This document shows positions 1 to 64,000 of a DNA stretch of 64,000 nucleotides, in pieces; positions within the stretch are counted from its first letter, which is position 1; every line of letters begins with the position of its first letter. The stretch covers positions 1-64,000 of the forward strand of contig JAJTXQ010000020.1 of NCBI GenBank assembly GCA_021462855.1, written 5' to 3'. Made by a program: the position numbers and the translations under genes. Below the pieces are notes generated by a model. It was not told the origin of the DNA. It saw only the letters and a list, made by a program, of their open reading frames with translations, and did not search any database. Origin of the DNA: Dehalococcoidia bacterium (GTDB taxonomy: Bacteria; Chloroflexota; Dehalococcoidia; DSTF01; JACRBR01).

Positions 1-83
1 CGTGGATACCTCGCGGCCATCCGGGACTCCCTTCTCTGTGGCGCTCAGCCAACAGTCTAGGTGTCCGGGAAAGCGGGGTAAGC

Positions 84-701
84 TCAGATGGCCCGAGACG
101 AGTCGTACTTCGGCATAGCCACGATGTTCTTAGCGTTGGAGGCCTCGGTAAGGGCCGTCGCGGTTTCGAGGTCTTGCCAAACCTTGATCGCGTTGGCGCG
201 AACGTCCTCTGAGAAGGCGGTCAGCGCCGAGTTGAGTTGAATGACCAACGTCAGGTGTGAGCCGTCGAGAATCCGCCAAGTGTGCGGCGCGTGTCGGAGA
301 ATCGCCAACTCTTGGCCGATCATCACGCCGCGAGTGAGGCGCTCGGCGTCAACGTCGTGCTTAGATACGCGCGTCCACCACTGGTACTGCGTTGAGTCCC
401 ACTGAGTAGTGCTGTCCGATAGCCCTTCTACGCCCACCGCGACCGAGAGGCTCAGATCAACAGCAGCGGTGCGCTCGACTGCAAAGCCACCATCGATCCC
501 CGCGACGGACTGAGGCTCGACCGCGCTGAACGTTCGCACGAGTTCGAGATCGATTAGTGCTTGCCGAAGCTCGTCTCGCCCGTCTAGCGCCGGGCCGAGA
601 AACGCCGTCACCTGATCGACGACGCTGCCCGCGCCCTCCAGCAGGTCACGCAAGAGATCCTCTGGGAGGCGGGCGTAGCCCTCTCGTGTGTCACCGTTCA
701 T
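84..701 (-). CDS. NurA-like nuclease domain protein, apparently truncated
   Basis: A 205-residue protein whose start overlaps the end of the DruA-like gene by 11 nt, so the two are probably co-transcribed. Three short blocks resemble a NurA nuclease core in order: VAGIDGGFAVER near residue 66, ILDGSHLTLV near residue 144, and VAMPKYDSSR close to the C-terminus. In NurA the acidic residues of the first two blocks bind metal, and the lysine block is followed by roughly 100 more residues that are missing here. The reading frame stops at 84-86, while another frame stays open to the window edge, so a frameshift or a natural truncation is possible. The family call rests on motif recognition only. 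If correct it would be a 5'-3' exonuclease-type defence or repair protein of the mobile element. It has no partner helicase (HerA) in view. Confidence 0.45.
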   Translation of the reverse strand: MNGDTREGYARLPEDLLRDLLEGAGSVVDQVTAFLGPALDGRDELRQALIDLELVRTFSAVEPQSVAGIDGGFAVERTAAVDLSLSVAVGVEGLSDSTTQWDSTQYQWWTRVSKHDVDAERLTRGVMIGQELAILRHAPHTWRILDGSHLTLVIQLNSALTAFSEDVRANAIKVWQDLETATALTEASNAKNIVAMPKYDSSRAI

Positions 702-1854
702 TGGCGTTGGCCCAAAGGAGGAGGGACTTCGGATCGAAGTAGCGGTACTCGGTGTTCTTCATCGCTCGTGGCAGCAGCCAGCGTTCTCGAAACTCGTCGA
801 ACAGAGCGGAGGCGGACAAGTCGAGCCATCGGACTCTGGAGTGCTCGCCACGGAGAAACTCACGGGCGTTGTGTGCGAGCGGGACGGCGTACACTTCGCG
901 CTTGATCCCGTGGTAGAGCCATTCCGTGGAAAGCCCAAGATGTCCGAGCGTCTTGCGGACAACTTCCCGTCTGCTCCGGAAACCGGTTCCCCATGCCTCC
1001 TGCTTCGCTGTTGGCGTGCAGTACTTCTCAGCGTAGTCCGAGACGGCAGAGTACAACCCGTTCGAGAAGTGGAACTCACCGGAACCTCGCGTGAAGCCAA
1101 CGGGACGGAACAAGAGCCGCTCGCCAAAGCGCACGCGGTTGTAGATAGACGACTTGCCCAGTGCCGACGTTGTGGTGATTAGCGCCAGTCGTCCATCGAG
1201 TGGGCGTCCGGTGATCACAGACTCTGCCCTAGCGTACTTCTTGTAGAAGGCCGCTCGTACTTCATTGCTCGCCGCAAGCATGGCGACCAGCTTCCCACCA
1301 AGCAGTTGTGTATAGGGCGGCACGGCCCCTAGCACGAACGCCTCCATGACGTTCTGCAAGCGGGCTCGTCGTGTCTCCTTGCTCCAGCCCACCCATTCAT
1401 CTCGCGGATTGAGGCTGAACACCGGATCGCCAAGCCCGAACAATCCGATGAGTTTGGCGTTCTGTTCATCCACGACGAGGAACCGAAGCCGTCGCCCATA
1501 TCCTGAGGACACCGGGATACTCCAATGCAGAGCCGCGAACCGAAACAGCAGCTCATCTGCGCTGTCTGGCAACACCTCAACGAGGCGCGGTTTGATGAGC
1601 CTTGGATCGATCTCTCGCCCCGATGCGAAGCGACCGACTAGATCCCGCTCGCGCGTCCGGAGACCCTCACGCGCAACTTCGAGTCGATGATCAACGGCGG
1701 GGCGGTGAAGCTCGCGGATCTTGTCCTTGTCGAGCGTGGAAGGTGGGTGAATCGCGGCTCCATCGATGCGGAATCCCTGAGCGCGCAACGAACGCTTGAT
1801 CTTGCTGGCAAGTGCCTTACGTTCAGCTTCTCGCTCGCGCTCGCTCTGCCGCAT
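691..1854 (-). CDS. DruA-like protein (DUF4338 family)
   Basis: The protein carries blocks typical of DUF4338: an LVVDEQNAKLIGLFGL segment, an RDEWVGWS block, LGAVPPYTQLLGGKLVAML, an ITTTSALGKSSIYNRV block and GSGEFHFSNGLY. DUF4338 defines DruA of the Druantia anti-phage system; many DruA homologues occur alone in genomic islands. I chose ATG 1854 (387 residues) because AAGGGGGG lies 6-7 nt upstream. A longer frame starting at TTG 1902 is less likely, since that TTGACG looks like a -35 box. The neighbours are a NurA-like gene downstream and a divergent serine recombinase, which places it in the cargo of the element inserted at tRNA-Asp. No DruB-E genes are visible, though the element continues beyond the left edge. 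A role in phage defence is inferred. Confidence 0.7.
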   Translation of the reverse strand: MRQSEREREAERKALASKIKRSLRAQGFRIDGAAIHPPSTLDKDKIRELHRPAVDHRLEVAREGLRTRERDLVGRFASGREIDPRLIKPRLVEVLPDSADELLFRFAALHWSIPVSSGYGRRLRFLVVDEQNAKLIGLFGLGDPVFSLNPRDEWVGWSKETRRARLQNVMEAFVLGAVPPYTQLLGGKLVAMLAASNEVRAAFYKKYARAESVITGRPLDGRLALITTTSALGKSSIYNRVRFGERLLFRPVGFTRGSGEFHFSNGLYSAVSDYAEKYCTPTAKQEAWGTGFRSRREVVRKTLGHLGLSTEWLYHGIKREVYAVPLAHNAREFLRGEHSRVRWLDLSASALFDEFRERWLLPRAMKNTEYRYFDPKSLLLWANANER

Positions 1855-1873
1855 CGGAGCCCCCCTTGCGGAA

Positions 1874-1902
1874 ATGATCCCCGCTGTGATCGGTTTCGTC
1901 AA
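1874..1902 (-). promoter_or_regulatory. Probable promoter of the DruA-like gene
   Basis: On the - strand TTGACG (1902-1897) is followed after 17 nt by GATCAT (1879-1874). Transcription would begin about 13 nt before ATG 1854. This explains why the TTG at 1902 need not be a start codon. Assigned by eye against the sigma-70 consensus. Confidence 0.35.
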
Positions 1903-2021
1903 CGTTCATGGCAAACAGTCTGCCAATGCCCGTTATGTGCGCGGTAACGAATCGCTCGCTATGCGCGTTGAGATTGATGAGGTCGTGCGAAGGCGCGGCT
2001 CGCTGATTCTGAACCAGGACG

Positions 2022-2366
2022 ATGAGCAGCCCGGTAACGCACTCGCCTACGGGCGGGAAGAAGCGACGCCGACAGAGGCCCTCCGGACAATCCGGGGGGC
2101 CTCTAACTTTGTCCGTTGAAGTTTACACTCAACAGCCCGGCGCGATTTGCATAAACACCGACGCGCGGGACGCAGAGCGTATAAACAAACGGCCCAAGAC
2201 ATCTCGGCGGTCGAAACGCGCGCGCAACGAGACACTACCACCCGACGTTGAACGGTTCTGCGAGCGCCTCGCGCGAACACTCGCGGCAGTACAATCACGA
2301 CGCAAAGAGCGCGCAGTGCGGACGGCGGAGAACGGGCCGATGAAGGGGTCAGGAGATCGACCATGA
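2022..2366 (+). CDS. Possible small basic protein upstream of the recombinase
   Basis: An open frame of up to 114 residues ends in TGA that overlaps the recombinase ATG by 4 nt. The last 45 residues (from DVERFCERLARTLAAVQ) look like a charged helical segment and have plausible codons. The first half is low-complexity and crosses the 2076-2102 hairpin, so if the gene is real its start probably lies further downstream. Small proteins coupled to serine recombinases are common in such elements, but I recognise no family here. It may equally be a chance frame. Confidence 0.22.
   Translation: MSSPVTHSPTGGKKRRRQRPSGQSGGPLTLSVEVYTQQPGAICINTDARDAERINKRPKTSRRSKRARNETLPPDVERFCERLARTLAAVQSRRKERAVRTAENGPMKGSGDRP
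2076..2102. terminator. Hairpin, terminator-like
   Basis: A 12-nt arm AGGCCCTCCGGA, a CAA loop and the arm TCCGGGGGGCCT pair with one G-T wobble, followed by CTAACTTTG. It sits between the divergent genes. It could insulate the recombinase from transcription entering from the left, or it could be a recombinase-region structure. Confidence 0.4.
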
Positions 2367-3937
2367 AGAAACAAGCCGCCCTCTACGCCCGCGTCAGTTC
2401 CGCCGAACAGATCGACGGACACTCGCTCGACTTCCAGATTGAGGACATGCGCGAAGCCGCCAAACGCGACGGATTCGCCATCTACGGGATTTATCGCGAT
2501 GAAGGCTTCTCGGCGAAGTCGGACAAGAGGCCGGAGTTCCAGCGGATGATCGCCGACGCGAAGGCCGGGAGGTTCTCCCGAATCTTCGTGTGGAAGTTCG
2601 ACCGATTCGCCCGGAACCGTGAGGACAGCGCAATCTACAAGGGCCTGCTGCGACGGTGTGGAGTCTCAGTCGTTAGCGTGAAGGAGCCGACGGACTCTGA
2701 GTCACCCTCCGGCGTAATCCATGAAGGTCTGCTCGACCTTCTTAGCGAGTGGTATTCGGCAGACCTCAAGCAAAAGATGGGACGCGCGAAGCGTCACCGC
2801 GCCGATAGTGGCCTATACAACGGCGATCTGCCCTTTGGTTACGCGAAGGCGTGCGGCCACGATCGATGCACGGTGAAAGATTGCTCGAACAATCTCCCCG
2901 CGCCGCTTCCCGGCGAAAGCCAGGCCGTCCTTGAGGCGTTCACCCGGTACGCCGAGGGCCGCGCATCGTTCGCCGAGATCGCTGAAGGGATCAACGCACT
3001 GGGCTTCAAGACGCGCAACAAGCGGAAATCGACGGCCTACGGACTAACCGGCCCGCGCCCGTTCACAAAGGACTCTGTGCGCGACATGATCTCGAACCCC
3101 TTCTACTGCGGGCGCGTCCGCTATCGCGGCGAGACGCGAGACGGCAAGCATGAGGGCATCGTGTCTCCGGAGTTGTGGGAACGGTGCGAGGCCGTCCGGT
3201 TGAGCCGCAAGCAGCGGCCTCGGACATGGAGCGGTCAGTACCGGCCGTACATGCTCAAGGGCATCGCCCGCTGCGCGGACTGCGGGGAGCGCCTCTGGGC
3301 CGGGACGACGAAGGGCGGGGCGTACTACGCCGAACGCTCGAAGGCTCGCGGGATCGACTGTCCGAGCGGGGGCGGCAGCATCCGTGTTGATGCGCTCGAC
3401 GCGCAGCTAGACAACATGATCCGCAACGTTCGCCTTCCGCGAGCGTGGCAGCGCCTCACTCTGAACTTCTACGGCGGGCTAGACGAGCGGATGAAGGCTG
3501 AACGCGAGCGGGAACGCGCCGCTGCGAAGCTCAAGCGGGTTCGTCAGGTCTACCTCGACGGCGGCATGACGGATGCGGAGTACCGTGCGGCAAAGGCAGA
3601 GCTTGAGGCACTAGTGAACGCGGTCGTTGAGCCTATCGAGCGGGACATGCTCGACGCGGGCCGGATGCTCGAACGCATCGGCGAAGTGTGGCCCGACATG
3701 ACAACTGAACAGCGGCATGAGGTGCTCGCCGAGATGCTTGATGCGGTGCTCGTCGATGTGCCGTCGAAGCGCCTGCTCGCAGTCGCCGCGAAGCCCGCGT
3801 TCCGGGCATTGTGGCAGGCGTGCGAGGGAAGCGTTCGCCCGGTTCAGGGCGACGAACCGGGCGATTCAGATAGCGGTTGTGGCGACCCCGAAGGGATTCG
3901 AACCCTCGATCTCCACCGTGACAGGGTGGCATGTTAG
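2363..3937 (+). CDS. Large serine recombinase (site-specific integrase)
   Basis: This 524-residue protein catalyses integration and excision of the element. The N-terminal resolvase fold has the catalytic block YARVSSAEQ (nucleophile probably Ser12) and the WKFDRFARN helix that follows it. The central recombinase domain runs from about residue 150 to 270 (GDLPFGYAKA, FYCGRVRY). A zinc-ribbon beta domain has CADCGERLW near residue 300 and a later ligand in DCPSGGG, followed by a coiled-coil stretch rich in Arg, Glu and Ala. AGGAG sits about 9 nt before the ATG. The last 58 nt lie inside the antisense tRNA-Asp gene and encode a tail (GDPEGIRTLDL) dictated by tRNA sequence, so the native C-terminus in the excised form may differ. 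It is the only integrase in view and marks the right end of the element. Confidence 0.92.
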   Translation: MKKQAALYARVSSAEQIDGHSLDFQIEDMREAAKRDGFAIYGIYRDEGFSAKSDKRPEFQRMIADAKAGRFSRIFVWKFDRFARNREDSAIYKGLLRRCGVSVVSVKEPTDSESPSGVIHEGLLDLLSEWYSADLKQKMGRAKRHRADSGLYNGDLPFGYAKACGHDRCTVKDCSNNLPAPLPGESQAVLEAFTRYAEGRASFAEIAEGINALGFKTRNKRKSTAYGLTGPRPFTKDSVRDMISNPFYCGRVRYRGETRDGKHEGIVSPELWERCEAVRLSRKQRPRTWSGQYRPYMLKGIARCADCGERLWAGTTKGGAYYAERSKARGIDCPSGGGSIRVDALDAQLDNMIRNVRLPRAWQRLTLNFYGGLDERMKAERERERAAAKLKRVRQVYLDGGMTDAEYRAAKAELEALVNAVVEPIERDMLDAGRMLERIGEVWPDMTTEQRHEVLAEMLDAVLVDVPSKRLLAVAAKPAFRALWQACEGSVRPVQGDEPGDSDSGCGDPEGIRTLDLHRDRVAC

Positions 3938-3956
3938 ACCGCTACACCACGGGGCC
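3880..3956 (-). tRNA. tRNA-Asp (anticodon GUC)
   Basis: The 77-nt gene includes an encoded CCA. The acceptor stem GGCCCCG/CGGGGTC contains one G-T pair. The anticodon arm is CCACC-CTGTCAC-GGTGG with GTC in the loop, and the T arm carries TTCGAAT. All arms fold. Its 3' half overlaps the recombinase coding sequence on the opposite strand, the usual arrangement when an element has integrated into the 3' end of a tRNA gene. It has its own strong promoter at 3998-4027. Confidence 0.95.
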
Positions 3957-3997
3957 GCGATGCACGAACACGCCCGAAGCAGCGCCTCGGGCATCGA

Positions 3998-4027
3998 ATT
4001 GTAGGTTCGCCGGGCGCCGCCTGTCAA
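3998..4027 (-). promoter_or_regulatory. Promoter of tRNA-Asp
   Basis: On the - strand TTGACA (4027-4022), an 18-nt spacer and TACAAT (4003-3998) form a near-consensus sigma-70 promoter about 42 nt before the tRNA 5' end. A GCCCGA/TCGGGC hairpin lies in the leader between them. Confidence 0.7.
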
Positions 4028-4161
4028 TGCGATGTGCGAGCCCCGGCGATGGCGCGGTGGCGGTGACCATCGGTCTGCCGCCCATGCGCCGGGACAGGCA
4101 CCATGGGCAAACGTCGGGCGCCGGCGCATCGGCTCGTTGATCGTGGTCCGGGGACTGGCCG

Positions 4162-5022
4162 CTACGGGTGGCTCACAAACTGAACGCTGCCAGCGGGTTG
4201 CTGGAAGTGGCTGCTCCTGTAGGCCCCCACCCACTTCACGAGGACCAGGAACGGGTTCAGGCGTTGGAGCTTCTTCATGGCCACTTCCTTCGTCACGTCC
4301 TTGCCGAGGTTCGCAAATAGCTGAACCCAGCGTGCGCTCTCCTCGGGCGATGTGAACGACAGCCGGAGTTCCCTCGCAGCCTGCAGGAGACACCGGGCGG
4401 CGAAGTTGCCGGGGCAACTCTCCAGTGCACGGTACGCGTTCTGCAGGTGCGTGAGCCCGCCAAGGTCGTTCATGAATGAGTTCGACGACTCGATAGCCTG
4501 GATGAAGGTCGAGGCGTCTTCACGCAGCAGAGCGCTCGAGACGAGATCGACCATGTTCACGGAGAAGGCGACAGGAGTGAACGTGTTCACCGCGATCGTC
4601 ACCTGTCTCGACTTGCCGTCCGGGAACGAAGCGTTGTACACCAGCGCGCTGTCACCGAAGATCTCGCTGCTCACCATCGTCGACGGCGGGATGATCCCCA
4701 GGTTGGCTACATTGGCAAGTCCGCCGAACGGAGTCACAACCACTCCCTGACTCGGGTTGACGATCGTCACCTCCCCCCAGAGATGCGTCGTGTTCTCGAT
4801 CCGGATCCGTGTCACGCAGCCTGTGCGTAACACGGACCCGGAGACCACTCCCCGGGAGAGCGCGTTGTCCGCAGTAACGCGCCGGCACGCTGGCGGCGTA
4901 GGAGCATAGTCGAAGAGCAGGTGCCGGTCGCTGTACCCAAAACCGAACGCGGCGATGGCGACACCCGTGGCAACACTCGCTCCGAGCAACACGAGACCGA
5001 GTAACGAGGCGAATCGACTCAT
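4162..5022 (-). CDS. Exported or membrane-anchored protein of unknown function
   Basis: A 286-residue protein. Residues 1-25 form a hydrophobic segment (FASLLGLVLLGASVATGVAI) after a short basic start, giving a signal peptide or anchor. The rest looks extracytoplasmic: a beta-rich first half with four cysteines (ACRRV, TGCVTR, ESCPGNF, ARCLLQ) that could form two disulfides, then a helical second half. I recognise no family. Its ATG overlaps the stop of the upstream DUF2723-like membrane protein by 4 nt, so the two are translated together and may work together, for example in surface glycan or protein modification. This is inferred from position alone. Confidence 0.6.
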   Translation of the reverse strand: MSRFASLLGLVLLGASVATGVAIAAFGFGYSDRHLLFDYAPTPPACRRVTADNALSRGVVSGSVLRTGCVTRIRIENTTHLWGEVTIVNPSQGVVVTPFGGLANVANLGIIPPSTMVSSEIFGDSALVYNASFPDGKSRQVTIAVNTFTPVAFSVNMVDLVSSALLREDASTFIQAIESSNSFMNDLGGLTHLQNAYRALESCPGNFAARCLLQAARELRLSFTSPEESARWVQLFANLGKDVTKEVAMKKLQRLNPFLVLVKWVGAYRSSHFQQPAGSVQFVSHP

Positions 5023-6515
5023 CGCGTTTCCTCCGCATTCGTCCCCGACGCATCAAAGACGGCCCACCCGTCGACGTAATGACGCTTCAGCTCTGGCGGC
5101 GCGGGCCCGAACAACTGAACGTAGACCGGGCGTTCCAATCGGTTGGCGTCGGCGATGGCGTAGGCGAAGTCCGGGCCCGTGGCCCACATCTGCACCAATC
5201 TCAGGTCCGGTCGCGTCCCTTCGACCCGCTGGAGGTAGTCCATCACGGACATCTGCGGCCAGGACCCAATGACGATTGCATCGCGCTCGAAGGAGTCCAT
5301 GAGGCGCACGCCCTCGTCGCGCCGGGCGCTTGAGCCCGACTGGCTGGCGAGCGGCTGATTCACAACGAACATCGTCGCCAGGCACAGCGCCAGCGACACT
5401 TTGAACACGTGCGACGTATCCCATGCCCAGACCAGCCCGAGGCCGAACCCCGCGGGGATCGCCCAGAGCACCACGAAGGGGAGGAGCATCGCGTCCCTGT
5501 CGGGCACGTAATAGACGGTGAGCGCTCCGAGATACACGACCGACGTCGCAGCTATCGCCAGGACATCCAATCGCCGCTCGGTCCAGGCTCGCGCAACGCC
5601 GACCAGGCCGAGAAGCGCTCCAGAACCGAGAAACGCCGCCCACACCCACGTCGCAACCAACGACAGGTGGTCCGAGTAGCTGGGCGACGGCCCAGCGAAA
5701 AAGAGCTGGTGAAATGGTCCGAGCGTGAAGAAGTCCCACAGGTTATCCGGAGATGTCAGATTGGGCCGGACCGCGCTGCCGTCGATGAGGTACTGTCCGC
5801 CCCAAACATACGCGGAGGCGTCGACGGACCGGATCGGCACGAAAAGGTAGCTCGACAGCCCGACAAGGAAGGCGAGCAAGCACATCGCCGCCTGCCTCAG
5901 GTCCGGTCGTGCGGAGGGCCGCACGAGCGCCAACGCGACAAGCGGCGCAAACATCGCAAAGCCGCTTCGATTCGCAACCCCGAGCCCGGCCGCGACGCCC
6001 GCAGCGCACAACCAGCCAGTGCCTCGTCGTTGCTGGAAGCCGACAAGAGCGCGTAGCATCGCGATAAGTAGCATGGCATCGAACGTATAGATCTCCGCGA
6101 TGACGGACTGAGCCCAGAAGTAGTAGGAGAACGCGGCGAACTGCGAAGCGAACAGCGAGGGTAACGGTCTGACGCCCAGCGCCAGGAGCAGTTCGAAGAT
6201 CAGCACCACGCATACCGCACCGTAGGCGGCGGATGCCACATTCACGCGATAGGCGACGTCGCCAACCGGCAAGAGGGTGAAGGGATAGGACGCCATGACG
6301 TACACCGGGTAACCCGGGGCGTGCGGTATGCCGAGCGTCGCGACGGCGGTGCTCAACTCCGCGCTGTCCCCGGGCTGCACCGATGGCGCGGCGGTCGCCA
6401 GGTAGACACAGAGCGGCGCAAGGAGTGCGACCGCCCGGCAAGCGCGTCGCGCGAGTTGCCCGGTAAGTTCTGGAGCAACCAAGTATGGGAAGTAACGATC
6501 GAGCGTGAAAGCCAA
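5019..6515 (-). CDS. DUF2723/TMEM260-like polytopic membrane protein (probable glycosyltransferase)
   Basis: An integral membrane protein with about 10-12 hydrophobic segments. The N-terminal block with SVQPGDSAELSTAV, GIPHAPGYPVYVM and, further on, WAQSVIAEIYTFDAML is characteristic of DUF2723 (TMEM260-like) proteins, which belong to the GT-C O-mannosyltransferase-like superfamily and use polyprenyl-phosphate sugars. The Asp of QPGDSAEL would be the conserved first-loop acidic residue. I chose TTG 6515 (498 residues) because GAGGGT lies 6 nt upstream. A longer frame to TTG 6566 exists, but that TTGACG reads better as a -35 box. It overlaps the exported protein downstream by 4 nt. The sugar and acceptor are unknown. 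Confidence 0.75.
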   Translation of the reverse strand: MAFTLDRYFPYLVAPELTGQLARRACRAVALLAPLCVYLATAAPSVQPGDSAELSTAVATLGIPHAPGYPVYVMASYPFTLLPVGDVAYRVNVASAAYGAVCVVLIFELLLALGVRPLPSLFASQFAAFSYYFWAQSVIAEIYTFDAMLLIAMLRALVGFQQRRGTGWLCAAGVAAGLGVANRSGFAMFAPLVALALVRPSARPDLRQAAMCLLAFLVGLSSYLFVPIRSVDASAYVWGGQYLIDGSAVRPNLTSPDNLWDFFTLGPFHQLFFAGPSPSYSDHLSLVATWVWAAFLGSGALLGLVGVARAWTERRLDVLAIAATSVVYLGALTVYYVPDRDAMLLPFVVLWAIPAGFGLGLVWAWDTSHVFKVSLALCLATMFVVNQPLASQSGSSARRDEGVRLMDSFERDAIVIGSWPQMSVMDYLQRVEGTRPDLRLVQMWATGPDFAYAIADANRLERPVYVQLFGPAPPELKRHYVDGWAVFDASGTNAEETR

Positions 6516-6537
6516 GACCGTACCCTCAGTGAGCCCG

Positions 6538-6566
6538 ACGTTACGCTCGTTCGGGCTGCGCGTCAA
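6538..6566 (-). promoter_or_regulatory. Probable promoter of the DUF2723-like gene
   Basis: On the - strand TTGACG (6566-6561), a 17-nt spacer and TAACGT (6543-6538). The predicted start point leaves a leader of about 16 nt with a GAGGGT ribosome site before TTG 6515. By-eye match. Confidence 0.4.
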
Positions 6567-6661
6567 GACGGCCGGTTCTACGGCTCTGCGCTCTTACTGC
6601 GGATTCAGGGCGCTGGCGGCTTGTCGCGGTGCGTGGCTACGCGCCGGGCGTTGCCCCGCCG

Positions 6662-8353
6662 TCAGCCCCGGCGGCGGGCGGCGCGGGTGAGCCACTGGCC
6701 GGTGTATCGCGCGCCCGAACTGCCCGTCAGGCCCGGGCGCGTCCCCTGCACGTCCCCGCGCACCGCCGCGTAGCCGATGCCGCTGAACAGCGGCAGCATC
6801 GGACGCGCGGCAACCATCGCCCGCTGCGCGTCGAGCACGATGTCGCGGCGTGCAGTACGGTCGGGCTCGCCCCACGCCCGCTCGACCAGTCCGTCGATCC
6901 CGGCATCGGCGAAACCGAGCGCGCTGCCGGTGCCGTCGACGCCGGCGGAGTGGTACCAGCGCAGCGGCAGGTCCGGCGATTCATACGGCGGGTGGTTCAC
7001 GAGCGCGGCCTCGAACTCGCCGCGACGCTGGTTGACGAACGCGACGAGCTGCGGCTGCGCAAGCAGGCGCGCGTTGACATCGATCGACGCGAGTTGCGCG
7101 CGCACCGCTGCCGCCACATCGAGCAGCTCCGGGACATCGGGCACCTGCAGCGTGAACGCCAGCCCGGGCGACGCCGCCTCGAGCAGCGCCCGGGCGTGAG
7201 CGCGGCGCATTTCGATCGCCGGTCCGCCCTGCGCTTCGAGGATCGCGTCCGGCGCGAGCGACCAGTACCCGCTCGCCAGGTGCGCGCTGACTGGCCCGGC
7301 GATCGATCCCTCGCTCGCCGTGATGTCGTGGACGAGCGACTGGCGGTCGATAGCGGCGTCGAGCGCCTCGCGGACGCGGGCATCGGCGAACGGTGGCCGG
7401 TCGACGCGCAATGCGATCGCCAGCGACGCCAGCCCTGGCGTGGCCTCGACGCGCGCGCTGTCGTGCAGTGACGCGAAGGCGCGCGCTTCGGCGCGGTCGC
7501 GGTTTGCGGCGATGTCGGCGGCGCCATCGCGAAAGGCGGCTTCACGCGCCGCGCCGTCGGCAACGATGCTCCACTCCATCGCGTCGACGTACGGCTGCTC
7601 GCCGTGGTAGGCCGCGTGCCGCGCGATGCGGACGCTGTCGGCCGCGGCGCGCTCGATGGCGAACGGGCCGCTGCCGGCGCCTCCGCCTTGCAGGTCGATG
7701 CGCTCCTCCGTCACCTCACGCGGGAGGATCGCGCCCGCGGCGACATCGCCGAGGTAGTACGGGCTCCACGCGTACGGCCGCTTCGTACGGACGATGACCG
7801 AATGCCCATCGTATGTCCCGATGGCCTCCAGCACGTTTTCGTGCCACGTCTTCGTGACGACGAGCGGGTTGTCGCGATATCGCTCGATCGTGCGCACGAC
7901 GTCGTACGCCGTGACGGCGCGCCCGCCGGCCGGCGCGCGGTCGTGGAACCGGGGACCGCCGCGCATGCGGATCACCCACGTCGCCTCGTCCGGCTGCTCC
8001 ACGCTCTCGGCGTGGTCGAGCGTCATCTCATCGGCGCCAGGATCGATTGACCAGAGGTAGCCGTAGACCTTCGGGAAGATCGCCAGGCCGGCGCCCTGTT
8101 CGATCTGCGGGTCGAGGCCGTACGACATCGGCAGCGACGTAGTGAAGCGCAGCGTGCCACCGGGTTGCGGTTGCTCTTCGCCGCCGTCGTCGTCGCAGCC
8201 GAGCGCGAGCAGCGCCGCCACGCCGCCGGCCGCCGCGGCGCCGGAGGCGAGCGCCCGCCGTCGAGAGATCCGCGCGCGGGCGATGCGCGCCCACGGGCCG
8301 CCGCCATCGCGCCGGCGCGCCGCCGAGGCGATGCGCTGGGGATCGTGTTGCAC
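6662..8353 (-). CDS. ABC transporter substrate-binding lipoprotein, SBP_bac_5 (peptide/nickel type)
   Basis: A family 5 solute-binding protein for peptides or similar ligands, expected to be anchored outside the membrane. The N-terminus has a twin-arginine stretch (ISRRRALASG), a hydrophobic segment and the lipobox LALGC. The mature part begins with PQPGGTLRFTTSLP and contains blocks seen in the family (AVTAYDVVRTIERY, DARVREALDAAID). I chose GTG 8353, giving about 30 residues before the Tat segment; a frame open back to GTG 8425 would give an over-long n-region and enter the divergent regulatory region. No permease or ATPase genes are adjacent, so it is an orphan subunit here. The neighbour on the other side is a divergent Lrp-type regulator, which could respond to the same nutrient. 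Confidence 0.8.
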   Translation of the reverse strand: MQHDPQRIASAARRRDGGGPWARIARARISRRRALASGAAAAGGVAALLALGCDDDGGEEQPQPGGTLRFTTSLPMSYGLDPQIEQGAGLAIFPKVYGYLWSIDPGADEMTLDHAESVEQPDEATWVIRMRGGPRFHDRAPAGGRAVTAYDVVRTIERYRDNPLVVTKTWHENVLEAIGTYDGHSVIVRTKRPYAWSPYYLGDVAAGAILPREVTEERIDLQGGGAGSGPFAIERAAADSVRIARHAAYHGEQPYVDAMEWSIVADGAAREAAFRDGAADIAANRDRAEARAFASLHDSARVEATPGLASLAIALRVDRPPFADARVREALDAAIDRQSLVHDITASEGSIAGPVSAHLASGYWSLAPDAILEAQGGPAIEMRRAHARALLEAASPGLAFTLQVPDVPELLDVAAAVRAQLASIDVNARLLAQPQLVAFVNQRRGEFEAALVNHPPYESPDLPLRWYHSAGVDGTGSALGFADAGIDGLVERAWGEPDRTARRDIVLDAQRAMVAARPMLPLFSGIGYAAVRGDVQGTRPGLTGSSGARYTGQWLTRAARRRG

Positions 8354-8418
8354 GCAGCATCTTCGTCCGAACTGCCCGCGCCGTGTCAAGCAGGGCGCGC
8401 GACAGGCGTCGCACGCGC

Positions 8419-8447
8419 TTGACACCCGTCCGGGTCACCTCTAAGGT
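8419..8447 (+). promoter_or_regulatory. Promoter of the Lrp/AsnC gene
   Basis: TTGACA (8419-8424), a 17-nt spacer and TAAGGT (8442-8447) form a good sigma-70 promoter. Transcription would start near 8454, about 26 nt before the ATG at 8480, with GAAAGG as the ribosome site. Confidence 0.6.
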
Positions 8448-8479
8448 TCTGACGAAACCGCAGCGAGAAAGGCCGATCC

Positions 8480-8983
8480 ATGCCGTTTCAGAGGCCAGAT
8501 GCTGTAGATCAGCACATTCTCAGCATCCTCGAGCAGAACGGGCGCGCGACGAACCGGGAGATCGCCGAAGCCGTCGGCGTGTCGGAGGGCACGGTGCGCA
8601 ACCGCATCGAGCGGTTGATGCGTGACGACGTGCTGCGCATCGTCGGCGTAACCAACCCGGCGCGGCTCGGGCTCAACACGGCCGCTGTCATCAGCATCTC
8701 CGCCGAGCTCGCGCGCATCACAGATATCGCCGAGCGCATCGCCGCGGCGGAGGGCGTGGTGTACGTGGGCTACACGACCGGCAACGCCGACATCATCGTG
8801 CTCGCGTTCTTCCCCAGCAACGATGACCTCACCGACTTCATGACGCAGACGCTCGCCGCCATCCCCGGGATCCTCAAGGCGGAGACGAACATCATCCTCA
8901 AGCCGGTGCGCAGCCTGTTCCCCGGCGCCACGGTGAACATCACGGCGGCGCGGGGCGGCCTGACTGCCGTGTCCAGCGCCTGA
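8480..8983 (+). CDS. Lrp/AsnC family transcriptional regulator
   Basis: A 167-residue DNA-binding regulator of the feast/famine family. Residues 8-65 hold the winged helix-turn-helix (DAVDQHILSILEQNGRATN, then REIAEAVGVSEGTVRNRIERL). Residues 70-150 form the RAM/AsnC effector domain (VVYVGYTTGNADIIVLAFF). Length and domain order are normal for the family. It starts the + strand group with the cupin and the serine hydrolase (3-nt gap, then a 4-nt overlap), so it may control that operon, and it is divergent from the solute-binding lipoprotein. The effector is probably an amino acid or related metabolite, which is family knowledge and not visible here. Confidence 0.88.
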   Translation: MPFQRPDAVDQHILSILEQNGRATNREIAEAVGVSEGTVRNRIERLMRDDVLRIVGVTNPARLGLNTAAVISISAELARITDIAERIAAAEGVVYVGYTTGNADIIVLAFFPSNDDLTDFMTQTLAAIPGILKAETNIILKPVRSLFPGATVNITAARGGLTAVSSA

Positions 8984-8986
8984 TCG

Positions 8987-9412
8987 ATGATCGACGAAGT
9001 CGCGCGCGAGCCGGCGAAACGCGTCGTCACCTATGACCACGAAGGCAACGAGAATGGCTGGCTCGTCGAGCTGTACAAGGACGGGCGCCTCACGACCGCC
9101 TACCTCACCGCCGCGAAGCCTGGCGCGTTCAAGGGATACCACCTGCACCGCGTGCGCGCCGCACGCTACGTGTGCGTCCGCGGGCGGATGAAGATCATCC
9201 TCTACGTCAACGGGAAGCGCGAAGAACACGTGCTCGATGCGCGCGAGCCGTCGCGGCTCTTCATCCCGCCGGACGTCGCGACGGGGCTGCAGAACATCGG
9301 CGATGAGGAGGCGTGGCTCATCAACTACCCCGACCCCCCGTACGACCCCGACCTTCGCGATGAGCAGGTCGAATACAGCGAGGCAGAACTCGAAGCGGGC
9401 GTGGTGAAGTGA
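8987..9412 (+). CDS. RmlC-like cupin protein
   Basis: A 141-residue single-domain cupin resembling the dTDP-4-dehydrorhamnose 3,5-epimerase/FdtA-WxcM sugar isomerase group. Visible features are the first cupin strand with GYHLHRVRAARYVCVRGRMK and the PPDVATGLQNIGDEEAWLI block near residue 95. True RmlC proteins are about 180 residues, so this is a short relative, and the epimerase function is not proven. It lies 3 nt after the Lrp gene and overlaps the serine hydrolase by 4 nt. The nearby polysaccharide export genes on the other strand make a role in nucleotide-sugar chemistry plausible. Confidence 0.65.
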   Translation: MIDEVAREPAKRVVTYDHEGNENGWLVELYKDGRLTTAYLTAAKPGAFKGYHLHRVRAARYVCVRGRMKIILYVNGKREEHVLDAREPSRLFIPPDVATGLQNIGDEEAWLINYPDPPYDPDLRDEQVEYSEAELEAGVVK

Positions 9413-10263
9413 GCACAGGCCAGATGACCGCGCTCGCCGGCGAGCTCAACCGCATCGCCGACGCGCACTCCGGCGTGTGCACCTGGGCGCTGATCGACCT
9501 TGCGACCGAAGAGCACATCGCGCGCGACGAAGACGCCGTGATGCCGACGGCGTCGCTGATCAAGGTGCCGGTGCTTGTTTCGCTCTACCGGGCGGCGCAC
9601 GAAGGCCGCGTGCGGCTCGACGACCGCGTGACCTACCGCGAGGAGCATCGCACGCTCGGCTCCGGCGTGCTGTCCAAGCTCATGTTCGGCGTCGAGATGT
9701 CGGTGCGCGACGCGGCCGTGCTGATGATGACGATCTCCGACAACAGCGCGACGAACATGTGCATCGACCTCGTAGGGGTCGACGCCGTAAACGCCGAGAT
9801 GCGATCCCTCGGCCTGGAGCGCACGACGTTGTTCTGCCGCCTGGGCGACCGGAGCGCCGGCATCGATGCGCGGAAGATGTCGGTGAGCAGCGCAGGCGAC
9901 ATCGTGCGGCTGATGGCGACCATCGCGAGGCACGCGTGCATCTCGGCCGAGGCGTCGGAGGACATGCTGCGGATCATGCGGCGCACAGACTACCGCCACG
10001 AGCTGTCAGGCCTGCTGCCGTGGAACGAACTGAACATGCTCGGCGACGACCCCCGGGCGGCCTGGGTCGCCGAGAAGGGCGGCGCATTTCTGAACGGCGT
10101 GCGGACATGCGGCGCGGTGTTCAAGGGGCCCGCCGGGTCGTTCGCGATGTCGGCGTTCTGCGAAGGCGGCGCCGGGCCGGGCACCGGGCGAGAGTCCGAG
10201 GGCAATCGCACGCTCTGGCTGCTCGGCAAAGCGGCGTGGGACGCGCTCGCCGCGGCGAGATGA
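9409..10263 (+). CDS. Serine hydrolase, class A beta-lactamase-like
   Basis: A 284-residue penicillin-recognising enzyme fold. The catalytic S-x-x-K motif is SLIK at residues 49-52, the SDN motif is intact (TISDNSATN near 110), and the K-T/S-G position reads EKGG near 222. No signal peptide is visible, unlike secreted beta-lactamases, so a cytoplasmic or non-lactamase hydrolase role (peptidase or esterase) is more likely than drug resistance. GTG start overlaps the cupin stop by 4 nt, so it is the third gene of the Lrp operon. The stop codon abuts the convergent acetyltransferase gene with no gap. Confidence 0.78.
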   Translation: MSTGQMTALAGELNRIADAHSGVCTWALIDLATEEHIARDEDAVMPTASLIKVPVLVSLYRAAHEGRVRLDDRVTYREEHRTLGSGVLSKLMFGVEMSVRDAAVLMMTISDNSATNMCIDLVGVDAVNAEMRSLGLERTTLFCRLGDRSAGIDARKMSVSSAGDIVRLMATIARHACISAEASEDMLRIMRRTDYRHELSGLLPWNELNMLGDDPRAAWVAEKGGAFLNGVRTCGAVFKGPAGSFAMSAFCEGGAGPGTGRESEGNRTLWLLGKAAWDALAAAR

Positions 10264-11124
10264 CTAGCGCGCCGCGCGCACGTGCTCGGCGAGCGCCGCG
10301 TCGAGCGACTCGAGCGCGGTGATGACCGGCGGCGTCGGTGCGCCGCCCTCGGCCACCGCCGAATCAAGGAACACGAGACCGCCCTCGAAGTCGCGACGGG
10401 TCGCCTGCAGCTTCTCCGAGCCGATATCGAAGGAGCCGAGCAGCGTGTCCATGAGCGACTTGAGCGACTGCCGTTTGAGGCGGTAGTCGATGATCGCGTT
10501 GCGCATGTGTTGCGCGAGCCGGGCGTCGCGGCCCGACGGGTCGCCCGCGACCTCGGCGGGCGGCTTTGCCGCGCCGACGACGCGCGCCGGGATGCCGACC
10601 GCGGTGCTGTTTGCCGGCACGTCGCTCACCACGACCGCGTTGGCGCCGATCCGCGCGTAGTCGCCGATGGTGATCGGCCCGAGGACTTTCGCGCCGGTGC
10701 CGATGTGCACGTGGTCCCCGATCGTCGGGCCGTCGATGCTGAAGCCGAGCCGCTTGCTGTTCGAGAGGCCGATCGTCACCCACGGGTTGATCTGGCAGTG
10801 CTCGCCGATCCGCGTCCGCCCGTCGATGACGACGTTGCCGTGCGTGATCATCAGCCCGCGGCCGGCGACGACGCGGTCGCCGATCGAGACGTTGAACAGC
10901 GCCCGCGCCAGGGCATCGCAGAAGCGCGCCGGAAACGTCAGGCCGGCAGCGCGCAGGCGCAGTTTCGAGCGGAAGAGCCAGACGGCGAGCCAGCTCTCCG
11001 CGAACGAGATGAAGAACCAGCGTTTGACGCGTGCCACGCGACTCGCGACGGGTCCCTCCGGGATCGGCGCAAACGTGAACAGCACGTGCGCGTCGAAGTC
11101 CTGCGTCAGCCCGTCGTTCGCCAT
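10264..11124 (-). CDS. Serine acetyltransferase-like hexapeptide-repeat transferase
   Basis: A left-handed beta-helix acyltransferase. The hexapeptide block spans about residues 95-190 (VVIDGRTRIGEHCQINPWV, HVHIGTGAKVLGPITIGD, ARIGANAVVVSDVPANS) and ends with AVGIPARVVG, the usual exit of CysE/LbH transferases; the likely catalytic His is in MITHGNV. About 85 residues before and after the helix are helical and not diagnostic. I chose ATG 11124 (286 residues), with GAGG about 9 nt upstream and a 19-nt overlap with the methyltransferase gene; an extension to 11274 runs through that gene and is unlikely. In the export cluster it probably O- or N-acetylates a surface glycan or its precursor. Confidence 0.78.
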   Translation of the reverse strand: MANDGLTQDFDAHVLFTFAPIPEGPVASRVARVKRWFFISFAESWLAVWLFRSKLRLRAAGLTFPARFCDALARALFNVSIGDRVVAGRGLMITHGNVVIDGRTRIGEHCQINPWVTIGLSNSKRLGFSIDGPTIGDHVHIGTGAKVLGPITIGDYARIGANAVVVSDVPANSTAVGIPARVVGAAKPPAEVAGDPSGRDARLAQHMRNAIIDYRLKRQSLKSLMDTLLGSFDIGSEKLQATRRDFEGGLVFLDSAVAEGGAPTPPVITALESLDAALAEHVRAAR

Positions 11125-11906
11125 GCCGCAGCCTCGGGCTTGCGCCACACCGAGATGATCATGTCGGCGTCCTGCGGGCGCCGCCGCGCGATGCGGTCGA
11201 GCCCGCCCCACACAGTCCGCGCTGCGCGCTCCGGCAGCAGGTCGAGAGCCTGTCCATAGCGCGAAAAGAGCCACAGCATACTGATACCCCAGAGCCGGTC
11301 GAGCGCGAGCGCGTCGCCGCCGAGCGAACGCACGTAAGGCAGGTCACCCCTTACGTTGTGGTCCTCCGGCGTCTCCCAGTACAGGCGCCACGGCGGCCGG
11401 GGCCGGCCCAGGCGCCGCTTCGCGCGGTCGACGAGGCGTCCAGCGCGGCACGACACGCTTTCGAAGTTCGCCAGCGCGATCACGACGCGTCCGTCGGGTT
11501 TGAGGATGCGCGCCGCCTCGCGCATGAACGCCATGGGGTCGGCGAAGTGGTCCAGCGAGCCCTGGCAGATCACGCGGTCGAACGACCCATCCACAAACGG
11601 CAGCGACTCGGCGATGCTGCGCACCATCAGTGCGCGGCTCTCGGGCTGGATCCACCGGCCGACGCCGATCATCTCCGCCGAGGCCTCGGCGCCGACCGAG
11701 TAGCAGCCGCGCTCGGCGATGCGCATCGCCTGCTTGCCGGTGCCGCACGCGACGTCGAGCACGCGGCCGCCCGGCGTCGCGGTCGCGAGGTCGACCATCG
11801 TGTCCTCGATCGCGCGGTAGAGGTACAGCGAATCTCGCCGCGTGCCGGCGATGAAGTCATCGATCTTGTAGGAAAGGTCGAGGCCAGGCGGTTGCGCGGT
11901 GGTCAT
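11106..11906 (-). CDS. SAM-dependent methyltransferase (class I, type 11)
   Basis: A 266-residue methyltransferase. Motif I is RVLDVACGTGKQAMRIAERG near residue 46, with an acidic position reading GAEAS after it, then motif IV-like FDRVICQGSLDHFAD and post-motif PDGRVVIALANFESV. Such proteins in glycan export clusters often cap or modify a polysaccharide or lipid-linked sugar; the substrate is unknown. It overlaps the next upstream gene by 4 nt and the acetyltransferase by 19 nt, within an operon whose first genes are an ABC-2 exporter. Confidence 0.8.
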   Translation of the reverse strand: MTTAQPPGLDLSYKIDDFIAGTRRDSLYLYRAIEDTMVDLATATPGGRVLDVACGTGKQAMRIAERGCYSVGAEASAEMIGVGRWIQPESRALMVRSIAESLPFVDGSFDRVICQGSLDHFADPMAFMREAARILKPDGRVVIALANFESVSCRAGRLVDRAKRRLGRPRPPWRLYWETPEDHNVRGDLPYVRSLGGDALALDRLWGISMLWLFSRYGQALDLLPERAARTVWGGLDRIARRRPQDADMIISVWRKPEAAAWRTTG

Positions 11907-12670
11907 ACGCCGCCGTCAGGCCGCGAGACGAAGGGCTCGCCGGCGGCCTCGCGCGTCGGCGAGTTCGGCAGCGGGTCGCCAGCGTCGGCTTCGACGACGG
12001 CCGCCTCGTGCGCGATGTCGCTTGTCACGCGGAGCGTCGTCGGGCCGGCGGCCGCGGCGTCGTCCTGCGCGGCGAGGACGGATGCCGGATGGCGCCGCTC
12101 CACGTGCTTGATCACGGCCAGCACGACATCGAACTCCTCGACCCCGCCGATGAGGCTCGCGAACCACCGCTCGAACCGGTACTGGCTGCCGCGGCTGCCA
12201 TTCGCGAGCTTCTCGACGAACTGGGCGAACGGTCCGCGAGCGAGCGCCAGGCCCGTGTCGGCGCCACGCTCGCCCGCGACGCGCAGCCGCGCGCGCTCGA
12301 CGGCGAACGCGGTCGGCGGTGCATCGGCCGGCTTGAGGCGCGGGTCGTAGTAGTTGAACGTGTTCAGCGTCAGGCGCGGCCGCGGGCGCGGGTCGCGCGA
12401 CTGCGCGATGACCGACGACGCGTGCGGCAACGTCAGGTGGACGAGCGCGCCCGGTTTGCCGATGCGCCACAGCTCATCGAGCGTGGCAGCGATGTCGCTG
12501 CGCCAGGCGATCGCGCGCCCGACGAACAGCTCGTCGACGCTGGCATCGCGGAACGGCAGGTGCGGCCCCGCCTCGGCGGCAAATGTCACGCCGGGCGCCG
12601 CGCTTGCCGCCACGCGGAGCGCGCGCGCTGCCGCCTTCGCGCGGCCGGTGAAGTCGAGACGGATCATCAT
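11903..12670 (-). CDS. Divergent methyltransferase-like protein
   Basis: A 255-residue protein that begins inside a Rossmann-type methyltransferase pattern: HLPFRDASVDELFVGRAI, then DELWRIGKPGALVHLTLPHA, the late strands of class I enzymes. A clear SAM-binding GxGxG motif is absent, because the N-terminus is short. It may be a degenerate or partner subunit of the methyltransferase downstream. The last 50 residues are polar and low in structure. It overlaps neighbours by 4 nt on both sides, in the polysaccharide export operon. Confidence 0.55.
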   Translation of the reverse strand: MMIRLDFTGRAKAAARALRVAASAAPGVTFAAEAGPHLPFRDASVDELFVGRAIAWRSDIAATLDELWRIGKPGALVHLTLPHASSVIAQSRDPRPRPRLTLNTFNYYDPRLKPADAPPTAFAVERARLRVAGERGADTGLALARGPFAQFVEKLANGSRGSQYRFERWFASLIGGVEEFDVVLAVIKHVERRHPASVLAAQDDAAAAGPTTLRVTSDIAHEAAVVEADAGDPLPNSPTREAAGEPFVSRPDGGV

Positions 12671-13485
12671 GGCGCGGCCTGCGCGATCTTGAGCTGCTGC
12701 TGCTCATCCTGCCGCAGCGCGAGCAGGCGCTCCACGCGCGCCAGGTAGTTGTGCACGACCTGCTGCGGTGTGCCTTCGTCGGTGATTGTGCCGCGCTCGA
12801 GCAGAATGCCGCGGTCGCAGAACTTCGGCAGGCTCAGCATGTCGTGCGTCACCAGCACGAGTGTGACGCCGCCCGCGCGCAGCCGGTGGATATGGTCCAT
12901 GCACTTCTTCTGGAACTCGGCGTCACCGACGGCGAGCACCTCGTCGATCAGCAGGATCTCCGGCTGCACGTGCACCGCGACGGCGAAGCCGAGCCGGAAG
13001 AACATGCCGGAGGAATACGTGCGCATCGGCTGGTCGATGAACTCGCCGAGCTCGGAGAACTCGATGATCTGCGGCAACACGTCTCGCGCTTCCTGCAGGG
13101 TGAGCCCGAGCAGCACGGCGTTGAGGATCGCGTTCTCGCGGCCGCTGATCTGCGGGTGGAAGCCGGAGCCAAGCTCCAGCAACGCCGAGATGCGGCCGTT
13201 CACTGTGACCGTGCCCGACGTCGCCGGCGCGATGCGCGCCATGACGCGCAGCGTCGTGCTCTTGCCTGAACCGTTCGGGCCGATGATGCCGAGGCTTTCG
13301 CCGCGCTTGACGGTCAGGTTCACGTTGTCGAGCGCGACGAATGGCCGGCGCGCGTTCGAGAGGAACCGCGGCAAATGCAGGAGCATCGTCTTGAAGTCCG
13401 ACGCTTCCTTCTGCAGGGACAGCGAGTAGTGCTTCGACACGCCGTCGAAACGGATCGCGATATCGCCGCCGATCTCAGAGCGCAT
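12667..13485 (-). CDS. ABC transporter ATPase, polysaccharide/teichoic export (Wzt/TagH-like)
   Basis: The nucleotide-binding subunit of an ABC-2 exporter for lipid-linked glycans. Walker A is GPNGSGKST (about residue 75), the signature region reads YSSGMFFRLGFAVAV and Walker B is ILLIDEVLAVGD, the last two being typical of the Wzt/TagH/KpsT branch. At 272 residues it lacks the C-terminal carbohydrate-binding domain of long Wzt proteins, so glycan length control is not built in. It overlaps the permease gene by 11 nt and the methyltransferase-like gene by 4 nt. Confidence 0.9.
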   Translation of the reverse strand: MRSEIGGDIAIRFDGVSKHYSLSLQKEASDFKTMLLHLPRFLSNARRPFVALDNVNLTVKRGESLGIIGPNGSGKSTTLRVMARIAPATSGTVTVNGRISALLELGSGFHPQISGRENAILNAVLLGLTLQEARDVLPQIIEFSELGEFIDQPMRTYSSGMFFRLGFAVAVHVQPEILLIDEVLAVGDAEFQKKCMDHIHRLRAGGVTLVLVTHDMLSLPKFCDRGILLERGTITDEGTPQQVVHNYLARVERLLALRQDEQQQLKIAQAAP

Positions 13486-14245
13486 CGGCGAACCCGCCTT
13501 CGAGCTTGCGGAACGAGAACGTGCCGAGACCGGCGATGATCGCGGCGAACAGTAGCGCCGGCCACATCTCGATGCCCGGCACCTGGTTGCGCAGGAAGAG
13601 GTCGCGCCATCCTTCGATCAGCGACGCCATAGGATTCACCAGCACCCAGTCATGATATCGGTCGGGCACGATTTCGAGCGGATAGATCACCGGCGTCAAG
13701 TAGAACCAGATGAGCCCGACGAACACGTCGGTCAGGTGCTCCAGATCCCGGAAATACACGTCGAGCGAGGCGATGAACAGCACGATGCCCATGATGAGCA
13801 ACGCCTGCACCGCCAGCAGGTAGGGGATGCCGACGAGCCACGTCCAGGACGGTGTATAGCCTTCGATCGCGAGCAGGAGCAGCAGCACGGGGATGGAGAA
13901 GGCGTACTGCACGCCGTTGTTCATCACCGTAGCGAGCGGCAGCACGAAGCGGGGGAAGTACACCTTCTTGATGAGCGCACCGTTCGCGGCGAACGAACCG
14001 ACGGCGGTGACGAGCGACGTCTGGAACCACGTCCACGGGAACAGCCCGGCGAGCAGCACCAGGTGGTAGTCCTTCACATCGAGGCGGATGAACTTGCTCA
14101 GGACGACAAACAACACCGCGCCCTGCAGGAGGGGCCGCACCAGCGACCAGAGGAAGCCGAAGGCCGTGTCCTGGTAGCGGAGTTTCAGTTCGCGGAATGT
14201 GAGGAGGTAGAGCAGTTCCCAGGCTCTGCGTACCTGCCGGTTGAT
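13475..14245 (-). CDS. ABC-2 type permease for polysaccharide export (Wzm/TagG-like), unusual start
   Basis: The membrane subunit of the exporter with about six hydrophobic segments; family blocks are LFPWTWFQTSLVTAVGS, FPRFVLPLATVMNNGVQYA and IWFYLTPVIYPLEIVP. The conserved amphipathic N-terminal stretch (FRELKLRYQDTAFGFLWSL) is encoded in frame upstream of the first ordinary start, GTG 14140, and back to a TGA at 14254-14252 there is no ATG, GTG or TTG. The best candidate is ATC at 14245-14243, preceded by GGTGAGG, giving about 256 residues. An alternative is CTG or a sequencing error. It is the first gene of the export operon; a palindrome lies 37-57 nt upstream. Confidence 0.85.
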   Translation of the reverse strand: MNRQVRRAWELLYLLTFRELKLRYQDTAFGFLWSLVRPLLQGAVLFVVLSKFIRLDVKDYHLVLLAGLFPWTWFQTSLVTAVGSFAANGALIKKVYFPRFVLPLATVMNNGVQYAFSIPVLLLLLAIEGYTPSWTWLVGIPYLLAVQALLIMGIVLFIASLDVYFRDLEHLTDVFVGLIWFYLTPVIYPLEIVPDRYHDWVLVNPMASLIEGWRDLFLRNQVPGIEMWPALLFAAIIAGLGTFSFRKLEGGFADAL

Positions 14246-14281
14246 GGTTCCTCACCCCCGTCAGTCCGGGCCTGCGCCCAG

Positions 14282-14302
14282 TGTGATGCGTAGCGTATCA
14301 CA
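14282..14302. promoter_or_regulatory. Imperfect palindrome upstream of the export operon
   Basis: TGTGATGCG, a TAG spacer and CGTATCACA form 9-nt arms that pair at 8 of 9 positions. It lies in the expected promoter region of the - strand ABC exporter operon, so it could be an operator. The centre is too long for a standard CRP site (TGTGA-N6-TCACA). Confidence 0.35.
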
Positions 14303-14480
14303 TCACCTTCATTCGGTCGTCTGCGCACATAACGCAACACGGCGTGCCGGGAGCCAGAGGCGGCGAAGGGGCGCGGGCAGCCGGCCGCCAGGGAGAGCGC
14401 CGGGCCGCGAAGTCGCGGGCGGCGCCCTAAGGCGGCGGCGCCCGGCGGGACGGGCGCATGGCGGCGCCGATTGCGGCGGC

Positions 14481-14771
14481 TCAGCAGGGGGAGGTCGCGA
14501 CGACCTGTTCGCAGGTCGACACCTGCTTGATCTCGACGCTGCCCACCATGCCGAACGGCTGCATGAACTTCTCCACGGGCTCGCGCGAGTCGGCTTCGAG
14601 CACCATGTTCATCTTGTGCTCGCCCGGGTGCACGACATCGGCGAGGATCTTGATGCCGTACGAGCCGGCGTTCTCCTGCGACACGTGCTGGCCAAGCATC
14701 AGCATCATCTCGCGTTGCTGCGTGGGGCAGGTCTCCATGGTGTGCTGATGTTCGACGAAGTAGAGGGGCAT
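14481..14771 (-). CDS. Small DUF3303-like protein
   Basis: A 96-residue protein beginning MPLYFVEHQHTMETCP, with a compact alpha-beta pattern and the block ADVVHPGEHKMNMVLEADS. The ordering recalls DUF3303-type ferredoxin-like-fold proteins, whose function is not established. AGGAG sits 8 nt before the ATG, a convincing start. Three cysteines (TCPTQQ, STCEQ, SPC at the end) might bind metal or be redox-active. It stands alone between the export operon and the Xer-type recombinase. Confidence 0.55.
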   Translation of the reverse strand: MPLYFVEHQHTMETCPTQQREMMLMLGQHVSQENAGSYGIKILADVVHPGEHKMNMVLEADSREPVEKFMQPFGMVGSVEIKQVSTCEQVVATSPC

Positions 14772-14853
14772 AGCGATCTCCTGTACAGCGCGGGCGAATC
14801 CCCATCACTGTAGATGACGGGCCGAGCGGGCGCCAAAAGCGCCCGCGGGCGCG

Positions 14854-15837
14854 TCAGCGGCGGTGGCTGGCCCGCGCGCCCCGCCGCGCCGCCTCGACCT
14901 CGGCGATGCCGTCGAGCGACGACTCCACCTGGCGCCGCTGCCGCTCCTCGGTGACGTGCAGGTAGATCTGGGTGGTATTCGGGCTCGAGTGCCCCATCAA
15001 CTCCTGCACGACGCGCAGCTCCGCGCCGCCATCCAGCAGGTGCGTGGCGAAGGTGTGCCGGAACAGGTGCGGGTGCACGCGCGCGTCGATACCCGCCTTC
15101 AGGGCGTATTTCCGCACGATGATCTGCACCCGGCGTTGCGACATCCGGCCTCCGAAGCGGTTGATGAACAGGGCGTCGGAGGCGGCGCGTGCTCCCTTCG
15201 CGGTGCCGGCGAGCAGGCCGGCACGCCCATGGTGCAGGTAGCGCTCCAGCGCGTCGGCGGCCGGCTCGCCCATGACGACGATGCGCTCCTTGTTGCCCTT
15301 GCCATGCACCAGCAGTGTGCGCTGCTCGACATCCACCTGCGCGAGGTCGAGGCCCGCCGCCTCGCTGACGCGCAGGCCGCAGGCGTACATGAGTTCAAGG
15401 AGCGCGCGGTCGCGCAGGCCGGAAGGCGCCACGCCGTCGGCCGCGGCGATGATCGACGTGATGTCGCCGAGCGTGAGCGCGCGTGGCAAACGGCGCGGCT
15501 GGCGCGGCGTGCCGACGTTCGCCAGCGGGTCGTGCGCGATGACGTTCTGCATCCGCAGCCACTTGTAGAACGAGCGCGCGGTGCTCACACGCCGGGCGAT
15601 GCTGCCGCGCGCGGTGCCGGCCTCGATCATCGATGCCAGGTACGCGCGGAACTGCGCGCGCGTCAGCGCCAGCGCGTCGTGCTCGTGTTCTTCGATCCAC
15701 GCGAACAGGTGACCCAGGTCGCCGGCGTAGTTGCGTACCGTGTACGGCGACAGCCCGCGTTCCGCGGTGAGCACCGTGAGGTAGCGGTCGAGCAGCGGCG
15801 CGACGGCGGGCGTCTCGGGCAGGGGAGCGGCCTTCAT
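14854..15837 (-). CDS. Xer-type tyrosine recombinase
   Basis: A 327-residue recombinase with the core-binding SAM-like domain at residues 15-110 and the catalytic domain at 125-300. The active-site set is complete: Arg in ACGLRVSEAAG, Lys in VHGKGNKERI, the HLFRHTFATHLL box, the His of LMGHSSPNTT and the tyrosine of TQIYLHV. Length and order fit chromosomal XerC/XerD, which resolve chromosome dimers at dif; an integrase of a degraded element is less likely as no att repeats are visible. No partner Xer gene is in the window, so I cannot say whether it is XerC or XerD. Confidence 0.87.
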   Translation of the reverse strand: MKAAPLPETPAVAPLLDRYLTVLTAERGLSPYTVRNYAGDLGHLFAWIEEHEHDALALTRAQFRAYLASMIEAGTARGSIARRVSTARSFYKWLRMQNVIAHDPLANVGTPRQPRRLPRALTLGDITSIIAAADGVAPSGLRDRALLELMYACGLRVSEAAGLDLAQVDVEQRTLLVHGKGNKERIVVMGEPAADALERYLHHGRAGLLAGTAKGARAASDALFINRFGGRMSQRRVQIIVRKYALKAGIDARVHPHLFRHTFATHLLDGGAELRVVQELMGHSSPNTTQIYLHVTEERQRRQVESSLDGIAEVEAARRGARASHRR

Positions 15838-15902
15838 AGTGCGATCATGCAGCGCCGGCGGGATGGCGCGCTATCGGGGAAACGCCTACGTATGGGCGCG
15901 CG

Positions 15903-16877
15903 TCAGGGCGCGGGTGTCGCGGGACGGCCGGGGATGTCGAGGTCAGGCGGCGGCGGCGCCGGGTTGCGCACGTCGTAGAGCAACTGCGATGGCACGAGGT
16001 CGCGCAACTCGTCGATGGTCCACATGCCCGGCTTGGAGATCTGCCGCCACGGCGCCTCCTCGTGCGCCAGGGAGACGCGGCCGCCGGCGACGTAGAACAC
16101 CTTGCCGTTGATGTTCCACGCCTCGTCGCAGGCGAGGAAGACGGTCATCGGCGCGACGTACTCAGGTTCGCGCATGTCCGGCACGGTCGACGTGCGCGGC
16201 CGCGGGGGCGGGGCGACCGGCGCGGTGCCGGACTTCGCGCGCAGCTGTGCCGTGTTCGTGGGGATCGTCGCCGTCATGCGCGTCGATGCGCCCGGCGCGA
16301 TGGCGTTGCACGTCACGCCGTAGCGGCCCAGGTCGCGCGCGACCACGCGCGTGAATCCGGCGATGCCCGCCTTCGCCGCGCCGTAGTTCGACTGGCCGGG
16401 CAGGCCGCCGAGCCCCGAGATCGAGGAGAAGTTGATGATGCGCCCGTACCGCTGCTGCCGCATCAGCACGGCCGCGGGCTTCGTGGTGCAGTAGTGGCCC
16501 TTCAGGTGCACGGCGATGACGTCGTCCCACTCCTGCTCGGACATGTTGAAGATCATCCGGTCGCGCAGGATGCCGGCGACGTTGACCAGGATGTCGAGCC
16601 GGCCGAAGTTGTCGAGTGCCATCTTCAGCATGTTCTCGCCGCCCTCGACGGTCGCGACCGTGTCGAAGTTCGGCACCGCTTTGCCGCCGGCCGCGCGGAT
16701 CTCCTCGGCGACCTCGGCCGCGGGTCCGCTGCTTGGCGCCGAGCCATCGACGTTCACGCCGAAGTCGTTGACGACGACGCTCGCGCCTTCGGCGGCGAGC
16801 AGCTTCGCGACGCCACGGCCGATGCCGCGGCCGGCGCCCGTGACGATCGCCACGCGCCCTTCGAGACGCCGCGTCAT
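15903..16877 (-). CDS. HSD17B4-like short-chain dehydrogenase with Pro-rich C-terminal tail (copy 2)
   Basis: A 324-residue NAD(P)-dependent enzyme like the (3R)-hydroxyacyl-CoA dehydrogenase domain of peroxisomal MFE-2. It shows TGAGRGIGRG near the N-terminus, VVNDFGVNVDG, the VNVAGILRDRMIFNM block and the Tyr-x-x-x-Lys pair in SNYGAAKAGIAG. After the SDR fold (about 250 residues) is an extension with MWTIDELRDLVPSQL and then NPAPPPPDLDIPGRPAT. The previous gene encodes a paralogue with the same tail. ATG 16877 overlaps that gene's stop by 4 nt. It is the last gene of the MaoC/SDR operon and probably oxidises 3-hydroxyacyl-CoA or a ring hydroxyl. Confidence 0.85.
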   Translation of the reverse strand: MTRRLEGRVAIVTGAGRGIGRGVAKLLAAEGASVVVNDFGVNVDGSAPSSGPAAEVAEEIRAAGGKAVPNFDTVATVEGGENMLKMALDNFGRLDILVNVAGILRDRMIFNMSEQEWDDVIAVHLKGHYCTTKPAAVLMRQQRYGRIINFSSISGLGGLPGQSNYGAAKAGIAGFTRVVARDLGRYGVTCNAIAPGASTRMTATIPTNTAQLRAKSGTAPVAPPPRPRTSTVPDMREPEYVAPMTVFLACDEAWNINGKVFYVAGGRVSLAHEEAPWRQISKPGMWTIDELRDLVPSQLLYDVRNPAPPPPDLDIPGRPATPAP

Positions 16878-17866
16878 CGTGCACCTCCCGCGATCGAGCC
16901 TTCCGGCTGCGTCGCCGGCCGTCCGGGTATGTCGAGGTCGGGCGGTGGCGGCGCGGGGTTGCTCGTGCCGGCCATCAGTTGCGCCGGGACGGCCTCGCAC
17001 AGCTCGTCGAGCGTCCACATCGCCGGCTTCCAGATCGTGCGCGCAGGCGTCGGGTGATGCGCGAGCCCGACGGTGCCGCCGGCGACATGGAAGATCTGCC
17101 CGTTGACGTTCCACGCCTCGTCGGTGCAGAGGTACGCCGTCATCGGCGCGACCATCTCGGGGTCGCGCATGAGCTGCGCCTGCGTCACCGGCGGCTGGTT
17201 CGGCGCGGCAGAGCCGATGCCCGCGCGGGCACGCAGCTCGCGCGCTTCCTGCGTGACCTGCATCGTCATGCGGGTGGCGGCCGCCGGCGCGATGGCGTTG
17301 CACGTCACGCCGTACCGCCCGAGGTCTTTCGCGACGACGCGCGTGAACCCGGCGATCCCTGATTTCGCCGCGCCGTAGTTGGCCTGGCCGGGGTTTCCGA
17401 GCAGCCCCGAACCCGACGTGAAGTTCACGATCCGGCCGTACCGCTGTTGGCGCATCATGATCGCCGCGGGCTTCGTCGTGTTGAAGTGCCCTTTCAGGTG
17501 CACCGCGATGACATCGTCCCACTCTTGCTCGGACATGTTGAAGATCATCCGGTCGCGCAGAATGCCAGCGACGTTGATCAGCGCGTCGATGCGGCCGAAC
17601 GCGCCGATGGCCGCGCGCACGATCGCCTCGCCGCCATCGACGGTCGCGACGCTGTCGTAGCTGGCGACGGCGGCGCCGCCCTCGCCCTTGATCTCGGCGA
17701 CGACCTGGTCGGCCGGCCCGGCATCGTGGCCTGTGCCGTCGACGTTGACACCCGGGTCGTTGACGACGACCCGCGCGCCCTCGCGCGCGCAGAGCAGCGC
17801 GACGCCGCGGCCGATGCCGCGCCCCGCGCCGGTGATGACGATGCTCTTGCCTTCGAGTGCGCCCAT
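16874..17866 (-). CDS. HSD17B4-like short-chain dehydrogenase with Pro-rich C-terminal tail (copy 1)
   Basis: A 330-residue paralogue of the downstream SDR: GALEGKSIVITGAGRGIGRG at the start, VVVNDPGVNVDG, INVAGILRDRMIFNM, catalytic Tyr/Lys in ANYGAAKSGIAG, then a tail with MWTLDELCEAVPAQL and NPAPPPPDLDIPGRPATQ. I chose ATG 17866, with AGAAGG 8 nt upstream; 26 more codons are open but uninformative. The C-terminal extension is not part of the core SDR fold, and the identity of both tails points to a conserved docking or structural role. Expected reaction: (3R)-hydroxyacyl-CoA to 3-ketoacyl-CoA, following the MaoC hydratases upstream. Confidence 0.85.
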   Translation of the reverse strand: MGALEGKSIVITGAGRGIGRGVALLCAREGARVVVNDPGVNVDGTGHDAGPADQVVAEIKGEGGAAVASYDSVATVDGGEAIVRAAIGAFGRIDALINVAGILRDRMIFNMSEQEWDDVIAVHLKGHFNTTKPAAIMMRQQRYGRIVNFTSGSGLLGNPGQANYGAAKSGIAGFTRVVAKDLGRYGVTCNAIAPAAATRMTMQVTQEARELRARAGIGSAAPNQPPVTQAQLMRDPEMVAPMTAYLCTDEAWNVNGQIFHVAGGTVGLAHHPTPARTIWKPAMWTLDELCEAVPAQLMAGTSNPAPPPPDLDIPGRPATQPEGSIAGGAR

Positions 17867-17954
17867 GCCGTTGACCTTCTGCTGGCCCAGCGGAGATGGC
17901 AGCGCCGCCGGCCCGGCTCCGTCCGCCGCGGCCGGCAAGCGCATGTCCGCGTGG

Positions 17955-18392
17955 TTATCCCCGAGAGGGGAGCGCGACCACTGCCGTGCCCGGCGTCGTC
18001 TTCTTGCCTTCGTCGTTTTCCGTCCACACGTCGAGTTCGACGATGTTCTCGCCGCCCTCCTGCCGCTTCGCGGTGACGACGCCCTTCACGGTGATCGTCT
18101 GGTTGATGAAGTCCATGCCGCGGTAACTGACGCCGAACCTCTTGACGCGGCCCTTGTAGCCCGCGAACGCGAACACGGCGCGCCCCACCTGCGCGTACTT
18201 GAACCGCCCGTGCGTGATGTTGTCCGGGATGCCCATCGCCTTGAGCATGGGGAACTTCTCGTCGAAGTGGAGCGGGTTGAAGTCGCCGCTGCCGGCAGCG
18301 AACTTCACGAGCTGTTGCTTGTCGGGTGCGATCTTGATCTCGGGCAGTTCCTGCCCTTCCTTCACGTCTTCGTAGTACGTCTGCTCAGCCAC
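17955..18392 (-). CDS. MaoC-like (R)-specific enoyl-CoA hydratase subunit (pair B)
   Basis: A 145-residue hot-dog protein. The hydratase 2 motif is present: FAAGSGDFNPLHFDEKF near residue 32 (catalytic Asp and His), followed by NITHGRFKYA. GTG start with AAGGAAGG upstream. It pairs with the FAS1-like dehydratase gene directly upstream; heteromeric MaoC hydratases such as ChsH1-ChsH2 of steroid degradation are built from one active and one substrate-binding subunit. It probably hydrates a bulky 2-enoyl-CoA to the (3R)-hydroxy form. Confidence 0.83.
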   Translation of the reverse strand: MAEQTYYEDVKEGQELPEIKIAPDKQQLVKFAAGSGDFNPLHFDEKFPMLKAMGIPDNITHGRFKYAQVGRAVFAFAGYKGRVKRFGVSYRGMDFINQTITVKGVVTAKRQEGGENIVELDVWTENDEGKKTTPGTAVVALPSRG

Positions 18393-18414
18393 GGTGACTG
18401 TGCCTTCCTTTCGC

Positions 18415-18900
18415 CTAGCCCAGGTGGATCGAGGTCAGCCGCTGCTTGGCGACGACCTGGCCGGTGGCCTGGTTCTTAAACACGGATTCGTTCGTGACGA
18501 ACACCATGTTCCCCTTCACCTTCACATCCGCGAGGTGCGACGTCTCGACCAGCGTGTCGCCGGCGCAGATGTAGTCGAAGTACTCGGTCTCGGTGCCGCC
18601 GTCGAGCAGCCCCTTCATCGGCAGGTTGAGCCGCGCGCCGCCCTGTCGCCGCGGGAAGCCGAACGTGGCGTCGTTCGTCTCCGGGCTGAACGCGGGGGTG
18701 CCCACGTACCCGAGCGGCGCGACGATACTGCGGAAGCCCTGCGACTTCGCAAAGTCCACGTCGTAGTGGATCGGGTCCGTGGAGCCGATGCCGCGGGCGT
18801 ACATGCGCACGCTCGTGGTCGTCACCTCGTACACCCACGGCGCGGTCTCGACGCCAAACTGGGCTTTGACTTCGTCCGTGATCTCGAACACTTCTGCCAA
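18415..18900 (-). CDS. FAS1-like dehydratase domain protein, MaoC N-type (pair B)
   Basis: A 161-residue hot-dog protein of the MaoC_dehydrat_N type. Typical blocks: YARGIGSTDPIHYDVDFAKS near residue 33, IVAPLGYVGTPAF, LLDGGTETEYFDYICAGDTL. The active-site Asp/His pair of hydratase 2 is not in its usual spacing, which fits a non-catalytic or half-site partner of the next gene. I chose TTG 18900 because AGAAGGAG lies 7 nt upstream; a TTG 21 nt further up has no such site. It forms a co-transcribed pair with the gene at 17955. Confidence 0.8.
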   Translation of the reverse strand: MAEVFEITDEVKAQFGVETAPWVYEVTTTSVRMYARGIGSTDPIHYDVDFAKSQGFRSIVAPLGYVGTPAFSPETNDATFGFPRRQGGARLNLPMKGLLDGGTETEYFDYICAGDTLVETSHLADVKVKGNMVFVTNESVFKNQATGQVVAKQRLTSIHLG

Positions 18901-18917
18901 GTCGCTACTCCTTCTGC

Positions 18918-19346
18918 TCAACCCCGGCCGGGAAGCGTCACGAGCGCTGTCCCGGGCGATGTCTTCGTGCCATCAGGTTTTTCCGTCCAGACGTCGAGTT
19001 CGATGAAGTGCTCACCGCCCTCGCTGTACTTCTTCGTGATCACGCCGCGGCAGATGATGTCCTGGTCCGGCTCATCCATCCCGCGGTAGGCGCAGCCGAA
19101 CTTGCGGAGACTGCCGGCTTCGCCCGCCCAGTCGTGCAGCAGCTGGCCGAGGAAGGCGTTCTTGAGCGCGCCGTGCACGATCAGGCCTTTCAGCCCGGTC
19201 GACTGCGCAAAGTCCTTGTCGTAATGGATCTGGTAGAAGTCCCCGGAGCCGGCGGCCCAGAGCACGAGTTGCTGCGTGCTGCAGTTCTTCCTGAGCTGCG
19301 GGATCTCGTCGCCAGTGTTCACGTCCTCGAAGTAGACCTGTCCCAT
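18918..19346 (-). CDS. MaoC-like (R)-specific enoyl-CoA hydratase subunit (pair A)
   Basis: A 142-residue hot-dog hydratase paralogous to the gene at 17955. The motif region reads WAAGSGDFYQIHYDKDFAQS, keeping the Asp and His with changed flanks (YQI instead of NPL), which may shift substrate choice. The centre reads LIVHGALKNAFLGQLLHDW and the end LVTLPGRG matches the paralogue's VVALPSRG. It follows its FAS1-like partner by 14 nt. Same expected chemistry as pair B. Confidence 0.83.
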   Translation of the reverse strand: MGQVYFEDVNTGDEIPQLRKNCSTQQLVLWAAGSGDFYQIHYDKDFAQSTGLKGLIVHGALKNAFLGQLLHDWAGEAGSLRKFGCAYRGMDEPDQDIICRGVITKKYSEGGEHFIELDVWTEKPDGTKTSPGTALVTLPGRG

Positions 19347-19360
19347 CGCCGCAGGCGCTC

Positions 19361-19852
19361 CTAGTACTGGATGACCGTGCCGTACATCTTTGCGACGACT
19401 TTTCCGCGCTGGTTCGTGTACGTCGTCTCCCGCTTCGTGATGAGCATCGGGCCGAGGCGGCCTTCCGTCTCCTCAAAGGCGGTGATCTTTGTGCGCGCGG
19501 TGATCGTATCGCCGGCGCAGACGCTGTCCTCGTCCGGGAAGTATTCGTAGTCGGTGCCGCCGTTGAGCACCCGCTTGTACGGGATGTTGAAGCCGCGTCC
19601 GCCGGTCGGGCCCTGTGGCGGCGCACCCGGGCGGAAGATCGGTGTGCCGAAGAACCCCGGCGGGGCGACGATTGATCGGTGGCCGCGCGCCTTCGCGGCC
19701 GCCTCGTCGTAGTAGATCGGGTCTGTGTGCCCGACCGCGCGCGCAAACATGCGGCAGTTCGTCTTCTCGACCTCGAGCGTGGCCGGCGACCCTTCGACGC
19801 CGATCGCGGCGCGCATCTCGTCGGTGACCACGGAGTTCTGTGCCTGCGTCAT
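19361..19852 (-). CDS. FAS1-like dehydratase domain protein, MaoC N-type (pair A)
   Basis: A 163-residue paralogue of the gene at 18415: FARAVGHTDPIYYDEAAAKA near residue 36, IVAPPGFFGTPIF, VLNGGTDYEYFPDEDSVCAGD. It is the first gene of the six-gene dehydratase/SDR operon, under the strong promoter at 19934-19962. With the next gene it should form a heteromeric enoyl-CoA hydratase. Family knowledge (ChsH1/ChsH2, MaoC pairs) suggests it recognises bulky side-chain CoA esters; the substrate is inferred. Confidence 0.8.
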   Translation of the reverse strand: MTQAQNSVVTDEMRAAIGVEGSPATLEVEKTNCRMFARAVGHTDPIYYDEAAAKARGHRSIVAPPGFFGTPIFRPGAPPQGPTGGRGFNIPYKRVLNGGTDYEYFPDEDSVCAGDTITARTKITAFEETEGRLGPMLITKRETTYTNQRGKVVAKMYGTVIQY

Positions 19853-19933
19853 GCGTCCGCTTCGCGCTCAGTCCGCCTCAGCGGCACACGCGCCCGGGAA
19901 CCTCACGTAAACGTCAGATGGATTCGCGTTCGG

Positions 19934-19962
19934 ACGATAGCACCGGCCCCAACGGGTGTCAA
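19934..19962 (-). promoter_or_regulatory. Promoter of the dehydratase/SDR operon
   Basis: On the - strand TTGACA (19962-19957), a 17-nt spacer and TATCGT (19939-19934) form a strong sigma-70 promoter. The predicted leader is about 75 nt before ATG 19852 and contains ACGTTTACGT, a possible small operator. Confidence 0.65.
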
Positions 19963-20101
19963 CGACCGTTACCGTGAAAGCCGACCGCGCGGGACGGCGC
20001 CGCAAACGGCGCACGCGGCGCCCGGCGCGCGCGTTCTCGGGCGGCGCGGGAGACGCCGCCGGCTGCGCGCTCATGCGGGGAGGTGCGCCTGCCGTAATTC
20101 C

Positions 20102-20130
20102 TTGATCGTGTGATACCTCCGCGATAGACT
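20102..20130 (+). promoter_or_regulatory. Promoter of hppA
   Basis: TTGATC (20102-20107), a 17-nt spacer and TAGACT (20125-20130). The leader would be about 83 nt long before ATG 20220. By-eye match to sigma-70. Confidence 0.55.
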
Positions 20131-20219
20131 GCCGCGCTTTACGGGAGGTGCACCCGCGCCTCCTTTTGTGTGTTCGGAAACCTCGCTGCGGAGGATGCGC
20201 GAGGGGGAGGGAGCGGCCG

Positions 20220-22565
20220 ATGGAACTCGTCTGGCTCGTGCCGGTCACCGGCGTTGCTGCCGCGTTGTTCGCCGTATGGCTGGCGTACGACGTGCTGCGC
20301 AGGGACACCGGGACCGCGGCGATGAAAGACATCGCCGACATGATCTTCGAGGGCGCCATGGCGTTCCTCTCGCGGCAGTACCGCACGATCGCCATCCTGG
20401 CGATCGTGACGGCGGTCGCGGTGGCGGTGATCGTCGGTTCGATCTCCGAGGGCGTGAAGCCGATCATCTCCGAGAACGGCCAGGTCTCCTTCGGCGAGAA
20501 CGAGGTCGTCGGCCGCTGGGAGGAGGGCATCCTCACCGGCATCGCGTTCCTCGTCGGCGCGATCTGCTCCGGACTCGCGGGGTACATTGGCATGTTCATC
20601 GCGGTGCGGTCGAACATCCGCACGGCGGCCGCGGCGCAGAAGAGCCTGAAAGATGCGATCACCGTGTCGCTTCGTGGCGGCGCCGTCTCGGGCTTTCTGG
20701 TCGTGGCGCTGAGCCTGCTCGGCGTCTCCGGCATCTTCCTGGTCTATAGCCGGATCCTCGACAACCCGCCGCAAATCGCGCCGTTCCTCATCGTCGGCTT
20801 CGGCTTCGGCGCCAGCTTTGTCGCGCTGTTTGCGCAGCTCGGAGGCGGCATCTACACCAAGGCCGCCGACGTCGGCGCCGACCTCGTCGGCAAGGTCGAG
20901 GCGGGGATTCCCGAGGACGATCCGCGCAACGCCGCGGTCGTCGCCGACCTGGTGGGCGACAACGTCGGCGACTGCGCGGGCCGTGGCGCCGACCTGTTCG
21001 AATCGATGTCCGCCGAGAACATCGGCGCGATGATCCTGGGTGTGGCGATCTACGCCGTGACCGACCGCATCGAGTGGATCATGTTCCCGCTGGTGCTCCG
21101 GTCGTTCGGCATCATCGCCACGATCGTCGGCCTTTCGTCGGTGCCGTTCTTCACGGACTCCGACCCGCACAGCAAGCAGGACCCGATGACCCCGCTGAAC
21201 TACGGGTACTACATCGTGTCCGCGCTCTCCGTCGTCGGGTTGTTCATCTCGACGTACTTCATGCTCGAAGACGCGTGGGCGTGGTACTTCGCGTGCGGCA
21301 TCGTCGGCATCCTGACCGGCATCGCGTTCGTGTACATCACGCAGTACTACACGGCGGGCTCGTGGCGCCCGGTGCAGGAGATCGCCGACGCGTCACGCAC
21401 CGGACCGGCGACGAACATCATCATCGGCACGGCCGTCGGCTTCGAGACGACCGCGATGACGGCGATCTCGATCGGCCTGGCGCTGGTCGTCTCGTTCGTG
21501 CTTGGCTCACAGGCCGACATCGCGCCCGGGATCCCGGAATTCACGGCGGGTATCTTCGGTACCGCCGTCGCGACGATGGGCATGCTGATGTCCGCCGCGT
21601 ACATCCTGAGCATGGACACGTTCGGGCCGATCACCGACAACGCGGGCGGTATCACCGAGATGTCCGGCGCGCCCGAAAGCGCGCGCGAGATCACCGACAA
21701 GCTGGACTCCGTCGGCAACACCACGAAGGCGCTCACGAAGGGCTACGCCGTGGCTTCGGCCGGACTCGCCGCGTTCCTGCTGTTCTCGGCGTACCTGGAC
21801 AAGGTCAAGGAGCGGCTCGAGATCCCGCTGACCGCGGAGCTGCCGATCGACCTGGCGAACGTCGACGTGTTCGTCGGGGGGCTGCTGGGCGTCATGCTGG
21901 TGTTCCTGTTCAGTTCGCTCGCGATCCGCGCCGTCGGCAACGCGGGCGGCGCGATCATCGAGGAAGTGCGGCGGCAGTTCCGCAACGACCCGGGCATCAT
22001 GGCGGGCACGTCGCGCCCCGACTACGCCGCGGCGGTCGACATCACGGCCCGCGCCGCGCTCCGCGAGATGATCCTGCCGGGCATCCTGGCGGTCGGCCTG
22101 CCGATCGTCGTCGGCCTGCTGTTCCGCTACACGCGCGACTCCAGCGTCGAAGTCGCGGGCGTGGGCACGTACGAGGACGCGTCGGGCTGGCTGGCAGTGG
22201 CGGGCGTGCTCATCGTCGGCACCATCGGCGGCATCATGATGGCGACGGTGCTGAACAACGGCGGCGGCGCCTGGGACAACGCGAAGAAGTTCATCGAGTC
22301 CGGCGGGCTCAAGGACGAGAACGGCAAGGTGCTCGGAAAGGGCAGCGACCCGCACAAGGCGGCGGTCGTCGGTGACACCGTCGGCGCCCCGTTCAAGGAC
22401 ACCGCCGGCCCGTCACTGCACGTGCTGATCAAGCTGCTGGCGACGATCACGCTCGTGCTGGCGCCGCTCTTCATTGTCAGCGGGTCGAAGGTCGAGGACG
22501 AAGGCGGCACGGCCGAGCCGGCCGGCATCGAGCAACTGGCGCCGGAGGCCATCGCGGCGCCATAG
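20220..22565 (+). CDS. hppA: K+-independent H+-translocating membrane pyrophosphatase
   Basis: A 781-residue membrane enzyme that couples PPi hydrolysis to proton pumping, with about 16 hydrophobic segments. The substrate site is clear: DVGADLVGKVEAGIPEDDPR near residue 215, LVGDNVGDCAGRGADLFES after it, SDPHKAAVVGDTVGAPFKD near the end. The determinant after helix 11 reads GNTTKAL, with Lys at the position that makes family members K+-independent (K+-dependent ones have Ala). I chose ATG 20220, which begins at MELVWLVPVTG and is preceded by GGGGAGGGAG. It should recycle PPi from acyl-CoA ligases and biosynthesis into proton-motive force. A hairpin terminator follows. Confidence 0.96.
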   Translation: MELVWLVPVTGVAAALFAVWLAYDVLRRDTGTAAMKDIADMIFEGAMAFLSRQYRTIAILAIVTAVAVAVIVGSISEGVKPIISENGQVSFGENEVVGRWEEGILTGIAFLVGAICSGLAGYIGMFIAVRSNIRTAAAAQKSLKDAITVSLRGGAVSGFLVVALSLLGVSGIFLVYSRILDNPPQIAPFLIVGFGFGASFVALFAQLGGGIYTKAADVGADLVGKVEAGIPEDDPRNAAVVADLVGDNVGDCAGRGADLFESMSAENIGAMILGVAIYAVTDRIEWIMFPLVLRSFGIIATIVGLSSVPFFTDSDPHSKQDPMTPLNYGYYIVSALSVVGLFISTYFMLEDAWAWYFACGIVGILTGIAFVYITQYYTAGSWRPVQEIADASRTGPATNIIIGTAVGFETTAMTAISIGLALVVSFVLGSQADIAPGIPEFTAGIFGTAVATMGMLMSAAYILSMDTFGPITDNAGGITEMSGAPESAREITDKLDSVGNTTKALTKGYAVASAGLAAFLLFSAYLDKVKERLEIPLTAELPIDLANVDVFVGGLLGVMLVFLFSSLAIRAVGNAGGAIIEEVRRQFRNDPGIMAGTSRPDYAAAVDITARAALREMILPGILAVGLPIVVGLLFRYTRDSSVEVAGVGTYEDASGWLAVAGVLIVGTIGGIMMATVLNNGGGAWDNAKKFIESGGLKDENGKVLGKGSDPHKAAVVGDTVGAPFKDTAGPSLHVLIKLLATITLVLAPLFIVSGSKVEDEGGTAEPAGIEQLAPEAIAAP

Positions 22566-22589
22566 TCGCCGACCAGGCTGCATCGCAAA

Positions 22590-22619
22590 AGAAGGGGCAT
22601 CCGGCTGGATGCCCCTTCT
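22590..22619. terminator. Bidirectional intrinsic terminator
   Basis: A perfect 13-bp stem (AGAAGGGGCATCC with its complement, loop GGCT) lies between the convergent hppA and acyl-CoA ligase genes. Read on the - strand, the stem is followed by TTTTGC, which favours termination of the ligase transcript; on the + strand the T-run is weak. Confidence 0.8.
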
Positions 22620-22639
22620 GCATTCCGCTGCGACGCCGA

Positions 22640-24520
22640 CTATGCGGTTGCCGACTCTTCGGGCTCCGGCTCCGGCGTGGCGAGCGCGTCCTGCAGCGCC
22701 TGCCACGACGCCGCCCACCGCTCCGTGTCGAAGCTGTAGGCGTCGCGGACGGCGCCGCGCATCACCTTGCGGATCGGCGTGCGCGGCAGCGGCTCGTCGG
22801 TGAGGATGAATTCCGCCACGCGCTTGTACTGGGCGAGGTCGCGCTGCTGCACCGCGAGGTCCCTGTCGACGAGTTCGGCAACGGCGTCGTGCGTCGGGTC
22901 GCCGCCCCCGAGCAGGGCGACCGCCTCGTCGCGGTTCGGATAGATGAGCGCCGTGACCTGCGTCTTGCCGCGTACCTTGCGACCGAACACCAGCACATCC
23001 TGGACGAGCCGGCTGCGCTCGATGCACTCCTCGAGCTCGTCGGGGTGCACTTTCTCGCCGGAGTCGAGCACGATGACGAACTTGCTGCGGCCGGTGATCC
23101 AGATGTTGCCTTCGTCGTCGATGCGGCCGACGTCGCCGGTGCGGAGCCAGTCACCCATCTTGATGGCGGCGGACTCCTCCGGCGCGCGCCAGTAGCCGGG
23201 CGTGATGTTGTCGCCACGGGCGATCAGCTCGCCCTCGCCGTGGATGTTGACGTAGAGCTCCTTCTCGGGCACGTCGATCAGGGCGACCTCGACGCCCTCG
23301 ATCGCCGGGCCGATCGAGCCGAGCCGCTCCTCGTAGTAGTTCGACATGTAGAACTTCCGCGGGCTCCATCGCTGGATCGAGAGCCCCGGCGACGCTTCGC
23401 TCAGGCCCCAGCCCTGGATGATGGCAATGCCGAGCCGCGAGAAATCAAGCGCGACCTGCGGGTTGAGCGCCGCGCCGCCGCTGACCATGAAGCGCAGGCT
23501 GCCGCCGAGCCGCTTGTGCAGCTCGCGGAAGACGATGCGCCCGATGTTGATGCCGGTGCGCTTCTTCGTCGCCTCGACGATGCGCAGTCCCTTCTCGAAC
23601 GTCTCCATCCGCCCCTGCACCTCGATGCTGTGGAGGATGTTGCGGTACATCACCTCGAACAGCGCGGGCACGCCGAGGAAGATCGTGGGCTTCACCTCGG
23701 CCATCCGGTCGCGGATGCGGCGCAGGTCGTTTTCGAACGTGATCTCGGCCCCGGCGACGGGCGCGATCACGACCGCGACCAGGAACGGGAAGGCATGGTG
23801 CATCGGCAGCACAATGACGACGCGGTCGCGCTCATTGAACGGGATGCACGCGCGCATCTGCCTGTTATTCACCATGAAGTTGCGGTGCGTCAGCATGACG
23901 CCCTTCGCGCCGCCCGATGTGCCCGAGGTGAACACGATCGATGCAAGGTCATCGGGCCGGACAGTGCGGCTTGCGAGCGTGCGCCGCGCGTCCTCGCTCG
24001 CCTCGCCGGCGATCTCATCGAGCGACGGCGCGCCGTGCGTGTCCTCGCCCGGTTCGCCGGCGACGATCAGCGCGCGCAGTTGCGCGAGGTGCTCACGCAG
24101 ACGGCTGTACGGCTTCGGCGAAAGGATGGCCATCGCCGGGTCGGCGTGGCGCGACATGGCCGCGATTTCGTGCGGCTTGAGGTCGAAGTAGATCGGCACG
24201 GCGACGGCGCCCGTGAGGACGATCGCGTAATACGCGCGCACCCAGTCGTAGCCGTTCTCCATGACGAGCAGCACGCGCTCGCCCGGCTGCAGCCCGCGCG
24301 CGACGAGCCCGGCGGCGAGGTTGTGCGCGTCGCGGTAGATGTCCGCGCCGGTGTGCCGCTGCCACTGGCGGCGCTGCTTCTGCTGGAACAGCACCTTGTC
24401 GTTCCACGTGCGGCGCAGGTGGTCCAGGTGCTCCGCAAAGGTCGCAGGGTAGAGGTCGTCGTGCGTCCGGGTGTCCGCGGTGGCTTCGTCGTGAGTTGGC
24501 CGTGAAATGCCGAGTACCAT
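22640..24520 (-). CDS. Long-chain fatty acid--CoA ligase (AMP-binding)
   Basis: A 626-residue adenylate-forming enzyme of the FadD/ACSL type. The P-loop-like motif is SIVFTSGTSGGAKGVMLTHRN (about residue 195, one residue shifted from the usual TSGTTG), with QGWGLSEASPG and DWLRTGDVGRIDDEGNIWI later and the KVHPDELEE hinge near 490. It activates fatty acids to acyl-CoA, releasing AMP and PPi, which the neighbouring pyrophosphatase could use. I chose ATG 24520 (MVLGISRP); 45 upstream codons are open but look non-coding. It stands alone on the - strand. Confidence 0.9.
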   Translation of the reverse strand: MVLGISRPTHDEATADTRTHDDLYPATFAEHLDHLRRTWNDKVLFQQKQRRQWQRHTGADIYRDAHNLAAGLVARGLQPGERVLLVMENGYDWVRAYYAIVLTGAVAVPIYFDLKPHEIAAMSRHADPAMAILSPKPYSRLREHLAQLRALIVAGEPGEDTHGAPSLDEIAGEASEDARRTLASRTVRPDDLASIVFTSGTSGGAKGVMLTHRNFMVNNRQMRACIPFNERDRVVIVLPMHHAFPFLVAVVIAPVAGAEITFENDLRRIRDRMAEVKPTIFLGVPALFEVMYRNILHSIEVQGRMETFEKGLRIVEATKKRTGINIGRIVFRELHKRLGGSLRFMVSGGAALNPQVALDFSRLGIAIIQGWGLSEASPGLSIQRWSPRKFYMSNYYEERLGSIGPAIEGVEVALIDVPEKELYVNIHGEGELIARGDNITPGYWRAPEESAAIKMGDWLRTGDVGRIDDEGNIWITGRSKFVIVLDSGEKVHPDELEECIERSRLVQDVLVFGRKVRGKTQVTALIYPNRDEAVALLGGGDPTHDAVAELVDRDLAVQQRDLAQYKRVAEFILTDEPLPRTPIRKVMRGAVRDAYSFDTERWAASWQALQDALATPEPEPEESATA

Positions 24521-24743
24521 CGTGAAGCGCGTCTCCAGGCCTGCGGGGGCCACTACAAGCTCATGCCGACCGTGACGCGAGGTGTCGGCGCCTGGGAGAT
24601 CGCGTGCCGGAAGTATACCCGCGCCACGGCAATCGCGGTGCTCGCGTTCTGTCAACGAATGCGCCGCAATCCTGATTCGATCGTAGCGGCCGCCCCGGGA
24701 ACCCGTGAGGTACGAACGGACTATTGCGCTTGACGGAATCCGG

Positions 24744-26147
24744 CTAAAAGTCGCCCTCGCCGCGCAGGTTGCCGTTGCTCCGGCGCAGCTTTTCGAGCGC
24801 CTGCGCCTCGATCTGGCGGGCGCGCTCGCGCGTCACACCGAGCTCGTTGCCGACGATGTCGAGCGTCCGCGGGCGGCCATCCTTGATCCCGAACCGGAGC
24901 TCGATCACCGTCCGCTCGCGAGGAGTAAGCACATCAAGCGCCGAGCGGACGCGCTCGCGCAGCAGCTGGCGCGATGCCTCTTCTTCCGGCGAAGGCGCCA
25001 TCACGTCCTCGAGGACGCTGCCAAGCGTGCCTTCCTCCTCCTCGCCGACGGGCGTCTCGAGCGAGACGACGGACTGGCGAAGGGCACGGGCCGCTTCGCG
25101 CACCTTGTCGGGCGGCATGCCCATCTGGCGGGACAGCTCGGATGTCTTCGGCTCGCGGCCGAAGCGCTGGAACAGCTTCTCGCGCGCCTGCGAGTACTTG
25201 GAAATGAGCTCCGTGATGTGGATCGGCAGCCGGATCGTGCGCCCCTTGTCGGCGATGGCGCGGCCGACGGCCTGGCGGATCCACCACGTCGCGTACGTGC
25301 TGAACCGGAAGCCGCGGCGGTGCTCGAACTTCTCGACGGCGCGCATCAGGCCGCCATTGCCTTCCTGGATGAGGTCCATCAGCGGCATGCCTCGGCCGGC
25401 GTACTTCTTCGCCACGCTGACCACCAGGCGGAGGTTGGCGTTGACCATGTGCTCTTCGGCCTTCTGCGCCCGCTCCCGCGCCGCCTTGATGTACGGCATC
25501 AGGATGCGCAGCCGGGCGGCGAGCGCGCGGGCGGTCGGCCGCGTGACGCCGCGCGCGATGATGTCGTTGGCCTCGTTCAGCGCCTTGTGCGCGTCAGGCG
25601 GGAAGATGCGCTGGGCGACGGACAGCGTGATGAGCAGCGGGCGCGCCTGCGCGACGTTGCGCTTGCTCGCCGCCGACACCTGCTCCTCGAACGGCTCATC
25701 GAGCCGGTCCTGGATGGATTCGGCAAGCGCCGGGAAGAACAACTGGTCGGTGAACGCGCCGCGCGCGAAGCCCTTGAGCGCCTTCGACCGGCGCACGAGC
25801 GCCAGCCCGTCCCTGAGTTCGCACAGGAAGCGCACAGCGAGCTGCTCGTCGGCCGGGATGCTGCCGTGCTCCTCCAGGAAGGCGTCGCTCAGTTCCTCGA
25901 AGATGCGGCCGTTTTCGATGTCCTTGGCGAGCTGCACCTCCTCCTCGGGGCGGAGCAGCTTGTAGCGGGCGATTTCGTTAAGGTAGAGCTCGACGGAGTC
26001 GGGCGTCTCGCCCATCGGCTCCTCGGCCTCGGGGCGCACGACGACGGCCGGGACCGGCGCCGGCGCCCGGGGCGGCGCGATCTCGTCCATCTCCTCTTCA
26101 GGCACGATGTCGATGATCTCGTCTTTTGGTTTAACTTGCCTAACCAT
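24744..26147 (-). CDS. rpoD: RNA polymerase primary sigma factor (RpoD/SigA type)
   Basis: A 467-residue group 1 or close group 2 sigma-70 factor. Region 1.2 is at residues 50-80 ([20 protein letters not shown]), a non-conserved spacer follows to about 240, region 2 has [18 protein letters not shown] and [19 protein letters not shown], region 3 follows, and region 4 ends with [19 protein letters not shown]. The normally invariant QEGNIGLM in region 2.2 reads QEGNGGLM, an Ile-to-Gly change. The N-terminal 45 residues are acidic and disordered with little of region 1.1. GGTGAG lies upstream of the ATG. It would read the TTGACA/TATAAT-like promoters found across the window. Confidence 0.93.
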
Positions 26148-26212
26148 TTCTCACCAACGTTTCGAAGCGAATCCACCGTCCGGGTCGGAGGCCATCCAGC
26201 GCTGCGGGCGGC

Positions 26213-26401
26213 TCAGACGACGTCTGGCAGCGGCCACTTGAGGTCGCAACTCAGGCATCGAGCCTGGACCATGATGCTGCCATTCCAATAGCTGGCTGTG
26301 AAGTTCTTACGGCAGCGGGGGCATTCCGGTTCGCCGAGGCGCACCTCGCGGGCACGGTCGGGTGCCGCCGCGCGGTCATCCTTGCCGTCAGGGGCGTTCA
26401 T
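26213..26401 (-). CDS. Small zinc-ribbon protein
   Basis: A 62-residue protein with CPRCRKNF and CLSCDLKW, a C-x2-C...C-x2-C zinc ribbon across the last 40 residues, and a charged N-terminal tail. ATG 26401 has AGAGG 4 nt upstream; a longer start at 26428 would overlap a TACAAT that may be its -10 box. It lies upstream of rpoD on the same strand (65-nt gap) and could be co-transcribed with it. The function is unknown. Confidence 0.6.
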   Translation of the reverse strand: MNAPDGKDDRAAAPDRAREVRLGEPECPRCRKNFTASYWNGSIMVQARCLSCDLKWPLPDVV

Positions 26402-26506
26402 TCCACCTCTTTCGAGGGTATTGTACACCTGCCCGGCTTCAGCTTCTATTGCAGAGCCATGCGAGTTTGCTTGACGAAATGGCAGAGTCCGCAGGTCTGA
26501 CCGGTG

Positions 26507-26839
26507 TCAGGCGTCGGCGGCGCCCTGTTCGTCGTCGATTTCGTCCTCGTCGGCGTACCAGTCGCGGATCGAGACGCAAGCGCCGCGCCGCTGGGGATGG
26601 CGGACCGTAAAGCCGCCATCGCGGAGCAGGCCGAGCATATGCCACTCGAACCCGACCAGCGCGGCGACCTCGTCGTCGGCGCCGATCTTGTCGAGTGCGA
26701 TGGGGTAGGGCGGCGGCAGGTAGCGTTTGGCCGCCAGCGACCCGACATAACGTCCGCACCGGTCGCAGACGAGGCCAGCGCGAATCGCGTCGATGAACTC
26801 GGCCATGGTGCGGGGCGGCGAGTCGGCCATCGCGCGCAT
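26507..26839 (-). CDS. Conserved-looking hypothetical protein with CxxC motif
   Basis: A 110-residue protein with a helical N-terminus and one C-x2-C (LVCDRCGRYVG near residue 24), followed by a mixed alpha-beta part (FEWHMLGLLRDGGFTV) and an acidic tail (DEDEIDDEQG). No second cysteine pair is present, so zinc binding would need a dimer or other ligands. I recognise no family. It is upstream of the zinc-ribbon gene on the same strand. Confidence 0.5.
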   Translation of the reverse strand: MRAMADSPPRTMAEFIDAIRAGLVCDRCGRYVGSLAAKRYLPPPYPIALDKIGADDEVAALVGFEWHMLGLLRDGGFTVRHPQRRGACVSIRDWYADEDEIDDEQGAADA

Positions 26840-26880
26840 TCTACCGGCAGGACCACCGTGGCGGGCGAACGGCCCAGAAG

Positions 26881-26896
26881 TCAGGGAGTTCCCTGA
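26881..26896. promoter_or_regulatory. Palindrome upstream of the DNA methyltransferase
   Basis: TCAGGGA-GT-TCCCTGA has perfect 7-nt arms and lies 36 nt before ATG 26932. A TCTAAT (about 26919-26924) could be a -10 box, so the palindrome overlaps the promoter and could be an operator for autoregulation or a short hairpin. Confidence 0.4.
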
Positions 26897-26931
26897 TTCC
26901 GCGCGGATCGGCGCCCTGATCTAATGCCGCC

Positions 26932-27771
26932 ATGGTCACATCAACACGCCGCACCGTCGCACGCCGTCCGGCCGCCGCGCCGGCGCCGCTCCGCATCGTC
27001 GCGCGGCCGGAGACGAACCGGGTCATCGCGGGCGACTGCCTGCAGGTGATGGCTGGCTGGCCCGACGGGTGCATCGACCACTGCATCGTCGACCCGCCGT
27101 TTAACATCGGCTCGGGCAGCGGGCGGAAGGGGAAGGCGGGGCTGGGCTGGGCGTTCTCGTCGCACGTGACGATGGAAGAGGCGTGGGACACGTTCACGAA
27201 GGACGAATTCTTCGCGTTCAACGCCGCATGGCTGCGCGAGGTGTCGCGCGTGGTCAAGCCGAACGGGAATATCCTGGTCTTCGGGACATACCACAACATC
27301 TATCAGCTGGGGTTCATCCTCCAGAACATCCTCGACCGGCGGGTGCTGAACTCGGTCGTCTGGTTCAAGCCGAACGCCCAGCCGAACATCACCGCGCGGA
27401 CGCTGACGGAAAGCACCGAGCAGATCATCTGGGCGGTGAACGAGACGCCGGCGAAGGCGACGGGCTGGACGTTCAACTACTGGGACGCGAAGGAGATGAA
27501 CGGTGGCAAGCAGATGCGCAACGTGTGGCAGTTCCCCGTGACGCCGGCGAGGGAGCGTACCGCCGGCAGACACCCGTCGCAGAAGCCGGTCGCGCTGATC
27601 GAGCGCGCGGTGCTGCTGGCGACGAAGCCCGGTGAACTCGTCCTCGACCCCTTCGGCGGCGCGGGCACGCTCGCCGTCGCGGCGCAGCGCCACGATCGCG
27701 AGTGGCTCGTCATCGAGAGCGTGCCGGAGTACGCGGAGATCGCGCAGCGACGGATCGACGCGGCGCGCTAA
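26932..27771 (+). CDS. Orphan DNA methyltransferase (N4-cytosine/N6-adenine, beta type)
   Basis: A 279-residue SAM-dependent DNA methyltransferase of the N6_N4_Mtase family. The catalytic motif IV is DPPFNIGSG (about residue 53, a DPPF variant of DPPY) and precedes motif I (LDPFGGAGTLAVAAQR near 245), the order of the beta class. The target-recognition region lies between them and includes a WFKPNAQPNITARTLTES block. No restriction endonuclease gene is next to it, so it is an orphan enzyme, possibly an epigenetic regulator. The recognition sequence cannot be read. Its stop overlaps the stop of convergent dinB by 4 nt (CTAA). Confidence 0.87.
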   Translation: MVTSTRRTVARRPAAAPAPLRIVARPETNRVIAGDCLQVMAGWPDGCIDHCIVDPPFNIGSGSGRKGKAGLGWAFSSHVTMEEAWDTFTKDEFFAFNAAWLREVSRVVKPNGNILVFGTYHNIYQLGFILQNILDRRVLNSVVWFKPNAQPNITARTLTESTEQIIWAVNETPAKATGWTFNYWDAKEMNGGKQMRNVWQFPVTPARERTAGRHPSQKPVALIERAVLLATKPGELVLDPFGGAGTLAVAAQRHDREWLVIESVPEYAEIAQRRIDAAR

Positions 27772-28844
27772 TCGGCGTCGGCCGTCCAGAGCGGCGCCTG
27801 GCCGCTGCCCGACGCGTCGACGAGCTTCGAACACTGGATGCCCAGCAGCCGAAAGCGGTCACCCTCGCGCACGACGCCGTCGAGCAGCTGCGACGCGACG
27901 GCCTCGATCGTCGCGGCGCTCGCGACCGGCGCCTTGAGGCTCGACTGGCGCGTGCACGTCTTGAACCACGCGTAGCGCAGCTTGATGGCGATGGTGTGCG
28001 CCAGTACATCCGCGTGCCGCATCCGCCGCTCGACCTCCGCCGCCAGGTGCGCGAGCTCGTCGCGCAGCTCCGGGCCGTCGGGCAGGTCGTGGGCGAACGT
28101 GGTCTCGGCGCCGACCGATTTGCGCTCGTACGACGTCTCGATCGGCCGCTCGTCGACACCGCGCGCCATATCGCGCAGGAACGGGCCGCGCGAGCCGAAC
28201 AGCAGCGATAGCTCGCCTTCGCTGCGCGCCGCCAGGTCGCCGATCGTGCGGATGCCCGAGCGGACCATCGCCTGCTCGGTGCGCGGGCCGACGCCCCACA
28301 GCGCACGGATGGGCAGCGGCGCGAGGAACGCGGCCTCGCCACCGAACGGCACGATGAGCAGGCCGTCGGGCTTGCCCATGTCGGACGCGATCTTGGCGAT
28401 GCTCTTGTTCGTGCCGCCGCCGATCGACACCGTGAGCGAAACCTCGTCGCGGACGCGGCGCTTGATCTCGCGGCCGATGCGCTCGGCATCCTTCGCGGAC
28501 GACGCGATGGCGCTGACGTCGAGGTACGCCTCGTCGAACGACAGCGGCTCGATGAGCGGCGTGTGGGCACGGAAGATCGCCATGACCGCGCGGGAGAGTT
28601 CGCCGTAGCGGTCGAAGCGTGGCGGCACGCGCACGGCATCGGGGCAGAGGCGCATGGCGCGGGACATGGGCATGGCGGAACGGATGCCGAACGCGCGCGC
28701 CTCGTACGAGGCGGCGGCGACGACGCCGCGCGCCTCCGGCGGGCCGCCGACGACGACCGGCCGGCCGCGCAGCGCCGGATCATCGAGCTGTTCGACGGAG
28801 GCGTAGAACGCGTCGAGGTCGGCGTGCAGGATGATGCGGGTCAT
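27768..28844 (-). CDS. dinB: DNA polymerase IV (Y-family)
   Basis: A 358-residue translesion polymerase. The palm has both metal motifs: HADLDAFYASVEQL at the start and SFDEAYLDVS near residue 101. The fingers carry VVAAASYEARAFGIRS and the thumb has LWGVGPRTEQAMVRSGI; the little-finger domain follows. No beta-clamp-binding tail is obvious at the C-terminus. I chose ATG 28844; longer frames upstream cross the divergent promoter. It is divergent from imuB across a LexA-like site, so it is likely damage-inducible. Confidence 0.92.
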   Translation of the reverse strand: MTRIILHADLDAFYASVEQLDDPALRGRPVVVGGPPEARGVVAAASYEARAFGIRSAMPMSRAMRLCPDAVRVPPRFDRYGELSRAVMAIFRAHTPLIEPLSFDEAYLDVSAIASSAKDAERIGREIKRRVRDEVSLTVSIGGGTNKSIAKIASDMGKPDGLLIVPFGGEAAFLAPLPIRALWGVGPRTEQAMVRSGIRTIGDLAARSEGELSLLFGSRGPFLRDMARGVDERPIETSYERKSVGAETTFAHDLPDGPELRDELAHLAAEVERRMRHADVLAHTIAIKLRYAWFKTCTRQSSLKAPVASAATIEAVASQLLDGVVREGDRFRLLGIQCSKLVDASGSGQAPLWTADAD

Positions 28845-28889
28845 GGGGCAGGATAGCCCGGGTGGGGAAGGGGTCGCGGGCGCGAAGGC

Positions 28890-28919
28890 TTGAACAGATA
28901 AGCACATTTGTTCTATCAT
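28890..28919 (+). promoter_or_regulatory. Promoter of the imuB-dnaE2 operon
   Basis: TTGAAC (28890-28895), an 18-nt spacer and TATCAT (28914-28919). The spacer contains the LexA-like site at 28902-28913, so repressor binding would block polymerase. A leader of about 60 nt precedes imuB. Confidence 0.5.
28902..28913. promoter_or_regulatory. LexA-like SOS box
   Basis: GCAC-ATTT-GTTC matches the GAAC-N4-GTTC box of Gram-positive and actinobacterial LexA at 7 of 8 defined positions (read on the - strand GAAC-AAAT-GTGC). Its place between -35 and -10 of imuB, and its position upstream of dinB, fits SOS control of both. No lexA gene is in the window to confirm the consensus. Confidence 0.45.
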
Positions 28920-28988
28920 ACCGGCAACGCCTCCTTCCCGTGAAGTCCCCCGCCGGGAAGCAGGCCTCATCTCCCATCCGGAGCCGCC

Positions 28989-30185
28989 ATGCGCCTGGCA
29001 TGCATCGCTGTCCCCAACTTCCGCATCGCCCTGGAGCGGGCGCGTGACCGCGGGCTCGCCGGACGGGCGATCGCCATCGGCGAGCCGCCGCCGGGGGCGA
29101 ACGAAGTGCTCGATTGCTCGCCGGAGGCGGCGGTTGCGGGCATCCGCGCCGGCATGCCGCTGCGCGACGCGCGCACGCTGCTGCCCGATCTGCAGTTGCT
29201 GCCGCCGGACCCCGTGCACTACGCTCGCTCATTCGAGGCGCTGCTCGATGCGCTGGAGGGCGCCGAGCCGTCCGTCGAGCCGGGCGAGGATGGCGTGGCG
29301 TTCGCGGCGCTCGACCCGCGCGCGGACGAAGAGACGGCGTGGGCCGCGGCGACGCGCCTGGTGCGGGCAGCGCGTGAAGGCGCGGGCGTCGCCGCGAGCG
29401 CGGGGCTCGCCGAGGGCAAGTTCATCGCCTGGTGCGCCGCTTCGGTGGGCGCGCCGGGCGAGGCGACGATCGTGCCGGCGGGGCGCGAGGCGGCGTTCGT
29501 CGCGCCACTCAGCACATCGTTTCTGCCGGTGTCGTACGAGGCGCAGCGCAAGTTCGCGCTGTACGGCCTGCGCACGATTGGCGACGTCGCGGCGTTAGCG
29601 CTGCCAGCGGCGCAGGCGCAGTTTGGACGCGAAGGCAGGCGCATCCACGAGCTCGCGCGCGGCATCGACATGGCGCCGTTCTTGCCGCGCGCACGCCGCG
29701 AGCCCGTCGCCGGCACGCTGGCGATGCCCGCGCCGACGGTGAACAGCGCAGCGCTCCTCATCGCCGCGCGGCAGCTTGCAGGGCGTCTGCTGCAGCTGCC
29801 GGCGATGCGCTACCGGCAGGTGCGCCAGCTGCGTCTGCGTCTGCTCCTGCTCGATGGCGGGAGCTGGGAGCGCACGCCGACGTTTCGCGAACCGCTCGGC
29901 GATGAAGAGGCGATCGTCTTCGTGCTGAAGAAGCTGCTCGAGCCGCTGCAGCTCGCCGGCCCCGTGGAGGAGATGTCGCTCGAGTTCATCGGCCTGACAT
30001 CGGAGACGGGGAAGCAGCGCAGCCTGCTGTTCGCCGAGCAGTCGCGGCGCAGAGCGCAGCTGCTGGCGGCACTGCGGCAGTTAAAGGCGCAGTTTGGTGA
30101 GGCCCAGGTCGCGCGCGTGGTGGAGGTGGAACCATGGTCAAGGATCCCGGAACGAAGGTACGCCCTCATCGACTACGACCTCTAG
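28989..30185 (+). CDS. imuB: ImuB-like Y-family polymerase homologue lacking catalytic acids
   Basis: A 398-residue protein of the mutasome. It aligns with Y-family polymerases but the first metal motif reads ACIAVPNFRIALERA (no D-x-D) and the second EPGEDGVAFAAL, so it should not polymerise; ImuB serves as the clamp-binding adaptor for DnaE2. The helix-hairpin-helix LYGLRTIGDVAAL is present near residue 195. No QLPLF-type clamp motif is obvious. It heads the operon imuB-DUF6504-dnaE2, overlapping the next gene by 52 nt. No imuA/recA-like gene precedes it, which differs from the proteobacterial imuA-imuB-dnaE2 order. Confidence 0.85.
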   Translation: MRLACIAVPNFRIALERARDRGLAGRAIAIGEPPPGANEVLDCSPEAAVAGIRAGMPLRDARTLLPDLQLLPPDPVHYARSFEALLDALEGAEPSVEPGEDGVAFAALDPRADEETAWAAATRLVRAAREGAGVAASAGLAEGKFIAWCAASVGAPGEATIVPAGREAAFVAPLSTSFLPVSYEAQRKFALYGLRTIGDVAALALPAAQAQFGREGRRIHELARGIDMAPFLPRARREPVAGTLAMPAPTVNSAALLIAARQLAGRLLQLPAMRYRQVRQLRLRLLLLDGGSWERTPTFREPLGDEEAIVFVLKKLLEPLQLAGPVEEMSLEFIGLTSETGKQRSLLFAEQSRRRAQLLAALRQLKAQFGEAQVARVVEVEPWSRIPERRYALIDYDL

Positions 30186-30421
30186 CGTCGCCACAGCGCC
30201 TGCGGGTGGAGGTGGACGCCGCGGGCTGCCCGTGCGCGCTGCTGCACGAAGGCGCAATGCGCGCGGTCGCCGCGGTCCAGGACCGCTGGCGCATCGACGA
30301 CGAATGGTGGCGGGAGACGCCGGTCTCGCGCATGTACTACCAACTGCAGATCGAAGGAGGGCGCGTGGTGACGGTGTACCGCGACCTGACCGGAGGCGGA
30401 TGGTGCGTGCAGCGGTACTAG
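30134..30421 (+). CDS. DUF6504-like small protein of the mutasome operon
   Basis: A 95-residue protein between imuB and dnaE2. Its core resembles DUF6504: VQDRWRIDDEWWRETPVSR (about residue 50), MYYQLQIEGGRVVTVYRDL, WCVQRY at the end. GGAGG lies 8 nt before ATG 30134, so the long overlap with imuB is real and the two are translationally coupled. This family is typically found in this gene position; its role in translesion synthesis is unknown. Confidence 0.75.
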   Translation: MVKDPGTKVRPHRLRPLASPQRLRVEVDAAGCPCALLHEGAMRAVAAVQDRWRIDDEWWRETPVSRMYYQLQIEGGRVVTVYRDLTGGGWCVQRY

Positions 30422-30436
30422 CACAGGAGCAGCGCG

Positions 30437-33639
<3,203 letters not shown>

Positions 33640-33643
<4 letters not shown>

Positions 33644-34536
33644 CCGGCCGCCGGCGAAGCCTCCGCTGACGAAATGCCTGTCATGCGCTCGCTGATCTCC
33701 CACAGGCGGCGGGCGGCGTCGTCATCAAGCGCCGCCGGGTGCGGCGCCGCCGGCGCGCAGTTGACGAAGTACCGTCCGGTGACGCCTTCGACGTCGGGGG
33801 ACGACGCGAGGTAGATCGACGTGGCGGCGCCGCGTTCCGGGCTGAGCAGGAACGGCGCGAGACCGCGCATCACGATGCCGAACATCCTCCCGGTGACGCT
33901 CGTGTTCGTCTTGCCGAAGCCCGTGCGCACGACGCCCGGATGCAGGCTGTTCGCCGTCACAGCGGTGCCTTCGAGCCGCCGCGCCAGCTCGTTCGTGAAG
34001 AGCACATTCGCCAGTTTCGACTGCCCGTACGCGCGATAGCCGCGGTACCCGCGCTGATCCTGCTGCGGGCGCTCGAAGTCGATGCTCTGGCCCTCGTGCG
34101 CGCGCGAGCTGACGTTGATGACGCGGGCCGGCGCGCTAGCGACGAGGCGCTCACGCAGGAGGTGCGTTAACAGGAAGTAGTTGAGGTGGTTCGTCGCCCA
34201 GGTGCGCTCGATGCCGTCAATCGTCGCGCTGTACGACGTCTGCAGCGCGCCGGCGTTGTTGAGCAGCACATCGATGCGCCCGGCGGCGTCGAGGATCTCG
34301 CCCGCGACGCGGCGCACGTCGGCCTGCGACGACAGGTCGGCCACGAGCAGGTCGCCCGTCCCGTCGCCGGCGTTGCGCACGTCGGCAAGCGCCGCCTCGC
34401 CGCGCTCGCGGCTGCGGCACACCAGCACGATCCGCGCGCCCATCGCCGCGAGCGCGACCGCCGTCGCCCTGCCGATGCCGGAGTTGGCGCCGGTGATGAT
34501 GACGTTCTTGCCAGCCATCGCGCTGTCAGCGGCCAT
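33640..34536 (-). CDS. Short-chain dehydrogenase/reductase, retinol-dehydrogenase-like
   Basis: A 298-residue NAD(P)-binding SDR. ITGANSGIGRATAVALA at residues 15-31 is the dinucleotide site, NNAGAL follows near 95, and the catalytic YGQSKLAN (Tyr-x-x-x-Lys) is near 170. The layout with an extended substrate loop is that of RDH/WW-domain oxidoreductase-like enzymes. It stands alone on the - strand with a TATACT about 12 nt before its start region as a possible -10 box. The substrate is unknown, likely a lipophilic alcohol or ketone. Confidence 0.85.
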
Positions 34537-34648
34537 GCGTGCGAGTATACGTCACGCCTGCCGCGAGGGCCGAAGGGACGTATCGGCTCACCGCGGGAGC
34601 ATGTACCCTCGCAGGGCGAATCACCATCAACATGCGCGAGGTAGAGCG

Positions 34649-36367
34649 ATGACGGAGATGACCGGCGGCGAACTGTTGCTTCGGAGCCTGCACGCCGAGG
34701 GTGTGCGGCACGTCTGGGCGATCCCGGACGGCACGTATATGATCTTCCTGGAGGCGCTGGAGCGGCTCGGGCCGGAGCTGGGCATGGAGCTGATCGTGCC
34801 GGCGCACGAGGCGGCGGCGGCGCACGCGGCCGACGGCATGACCCGCGTCACTGGCGCGCCGGCCGTCGTGATGGCCTGCGCTGGGCCGGGCGCCGCCAAC
34901 CTCATCTCGGGCGTGCTCTGCGCGCAGGACGAGGGCAGCCCCGTCATCGCCATCACCACGACCCGCCGGTCCGACATCGCCTACCCGCATCTGGGCGGGA
35001 TGCAGGTGCTGGACCAGATCGCGTACTACAAGCCCGCCGTGAAGTTCAGCGCGCAGGTCAACCACTGGAAGCGCATCCCCGACATCGTCCGGCACGCGTT
35101 CCGCGCGGCGATGGCAGGCCGCCCGGGCCCGGTGCACATCGAGATCCCCGAGGACCTGCTGATGCAGCGCGACGACGCGAACGCCGCCGCCATCTGGCCC
35201 GCGGAGGAACCGGCGTGGGCGGCGCGCCCCACGGCCGACGCGCGCGCCGTGCGCAAGGCGGCCCAGATGCTCGCCAGCGCGAAGACGCCGCTCATCCACT
35301 GCGGCGGTGGGACGCAGCGCTCGGGCGCCGGGGCGGAGGTGCGGGCGCTCGCCGAGTACCTCGGCGCGCCGGTGACGACCGGCGCGGGGTCTCGCGGCAT
35401 CGTCCCGGACGGCCACCCGCTCGTCGCGCAGCCCGTATCGCCCGCGTCCGCGATGGCGAAGCAGATGGCCGACGTCATCCTCGCTGTCGGCACGCGGTTT
35501 GGCGAGCTCGACTTCTGGGGCCGGCCGCCACTGTGGGGCGACCCGTCGAAACAGGCGACGATCCAGGTCGATGCGGACTCGCGGAACATCGGCCTGAACA
35601 GGCGCGTGGACGTGGGGCTCGTCGGCGACGCGAAGGCGGTGCTGGAGCAGATTTTCGAGGCGGTGCGCGAACTCACGCCCGCGCGCCCGCACTACGGCGG
35701 CCTCGACGCCGTGCAGGCGGCCGACCGCAAGTGGCGCGACGAGATGGACGCGCGTGTCGCTGACATGGAGCGCCGTCCCATGGTGCCCGGCCAGGTCTTC
35801 ACCGTCGTCAGCGATTTCTTCCCGGATGACGCCGTCGCCGCGATCGACGGCGGCAACACCTGCGTGTGGGCGGCCCACTACCTCCGCGTGCGCGCCGAAC
35901 GGTCGATGCTCTGGACGTCGAACGCGGGTCACCTCGGCACGGGGCTGCCGTTCGCGATCGGCGCCAAGATCGCGGCGCCGGAGCGCACGGTGTACTGCGT
36001 GACGGGCGACAGCGCGTTCCGCTTCAACATGCAGGAACTGGCGACCGCGGCTCGCTACGGCCTGCCGATCGTCACCGTCGTGTCCGTCGACGGCGCATAC
36101 GGCATGGAGAAGAGCGCGCAGGCGCGCGTCTGGGGCCGCGAGGCGCCGTGGTTCGGCAGCGAGCATGCGCCGGTGCGTTACGACCAGGTGGCGATCGCGA
36201 TGGGGTGCCACGGCGAGTACGTCGACCGTGCGGCGGACCTTGCGCCGGCGCTGCAGCGCGCGGTGGACAGCAAGCGGCCGGCGGTGATCCACGCCGCCGT
36301 CGATCCCGTCGAGAACACGACCCCGCCGGGGCTCGCGCTGTGGGCGGCGGCGCGCTCGGCGAAGTGA
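34649..36367 (+). CDS. Thiamine diphosphate-dependent enzyme, acetolactate synthase-like
   Basis: A 572-residue three-domain ThDP enzyme. The N-terminal pyrimidine domain has the catalytic Glu in VPAHEAAAAHAADGMTR (about residue 51); the middle domain spans about 195-330; the PP domain has TGDSAFRFNMQELATAARYG near 450. GDSAF resembles oxalyl-CoA decarboxylase and 2-hydroxyacyl-CoA lyase. The normal Asn-Asn metal pair reads Val-Asp (VSVDGAYG), so the metal ligand would be Asp. GAGG is about 10 nt before ATG 34649. It overlaps the next SDR by 4 nt. It may be a lyase or decarboxylase of 2-keto or 2-hydroxyacyl substrates; the exact reaction is not assignable. Confidence 0.82.
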   Translation: MTEMTGGELLLRSLHAEGVRHVWAIPDGTYMIFLEALERLGPELGMELIVPAHEAAAAHAADGMTRVTGAPAVVMACAGPGAANLISGVLCAQDEGSPVIAITTTRRSDIAYPHLGGMQVLDQIAYYKPAVKFSAQVNHWKRIPDIVRHAFRAAMAGRPGPVHIEIPEDLLMQRDDANAAAIWPAEEPAWAARPTADARAVRKAAQMLASAKTPLIHCGGGTQRSGAGAEVRALAEYLGAPVTTGAGSRGIVPDGHPLVAQPVSPASAMAKQMADVILAVGTRFGELDFWGRPPLWGDPSKQATIQVDADSRNIGLNRRVDVGLVGDAKAVLEQIFEAVRELTPARPHYGGLDAVQAADRKWRDEMDARVADMERRPMVPGQVFTVVSDFFPDDAVAAIDGGNTCVWAAHYLRVRAERSMLWTSNAGHLGTGLPFAIGAKIAAPERTVYCVTGDSAFRFNMQELATAARYGLPIVTVVSVDGAYGMEKSAQARVWGREAPWFGSEHAPVRYDQVAIAMGCHGEYVDRAADLAPALQRAVDSKRPAVIHAAVDPVENTTPPGLALWAAARSAK

Positions 36368-37137
36368 ACATCGACGGCGCCGTCGCGATCGTGACGGGCG
36401 GTGGCGCCGGCATCGGCCGGGCGACGGCGCTCGCGCTGGCATCGGCCGGAGCGGCCGTGGTCGTCGCCGACATTGACGCCGCCGCCGCCGGCGAGACGCA
36501 GCGCGCGATCGAGCGGGCGGGGGGCCGGGCATCGTGCATCCGCACCGACGTCACGCGGCAGGAAGACATCGACGCCATGGTGGCGGCGGCGGTGGAGCGG
36601 TACGGCGGCCTGCAGATCCTCCACAACAACGCCGGCATCAACGCCGGGTGGCCGCGCTTCCCGGAGGCGAGCGCCGAGCGCTGGCAGCGCACACTCGCGA
36701 TCAACCTGTGGGCCGTCATCGCAGGTACGCAGGCGGCGATCCCCGCGATGCGCGCGGCGGGTGGCGGGACGATCGTCAACATGGCGTCGCTCGCGGGGCT
36801 CGTGCGTTACGAGACCGATCCGATCTACGCGGCGACCAAACACGGAGTTGTGGGGTTCACACGCGCGCTGGCGTTCCTGAAAGACGAGGCGAACGTGCGC
36901 GTCAATTGCGTCGCGCCGGCGTTCGTCGATACAGAGTTGCCACGGCGGCGGCTGGGCGACATGCCCGACGACGAACGCGGACGATGGCAGGCGGCGCTTG
37001 ACCGCACGCCGATGATCTCGCCGGCCGAGGTCGCCGGCGCCGTACTGGCGCTCGTCCGCGACGATACGCGCGCCGGCGAGGTGCTCGCGCTGATCCATGG
37101 GCGCCCACCGCAGTTCGTGGCGGCGCCAGCCGTCTAG
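36364..37137 (+). CDS. Short-chain dehydrogenase/reductase
   Basis: A 257-residue classical SDR. AIVTGGGAGIGRATALALA is the cofactor motif, VVVADIDAA suggests NAD preference (Asp after strand 2), NNAGINAGWPRF gives the central NAG, and the YAATKHGVVGF block has the Tyr and Lys. GTG 36364 overlaps the ThDP gene's stop by 4 nt, so it is co-translated with it. It probably works on the product or precursor of that enzyme. Confidence 0.85.
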   Translation: MNIDGAVAIVTGGGAGIGRATALALASAGAAVVVADIDAAAAGETQRAIERAGGRASCIRTDVTRQEDIDAMVAAAVERYGGLQILHNNAGINAGWPRFPEASAERWQRTLAINLWAVIAGTQAAIPAMRAAGGGTIVNMASLAGLVRYETDPIYAATKHGVVGFTRALAFLKDEANVRVNCVAPAFVDTELPRRRLGDMPDDERGRWQAALDRTPMISPAEVAGAVLALVRDDTRAGEVLALIHGRPPQFVAAPAV

Positions 37138-37152
37138 CAGAGGGGGGAGGAC

Positions 37153-38001
37153 GTGAAGGAACTGCGCGACAAGGTCGCGGTCGTGACGGGCGGCGCCAGC
37201 GGCATCGGCCGGGCGATGGCCGAGCGGTTCGCCGCCGAAGGGATGAAGGTCGTGCTCGCCGACGTCGAGAGCGAGCCGCTGGCTCGCGCCGAACAGGAGA
37301 TGCGCGCCGCCGGCGCCGCCGTCGCGTCGCTGCGCACGGACGTTTCGTGCGGGGAGGACATCGACGCATTGGCGAAGTTCACGCTCGATACGTTCGGCAA
37401 GGTGCACGTGGTGTGCAACAACGCCGGCATCGGCATCGGCGGGACGATGGCATGGCAGCAGACGGTGCGGGACTGGGAGTGGGTGCTCGGCGTCAACCTG
37501 TGGGGCGTCATCCATGGCATCCGCGCGTTCGTGCCGATCATGCTTGAGCAAGGCGACGAGTGCCACATCGTCAATACGGCGTCCGGCGCGGGGCTGCACC
37601 CGCGTCCGGGGCTGGCGATGTACTCGACGACAAAGCACGCGGTCGTCGCCCTCTCGGAGTCGATGTACCACGAGCTGGCGATGTCCGGCGCGACGATCGG
37701 CGTGTCGGTGCTGTGCCCGGCGGTCGTGAACACGCGCATCGGCGAGTCAGAGCGCAACCGTCCCGACGGCTTTCGGAACGAGCATGCCGACCCGGCGGCC
37801 AGCGAGCGGATGCAGAACATGGAGAAGGCGTTCCGCGCCCTGCTGGCGACCGGCCTGCCGCCCGCCGAGGTCGCGGCCGCCGTCGTCGACGCGGTGCGCG
37901 ACGGACGGTTCTACATCATCACGCACGAGATCACGAAAGAACGCGTGCGCGTCCGGATGGACGACATGCTTTCGGGGCGCAACCCGACGATGACGCCGTA
38001 A
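37153..38001 (+). CDS. Short-chain dehydrogenase/reductase
   Basis: A 282-residue classical SDR: VAVVTGGASGIGRAMAERFA at the start, VVLADVESE for the cofactor ribose, CNNAGIGIGGTM, and catalytic YSTTKHAVVAL. GTG 37153 has AGGGGGGAGG just upstream and follows the previous SDR by 15 nt, making a three-gene operon with the ThDP enzyme. The C-terminal 50 residues (FYIITHEITKERVRVR) extend beyond the core. Substrate unknown. Confidence 0.85.
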   Translation: MKELRDKVAVVTGGASGIGRAMAERFAAEGMKVVLADVESEPLARAEQEMRAAGAAVASLRTDVSCGEDIDALAKFTLDTFGKVHVVCNNAGIGIGGTMAWQQTVRDWEWVLGVNLWGVIHGIRAFVPIMLEQGDECHIVNTASGAGLHPRPGLAMYSTTKHAVVALSESMYHELAMSGATIGVSVLCPAVVNTRIGESERNRPDGFRNEHADPAASERMQNMEKAFRALLATGLPPAEVAAAVVDAVRDGRFYIITHEITKERVRVRMDDMLSGRNPTMTP

Positions 38002-38044
38002 GGCGAATCAACTCGACGTAACGAGGGCATCCCGGCACGCGCAG

Positions 38045-38072
38045 TTGAGCCCGGGCGTGAATGCCGTACGAT
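38045..38072 (+). promoter_or_regulatory. Possible promoter of the 38123 membrane protein gene
   Basis: TTGAGC (38045-38050), a 16-nt spacer and TACGAT (38067-38072), giving a leader of about 45 nt. By-eye match. Confidence 0.4.
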
Positions 38073-38122
38073 CGGTGGACACATGGTGACGGCGGCATCG
38101 CCGCACGCGAGAGGAGCACTGG

Positions 38123-38683
38123 ATGCCTGAGGGATGGGAAATCGGCCTGTTCTTTCACTTCATCGGCCTGGCCGCGCTGGCCGGAGGGATCGCCCTGTCG
38201 GTCGGGACGTACGTGATGATGCGCCGATCACAGAGCGTGCAGGAGATGCGCGTCTGGGCGGACCTCGGACGCATCCTCGGCAAGTATCCGATCACGGCGG
38301 CCGCCTCGGTCGTCCTGTTGCTGTCCGGGGGTTACCTGGTGCAGGAGAGCGACCCGGTCTGGGGTTGGGACGATGGCTGGATCGCGTTCTCCGCAATCGC
38401 GCTCATCGTGGCCGCGCTCGTCGGGGCGCTCGTGATCTCGCCGCGCATGAAGGACGCCGGCGCCGCCTCCGGACAGGCGCCCGATGGCCCGGTGCCGCCC
38501 GGCATCACCCAGAAGCTGCGCGACCCGCTCCTGTTCGGCGCCATCGGCATGAACAGCACGCTGATGATCGGCGTCCTATGGAACATGGTGATGAAGCCCG
38601 GCAGCTTCGCGTCGCTGCTCACCCTGGTCGTCCTCGGCGCCATCGGTGCGGCCGCGGCGTACACGCAGATGGAGCGCGAGTAG
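38123..38683 (+). CDS. DUF2269-like integral membrane protein
   Basis: A 186-residue protein with four hydrophobic segments: GLFFHFIGLAALAGGIAL, ITAAASVVLLLSGGYLV, IAFSAIALIVAALVGALVI and FASLLTLVVLGAIGAAAAY. The first segment with a His (FHFIG) and the GKYPITAAASV block recall predicted membrane proteins of the DUF2269 type. Function unknown. GAGAGGAG precedes the ATG by about 8 nt. It is monocistronic by spacing. Confidence 0.65.
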   Translation: MPEGWEIGLFFHFIGLAALAGGIALSVGTYVMMRRSQSVQEMRVWADLGRILGKYPITAAASVVLLLSGGYLVQESDPVWGWDDGWIAFSAIALIVAALVGALVISPRMKDAGAASGQAPDGPVPPGITQKLRDPLLFGAIGMNSTLMIGVLWNMVMKPGSFASLLTLVVLGAIGAAAAYTQMERE

Positions 38684-38732
38684 CGGGTGCCGGCTGGCGG
38701 CCCCACGGTGGGGCGCAAGCCGACACGGCGGC

Positions 38733-40064
38733 TCACTCCCGCCAGCTGACTTCGAACAGGTGCACCGGATCGTCGAAGCCGCGCAGGACGGCGGCGCCGT
38801 GGTCGGCGAAGAGGAACCGCTTGCCGGCGGCGAGCTCACGCACAACGTTCGCCGCGAGGATCTGCCCGGGCTCGGCGCGGGCGCAGATCCGTGCCGCCAC
38901 CTGCACCGACGTGCCGAAGAGGTCGCCGTCCTCGGCGACGGGCTCGCCGGCGTTCAGGCCGATGCGCACGCGGACGCGCTCGTCGGGCTCGCGCTCGTTG
39001 CGCTCGGCGAACGCACGCTGGATCGCCGCCGCGCAGGCAAGGCCGGCTGACGCCATGCCGAAGGACGCCATGATCCCGTCGCCCGTATGCTTGATCTCGG
39101 CGCCGCCGTTGTCACGCAGCGCCGCGCGGATGATCTCGTTGTGGCGCCGGAGCACGTCCTGCGCCGCGGCGTCGCCCAGCCGTTGTGTCATGGACGTCGA
39201 CGCCTCGATGTCCGTGAACATCAATGTGAGCAGGCCCGACTGAGGCGCTGGCGCCTCACGTGCCCGCATGGTGCCGCCAAATACGAAGTCGCGGAGCATC
39301 GACATCAACACCGCGAGGTTGTCGAACGGCACGTGGTCGCCCGTGTATCGTGCAAGGCTCGCATTCGGGATGGCGCCGGCAAGCCTGCGCGCATGCTCGA
39401 ATGGCACCGCGCGGTCGGTCTCGCTGTGGATCACGAGCGTCGGCGCCTGGATGCCGCCGAGCAGGTCGCGCACGTCGGTCTCGATGTTGGCCTGCAGCAT
39501 GGCGGCGGCGTCGGCGCGCTTCGCGGACTCCCGCTGATAGGTCGCGAACCGCTCCTGCGTCTCCTTGTCCGCGCTCGGCACGAAGATGTCGGTCATCGTC
39601 TTGGAACCCAGCCCCCACTCCGCCGCGATCAGCGCGACGAGCGCGTCCGCGGCGGCCGAATGACCAAGGTATGCGAACGTCCCCTGCAGGATCAGGTGCG
39701 ATACGCGATCCGGATGTCGCGAAGCATGTGCGATGGCGACAGGTCCACCCTCGGACATGCCGCGGATGGCGTAGCGATCGAGCCCGAGCTTGTCGATGAC
39801 GGCTTCGAGGTCGAGCAGCCGCCGCTCCAGGGTGAAATCGCTGACTCCGCGGTCCGAGAGTCCAGTCCCGCGCTTGTCGTACCGCACGAGCGTGAAGTCC
39901 TGTGCCAGGTCCTCGATGCTCGCCTTCATGTGCGGTAGCTCCATGTCCATCTCGAGGTGGCTCACCCATCCGGGGACGAGGACGAGCGGGTAGCCGGAGC
40001 CGAGCAAAGAGAACGCGATCTGGACGCCGTCGGCGGTCGTGCAGAACTGGATACGCTGTTGCAT
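38733..40064 (-). CDS. Alpha/beta-hydrolase fused to class III adenylate/guanylate cyclase
   Basis: A 443-residue fusion. Residues 1-255 form an alpha/beta-hydrolase: nucleophile elbow GMSEGG near 100, then DRAVPF and GDHVPF as the acid and His. Residues 270-440 are a cyclase homology domain: LMFTDIEASTSMTQRLGD carries a metal Asp, KHTGDGIMASF the second acidic block, and VRIGLNAGEPV with SVQVAARICARAEPGQIL the end. Both domains look active. ATG 40064 (MQQRIQF) is chosen; ATG 40076 is close and also possible. It likely makes cAMP or cGMP in response to a small ester or lactone sensed by the hydrolase domain. Confidence 0.85.
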   Translation of the reverse strand: MQQRIQFCTTADGVQIAFSLLGSGYPLVLVPGWVSHLEMDMELPHMKASIEDLAQDFTLVRYDKRGTGLSDRGVSDFTLERRLLDLEAVIDKLGLDRYAIRGMSEGGPVAIAHASRHPDRVSHLILQGTFAYLGHSAAADALVALIAAEWGLGSKTMTDIFVPSADKETQERFATYQRESAKRADAAAMLQANIETDVRDLLGGIQAPTLVIHSETDRAVPFEHARRLAGAIPNASLARYTGDHVPFDNLAVLMSMLRDFVFGGTMRAREAPAPQSGLLTLMFTDIEASTSMTQRLGDAAAQDVLRRHNEIIRAALRDNGGAEIKHTGDGIMASFGMASAGLACAAAIQRAFAERNEREPDERVRVRIGLNAGEPVAEDGDLFGTSVQVAARICARAEPGQILAANVVRELAAGKRFLFADHGAAVLRGFDDPVHLFEVSWRE

Positions 40065-40161
40065 GGGCACGAGCATAGCACAGGCTAAACGCGGAAATCG
40101 CGCGGCCGGCGGACGAGCCGGTTGGCACCATCCCCGGATGAACGGCGTCGGGTAGACTCCG

Positions 40162-41331
40162 ATGATGCGATTGACTTCGCGATGGCTCGCGCTTCCGGCG
40201 ATCGCGCTGGCGTTCGGCATGGCATGCTCCGGCGGCAGCCCGCCGAAGGCGCCGACGGCCGAGCCGACGGTCGCGCTCGATGCCGCAAGCATGACAGCCG
40301 GCTACGCCGGGCGGGGTCCGTTTGGCGCCGGCGTGACCACGATCGACCTCGTCGACACATCTCGCGGCACGGCGGAAAACCGCGAGGCGCCCGCGCTCGC
40401 CGAGCGGCGGCTGCCGGTGGAAGTCTGGTATCCGGCGGCGCCCGGCGTCTCGGCTCCGGAGGCGCGCGACGTGCCCCTCGCTGACGACGGCCCGTACCCG
40501 CTCGTCGTGTTCGCGCACGGCTTCTCGTCGTTCCGCCGCCAGTCCGCGACGTTCGCGCAACACCTGGCGAGCCATGGATACGTGGTCGCGTCGCCCGATT
40601 TCCCTGAGAGCAACATCGCTGCGCCGGGCGGCCCGCGCCTCCAGACGGTGCTCGAACAGCCCGACGACGTCTCGTTCGTCATTGACGAGCTGCTGGCACG
40701 CGGGGAGATGCCGGACGGTCTCCTCGCCGGCGCCATTGACCCGGACCGGATCGGCATGTCGGGGCACTCGCTCGGCGGCATGACGGCGATGCTCACCGGG
40801 TACGGCACCACCGCGGACCCGCGCGTGCGTGCGATCGTGCCAATCTCGCCGCCGGGGTGCATGCTCGGCGACGACCGCACTGAAGGGCCCGCAACTCCGA
40901 CGATGGTGATCGGCGGCTCGCGCGAGTTGATCGTTGCCCCGTCGAGCATCCACGACGCGTACGAACGTGCGGGCGTCCCGAAGTACTACGTCGAGGTCAT
41001 CGGCGCGGACCACGCGCGGTTCGGCGACTTCGACATCACCGATGAAGAACTCGGCGACTTCGTAGACGAAGCGTCCCGAGGCGACCTCACCGAGGACGCG
41101 AATGCGATCGCCGACGCAACCGGCGCGGACCTCTCCGCGTGCGAGGAGGGCGGCGCGCCGCCGGGCGACGCGCTCATCACCGGCGAGCGCCAGCGCGAGC
41201 TGATGCGCATCGCGGCGACGCCGTTCCTCGACGCGTACGTGCGTGACGATGCGATGGCCATGCGCTTCCTGCACGAGGCGCTGCCGTCGCTTGCCGGCGT
41301 GCGCGTGGAGATGGACCTCGGGAGCGACTAG
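40162..41331 (+). CDS. Alpha/beta-hydrolase lipoprotein, PAF-acetylhydrolase/dienelactone hydrolase-like
   Basis: A 389-residue secreted lipoprotein. Lipobox FGMAC ends a signal peptide of about 20 residues. The hydrolase core has the oxyanion HG in VVFAHGFSS, the nucleophile in GMSGHSLGGM and the catalytic His in GADHARFGDF, as in plasma PAF-acetylhydrolase-like enzymes; an extra helical segment (about 290-340) follows. It would hydrolyse lipid or ester substrates outside the cell. The stop overlaps the convergent molybdoenzyme gene stop by 4 nt (CTAG). Confidence 0.8.
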   Translation: MMRLTSRWLALPAIALAFGMACSGGSPPKAPTAEPTVALDAASMTAGYAGRGPFGAGVTTIDLVDTSRGTAENREAPALAERRLPVEVWYPAAPGVSAPEARDVPLADDGPYPLVVFAHGFSSFRRQSATFAQHLASHGYVVASPDFPESNIAAPGGPRLQTVLEQPDDVSFVIDELLARGEMPDGLLAGAIDPDRIGMSGHSLGGMTAMLTGYGTTADPRVRAIVPISPPGCMLGDDRTEGPATPTMVIGGSRELIVAPSSIHDAYERAGVPKYYVEVIGADHARFGDFDITDEELGDFVDEASRGDLTEDANAIADATGADLSACEEGGAPPGDALITGERQRELMRIAATPFLDAYVRDDAMAMRFLHEALPSLAGVRVEMDLGSD

Positions 41332-44111
41332 CCGATCTTGCTCACGTCGACGCGCGTCGCGCGGTCGACCTGGATCGGCGTCCACATGAACGGCCAGTAA
41401 AACAGGTGGCCGTAGCCGCCCGCGAAGCCGAGCCACTTCACCATCGCGCCTTCGAGGTTGCTCGGGCCGCTCCAGTCGCGGAACTGGATGTGGTCCCACC
41501 CGTTGTAACAGATGACCTGTCCCGGCCGGACGGACGGTGACAGCTTCACCTGCACCGTGAATTGCCCGACGTCATTGTGGACGCGCACCTCTTCGTCGTC
41601 GGCGATGCCGCGGCGCGCGGCGTCGGCCGTGTTCATCACGATGTGCGGGTGCCCGCGGTGCGTCTGCAGCGAGCGCCGGTTCGTGATGTTGTTGGCGTGG
41701 ATGCTCCAGCGGTTGTGGCCGCCGGTCAGCGTGAACGGATAGTCGCCGCCCATCTTCGGCGGCGCCTTGTGCGTGGGGAAGTGCTCGCGCGCCTCGATGA
41801 ACCAGTCGTGATCGATGTAGAACTGCGCGCGGCGTGTGAGCGTCGGGTAGGGCAGCTTCTGTTCGAGGTGGTGGCGGAAGGGCGCCATCGTCGAGTCCGG
41901 TTCGATCGGCGTCTGGTAGTTCTGTGAGTAGGGGATGATCCCCCAGCCGGTGAACCGCTCGATGCCCTTTTTTCGCATCGTCTCGATCGTGGTGCCGGCC
42001 GGCAGCGTGCCGGTCATGGTGCTGCCCTCGATGCCTTCGGCGGTCATCTGCTCTTCGTCGACCATTGCGCCGCCGGCGGTGAACACGTCCTCGAGCGTGT
42101 CGAGGTTGAACGTGCGCCCGGCGGCGTCCTGGTACTCCGTGACGCCGCGCTCGCGCCCGCGCTCGCCGAGCTTGCGCGAGAGCAGGCGGAACACCTGCCA
42201 TTCCGGCAGCGCCTCGCCCGCCGGCTCGACTGCCTTGTCCAGCATGGTGAAGAACAGCGTGTGCGAGAGCCCCATGGCGCTCGGCCGCTCGTACTGCTGC
42301 GCCGCCGGCAATACGTAGTCCGAAAACAGCGCGGTGGTGCTCATGCGCACATCGACGCTGACGATCGTGTTGAGCTTCGGCCACAGGTGCTGCCGGAACA
42401 TCGTCTGGCCGCCGCGGCCGCGCCGCAGCAGGTTGTCGCCGACGGCGATCATGACGCGCGGCGGCTTGTCCTCTCCCGGCACGGCGACGCCGTCCCACCA
42501 GCCGCGCTGCATCGCCTCGTTGAAGTAGTCGTCGAACTCGCGCTTCATGCTCGGGTCGTGCCAGTCGCGCCGGTTCCACACGTCGCGGAAGCCTACGTGG
42601 TAGTACCACCACCAGAGCGGCGGCACGTAGTGGCCCTGCGTCACCGCCATCTGCCGCATGATCTCGATGGACGCGATCTCGTCGGTGCGCGACGGATCCT
42701 GCGCCTTGAACAGGTCAATCATCGCGCGGTAGCCCGCAAGGATGTTCGCGAGCTCTTGCTTGCCTCCGGTGCGGCGCGCCTCGTCGAACAGGCCCGCGGT
42801 CGAAGGACCGACGCTCCAGTACGCCGGCCCTGTCCCTTTGCGGCCCCAGTTGCCGGTGACGGCCAGCAACAGGTACATGGCGCGGCCCATGAGGTCGCCG
42901 TGGTAATACTTGCCGGTGCCGAGGCCCTCGTACACATGGGTGCGCTTCGCCGCGACCTTGCGCGCGAGCATGCGGATGACGTCCGGGTGCACGCCGCATG
43001 CCTGCGACGCCTGCTCGGGCGCGTAGTCCCGCAGGTGCCCCCGCAGCCGCGCGAAGGCCGGCGCAACCCGCACCTTCGAGCCGTCGGCCAGCGTGACGTG
43101 GTGCTCGCCCTCCAGCGCGGGCGAGACGTCGCCGAGGTCGAGCGTGCCGCGCGGCGCTTCGGCGATCGCCCGTGCGCGTTCGTCCCAGACGTAGAACTGG
43201 TCATCGCGGCCGTCGGGTGCGAGATCGCATGCGCGGAGGAAGCGCTCGTTGTCGAGCCGGACGAGCAGTGGCAGGTCCGTCTGCTCGCGCAGGAATGGCA
43301 CGTCGGCGAGGCCCTCGTCGATGATCACGCGGCACATCGCCAGGCACAGCGCGGCGTCGCTGCCGACGTTCAGTGGCACGTGGTAGTCCGCGTGCATCGC
43401 CGAGGGGCTGGTGTCCGGCGCGATGAGCACGATCTCGGCGCCCTTGTAGCGCGCCTCGAGCAGGAAGTGGAAGAACGGGATGCGCGTGTACGCCGGGTTG
43501 CAGTGCCAGATGATGATCAGCCCGGAGTGGGCGTAGTCATCCTCGCTCGGGACCGTGAGCTTGCCGTATGTCAGGTACATCCCCGGGCTGAAGTCGGCGA
43601 CGTCGGTGTCGAAGTCGGCGACCGGAAATCCCGTCAGCGACGCGAACCGGCGCTGGCTCATCACGCCCCAGGCGCAGGCGTTGGCGCCGTTTGGCGAGAA
43701 CACGGATTCCGGCCCGACCTCCTGGATCGCGTCGATGATGCTGTCGGCGATCTCGGTGAGCGCCTGGTCCCACGTGATGCGCTCCCATGCGCCGGAGCCG
43801 CGCTCGCCGACCCGCTTCATCGGGTGCAGCAGGCGCTCGGGCGCGTGGAGCAGCTCATCCCAGCACGCGCCCTTCTGGCAGCCCATGGGGTTGAAGTCCG
43901 GCACGCCCTCCTCGACCGGCGGGAAGATGCCTGCCGCTTCCTGGAACGCGATCTTGCCGTCCTTCATATAGACGACGTACGGGCACGAGCCGACGGCCGG
44001 ATAGCAGTCCACGGCGTGGCTGCCGCGCACGGTGCTGTCCCAGGTCCACTGGCCGCGGTACGAGTCCTCGGTCGGGTGGCGGCGCGGCGTCGCTCCGTTG
44101 CCGCGCGTCAT
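41328..44111 (-). CDS. Type II DMSO-reductase-family molybdopterin oxidoreductase, catalytic subunit (paralogue 3)
   Basis: A 927-residue Mo-bis-MGD catalytic subunit. Residues 32-83 hold a variant FS0 cluster motif: His32, Cys36, Cys43 and Cys78 (HAVDCYPAVGSC, then NPMGCQKGAC), with C-x6-C instead of the C-x3-C of NarG and EbdA. The block with FDTDVADFSPG aligns with the YxDLP region, placing the Asp of VAD as the probable Mo ligand. MGD-binding blocks (GLGTGKYYHGDLMGRAMYLL, TGNWGRKGTGP) and the C-terminal domain (TGGHNRWSIHANN, VICYNGWDHIQFR) are complete. No Tat signal. It is the fourth gene of the operon and overlaps the flavoprotein gene by 4 nt. Substrate unknown. Confidence 0.88.
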   Translation of the reverse strand: MTRGNGATPRRHPTEDSYRGQWTWDSTVRGSHAVDCYPAVGSCPYVVYMKDGKIAFQEAAGIFPPVEEGVPDFNPMGCQKGACWDELLHAPERLLHPMKRVGERGSGAWERITWDQALTEIADSIIDAIQEVGPESVFSPNGANACAWGVMSQRRFASLTGFPVADFDTDVADFSPGMYLTYGKLTVPSEDDYAHSGLIIIWHCNPAYTRIPFFHFLLEARYKGAEIVLIAPDTSPSAMHADYHVPLNVGSDAALCLAMCRVIIDEGLADVPFLREQTDLPLLVRLDNERFLRACDLAPDGRDDQFYVWDERARAIAEAPRGTLDLGDVSPALEGEHHVTLADGSKVRVAPAFARLRGHLRDYAPEQASQACGVHPDVIRMLARKVAAKRTHVYEGLGTGKYYHGDLMGRAMYLLLAVTGNWGRKGTGPAYWSVGPSTAGLFDEARRTGGKQELANILAGYRAMIDLFKAQDPSRTDEIASIEIMRQMAVTQGHYVPPLWWWYYHVGFRDVWNRRDWHDPSMKREFDDYFNEAMQRGWWDGVAVPGEDKPPRVMIAVGDNLLRRGRGGQTMFRQHLWPKLNTIVSVDVRMSTTALFSDYVLPAAQQYERPSAMGLSHTLFFTMLDKAVEPAGEALPEWQVFRLLSRKLGERGRERGVTEYQDAAGRTFNLDTLEDVFTAGGAMVDEEQMTAEGIEGSTMTGTLPAGTTIETMRKKGIERFTGWGIIPYSQNYQTPIEPDSTMAPFRHHLEQKLPYPTLTRRAQFYIDHDWFIEAREHFPTHKAPPKMGGDYPFTLTGGHNRWSIHANNITNRRSLQTHRGHPHIVMNTADAARRGIADDEEVRVHNDVGQFTVQVKLSPSVRPGQVICYNGWDHIQFRDWSGPSNLEGAMVKWLGFAGGYGHLFYWPFMWTPIQVDRATRVDVSKIG

Positions 44112-45589
44112 GCCGGCGCGAGCTGCCGTGCGGCTCGGTCTTCGAGGACCATCCGCGCGACCTTCATGCCGGAGTCGGTCGCCTGGTGCGTGCCCATGCC
44201 ACCGCTGCCCGCATCGCCACCAACGAGGTACAGCCCTTCGATCGGCGAGCGGGGCGAAGGCTTGAGCGCGCCGCACTGCCCGGCGATCTGCCCGATGCCG
44301 ACGCACTCGCCGCCCTGCCCGGGCAACACGTGGTCGCGCGACAGCGATGACACGTCGGCCGGCCCCTCGCGGTCCATGGAATCGAGCGCCGCCCAAGCGT
44401 CCGGGAAGAGACGCGCCATCATCTCGTCCATCCGCTGCCAGAGCGCCGCGATCTCCTTCGCTTCGGGGTCGGGCGAGCAGATCGTGCCGGCGATGATGCA
44501 CTGTTTGCCGGGGGGCGCCATGTTCGTGTCGAAGTTCGATGGCACGGTCATGAACATGATCACTTCGTCGGGGATCTGGCCGGCGCGGGCGCGCTCGAAC
44601 CGCTCGACGTTCCACCACGTGTCGTCGGCGTAGACCATGTACATGCAGTGCTGCATCGCGCGCTGGTTGAGGAAGTAGCGCACGCCGGTGAACCCCCATC
44701 CTGGCACGAGCGACCGCACGTACGCCGCGTATGACGGGTCGAAGCGTTCCTCGCCGACCAGCTTCAGCACCGTCGGCTGAATGCCCGCGTTGCTGATGAC
44801 GATCGGAGCGGTGAACACGCCGTCGGCCGTGGCGACGCCGGTCGCCCGGCCGCCTTCGACGATGATCCGCTCGACGCGCTGCCGCGTGCGCAGCGTCCCG
44901 CCGCCGGCGACGAACGCGTCGGTGATCGCCTCGAACAGCGAGCCGAAGCCGCCGGTGTAGTAGCCGCCGCCACCCGCCGCCGCGATCTGCTTGAGGATGC
45001 GGATCTGCTCCGACGCCGCGACCAGGTCGATCGGCTCGGCGAGCGACGCGTTGGCGTGCATCGCCAGGTAGCTGTAGAGGGGGTACGGCACTTCGCGCGT
45101 CTGCAGCCAGTCGTGCAGTGTCACGTTGTCGAGCGTGGCGAGTGTCTCCTCCGGCATCAGCACCATCTCGGCGAGGACGCGCGCCGCCGGCTCGCGCTCG
45201 CTCTCATCCAGCTCCCAGAGCTCGAAGAACGGCGCCGGGTCCATGCCCGTCGACTGGCCGGTGATCTTCGTCTTGTATGCGCCGGAACGCCCACGGTAGA
45301 CCATTGCGGCCGCCTCGAGCGGGATGGGGTGGAAGCGCGCTTCGATGCCGAGCTCGGCGAACAGCGGCGCGAACGCCGGCCCGCGCATCGGCACCTGGAG
45401 CTTCGGCCCGAGCTCGTACCGGAAGCCCTTGCTCTCGACGGTGATTGCCTTGCCGCCGGTGCGCGAGTTCTTTTCGAGCAGCAGCGTGCGCACGCCGCTC
45501 TTCGCCAGCAGCGCGCCGCAGGCGACGCCGCCCGGCCCGCCGCCGATGATGATCGCGTCGTACGCGCGGCCATCCGGGTTCGTGCTCAT
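44108..45589 (-). CDS. FAD-dependent oxidoreductase, phytoene-desaturase-like
   Basis: A 493-residue flavoprotein. IIIGGGPGGVACGALLAKSG at residue 14 is the FAD-binding Rossmann motif, RTLLLEKNSRTGGKAITVE follows, and the C-terminal FAD block is GLYLVGGDAGSGGMGTHQATD. The central part (GGFGSLFEAITDAFVAGGG) matches the CrtI/phytoene dehydrogenase group, which uses isoprenoid or carotenoid-like substrates. AGGAG before ATG 45589; it overlaps the molybdoenzymes on both sides by 4 nt. Placed between two catalytic molybdo-subunits, it may take electrons from the same pathway or process its lipid product. Confidence 0.85.
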   Translation of the reverse strand: MSTNPDGRAYDAIIIGGGPGGVACGALLAKSGVRTLLLEKNSRTGGKAITVESKGFRYELGPKLQVPMRGPAFAPLFAELGIEARFHPIPLEAAAMVYRGRSGAYKTKITGQSTGMDPAPFFELWELDESEREPAARVLAEMVLMPEETLATLDNVTLHDWLQTREVPYPLYSYLAMHANASLAEPIDLVAASEQIRILKQIAAAGGGGYYTGGFGSLFEAITDAFVAGGGTLRTRQRVERIIVEGGRATGVATADGVFTAPIVISNAGIQPTVLKLVGEERFDPSYAAYVRSLVPGWGFTGVRYFLNQRAMQHCMYMVYADDTWWNVERFERARAGQIPDEVIMFMTVPSNFDTNMAPPGKQCIIAGTICSPDPEAKEIAALWQRMDEMMARLFPDAWAALDSMDREGPADVSSLSRDHVLPGQGGECVGIGQIAGQCGALKPSPRSPIEGLYLVGGDAGSGGMGTHQATDSGMKVARMVLEDRAARQLAPA

Positions 45590-48423
45590 GACCTGCTCCT
45601 CTCGCCGCGTGCCTGCGGCCCGTCGGACGTGGCCTTGCTCACTTCGACGCGCGTCGCGCGGTCGACGTGGGTCGGCTGCCACATGAACGGCCAGTAGCGC
45701 AGGTGGCCGTACCCGCCGGCGAAGTGCAGCCACTTCACCATGGCGCCCTCGATGTTGCTCGGGCCGTCCCAGTTACGGAACTGGTAGGGATCCCATCCGG
45801 CGTAGCAGATCACCTGCCCCGGCCGGACGGACGGCGACGTCTTCACGCGCACCAGGATTTCGCCCATGTCATTGTGCAGGCGCACCTCTTCGTCGTCGGC
45901 GACGCCGCGCGCCGCCGCGTCGGCGACGCTCATCACGAGATGCGGCGCGCCGCGGTGCGTCTGCAGCATGCGCTTGTTGACGATGTTCGTGCCGTGCACG
46001 CTCCAGCGGTTGTGCCCGCTCGTGAGCATCAACGGATAATCGCCGCCCATCTTCGGCGGGTCCTTGTGAACGGGCAGCTCCTCGCCTGCTTCGATGAACC
46101 ACTCGTGGTCGATGTAGAACTGGGAGCGGCGCGTCAGCGTCGGGTAGGGCACCTTCTTCTCCACGTGGTTGCGCAGCGGCGACACCGTTTCATCGGGCTC
46201 GACCGGGCTCTGGTAGCTCTGCGCGTTGGGGAACAGTCCCCAGTCCGTGAACCGCACGATGCCCGTCGACTCGCGCATCGACTCGTACGTGGTGTCTTCG
46301 GGCACGGTGCCCATGAGCGCCGTCGCGGCGACGCCCTCTTCGGTCATCTGCTGCTCGTCGACCATGGTGCCGCCGCCGGTGAATGCATCTTCGAGCGTGT
46401 CCAGGCGGAACGGGCGGCCCGACGCCGTGGCGTACTCGACGACGCCGCGCGCCTTGCCGCGCTCGCCGAGCTTGCGCGCGAGCAGCCGGAAGATCTGCCA
46501 CTCGGGCAGCGTCTCGCCCGCGGGTTCGACGGCCTTTTCGAGCAGCGAAAAGAACATCGTCGCGGCGAAGCCGTGCGCGTGCGGGCGCTCGTACTGCTGC
46601 GCCGCCGGCAGCACGTAGTCGGCGTACATCCCCGTTGTGTTCATGCGCACGTCGATGCTGACGATGGTCTTCATCTGCGGCCACAGGTTGCGGATGAACA
46701 TCGTCTTGCCGCCGCGCGTGCGGCGCAGCAGGTTGCCGCCGACCTCGAGCATCACGCGCGGCGGGCGGTCGGCGGGCGGCACGGCGACGCCGGCCCACCA
46801 GCCCTTGTCCAGCGCCTCGTTGAACAGCTCGTCGAATTCGCGCGGCATGCTCTCGTCGTGCCACGTGCGCTTGTTCCAGATCTCGCGGTAGCCGACGTGG
46901 TGGTACCACCACCACACGGGTGGCACGTACACGCCCGTCATCGCGCTCATCGTCTGCATCAGCTCGACGGACGCGATCTCGTCGGTCTTCGTCGGGTCCT
47001 GCGCCTTCATGCCGTCGAGCGTGACGCGGAACATGGTCTGCAGATTGCGCGCCTCGTCGAGGCCGCCCTTCGAACGCGGCTCGTAGAGGTGCGTGCCAGT
47101 CGATGGCCCGGTGTTCCAGTAGTCCGGCCCCGCGCCCTTCTTCCCCCAGTTGCCGGTGAGCGCGAGCAGCAGGTACATCGACCTGCCCATGAGGTCGCCG
47201 TGATAGAACTTTCCGGTGCCGAGCCCCTCGTGCACGCGCGTCTTCTTCGTCGCGAATTTGCGCGCGAGCTCGCGGATGACATCGGGGTGCACGCCGCACA
47301 TCGCCGACGCGGCCTCCGGCGCATACGCCTGGAGGCGGCGGCGCATGAGCTCGAACGCAGGCGTCACGCGCACCGTCGCGCCGTCGGCGAGGCGCACATC
47401 AAACGCGCCGTCGAGCGCCGCGTCCACCGGGCCGAGGTCGAGCGTACCACGCGGGGCCTCGGCGATCGCCTTCGCGCGGAGGTCGTAGACGTAGAACTGA
47501 TCGTCGCGTCCGCCCTCGGCGACGTCGCAGGCGCGCAAAAACTTGCGGTTGTCCTCGCGGACGAGCAGCGCGAGGTCCGTCTGCTCGCGCACGAACTCCT
47601 CGTCCCACAGCCCGCCATCGAGGATGACCTTGCACATCGAGAGGCACAGCGCGGCATCGCTGCCGACCTTCACCGGCACGTGCAGGTCCGCGTGCATCGC
47701 CGAAGGGCTGTAGTCCGGGGCGATGATCACGAGCTCAGCGCCCTTGTATCGCGCCTCCATCAGGTAATGGAAGATCGGGATGCGCGTGTACGACGGGTTT
47801 GAGTGCCAGATGACGATCATCTCCGAGTGCGCGTAGTCGTCGGCGCTCGGCGTGATGTACTTGCCCCAGGTGAGACTCATCGCCGGCACGCAGTCGCCGA
47901 TGTCGGCATCGAAGTCGCCGAGCGGAAAGCCGGTGAGGTTGCTGAACCGACGCTGCGCCGTCATGCCCCAGGCGAGCGCGTTCGCGCCCGACGGCGAGAA
48001 CACGGCCTCCGGCCCGATCTCCTCGATCGCGTCGATGATGCTGTCGGCGATCTCGGTCAGCGCCTGGTCCCACGAGACGCGCTGCCATTTGCCCTCGCCA
48101 CGCTCCCCGGCGCGCTTGAGCGGATAGAGCACGCGCTCCTTCGCCGTGAGCATCTCGTCCCAGCAGGCGCCCTTCTGGCACCCCATCGGGTTGAGGTCGG
48201 GCACGCCCTCCTCGACGACCGGGAAGACGCCGGACTGCTCCTGGAACTGGATCTGGCCGTCCTTCAGGTACACGCGGTAGGGGCACGAGCCGACGGTCGG
48301 GTAGCAGTCCACTGCGTGACTGCTGTGCACGACCTTGTCCCACGTCCAGCGCTTTCGGTACGCGTCCTCCGTGGCGGCGGCGCCGTGCTTCGCACCGTTG
48401 GCGGGAGGCGTGGGTTTCGTCAT
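45586..48423 (-). CDS. Type II DMSO-reductase-family molybdopterin oxidoreductase, catalytic subunit (paralogue 2)
   Basis: A 945-residue paralogue of the gene at 41328, closely similar along its length. FS0 ligands are His36, Cys40, Cys47 and the Cys of NPMGCQKGACWDEM. The Mo-ligand region reads FDADIGDCVPAMSLTWGKY. MGD and C-terminal blocks match paralogue 3 (HEGLGTGKFYHGDLMGRSM, TSGHNRWSVHGTN). GAGGAG is 8-10 nt before ATG 48423. No signal peptide is visible, so the protein is probably cytoplasmic. It follows paralogue 1 after 31 nt. Known relatives oxidise or hydroxylate hydrocarbons (ethylbenzene, steroids) or reduce nitrate or chlorate; the Asp-ligand class is supported but the substrate is not. 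Confidence 0.88.
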   Translation of the reverse strand: MTKPTPPANGAKHGAAATEDAYRKRWTWDKVVHSSHAVDCYPTVGSCPYRVYLKDGQIQFQEQSGVFPVVEEGVPDLNPMGCQKGACWDEMLTAKERVLYPLKRAGERGEGKWQRVSWDQALTEIADSIIDAIEEIGPEAVFSPSGANALAWGMTAQRRFSNLTGFPLGDFDADIGDCVPAMSLTWGKYITPSADDYAHSEMIVIWHSNPSYTRIPIFHYLMEARYKGAELVIIAPDYSPSAMHADLHVPVKVGSDAALCLSMCKVILDGGLWDEEFVREQTDLALLVREDNRKFLRACDVAEGGRDDQFYVYDLRAKAIAEAPRGTLDLGPVDAALDGAFDVRLADGATVRVTPAFELMRRRLQAYAPEAASAMCGVHPDVIRELARKFATKKTRVHEGLGTGKFYHGDLMGRSMYLLLALTGNWGKKGAGPDYWNTGPSTGTHLYEPRSKGGLDEARNLQTMFRVTLDGMKAQDPTKTDEIASVELMQTMSAMTGVYVPPVWWWYHHVGYREIWNKRTWHDESMPREFDELFNEALDKGWWAGVAVPPADRPPRVMLEVGGNLLRRTRGGKTMFIRNLWPQMKTIVSIDVRMNTTGMYADYVLPAAQQYERPHAHGFAATMFFSLLEKAVEPAGETLPEWQIFRLLARKLGERGKARGVVEYATASGRPFRLDTLEDAFTGGGTMVDEQQMTEEGVAATALMGTVPEDTTYESMRESTGIVRFTDWGLFPNAQSYQSPVEPDETVSPLRNHVEKKVPYPTLTRRSQFYIDHEWFIEAGEELPVHKDPPKMGGDYPLMLTSGHNRWSVHGTNIVNKRMLQTHRGAPHLVMSVADAAARGVADDEEVRLHNDMGEILVRVKTSPSVRPGQVICYAGWDPYQFRNWDGPSNIEGAMVKWLHFAGGYGHLRYWPFMWQPTHVDRATRVEVSKATSDGPQARGERSRS

Positions 48424-48454
48424 CGTGGTACTCCTCGTCCTTGTGGCGGCGGCG

Positions 48455-51280
48455 CTATGCGCGCACCGGCGCGACATCGACGCGCGTCGCGCGGTCGGTG
48501 GGGCAGGGCTGCCACTCCATCATCCAGTACTTGAAATGCCCGTAGCCGCCGGCGAGGTGCAGCCACTTGATCATCCCGGGCTCGATGTTCGCGGGGTCGC
48601 TCCACGCCGGGAACTGGTAGCCGTCCCAGCCGTTGTAGATGATCACCTGGCCCGGCTGGACGGACTCCGTGACCTTCGCTTCGAGCACCGTCTCGCCGAG
48701 GTCGTTGTGCACGCGCACCTGCTCACCGTCGGCGATGTCGCGCGCGATCGCGTCGCGTGTGTTGATGAACACATGCGGTGCGCCTCGGTGCGTTTCGAGC
48801 ATCACGCGGTTGGCGATGTTCAGCGAGTGGATGCTCGACCGGCTGTGCCCGCTCGTGAGGGCGAGCGGGTAGCGCCCGCCCATCTCCGGCGGCTCCTTGT
48901 GGCACGGCAACTCCTCGCCGGCCTCGATGAACCACGGGTGGTCGATGTAGAACTGCGCGCGCCGCGTCAGCGTCGCGTACGGCTCCTTGCGTTCGATGTG
49001 GTGGCGGAACGGCGCGAACGTCTCATTCGGGCTGATGTCCGACGCCTGGGCGACCGCGCGCACCGAGATGCCGACGCCGCTGAACCGCTCGTATCCCTTT
49101 TCACGCAGCGTGTTCATCGAAGAGCCTTCGGGCAGCGCGCCGGTAATCGCGGTGTCGCGCACGATCTCGTCGGCGAGCTTCTCCTCGGTATCGTGCGCGC
49201 CCGCGGCGATCAGCGCCTGGTGCATGCCGGCGACGGCGTGCGTGCCGCCCTTCGCATCGCCGTACTCGGCGAGGCCGCGGGCCAGCGCGCGCTCCTCGAA
49301 CCGCTGCAAGAGCGCCGTGTAGATATCCCATTCGTTCCGCGCCTCGCCCGGCGGCTCGACCAGGCGGTCCGAGAACGTGACGTTCATGGTGTGCACGCTC
49401 GGGATCCCAAACGAGATCTTCTCGTATTGCTGCGCGACGGGGAGGACGATGTCGGCGTGCATCGCCGTCGTGCTCATGCGCGGGTCCATCTCGACGATCA
49501 TCTTGAGTTTCGGCCAGAGGTGCCGCAGGAGCTGGTTGCGGCCGCCGCGCGTGCGGCGCAGCATGTTGCCGCCGCATTCGAGCATCACACGCGGCTCGTG
49601 GTTCGCGGCGGGAAGCGCGACGCCGGCCCACCAGCCCTTGGCCGCCGCCTCGTCCCAGTACTCGCGGAAGGGTCGCGGTTTGCTCGGGTCGTGCCACTCG
49701 TCGCGCGACCATACCTCGTCGTAGCCCGCGTGGTGGTACCAGAGGAACACCGGCGGCACCATGTTCATCGGCGTGCCGGGGATCAGCGGCAGCACCTTGT
49801 TCATCTCGATATTCGCGAGTGCGTCGGTGAGCGTCGGGTCGCCGCCCTTGATGCCCTGGAGCATCATGTTCATCATCGCCAGCACTTCGCGCGATTCTTC
49901 GGGGCCGCCGCGGCGCTTGGCGCCGGCGACGCCCATGCCATCGAGCAGGCCGCCCATCCACGCGCGGATGCCGGTGCCCTTCTTGCCCCAGTTTCCGGTG
50001 AGCGCGAGCAGCAGGAGCTCCGACCGCTCGATCAGGTCGCCGTGATAGAACTTGCTCGCGTTGCTCAGGCTGCAGATGATGTTCGTCTTCTTCGACGCGA
50101 CGCTCCGCGCAAGGTCGCGGATCACCGCCGGTGCGACGCCGCACAGCTCCGCGGCGCGTTCCGGCGCGTAGTCGCGCAGCCGCTCGCGCATCAGCGCGAA
50201 CGCCGGCGTGACGCGGACCCGCGCGCCGCCGGCGAGCGTCGCCGCGTGCGAACCTTCGAGCGCGGGCGACACGTCGCCGTAGTCGAGCGTGCCGCGCGGC
50301 GCCTCGGCGATCTCGCCGGTGCGGGAGTCGAGCACGTAGAACTGGTCGTCGCGGCCGCCCTCGGCGACATCGCGCTGGCGCAGGAACTCGCGCGTGTCCT
50401 CGCGCACGAGCAGCGGCAGGTCCGTCTGCTCGATGATGAACCGCTCGTCGTAGATCCGTTCATCGACGACGACTCGCGCCATGCCGAGCGCGAGCGCCGC
50501 GTCGCTGCCCGGACGCACCGGAACGAACTGGTCGGCATGGATCGCCGAAGGGCTGAAGTCGGGCGCGATCGTCACGACCTCGGCGCCGCGATAGCGCGCC
50601 TCGTTGATGTAGTGCTGGTGGGGGATGCGCGTGTGCGCCGGGTTGGCGAACCAGATCAGCACGAGCTCGGAGTGGAACCAGTCATCGACCGAGCTCACGG
50701 GGTCGAACATGCCGAACGTGATGTACTGCCCGGCGGCGAAGTCCGTGATCTCGCCGTTGACGTCCATCGCCAGGCTGCCGACGAGCGACGCCATCTTGCC
50801 GCGCGCGAGCAGCGCGAGCGTGCTTGCGTTGGCGCCGCCGACGTGCAGGATCGACTCGGGCCCGACCTCCTGGATGCCGTCGACCATCGCGTCGGCGATC
50901 TCCGTGAGCGCCTCGTCCCAGGAGATGCGCGTCCACCTCCCCTCGCCGCGCTCACCGGCGCGCCGGAGCGGGTAGAGGACGCGCTCGCCGGCGTCGAGCA
51001 TCGAGCTCCAGGCGACGCCCTTCTGGCAGCCCATCGGGTTCATATCCGGCACGCCGCGCTCGACGACGGGCAGTGTGCCGGGCTGCTCTTCGCGCCAGAC
51101 CCGTCCATCGCGCAGGTAGACGCGCATGGGGCAGTTGCCCGGGTAGCAGTCGACGCAGTGACTGCCCCATCCCCAGGAGGTGTACGCGGTCTGCGCGCGG
51201 TAGCGGTCCTCCGCCGGGTGCGATGGTGGGTCCGTTGTTGCCGCCGCGCCGTTCGCCGCCGCGGCTCGACGTTTCGCCAT
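48455..51280 (-). CDS. Type II DMSO-reductase-family molybdopterin oxidoreductase, catalytic subunit (paralogue 1)
   Basis: A 941-residue paralogue, the first gene of the operon and the most divergent. FS0 ligands are His41, Cys45, Cys50 (HCVDCYPGNC, a C-x4-C spacing, two residues shorter than in the other two) and the Cys of NPMGCQKGVAW. The Mo-ligand region is VNGEITDFAAGQYITFGM. The MGD blocks (SNASKFYHGDLIERSELLLL, TGNWGKKGTGI) and the C-terminal domain (SGHSRSSIHSLNI) are complete. The N-terminus is Ala-rich with no Tat signal. It is divergent from the SCP2 fusion gene across 185 bp that contain the AACGATCGTT palindrome. Confidence 0.87.
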   Translation of the reverse strand: MAKRRAAAANGAAATTDPPSHPAEDRYRAQTAYTSWGWGSHCVDCYPGNCPMRVYLRDGRVWREEQPGTLPVVERGVPDMNPMGCQKGVAWSSMLDAGERVLYPLRRAGERGEGRWTRISWDEALTEIADAMVDGIQEVGPESILHVGGANASTLALLARGKMASLVGSLAMDVNGEITDFAAGQYITFGMFDPVSSVDDWFHSELVLIWFANPAHTRIPHQHYINEARYRGAEVVTIAPDFSPSAIHADQFVPVRPGSDAALALGMARVVVDERIYDERFIIEQTDLPLLVREDTREFLRQRDVAEGGRDDQFYVLDSRTGEIAEAPRGTLDYGDVSPALEGSHAATLAGGARVRVTPAFALMRERLRDYAPERAAELCGVAPAVIRDLARSVASKKTNIICSLSNASKFYHGDLIERSELLLLALTGNWGKKGTGIRAWMGGLLDGMGVAGAKRRGGPEESREVLAMMNMMLQGIKGGDPTLTDALANIEMNKVLPLIPGTPMNMVPPVFLWYHHAGYDEVWSRDEWHDPSKPRPFREYWDEAAAKGWWAGVALPAANHEPRVMLECGGNMLRRTRGGRNQLLRHLWPKLKMIVEMDPRMSTTAMHADIVLPVAQQYEKISFGIPSVHTMNVTFSDRLVEPPGEARNEWDIYTALLQRFEERALARGLAEYGDAKGGTHAVAGMHQALIAAGAHDTEEKLADEIVRDTAITGALPEGSSMNTLREKGYERFSGVGISVRAVAQASDISPNETFAPFRHHIERKEPYATLTRRAQFYIDHPWFIEAGEELPCHKEPPEMGGRYPLALTSGHSRSSIHSLNIANRVMLETHRGAPHVFINTRDAIARDIADGEQVRVHNDLGETVLEAKVTESVQPGQVIIYNGWDGYQFPAWSDPANIEPGMIKWLHLAGGYGHFKYWMMEWQPCPTDRATRVDVAPVRA

Positions 51281-51352
51281 GTAGCTCCGCTCGCAGTGCT
51301 TGGCCGGGGTCAGCAGCCAGCCGCTCGCGTGGTCAATCTCTCAGGAAATTCG

Positions 51353-51362
51353 AACGATCGTT
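51353..51362. promoter_or_regulatory. AACGATCGTT palindrome, candidate TetR-type operator
   Basis: A perfect 10-bp palindrome lies 73 nt before the molybdoenzyme start and 104 nt before the fusion gene start. A second one, GCCATATGGC, is at 51366-51375, and an inverted repeat CGGTGC/GCACCG is at 51397-51414. Such sites in a divergent region suggest shared repression; the TetR regulator at 61780 is a candidate, not a proven, partner. Confidence 0.45.
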
Positions 51363-51465
51363 AGTGCCATATGGCTTCAGGCAACACACTGTCAGGCGGT
51401 GCCTCACAGCACCGTCCGCGAGCGCCGCGCTATCATCGCGCCGCCGAAAACGAAGGAGCCGACAC

Positions 51466-53766
51466 ATGAGGTCAGAAGACCGCGATCTCACGACGCTGCA
51501 TGCCGCACTTGCCGCGTGGATGCGCGACAAGGCCGGCCCGGCGGCCGAACTCTCCGCGCTCAAGCGTCCGGGCGCCGGGCTTTCGAACGAGACGTGGATG
51601 TGCGAGCTGTCCTGGCGCGACAACGGCTCGACGCGGTCCTCCGGGCTCGTCGCGCGGCTCGAGCCCAGCAACCTGCGCGTGTTTCCCGACTACGACCTCG
51701 TCGGACAGGCGCGCGTGATGCAGGCGCTCGCGGACAGCGGTGTGCCGGTGCCGAACGTCCGCTGGGTCGAGTCCGACGCAGGCGTGCTCGGCTCGCCGTT
51801 CTACGTCATGGACCGCATTGAGGGCGTCGTGCCGTCGGAGGTGCCGCCGTACCACAGCTTCGGGCTGCTGTTCGACGCGTCGCCCGAGCGCCGCGCGGCG
51901 ATGTGGTGGAGCGGCATCGAGACGCTTGCGAAGATCCACCAGCTCGACTGGCGCGCGCGGGGGTTGTCGTTCCTCGGCGCACCGGGTGCCGGCACCGATG
52001 CGCTCGACCGGCAGCTTGACTACTACGAGCGCTTCCTGGCATGGGCGGCGGAGGGCGAGCCGCAGCCGATCCTCGAGGCGGCGCTTCGCTGGCTGCGCGA
52101 GCATCGCTTTGCGCCCAAGCGCATCTCGCTCTGCTGGGGCGACGCGCGCCTGCCTAACCTCATCTACCGCGACGACGCGGTCGCCGGCGTGCTCGACTGG
52201 GAGATGGCGTTTCTCTGCGACCCGGTGGCCGACCTGGCGTGGTGGCTGTTCATGGACTGGCAGGGCTCCGAGGGCTACGGCATCCCGCGGCTCGATGGCT
52301 TCCCGTCGTGGGAGGAGACGGTGCGACGCTACGAGGAGCTCACCGGCGCGCCCGTCGAGAACTTGCGGTGGCACGAGGTCTTCGCGGCGCTTCGGTTTGG
52401 TGTCGTCATGGTGCGCGTCGCGCGGCACATGACCGCGAGCGGCATCCCGACGCCGACCGACGACTTCCAGCACGACAACCCGTGTACGCAACGCCTCGCG
52501 CAGCTGCTCGATCTGCCCGCTCCCGGCACGCCCCAACGTAAACTCACGAACATCAACGAATCCACCGTGCGCGTGCAGTTCCACCTCACCGGCGGTGGCG
52601 GGCACGACTGGCACCTGGTCGCCGATCGCGGCATCGGGACGCGCTACGACGGCATCGTTGCCGATCCCGACGTGACGCTCACGGCCACGGCGGCCGACTG
52701 GGACGCGATCCAGCGCGGCGATCTCGACCGTACGCAGGCGTACCTCGGCGGCAAACTGGTGATCCAGGGCGACATGACGCTGCTCATGCAGCTCGACGAC
52801 ATGATCACGCGCCTCAGCAACGCCGGCGCCGGCGTCGCAGCGGCGCAGAGCGCGCAGTCCGCGCATGCCAGCGCCACGCACATGGTGACCGCCGAGGACG
52901 ACGCGCGGCACGTGCCCGGTCCCGGCGCGCTGCCGCTGTGGAACGAGAGCTTCTGGTTCGCGATGTACGACCCGCACGCCGATATCGGCCTGACCGTGCG
53001 CGCAGGCATGCACCCGATGAAGGGCGAGGGGAACATCTACCTCATCATCACGCACAACGGCGGCGTGGTGCACAGCCTGCTGGACCATCGCGCGCCACTG
53101 CCGCGCGAGCAGGAGCGCCGGCTCGAGATGCTCGGCTACAGCATCGACTGGGAGGCGCCGCTTGAACGCTTCCGGCTGCGCTATGCGCACGGCGCAACGG
53201 CCTTCGACCTGACCTGGGAAGGGACGAGTCCCGTGTACGTGTACCCGTTCCCGCCGGCGAGCACGGCCGAGCAGGTGCCGCGGCACATCGAGCACGCGGG
53301 GCGGGGGCGCGGAACGATCACGATCGGCGGCGCCGCGCACGAGATCGACTGCCTGGGGCATCGCGACCACAGCTGGGGCGGCGAACGCGACTGGGCGAAG
53401 ATGCCGCGCTGGGACTACCTGAGCGGCGAGTTCGGTGAGGACTTCTGGTTCAACGCCGTGGCCGTCTCGCTCGATGGCTTCCCGCAGGACATCCACCTCG
53501 GGGGCGTGTGGAACGGCGCCGAGTTGCGCGCGCTGGCGTCGGTGGAGATGCGTGTCGAGGCCGCGGACGGCGGCACGCGACAGTCGGGCTGCGACATGCG
53601 CATCACCGACGTGAAGGGCGACGCGTACCACATCGTCGCAGAGGAGGTGGTGGCGATCGCCCCCGCGCAGTTCGGCCGCACGTGGGTGAAGGACGGCTTC
53701 ACGCGATTCCGCTGCGGCGACCGCACGGGCTACGGCATCTTCGAGCACGCATACATCGAGAAGTAA
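51466..53766 (+). CDS. Fusion: aminoglycoside-phosphotransferase-like kinase, SCP2 sterol-carrier domain and DUF7064-like domain
   Basis: A 766-residue protein with three parts. Residues 30-330 are an APH/choline-kinase-like fold: GAGLSNETWMCEL as the nucleotide loop region and CWGDARLPN (about 222) as the Brenner motif, then GVLDWEMAFLCDPVADLAWW. Residues 365-450 form an SCP2 sterol-carrier domain, a cavity-bearing lipid-binding fold (VQFHLTGGGGHDWHLVADRG to YLGGKLVIQGDMTLLMQLDD). Residues 490-766 resemble lipocalin-like DUF7064/CrtC-type proteins with WNESFWFAMYDP and GHRDHSWGGERDW. GAAGGAG precedes ATG 51466. It could phosphorylate a bound sterol-like alcohol. It is divergent from the molybdoenzyme operon. 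Confidence 0.82.
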   Translation: MRSEDRDLTTLHAALAAWMRDKAGPAAELSALKRPGAGLSNETWMCELSWRDNGSTRSSGLVARLEPSNLRVFPDYDLVGQARVMQALADSGVPVPNVRWVESDAGVLGSPFYVMDRIEGVVPSEVPPYHSFGLLFDASPERRAAMWWSGIETLAKIHQLDWRARGLSFLGAPGAGTDALDRQLDYYERFLAWAAEGEPQPILEAALRWLREHRFAPKRISLCWGDARLPNLIYRDDAVAGVLDWEMAFLCDPVADLAWWLFMDWQGSEGYGIPRLDGFPSWEETVRRYEELTGAPVENLRWHEVFAALRFGVVMVRVARHMTASGIPTPTDDFQHDNPCTQRLAQLLDLPAPGTPQRKLTNINESTVRVQFHLTGGGGHDWHLVADRGIGTRYDGIVADPDVTLTATAADWDAIQRGDLDRTQAYLGGKLVIQGDMTLLMQLDDMITRLSNAGAGVAAAQSAQSAHASATHMVTAEDDARHVPGPGALPLWNESFWFAMYDPHADIGLTVRAGMHPMKGEGNIYLIITHNGGVVHSLLDHRAPLPREQERRLEMLGYSIDWEAPLERFRLRYAHGATAFDLTWEGTSPVYVYPFPPASTAEQVPRHIEHAGRGRGTITIGGAAHEIDCLGHRDHSWGGERDWAKMPRWDYLSGEFGEDFWFNAVAVSLDGFPQDIHLGGVWNGAELRALASVEMRVEAADGGTRQSGCDMRITDVKGDAYHIVAEEVVAIAPAQFGRTWVKDGFTRFRCGDRTGYGIFEHAYIEK

Positions 53767-53769
53767 CGG

Positions 53770-54909
53770 CTACCGCGCGCGGTCGGCGCCGGCCGTCAGG
53801 TCGGCGACGCGCGCCACCGTCGCGAGGTACTCCTCGACCATGTCGTAGATCACCTGGCGCGCCGGTTTCACCGACCGCATCCGGCCGACGATCTGGCCGA
53901 CGGGCGAACCAACCAGCTCACGGGCGCCGGGCCGGTCATCGGCGTAGCGGTGGATGCGGCTCACCGCCTCGGACGTGAGCATGAACTGGAGCGGCATCGG
54001 CAGCGTGCCGGGCGACTCCTCGCCGTCCCACGCCTCCGTCCACGCGGTGCGCAGCTGCCGCGCCGGCTTGCCCGTGAGCGCGCGCGAGCGCACCGTGTCG
54101 CGCGACCCCGCCGCAAGCAGCTTTTCGATGATCACCTGCCGCGTGTCGCTTTCTGCGACGGTGAGCCAGATCGAGCCCGTCCACACGCCGTCCGCGCCGA
54201 GCGCCATCGCCGCCGCCATCTGCCGGCCGCTGCCGATGCCGCCGGCCGCGAGCACGGGGACCGGGCTGACGGCATCGACGACATCCGGCACGAGGACCAT
54301 CGTGGCGATCTCGCCTGTGTGGCCGCCGGCCTCGGTGCCGGACGCGACGATCATGTCGACGCCGGCCGCAACCTGCTTCTGCGCCTGCTCCGCCGTGCCG
54401 ACGAGCGCCGCGACCTTCATGCCGTGGGCGTGCGCCTTCTCGACGACATCCCTCGGCGGCGCGCCGAGCGCGTTGACGAGCAGCCTTGCCGGGTGGTCGA
54501 GGGCGATGTCGACCTGATTGCGCGCGCCGCCGTAGGTCCACCCGAGAAGCCCCGCGGGCGTCTCCGCGCCCTCCGGCAGCGGCGGCACGTCGAACCGCGC
54601 GAGCGTGTCTTCGACGTACTTGCGGTGCGTTTCCGGGATCATCTTTCGGAACGCGCCCTCGTCGAGCGTCGCGCCCTCGGAGGGCGCGACCGATGACTGC
54701 GGCATGACGATATCGACGCCGTACGGCTTGCCATCGACGTGCTCGTCGATCCAGCGCAGCTCGATCTCGAGCTGCTCCGGCGAGAATGCGAGCGCGCCGA
54801 GCACGCCCATGCCGCCGGCGCGGCTCACGGCGGCCACCACGTCGCGACAGTGGCTGAACGCGAAAATCGGGAACTCGATGCCAAACTCTTCGCAAACGCG
54901 CGTGCGCAT
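53770..54909 (-). CDS. Nitronate monooxygenase / enoyl reductase-like (NMO family)
   Basis: A 379-residue FMN-dependent TIM-barrel protein. Typical blocks are VVAAVSRAGGMGVLGALAF near the start, ASGTEAGGHTGEIATMVLVP near 195 (with the catalytic His) and VPVLAAGGIGSGRQMAAAMA. The C-terminus has an extra helical segment ending in a polar tail. In steroid and aliphatic degradation clusters, proteins of this family often oxidise or reduce enoyl or keto CoA esters rather than nitronates. It is the last gene of the TetR-led operon, 27 nt after the acyl-CoA dehydrogenase, and its stop lies 3 nt from the convergent fusion gene stop. Confidence 0.82.
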   Translation of the reverse strand: MRTRVCEEFGIEFPIFAFSHCRDVVAAVSRAGGMGVLGALAFSPEQLEIELRWIDEHVDGKPYGVDIVMPQSSVAPSEGATLDEGAFRKMIPETHRKYVEDTLARFDVPPLPEGAETPAGLLGWTYGGARNQVDIALDHPARLLVNALGAPPRDVVEKAHAHGMKVAALVGTAEQAQKQVAAGVDMIVASGTEAGGHTGEIATMVLVPDVVDAVSPVPVLAAGGIGSGRQMAAAMALGADGVWTGSIWLTVAESDTRQVIIEKLLAAGSRDTVRSRALTGKPARQLRTAWTEAWDGEESPGTLPMPLQFMLTSEAVSRIHRYADDRPGARELVGSPVGQIVGRMRSVKPARQVIYDMVEEYLATVARVADLTAGADRAR

Positions 54910-54936
54910 AGCAACCTCCGGCGTGTTGTTGTTCGC

Positions 54937-56133
54937 TCAGTACGACCGCGGCAGGCCGAGGTCCCACTCCGACACGTAGTTGAGGATCATCTCGCGGCTC
55001 ACCGGCGCCGTCTTGAACAAGCGCGCGCCGATCCACAGGTTGATGAGCCCGTACTCCTCCGAAAACCCGTTGCCGCCGTGCGTCTCGATCGCCGCATCGA
55101 CCGCCTTCGTCACGAGATCCGCGGCGAGGAACTTCGCCATGTTCGATTGCGTGCCGACCTGCAGGGGATCCATGCCTGCGTCGAACGACGCTGCGGCGCG
55201 GTACATCATCAGCTTCACGGCTTCGTGCCAGATCTTCACTTCGGCGAGCGGGTGCGCGATCGACTGGTAGGCGCCGATCGGCGTGTCTTTGAACACGCGC
55301 CGCTCGCGCGCGTACACGACCGCCTTGTCGAGGCAGTGCTGCGTCATCCCCGAGCAGATCGCCGCCGCGAGGATGCGCTCGGGGTTCAGCGAGTTGAACA
55401 TCGCCAGTGCGCCGCCGCCCTCGGCGCCGACGAGGTTGTCGGCCGGTACCTGGACATCGTCAAAGAACAGCTGCCACTGGCCGGCGCCATCGCTGGTGAG
55501 CGTGGGCAGCAGCGTCTTCGTCAGTCCGGGCGACTTCGTGTCAACGAGCATCAGCGAGAGGCCCTGTGACTTCGGCTTGCCCTCGCGCTGCAGTTCCTCG
55601 ACCGTCGTCGTGCGGCAGACGAGCAGCATGTAGTCGGCCTGCTCGACGCCGGTAATGAACACCTTCTGGCCGTTCAGCCGGTACACGTCGCCATCGCGTC
55701 GCGCCACGGTCTCGATGCGAAACGTGTTGGTGCCGGCGTTCGGCTCGGTGACGGCAAAGCACAGCTTCATCTTGCCGCTGGTGATCTGCGGCAGCACACG
55801 CGCCTTCAGTTCTTCGGACCCGTTCTTGACGATGCACGCCGCGTCCATCGACGTCACGAGCATCAGTCCGGGGAAGAACCCCTGCGTGACGAGCTCTTCA
55901 AACGCGACGGTGAGCGTGACCAGTCCGGAGTCGTTGCCGCCGTACTGCTCCGGCACCAGGCAGCCCAGCAGCCCGATGCGTGCGAAGTCATCCCACAGCT
56001 CCTGCGGGAATTGCCGCTCGAGCTGCATGCGACGGAACTCATCTCGCCGCGGGACGTACTTCTGGAGCATCTGGCGGACGGACGTGCGGACGAGTTGCTG
56101 CTCGTCGCTTAGCGCGAATTCCGTCGTGGTCAT
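54937..56133 (-). CDS. Acyl-CoA dehydrogenase
   Basis: A 398-residue FAD-dependent dehydrogenase that introduces the 2,3-double bond into acyl-CoA esters. Signature blocks: LCFAVTEPNAGTNTFRIET near residue 120, YRLNGQKVFITGVEQADYML, ERILAAAICSGMTQHCLDKA, and ETHGGNGFSEEYGLIN close to the end. I chose ATG 56133 (MTTTEFALSDEQ); further upstream codons overlap the enoyl-CoA hydratase gene. It follows that gene by 13 nt in the operon. The substrate class, side chain or fatty acid, is not fixed by sequence. Confidence 0.9.
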   Translation of the reverse strand: MTTTEFALSDEQQLVRTSVRQMLQKYVPRRDEFRRMQLERQFPQELWDDFARIGLLGCLVPEQYGGNDSGLVTLTVAFEELVTQGFFPGLMLVTSMDAACIVKNGSEELKARVLPQITSGKMKLCFAVTEPNAGTNTFRIETVARRDGDVYRLNGQKVFITGVEQADYMLLVCRTTTVEELQREGKPKSQGLSLMLVDTKSPGLTKTLLPTLTSDGAGQWQLFFDDVQVPADNLVGAEGGGALAMFNSLNPERILAAAICSGMTQHCLDKAVVYARERRVFKDTPIGAYQSIAHPLAEVKIWHEAVKLMMYRAAASFDAGMDPLQVGTQSNMAKFLAADLVTKAVDAAIETHGGNGFSEEYGLINLWIGARLFKTAPVSREMILNYVSEWDLGLPRSY

Positions 56134-56146
56134 CCGGCGGTTCCTT

Positions 56147-56953
56147 TCAGCGCCCCTTGAACTGCGGGACGCGCTTCTCTTTGAACGCGCGCGGTCCTTC
56201 GCGGGCGTCCTCCGTCGCGTACACCTCCATGCCAATGCGGAACTCGACGGCGAGCGCTTCTTCCTCCGTCAGCCCGTCGGTGTCGAGTACAGACTGCTTG
56301 ATCTTGCGCACCGCCACCGGGCCGTTCGCCGCGACCTTCGCCGCGATCTCGCGCGCGGTCTGGAGCGCCGAGCCCTTCGCGACGATCCGCCCGATCAGCC
56401 CGAAGCGGAGCGCGTCGGTCGCGGGGAAGGTGTCGCCCGTGAGCAACAGCTCCATCGCCATGGTGAACGGGATCTGGCGGCGCAGGCGGACCGTGGAGCC
56501 GCCCTGCGGGAAGAGGCCCCACTTGACCTCGGTGACGCCGAAGATCGAGCCCTCGCCCGCGACGCGAATGTCCGTGGTCTGGAGGATCTCGGTGCCGCCG
56601 GCGACGCAGTAGCCTTCGATCGCGGCGATCAGCGGTTTGGTGAGACGATAGCCGCGCAGCAATCCTTTGAAGATCACATCGGGGTGCGCACGGCAGCGGG
56701 CCTCGAACTCATCCTCGGGCGGAAGCTTCGCGAGCGAGCGCGACACGAGTTTGTCGAGGTCCGCGCCGGCGCAGAAGTCACCGCCCGCGCCGGTGAGGAC
56801 GACGGCACGCACCTCATCGTCGGCGTTCGCCGCCTCCCACGCATCGGCGAGCCGGCAAAGCATCTCCATGTTCAGCGCGTTCTTCACGTCCGGGCGGTTC
56901 ATGGTGAGCGTCAGGACGGGTCCGTCGCGCTCGACGATCAATGCCGGGTTCAT
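56147..56953 (-). CDS. Enoyl-CoA hydratase/isomerase (crotonase family)
   Basis: A 268-residue crotonase. The oxyanion-hole blocks are GAGGDFCAGADLDKL near residue 54 and AIEGYCVAGGTEIL near 110; the position of the second catalytic Glu reads KWGLFPQGGSTVRL, where the Glu of classical hydratases is replaced, so isomerase, hydrolase or another crotonase reaction is possible. ATG 56953 has GAAAGG 8 nt upstream; longer frames lie in the neighbouring gene. Part of the nine-gene operon. Confidence 0.88.
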   Translation of the reverse strand: MNPALIVERDGPVLTLTMNRPDVKNALNMEMLCRLADAWEAANADDEVRAVVLTGAGGDFCAGADLDKLVSRSLAKLPPEDEFEARCRAHPDVIFKGLLRGYRLTKPLIAAIEGYCVAGGTEILQTTDIRVAGEGSIFGVTEVKWGLFPQGGSTVRLRRQIPFTMAMELLLTGDTFPATDALRFGLIGRIVAKGSALQTAREIAAKVAANGPVAVRKIKQSVLDTDGLTEEEALAVEFRIGMEVYATEDAREGPRAFKEKRVPQFKGR

Positions 56954-56978
56954 GCTGCGGTCCTTTCTTCGATCAGCA

Positions 56979-58601
56979 TCAGCGTTCGCGCGCAGCGGGC
57001 GCCGGCACGGCGCTCCCGGTGGCGTACGCCTTCGCCCAGCGGTAGTCCGGCTTCCCGGTCGGGGAGCGGACGATCTGCTCCGCCACGTGCATCTCACGCG
57101 GCGCCTTGTATCCCGAGATCTTCGTGCGGACGTGCGCCTGAACGTCATCGAACGCCGCCGACTTGCCCGGGCGGAACTGCACCACCGCCGCGACGCGCTC
57201 GCCCCAGCGCTCATCCGGCACGCCGACGACCACGGCATCGAAGATCGCCGGGTGCGACTTCAGCGCCTCCTCGACTTCCTCCGGGTAGATCTTCTCGCCG
57301 CCGCTGTTGATGCAGATCGAGCCGCGGCCGAGCAGCGTCACGCTGCCGTCGGCCTCGACCACCGCCATGTCGCCGGGCATCACCCAGCGTACGCCATCGA
57401 CGGTGACGAACGTCGCCGCCGTCTTTTCGGCGTCCTTGTAGTAGCCGAGCGGCATGCGCCCGCGGCGCGCAAGCCGGCCGACGACGCCGGAGCCGGGCGC
57501 CACGGGCCGCAGGTTGTCGTCGAGCACGGCGGTGTTCGCCTCGACCGTGAAGCGCGGGCGTGCGCCGCTGCCGCCGACGCCCATTCCCTGGTGACCGGCC
57601 TCCGACACGCCGAACGCGTTGATGAACACGGTCTTCGGCAGGTACTGCCGCAGCTGTTCCTGCACGGACTCGGAGAAGATGGCGCCGCCCGTCGTCAGCA
57701 CCATCAGCGATGAGGTGTCGTACGATGCGCCAGGCTCGGCGAGCGCCTCCGCCATCGGCCGCGCCATCGCGTCGCCGACGATCGAGATGATCGTCACCTT
57801 CTCGCGCTCGACGATGCGCCAGATTTCCGCCGCGTCGAAGCGGCGGCTGGTGGCCAGCGCCACCTTGCCGCCGGCGTGCAGGCCGATGAGCGACGCCCAG
57901 TGCCCGCTGCCATGCATCAGCGGCGCGGCGGGAAGCGTGACGCGCACGTCGCTGTTGCGCGCGATCTCCGCCTGTTGTTCGGGCCGCTCGATGTCTTGTC
58001 CGTACGGATTGCCACCCTGCAGCCCGGCGAAGAACACGTCCTCGTGCCGCCACATGACGCCCTTCGGCATGCCGGTGGTGCCGCCCGTGTAGAGGAGGTA
58101 GAGGTCGTCGCCCGAGCGCGGCGCGAAGTCGCGCGCCGGCGACGCCGCGGCGACCGCAGCCTCGTACTCCGCTGCGCCGAGCGACGCGTAGGCGGCGCCG
58201 CTGTCGTCATCGACCACCACGAACGTGCGGAGCGACGGCAGTTCCGGCGCCACGGCCTGGACGCGCGGAGCGAACTCGCGGTGAAACACCAGCCCTACGA
58301 GGTCGGCGTCGGTGAACAGGTAACGCAACTCGTCCTCGACATAACGGAAGTTGATGTTCACCGGCACGGCGCGGATCTTCCACGCGGCGAGGAACGCCTC
58401 GAGGAACTCCGGGCAGTTGTACAGGTACACGCCGATGTGGTCGCCCGGCTTCACGCCCTGCGCGGAAAGATGATGCGCGAGCCGCGTAGCCCGCTCATCC
58501 ATCTGTGCGAAGGTCAGGCGCCGGTCGCCCCAGACAACGGCCTCGCGCTCCGGCACCGCATCGGCGACGCACTCGAACAGGTCGGCCAGGTTGAACTCCA
58601 T
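56979..58601 (-). CDS. Acyl-CoA synthetase (AMP-dependent)
   Basis: A 540-residue ligase of the FadD/ACSM-like type. LYLLYTGGTTGMPKGVMWRH near residue 160 is the phosphate loop with a GG instead of SG; INAFGVSEAGHQGMG and WVMPGDMAVVEADGSVTLLG follow; the hinge-lysine region has INSGGEKIYPEEVEEALKSH and ISGYKAPREMHVAE. ATG 58601 is chosen for GGAGG 9 nt upstream. It would activate a carboxylic acid, such as a degraded side chain, to the CoA ester at the start of this operon's pathway. It follows a thiolase-fold gene by 11 nt. Confidence 0.9.
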   Translation of the reverse strand: MEFNLADLFECVADAVPEREAVVWGDRRLTFAQMDERATRLAHHLSAQGVKPGDHIGVYLYNCPEFLEAFLAAWKIRAVPVNINFRYVEDELRYLFTDADLVGLVFHREFAPRVQAVAPELPSLRTFVVVDDDSGAAYASLGAAEYEAAVAAASPARDFAPRSGDDLYLLYTGGTTGMPKGVMWRHEDVFFAGLQGGNPYGQDIERPEQQAEIARNSDVRVTLPAAPLMHGSGHWASLIGLHAGGKVALATSRRFDAAEIWRIVEREKVTIISIVGDAMARPMAEALAEPGASYDTSSLMVLTTGGAIFSESVQEQLRQYLPKTVFINAFGVSEAGHQGMGVGGSGARPRFTVEANTAVLDDNLRPVAPGSGVVGRLARRGRMPLGYYKDAEKTAATFVTVDGVRWVMPGDMAVVEADGSVTLLGRGSICINSGGEKIYPEEVEEALKSHPAIFDAVVVGVPDERWGERVAAVVQFRPGKSAAFDDVQAHVRTKISGYKAPREMHVAEQIVRSPTGKPDYRWAKAYATGSAVPAPAARER

Positions 58602-58612
58602 CTCCGCCTCCG

Positions 58613-59770
58613 CTACGGCTTCTCGCTGCCGACGATCCACATCGCGAAGAACTGCGAGCCGCCGCCGTAGGCGTGGCCGAGCGCGCGCTTCGCCCCATCG
58701 ACCTGGTGCTCGCCCGCCTGCCCGCGCACCTGCATCGCCGCCTCGGCGAATCGCAGCATGCCCGAAGCGCCGATGGGGTTCGACGAGAGCACGCCGCCCG
58801 ACGGGTTCACCGGCAGGTCACCGTCGAACGCCGTCGCTCCTTCGAGTGTCATGCGCCAGCCAGTGCCCTCGGGCGCGAACCCCAGGTTCTCCATCCACAT
58901 CGGCTCATACCAGCTAAACGGCACGTAGATCTCGGCGGCATCGATCTCGCGGCGTGGGTCAGTGATGCCGGCCTGGTGGTAGACCGCCGCCGCGCACTCC
59001 TGCCCGGCGCGCGGGTTCACCTGGTCGCGTCCGGCGAACATCGTCGGCTCGCTGCGCATGGCCGAGGCGTGCACCCACGCCGGGCGATGCGGCGCCGAGC
59101 GCGCGGCCTGCTCGCTCACCAGCACCATCGCGCACGCGCCATCGGATGACGGACACGTCTCGGCGTAGCGGATCGGATCCCACAGCATCGGTGACTGCGC
59201 GATCTGCTCCAGTGTGATGTCCTCCTGGTGCAGGTGCGCGTACGGGTTACGCAGCGCGTTCAGCCGGTCCTTCAGCGCAACGCGCATGCCGATGTCCAGC
59301 GGCGCGCCCGAGCGGCGGATGTATGCGCGGATGTGCGGCGCGAAATAGCCGCCGGCGCCGGCGACGACCGTCGGCTGGAACGGGATCTTCGGCGCAAGCG
59401 CCCACATCGCGTCGCTCTCCGACTGCTTCTCGAACGCGACGGTCAGGACGCGCTCGTGGATGCCCGCCTGCACGAGGCTCGCCGCGACGAGCGCCGTCGA
59501 CCCGCCGACGCTGCCGGCGGTGTGCACGCGCAGCATCGGCTTGCCGGCGGCGCCGAGCGCATCGGCGAGCATCAGCTCCGGCATCATCACGCCTTCGAAC
59601 ATGTCCGGCGCCTTGCCGATGACGACAGCATCAATGTCGGCGAACGTCAGCGCCGCGTCTTCGAGCGCGCGCAGCGCCGCCTCGCGGACGAGGCCGGCGA
59701 TCGACACGTCGGCGCGCTGCGACGCGTGCCGCGTCTGGCCGATGCCGGCGATCGCGCACGGGTTCGCCAT
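58613..59770 (-). CDS. Thiolase-fold protein without nucleophilic Cys (SCPx/Ltp2-like), copy B
   Basis: A 385-residue thiolase-fold enzyme. The position of the nucleophilic Cys reads LRVHTAGSVGGSTALVAA, Ser/Gly in place of Cys; the rest of the fold is complete (PSGGVLSSNPIGASGMLRFA near the C-terminus, with FSWYEPMWMENLG instead of the usual NEAFA block). In this family, Cys-less members such as Ltp2 are retro-aldolases that need a DUF35 partner. ATG 59770 overlaps the previous gene's stop by 1 nt. Two DUF35 genes lie upstream in the same operon. Confidence 0.8.
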   Translation of the reverse strand: MANPCAIAGIGQTRHASQRADVSIAGLVREAALRALEDAALTFADIDAVVIGKAPDMFEGVMMPELMLADALGAAGKPMLRVHTAGSVGGSTALVAASLVQAGIHERVLTVAFEKQSESDAMWALAPKIPFQPTVVAGAGGYFAPHIRAYIRRSGAPLDIGMRVALKDRLNALRNPYAHLHQEDITLEQIAQSPMLWDPIRYAETCPSSDGACAMVLVSEQAARSAPHRPAWVHASAMRSEPTMFAGRDQVNPRAGQECAAAVYHQAGITDPRREIDAAEIYVPFSWYEPMWMENLGFAPEGTGWRMTLEGATAFDGDLPVNPSGGVLSSNPIGASGMLRFAEAAMQVRGQAGEHQVDGAKRALGHAYGGGSQFFAMWIVGSEKP

Positions 59771-60828
59771 CAGTCCGCCTCCAGCACGCAGACGAGGTTC
59801 TGTTGCAGGCACGGGCCCGACGTGGCGTGCGCGAGCGCGCGCCGCGCCCTGCCGTCGATGATCCGCTGCGCCGCCTCGCCGATGCGGATCAGGCCGGCGA
59901 CCATCACCGGATTCGCGACGAGCGCGCCGCCCGACGGGTTCATCGCGGTGGCGCGGTCGCCGAGGCCCAGCGCGTCACGCAGGATGAGCTCCTGGTGCGT
60001 AAACGGCGCGTGGATCTCGGCGACATCGAACGCGCCGCCGAGCGCGCCCGCGTGCCGCGCCGCAAGGGCGGCCGACTGCGAGGTCGCGAGGTCACGCGCG
60101 CCGAGCGACGCCGGTTCGATCCGGTGGTCGATGCCACGGATCCACGCCGGACGCGCGCACGCCTGCCGCGCGCGCTCGCCGGCCGCCAGCACGATGGCGG
60201 CTGCCCCGTCGGAGACGGGCGGGCAGTCGTGCTCGCGCAGCGGCGAGACGATGCACGGTTCGGCGAGAGCTGCCGCCTCATCGAGGGGCGTGCGCACCTG
60301 CGCGTTCGGGTTCGAGGCGGCGTCGCGGCGGCTGCGCGCGGCGACCGCAGCCATGTCACGCTCGCTGTGATGGCCGCCATCGAGCATGGCGCGCGCCTGC
60401 AGGGCGGCGACGCTCACGGCGTCGGGCCACAGCGGGACGACGGAGTATGGGTCGAGTTGCAATGTCAGCAGTTCGGCGATGTCACCCATCGACGATTTTC
60501 CGAAGGCGTACACGAGGGCGGAATCGATGTCGCCGTGCTGAAGCCGCGCCCACGCTTCGTACAGCGCCCACGCGCCGTCCATCTCGACGTGTGATTCGGC
60601 CATCGGCGGCCACGCGCCGACCGCGTCGAGCGCCATCACGAACGAGAACGGCTGGCCGGCGAGGTAGTCCGACGAACCCGAGCACGTGAACCCGATCTCG
60701 TGCTTGGAGATGCCCGAACGGCCGAGCGCCTCGGCGACGACCGGCATAAGGATCTCGACCTCGTTCCGGAGCTGATCGGCGCGCACCGAAGGCGCCTGCG
60801 CGAACGAGACGACGGCCACGTCGCGCAT
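59770..60828 (-). CDS. Thiolase-fold protein without nucleophilic Cys (SCPx/Ltp2-like), copy A
   Basis: A 352-residue thiolase-fold protein. The nucleophile region reads PPMAESHVEMDGAWALYEAW, without Cys, while IHAPFTHQELILRDALGLG and NPSGGALVANPVMVAGLIR keep the C-terminal fold. It is paralogous to copy B but clearly divergent. ATG 60828 overlaps the DUF35 stop by 1 nt (TAATG), so protein and partner should be made in equal amounts. Expected role: with a DUF35 protein, aldol cleavage of a hydroxyacyl-CoA, or a structural half of a heteromeric thiolase. Function inferred. Confidence 0.75.
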   Translation of the reverse strand: MRDVAVVSFAQAPSVRADQLRNEVEILMPVVAEALGRSGISKHEIGFTCSGSSDYLAGQPFSFVMALDAVGAWPPMAESHVEMDGAWALYEAWARLQHGDIDSALVYAFGKSSMGDIAELLTLQLDPYSVVPLWPDAVSVAALQARAMLDGGHHSERDMAAVAARSRRDAASNPNAQVRTPLDEAAALAEPCIVSPLREHDCPPVSDGAAAIVLAAGERARQACARPAWIRGIDHRIEPASLGARDLATSQSAALAARHAGALGGAFDVAEIHAPFTHQELILRDALGLGDRATAMNPSGGALVANPVMVAGLIRIGEAAQRIIDGRARRALAHATSGPCLQQNLVCVLEAD

Positions 60829-61316
60829 TACAGGTGCTCCTTGAATGATTCGAACGGGGCGTCGGGCTCGCCGGTCGGGCGGAAGTAGCGGATGCTGTTC
60901 ATGCTTGGCTGGAGCTCGTCGTTCGGCACCCACACCGCCTCGACGCGCATGCCCATGCGCACGTCCTCCGTCGCGACCTCCTGCAGCAGGTGGAATAGCG
61001 GGATGTCCGCGCCGTCGAGCAACACCGACGCCGAGACGTACGGCGCCTTCACGGCTGATCCGGCGAACGGGATGTTGACGACGCAAAACGTCGTGACGAT
61101 GCCCTTGTCCGACAGCGCCACGTCATCGCGCGTCGGCACGCCGCAGGTCGGGCACGAGCCGCGCGGCGGCACGTACACCTTCGCGCACGACGGGCAGCGC
61201 TGGCCGACGATCTTGCCCTGCGCGAGGCCGCGCAGGAAGCGCGCGGGCGCCGTCCCGACGACGTACGTGTAGTCGAGGCGGATCGGCACCTTGATCCCGT
61301 ACACCTGCTCGCTCAT
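60828..61316 (-). CDS. DUF35 OB-fold protein with zinc ribbon (acyl-CoA-associated), copy A
   Basis: A 162-residue DUF35 protein. The rubredoxin-like zinc ribbon is present (CPSCAKVYVPPRGSCPTC near residue 41) and an OB-fold follows from about 75 to 140 (GIVTTFCVVNIPFAGSAVK). DUF35 proteins are obligate partners of thiolase-fold enzymes, as in Ltp2-ChsH2 and archaeal HMG-CoA synthase. It overlaps the DUF35 gene upstream by 4 nt and the thiolase-fold gene downstream by 1 nt, a strong sign of a complex. Confidence 0.85.
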   Translation of the reverse strand: MSEQVYGIKVPIRLDYTYVVGTAPARFLRGLAQGKIVGQRCPSCAKVYVPPRGSCPTCGVPTRDDVALSDKGIVTTFCVVNIPFAGSAVKAPYVSASVLLDGADIPLFHLLQEVATEDVRMGMRVEAVWVPNDELQPSMNSIRYFRPTGEPDAPFESFKEHL

Positions 61317-61783
61317 CGCGCGTCCTCCGGCTCGAAGCAGGCGATATCGTGGATGTCGCCGTGCGTCTCCGCGGACCAGCGGATGCGGACGCGCATGCCG
61401 GTGGACATGCGCGACTCGTCGCCCGCGTCGACGGCGTGCAGCATCGCCGTGTCGGCGCCGTCGAGTTGCACGAGCGCCCAGGCGAAGGGCCGCTGCAGCG
61501 GATGCTTGGGCCGCGGCGCGTGCACCCACGCCCACGTGGTCACGACCCCCGCCGAAGCGACGTCGACGAAGTCGCCGACGGGCTCGCCGGACTCCGGGTC
61601 GTACTCCTGCGGCGGCACGAGCCCCCGGCCGCCCGCCGTCCGTACGCCGACAACGCGCCGCTCCTGCAGCGCGCCGAAGAAGCGGCCGATCACCGGCCCG
61701 ACGCTCCGCGTGTACTCGTACTCCAGCATATGCGGCGCGGTGAGCGGCGTGGCCTGGCGCGGATCAGCGTCTGCGGTCGTCAT
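61313..61783 (-). CDS. DUF35 OB-fold protein without zinc-ribbon Cys, copy B
   Basis: A 156-residue DUF35 protein. It has the N-terminal helical part (YEYTRSVGPVIGRFFGALQE) and OB-fold (GVVTTWAWVHAPRPKHPLQR), but the ribbon region reads RTAGGRGLVPPQEYDPESGE and carries no Cys pairs, so zinc is lost. It overlaps the TetR stop and the next DUF35 gene by 4 nt. Probably pairs with one of the two thiolase-fold proteins of the operon; which one is not known. Confidence 0.78.
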   Translation of the reverse strand: MTTADADPRQATPLTAPHMLEYEYTRSVGPVIGRFFGALQERRVVGVRTAGGRGLVPPQEYDPESGEPVGDFVDVASAGVVTTWAWVHAPRPKHPLQRPFAWALVQLDGADTAMLHAVDAGDESRMSTGMRVRIRWSAETHGDIHDIACFEPEDAR

Positions 61784-62412
61784 TCTTCGTCCTGCACCAG
61801 CTGGCGAAAGATCTGGCTCATCAGGTGGTCGCGGCGCGCGATCAACCCCTCGATCGAGTACGGGTCGCCGGGCTTCAGCCGCTGGAGGAGCGGGCGGTGG
61901 CAGAAGTACGAGATCAGCTCGACGTGCAGGTCGTGGACGAAGAGCGCCGGGTCGACGTCGCGCATGCGGCCCGCCGCGCGCGCCTCCTCGAGCGAGCGCA
62001 GCGCCGGCATGTAGATCGGCTCCACGAACCGCTGCAGGTACGCGTCCGGGTTCGCCGATTCGAGCAGCTCGCGCTGCAGGAGGCGCGGCAGCGCCAGGTG
62101 CTCGGCGAAGAACGCGTGGATCTGGTCGAGCAGGTACGCGACGCGCGGACGGTTGAGCTCGCCGGCGAGGAACTCCTGCATCACCGCCGCGATGCGGCCG
62201 AGCGCCTCGTCGAGCACTGCCTCGTACAGCGCCTCCTTCGTGGCGAAGTGGTACAGCACCGTCGTCTTGTGCGTGCCCGCCGCGTCCGCGATATCCTGCA
62301 CCGAGGCGCCGCCGAAGCCGCGATCGGCGAACAACTCCGTCGCGGCGGCGATGATCGCGTCGCGCCGCGGGACGCGCGTCTTGCTACCGTTTGGTTGCAA
62401 CGCTACTACCAC
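61780..62412 (-). CDS. TetR family transcriptional regulator
   Basis: A regulator of about 210 residues. The helix-turn-helix reads ELFADRGFGGASVQDIADAA followed by GTHKTTVLYHFATKEALYEAV; the rest is the helical ligand-binding domain. The open frame extends to 62505, but that ATG lies inside the terminator hairpin, so I place the start at GTG 62412 (TTG 62400 also possible). It leads the catabolic operon, overlapping the DUF35 gene by 4 nt, and probably represses this operon and itself, released by an acyl-CoA or sterol-like ligand. The ligand and operator are inferred. Confidence 0.82.
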   Translation of the reverse strand: MVVALQPNGSKTRVPRRDAIIAAATELFADRGFGGASVQDIADAAGTHKTTVLYHFATKEALYEAVLDEALGRIAAVMQEFLAGELNRPRVAYLLDQIHAFFAEHLALPRLLQRELLESANPDAYLQRFVEPIYMPALRSLEEARAAGRMRDVDPALFVHDLHVELISYFCHRPLLQRLKPGDPYSIEGLIARRDHLMSQIFRQLVQDEE

Positions 62413-62475
62413 GCGCGGAGTTTCGTCCGTCGCGCGCGTACAGTCAATGGTCTCGGCGCAGTCGCCCGAAAAAGA

Positions 62476-62508
62476 GCGATGCCCCGTGACGTTCGCACGG
62501 GGCATCGC
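62476..62508 (-). terminator. Intrinsic terminator of the SGNH hydrolase gene
   Basis: A perfect 13-bp stem, GCGATGCCCCGTG with its complement around a 7-nt loop, is followed on the - strand by TCTTTTTC. It ends the SGNH hydrolase transcript 20 nt after its stop and separates it from the TetR operon. Confidence 0.85.
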
Positions 62509-62527
62509 CAGATTGCCTGCGGCGAGG

Positions 62528-63703
62528 CTACGGGATCGATGACAATGTCATCGCCGTATAGCTCTGGCCCGGGGTGTTGTTGCACGTCCAGTTGCCGCTG
62601 GGCTTGGCGTACATCAACTGGACGCACTTACCGAGCGCGCGCTGGCCGTACGCGTTCGGGTGCATTGACTCCTGCGCATCGCCCTGGCAGCAGCCGGTGT
62701 TCACCCAGCGCACCCACTCCTTGGTGATCGGGTTCGGGCCGCTCCCGGTGACGAGCGACGAGTTGACGTGGCAGGTCTCATGCCCGTTGAGCGCGTTGCG
62801 GACGTCCAGGAACTGCACGCCCTTCTCGGCCGCGACCGCGCGCATGGAGTCGATCATGTAGGGGGCCGCGACGTTCTTGGCCCAGTCGAAGTCAGCGTCG
62901 TAGAACGGGCACCCGCCCTGCGTCCAGCGGGCCGAGCCCGAGTAGCGCACGTTGGCGGCGGCCGGCACCGGCGACGAGTAGCCGGCGATGACGAACTTCC
63001 ACTGCGACGGGCTGTAGCCAGCCTGCGCCATCACGGCGCGGACTTCGTCGATCGCCTTGCGGAGGCCTTCCTGCGCGGCCGGCATGTCGGACTGCATCGC
63101 CGCGAACTGGTCCTGGTTGCACGTGCCCAGTCCGAGCAGGAACCGCACGGTGCAGTTGATGACGTGGTCCGCGAACCCGACGTCGTTTGCCAGGATCGTC
63201 AGCACGACGAGCTTGACGTTCTTCTGCTGCGCGATCGTCAGCAGCTGGTCGGCCTGTGGCGCTTCGCCCTTAAAGCTCTGGCCGCCCTGCGACGCTCGCC
63301 AGATGTTCTCCGTCTGCGCGCCCGAGCAGGCGATGTTGATCTTCTCGTTGACGGAGATCCCGGCGCTCTTGATCGTCGCGACGTCCGACCGGTCGCAGCC
63401 GGTGTGCGTCGAGCCGTAGACGCGCGTAGCGTCGTACGAGCAGAAGATGCCGAGCGTGCAGCGCGCGGCGCGGTCGGTGCCGTCGCGCGTGCCAAACATG
63501 TTGAGGCTGTTGCCGTTCCAGCGGCCGGCCTCGCCCGAGATGAAGCTGTCGCCCAGGGATACGATCGCGGTCGTCGGAGATCCCGGGCCTGCTTCCGTCC
63601 GCTCGGTGGGCGCCGCCATCACCAGCAACATCGCTGCGGCGAACACGGCGATGAGCGCCCGACGCAACGTAATGTGCGTCCTCAGTCTCCCCCAAATCGT
63701 CAT
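62528..63703 (-). CDS. Secreted SGNH/GDSL hydrolase
   Basis: A 391-residue exported esterase or lipase. The N-terminus is basic with a hydrophobic signal (ALIAVFAAAMLLVMAAPTE). SGNH block I is VSLGDSFISGEAGRW (catalytic Ser), block III has LTILANDVGFAD (Gly/Asn), and block V is SMHPNAYGQRALG with the catalytic His near residue 360. Ten or more cysteines suggest several disulfides. ATG 63703 has GGAGAG upstream; a longer frame to 63748 is weaker. It is related to the GDSL lipases of actinobacteria. Promoter at 63764-63792, terminator at 62476-62508, so it is a single-gene unit. Confidence 0.85.
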   Translation of the reverse strand: MTIWGRLRTHITLRRALIAVFAAAMLLVMAAPTERTEAGPGSPTTAIVSLGDSFISGEAGRWNGNSLNMFGTRDGTDRAARCTLGIFCSYDATRVYGSTHTGCDRSDVATIKSAGISVNEKINIACSGAQTENIWRASQGGQSFKGEAPQADQLLTIAQQKNVKLVVLTILANDVGFADHVINCTVRFLLGLGTCNQDQFAAMQSDMPAAQEGLRKAIDEVRAVMAQAGYSPSQWKFVIAGYSSPVPAAANVRYSGSARWTQGGCPFYDADFDWAKNVAAPYMIDSMRAVAAEKGVQFLDVRNALNGHETCHVNSSLVTGSGPNPITKEWVRWVNTGCCQGDAQESMHPNAYGQRALGKCVQLMYAKPSGNWTCNNTPGQSYTAMTLSSIP

Positions 63704-63763
63704 CAGTGCCTGCTCTCCTTTCCTGCGGGGATGCGCGCCTGGTTCCACTCCAGGCTGGCGTCG

Positions 63764-63792
63764 AAACTACGCGCACCTTCACCCGTTGTCAA
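63764..63792 (-). promoter_or_regulatory. Promoter of the SGNH hydrolase gene
   Basis: On the - strand TTGACA (63792-63787), a 17-nt spacer and TAGTTT (63769-63764). The leader before ATG 63703 is about 55 nt. Confidence 0.6.
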
Positions 63793-63844
63793 GAGTTTCT
63801 CATGCGCATGCGCGCAACAACGATCGGAGACCGAGAAGGTGCTG

Positions 63845-64000
63845 CTAGCTTGAGAGCGTGCTGGCGGCGAGTTCGACTTCGCCTGCGACCGCGCCGGCAT
63901 CGGCGGCGTGCCGCGCGACCGCGAAGTCGTACACGCCCGCGTCGACGACCCAAGCGTCGCCGACGCGTACCGCGAGGCGTGAGAGCGGCGCGGCCAGTTC
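63845..64000 (-). CDS. 3' end of a probable GH3 beta-glucosidase (Fn3-like domain), partial
   Basis: The last 51 residues of a protein whose start lies beyond the window. The frame ends with TAG at 63847-63845 and has coding-like codons. The block WVVDAGVYDFAVARHAADAG resembles the C-terminal fibronectin-III-like domain of GH3 glycosidases, where a strand with a G-x-Y pattern closes the barrel. The short length limits the call; other Fn3-like proteins are possible. Confidence 0.42.
   Translation of the reverse strand, partial: ELAAPLSRLAVRVGDAWVVDAGVYDFAVARHAADAGAVAGEVELAASTLSS

Follow-up and report, generated by a model that had tools for sequence, protein, structure and literature searches.

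Three catalytic subunits of molybdenum enzymes are encoded in one operon of this Dehalococcoidia genome, with no gene for an iron-sulfur beta subunit or a heme gamma subunit beside them. The question that the locus raises is which partners these enzymes use and what they act on. The preliminary description of the window (the whole stretch of 64,000 nucleotides analysed here) took the three subunits, which we call alpha1, alpha2 and alpha3, to be a new cytoplasmic group that lacks beta and gamma partners and uses a different electron acceptor, perhaps the CrtI-like flavoprotein of the same operon. The positions and lengths that it gave for the paralogues are exact, and all three genes lie on the minus strand, which it did not state (Table 1). 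Our model differs: with a probability of roughly 0.6, and by analogy with a known pathway, we read the window as carrying a cluster of genes that activates the side chain of a hydrophobic substrate, sterol-like or another isoprenoid, independently of oxygen, and in it cytoplasmic hydroxylases would work with shared beta-gamma subunits.

Table 1 Features of the window discussed in the text, in order of position; domains of the fusion protein are given in residues.
Feature	Position	Strand	Details
alpha1	41328-44111	-	927 aa; Tat-less EbdA/S25DH-like catalytic subunit; last in operon
CrtI-like FAD oxidoreductase	44108-45589	-	493 aa; shares 4 bp with each of alpha2 and alpha1
alpha2	45586-48423	-	945 aa; Tat-less EbdA/S25DH-like catalytic subunit
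alpha3	48455-51280	-	941 aa; Tat-less EbdA/S25DH-like molybdenum hydroxylase catalytic subunit; first in operon
Divergent intergenic region	51281-51519		239 bp; separates the alpha operon from the kinase-SCP2-lyase gene
Kinase-SCP2-lyase fusion	51520-53766	+	748 aa; APH kinase, SCP2 and DUF7065/DUF7064 domains (Pfam); divergent from alpha3
25-HSK-like kinase domain	aa 1-345 of fusion		
SCP2 sterol-carrier domain	about aa 350-430 of fusion		
25-PSL-like lyase domain (DUF7065/DUF7064)	aa 448-748 of fusion		Asp616 in RDxSWG motif
FabK/nitronate-monooxygenase-like flavoprotein	53770-54909	-	570 bits to a gene in the kinase-lyase cluster of genome G012
Acyl-CoA dehydrogenase	54937-56133	-	
Enoyl-CoA hydratase/isomerase	56147-56953	-	
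AMP-forming acyl-CoA synthetase	56979-58601	-	PRK07798 subfamily, above cut-off
Two thiolase-like lipid-transfer proteins and two DUF35/ChsH2-type small proteins	58613-61783	-	second DUF35 gene (61313-61783) assigned by position and appearance only

The gene order agrees with the single operon described before, as alpha3 is followed after 31 bp by alpha2, and the CrtI-like gene is joined to alpha2 and alpha1 by its two overlaps. The motifs that had been read from the three proteins are also borne out by alignment. All 133 aligned rows having the column of EbdA Asp223 and PcrA Asp170 carry the Asp there, the three Cys of FS0 are kept in every aligned row that reaches them, and each protein contains both a Molybdopterin and a Molydop_binding domain; alpha1-3 thus carry the Asp ligand of Mo, the His/Cys3 motif of FS0 and the two MGD-binding domains of type II (Asp-ligated) alpha subunits of the DMSO reductase superfamily. 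All three match the type II alpha model TIGR03479 end to end, with 854-880 bits against a curated cut-off of 984.75. This shortfall counts against our reading, and we file alpha1-3 only as a branch related to that subfamily. Judged by sequence comparison, the homologies are strong, full-length and not due to chance. Alpha1 and alpha2 are 68% identical to each other and each is 53% identical to alpha3, which in turn shares 63-66% with its orthologues at locus L030, in Chloroflexi bacterium SZUA-185, and at locus L029.

The nearest relative of solved structure is EbdA (2ivf; 758 bits for alpha3, 774 bits for alpha2), at 40-41% identity to the three proteins. This closeness would suit a reading of the alphas as hydroxylases of aromatic alkyl chains, of the ethylbenzene or p-cymene type, unrelated to the neighbouring kinase-lyase gene. 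We consider this very unlikely, as the scores against the EbdA model NF042978 (765-807 bits) fall far under its equivalog cut-off of 2000, and in SZUA-185 the kinase and lyase-like genes lie between the alphas, all on one strand. The likeness to EbdABC covers alpha homology, the Mo ligand, FS0, and the presence of beta and gamma homologues in the genome; the identity and the scores set the window alphas apart from EbdA. EbdA has a Tat signal, and its gene adjoins those for beta and gamma.

No Tat motif was found in frame upstream of alpha1, alpha2 or alpha3, as had been noticed before. A signal masked by a wrongly called start codon was rejected, since the search covered the in-frame upstream sequence. 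The lack of Tat on the alphas leads us to predict that their complexes are cytoplasmic. A scan of genome contigs with patterns derived from the window alphas, and hence biased towards their clade, gave 208 relatives, and the 75 loci retrieved represent Chloroflexota (including Dehalococcoidia), Acidimicrobiia, Solirubrobacterales, Acidobacteria, Deltaproteobacteria, Alphaproteobacteria and Gammaproteobacteria. Credible Tat motifs are rare, being present in about 5 of roughly 130 complete alphas surveyed. Among the 106 with enough flanking sequence, 42 have a beta or gamma gene on the same strand within 700 bp, and 40 of these lack a Tat motif. On the tree, linked alphas are scattered among unlinked ones, with 22 changes among 106 rows (a quick tree, on which the EbdA and PcrA branches are long). 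Because of this mixing, an unlinked alpha is a recurrent gene-order state inside one clade and not the sign of a separate partnerless group. On the same tree, alpha1, alpha2 and two SZUA-185 alphas make up a clade with full support, and alpha3 groups with the third. The data support a distinct, large branch of type II enzymes, predicted to be cytoplasmic from the missing Tat signals. The new cytoplasmic group of the preliminary description survives as this branch, but not as a partnerless one. In the literature searched we found no report of S25DH-type enzymes in Dehalococcoidia, and a plasmid search for S25DH/S26DH references matched only chlorate reductases, haloarchaeal enzymes and one distant oxidoreductase.

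Where, then, are the partners? The assembly (3.0 Mb, 97.5% complete) contains 13 full-length EbdA-like alphas and one cut by a contig end, four EbdB-like betas, two EbdC-like gammas plus one further gamma in a NarG-like locus, and a single type II chaperone scoring above cut-off. The window and the remainder of its contig yielded no beta, gamma or chaperone gene, so the reported absence of adjacent partners is right for the window and contig but does not extend to the genome. On contig C11, a Tat-less alpha and the gamma gene after it share 4 bp, and next come a beta and then the only Tat-bearing EbdA-like alpha of the genome; on C6, a beta gene ends 2 bp ahead of a Tat-less alpha; and on C33, a Tat-less alpha is followed after 41 bp by a beta. 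Beta or gamma genes beside another copy in the same genome are what the preliminary description had itself named as speaking against a lack of partners, and this is what the genome holds. Alpha1-3 are orphans only locally, not genome-wide. The beta and gamma genes expected for a steroid C25/C26 dehydrogenase are present, and in SZUA-185 they are in the same operon.

From the gene counts (13 alphas, four betas, two gammas) we infer that beta (FeS) and gamma (heme b) subunits are shared among the alpha paralogues and supplied from unlinked genes, which would explain the local absence of partners beside alpha1-3. A similar excess of alphas is found in relatives having the family, for example in genome G014 (about 12 alphas and 4 complete betas). 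For Sterolibacterium denitrificans, where alphas likewise exceed beta and gamma, sharing of beta-gamma subunits was proposed on that ground by its discoverers (PMC6016249). Relaxed selection on the unlinked alphas was also considered and rejected. Across 172 columns conserved in beta/gamma-linked alphas, a count that does not map the beta interface, alpha3 deviates at 2, alpha2 at 11 and alpha1 at 8, against 0-10 for linked alphas left out one at a time, and this is no clear sign of partner loss.

What speaks most directly against partnerless alphas is a gamma and a beta gene within an apparent operon of SZUA-185 (locus L030, the same contig as G014:C3). Its genes run on one strand in the order ACAD, ECH, alpha2-like (G014:C3:80217), alpha1-like (G014:C3:83180), a 165-aa DUF6144-like protein, kinase-SCP2, a DUF7065/7064 protein, CrtI-like, alpha3-like, Zn-ADH, aldehyde:ferredoxin oxidoreductase (AOR), gamma and beta. 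The gamma is an EB_dh protein with 165 bits to TIGR03477, and the beta scores 477 bits to TIGR03478. This gamma has no signal peptide, an uninformative observation as the EbdC model has the same length.

These clusters also bear on whether the cytoplasmic alphas could do without beta and gamma and hand electrons straight to the CrtI-like flavoprotein of their operon. The tight overlaps of its gene with alpha2 and alpha1, its 58% identical orthologue adjoining an alpha in SZUA-185 too, and the absence of beta and gamma from the window's contig would fit such a transfer. We nevertheless regard it as highly improbable. Beta and gamma genes adjoin Tat-less alphas elsewhere in the genome and end the orthologous SZUA-185 cluster; FS0, the electron donor to beta in this alpha family, is intact; and most alphas of the clade have no CrtI gene nearby. 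CrtI-type enzymes are dehydrogenases and isomerases of isoprenoids, and we know of none that serves as acceptor of a Mo enzyme. We found no support for the CrtI-like protein as electron acceptor; its role is perhaps the desaturation or saturation of an intermediate, or the oxidation of an alcohol. The earlier idea of a different acceptor does survive in part, since predicted cytoplasmic complexes would put periplasmic cytochrome c out of reach, but a flavoprotein replacing beta-gamma does not.

The gene divergent from alpha3 was absent from the preliminary description, and it is the most telling one on function. The N-terminal domain of its product scores 154 bits against a 9fsg chain, whose entry title is 25-hydroxy steroid kinase. 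In a fold search with its model (pLDDT 88), the best matches were Rv3168 (3ats; Z 36.9) and the 25-hydroxysteroid kinase 25-HSK (Z 35.5, 30% identity over 312 aa), and all others had Z of 27.4 or less. This domain keeps the 25-HSK fold (9fsg, 9ft5; enzyme described in PMC8449060) and its catalytic motifs WGDARxxN and LDWEMA. 25-HSK is a stand-alone monomer, whereas the window kinase is fused to an SCP2 and a lyase domain.

The C-terminal domain, modelled alone with a mean pLDDT of 71, found the phosphosteroid lyase 25-PSL first in a fold search (Foldseek E 8e-15; VIA Z 25, with 276 residues aligned), and a profile built from relatives of the domain matches 25-PSL at E 4e-44. Our reading is weakened here by an identity to 25-PSL of only 18% and by a fold family that also includes hydratases and pericyclases. 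The product-bound entry of 25-PSL is the native protein with Asp changed to Asn in SRDRSWG, which makes a catalytic role of this Asp probable; in the window protein it is conserved as Asp616 (HRDHSWG). The domain thus combines the 25-PSL fold, in a predicted model, with the conserved Asp of RDxSWG. Compared with 25-PSL (9fzn, 9g2i, 9g4c), it is shorter and fused to a kinase, and a steroid phosphate is its putative substrate. Against the Rv3169 family model NF053593 the window protein scores 67.5 bits, under the cut-off of 150, and this too counts against our reading. A lyase-like homologue in the Chloroflexota genome OFTM284 (L084), encoded in the order alpha, 282-aa protein, lyase-like gene, scores 371.5 bits against the same model and 157 bits against 25-PSL. 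What we claim from these comparisons is that the fusion would work like 25-HSK plus 25-PSL; it is not proven to be those enzymes.

Downstream of the fusion, on the other strand, the lipid-transfer thiolases match PRK08313 and PRK07937, both above cut-off, and together with the DUF35/ChsH2-type proteins they resemble a set for sterol side-chain beta-oxidation. PRK07798 and the lipid-transfer thiolase and DUF35 families include FadD19 and Ltp3/Ltp4 of mycobacterial cholesterol catabolism, which we treat as a lead only. A 3-ketosteroid-dehydrogenase-like gene lies beside another alpha pair of the genome (C13:212114).

The same machinery might act on something other than a sterol, such as a linear isoprenoid, a hopanoid, a terpene or a branched hydrocarbon, with the kinase-lyase dehydrating another tertiary or secondary alcohol. 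The 13 diverged alphas suggest many substrates, the substrates of EbDH-type enzymes extend to alkyl aromatics and, putatively, to alkanes (PMC7803848), and 18% identity to 25-PSL allows an altered substrate. The kinase-SCP2 family is widespread in Dehalococcoidia, with a match at 1e-15 in 70 of 197 genomes of the class, many of them distant APH proteins. Several close relatives adjoin lyase-like (DUF7064-type) and AOR genes with no Mo alpha nearby, an arrangement common enough to indicate that the family is not tied to Mo enzymes, and the neighbours of one in genome G012 include a P450, a Rieske ferredoxin and a pair of MaoC genes. This fits a kinase-lyase module that follows different first hydroxylases and whose substrate need not be a sterol. 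Still, the SCP2 domain, the closeness of the kinase to 25-HSK, the lipid-transfer thiolase/DUF35 set and the 3-ketosteroid-dehydrogenase-like gene lean towards steroids, and we consider a non-sterol substrate unlikely, at about one chance in four.

The pathway that serves as our model starts in S. denitrificans with a water-dependent hydroxylation of the tertiary C25 by S25DH. The product is phosphorylated by 25-HSK, elimination of phosphate by 25-PSL leaves the delta-24 alkene, and the allylic C26 is then hydroxylated by S26DH (PMC7411048, PMC8449060, PMC11061730). As published, S25DH1-4 and S26DH1-3 resemble the window alphas as type II Asp-ligated Mo-bisMGD enzymes with many paralogues and fewer betas and gammas (PMC6016249, PMC7411048, PMC11061730), and they likewise act together with a 25-hydroxysteroid kinase and a phosphosteroid lyase. 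They differ in bearing Tat signals and being assigned to the periplasm, with a proposed movement of the intermediates back and forth between periplasm and cytoplasm (PMC7411048), and in their host, a betaproteobacterium rather than a member of the Chloroflexota.

For our cluster we infer the substrate, the order of reactions and the electron acceptor. Alpha1-3 would be water-dependent Mo-bisMGD hydroxylases using the common beta and gamma subunits; by analogy, the alpha1/alpha2 type would make a tertiary alcohol and alpha3 would hydroxylate an allylic carbon arising later. Between these two hydroxylations, the kinase domain would phosphorylate the tertiary alcohol with ATP and the lyase domain would eliminate the phosphate to leave an alkene, while the SCP2 domain holds the substrate and the fusion may pass the phosphoester directly to elimination. 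The hydroxylated product would be oxidised to an acid, a step for which Zn-ADH and AOR could serve in SZUA-185, and the acid would be activated by the acyl-CoA synthetase for beta-oxidation. As the alphas are Tat-less, intermediates would not need to alternate between compartments, and the whole cascade could run in one. More tentatively, and with less than even confidence, we propose that a Tat-less clade of type II Mo hydroxylases carries out the whole oxygen-independent sterol/isoprenoid side-chain cascade in the cytoplasm, both in Chloroflexota and in other uncultured phyla, with a fused kinase-carrier-lyase shuttling substrate between two hydroxylases and an acceptor other than periplasmic cytochrome c.

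To our knowledge, oxygen-free oxidation of sterol side chains is known biochemically from essentially one betaproteobacterium. The locus described here is probably a variant of such sterol-type side-chain activation, by analogy, in which kinase and lyase are fused and so linked as one functional unit. Mycobacterium tuberculosis Rv3168 (3ats) is homologous to the kinase domain and Rv3169 (NF053593) to the lyase domain, and although we know of no Mo enzyme linked to them, the homology gives this pair a candidate function. That Chloroflexota encode a kinase and a lyase joined to a sterol-carrier domain next to Mo hydroxylases suggests that the pathway extends to uncultured lineages that are widespread in anoxic sediments and groundwater, and offers a testable explanation of why 'ethylbenzene dehydrogenase-like' genes are so greatly expanded in the genomes of these lineages.

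In a related Chloroflexota genome (G012), genes for a cytochrome P450, a Rieske ferredoxin and a FabK-like flavoprotein adjoin kinase and lyase-like genes, as do paired MaoC genes and a thiolase gene paired with a DUF35 gene (locus L180, G012:C94:3544-14596). No EbdA-like catalytic subunit (alpha) was found in G012. This P450/Rieske locus is apparently an oxygen-dependent counterpart.

SZUA-185, a Chloroflexi bacterium with an orthologous cluster, encodes a DUF6144-like protein of about 165 residues between alpha and the kinase (L149:4009-4506); the homologue in the window's genome (G000:C11:16679-17185) is flanked by MobA-like and MoaA-like genes. These placements suggest that the protein has a part in Mo-enzyme maturation.

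Alignment of the alphas revealed one subclade in which the His of the FeS cluster FS0 is replaced by Cys (CNQADC); judging from this motif, its FS0 ligands would apparently all be Cys. A single in-frame TGA near the N-terminus breaks the beta-linked alpha G000:C33:186324-189065, reflecting either a decayed gene or an assembly error.

Alphas carrying the CNQADC motif
Alpha	Basis
G000:C11:1910-4696	alignment
G000:C13:206516-209302	alignment
L043_3863	alignment
L045_3499	alignment
L062_2820	alignment

On the window's contig, a 3-ketosteroid delta-1-dehydrogenase-like FAD gene (G000:C13:212114-213733) adjoins a further alpha pair. Just past the end of the alpha operon, window 38733-40076 encodes a fusion protein that joins an alpha/beta hydrolase with an adenylate/guanylate cyclase domain.

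Finally, comparison through the kinase-lyase fusion (window 51520-53766) identified M. tuberculosis Rv3168 (PDB 3ats) and the Rv3169 family (NF053593) as homologues of 25-hydroxysteroid kinase and 25-phosphosteroid lyase, respectively. This homology hints that the uncharacterised Rv3168/Rv3169 pair may be an ATP-dependent dehydratase.
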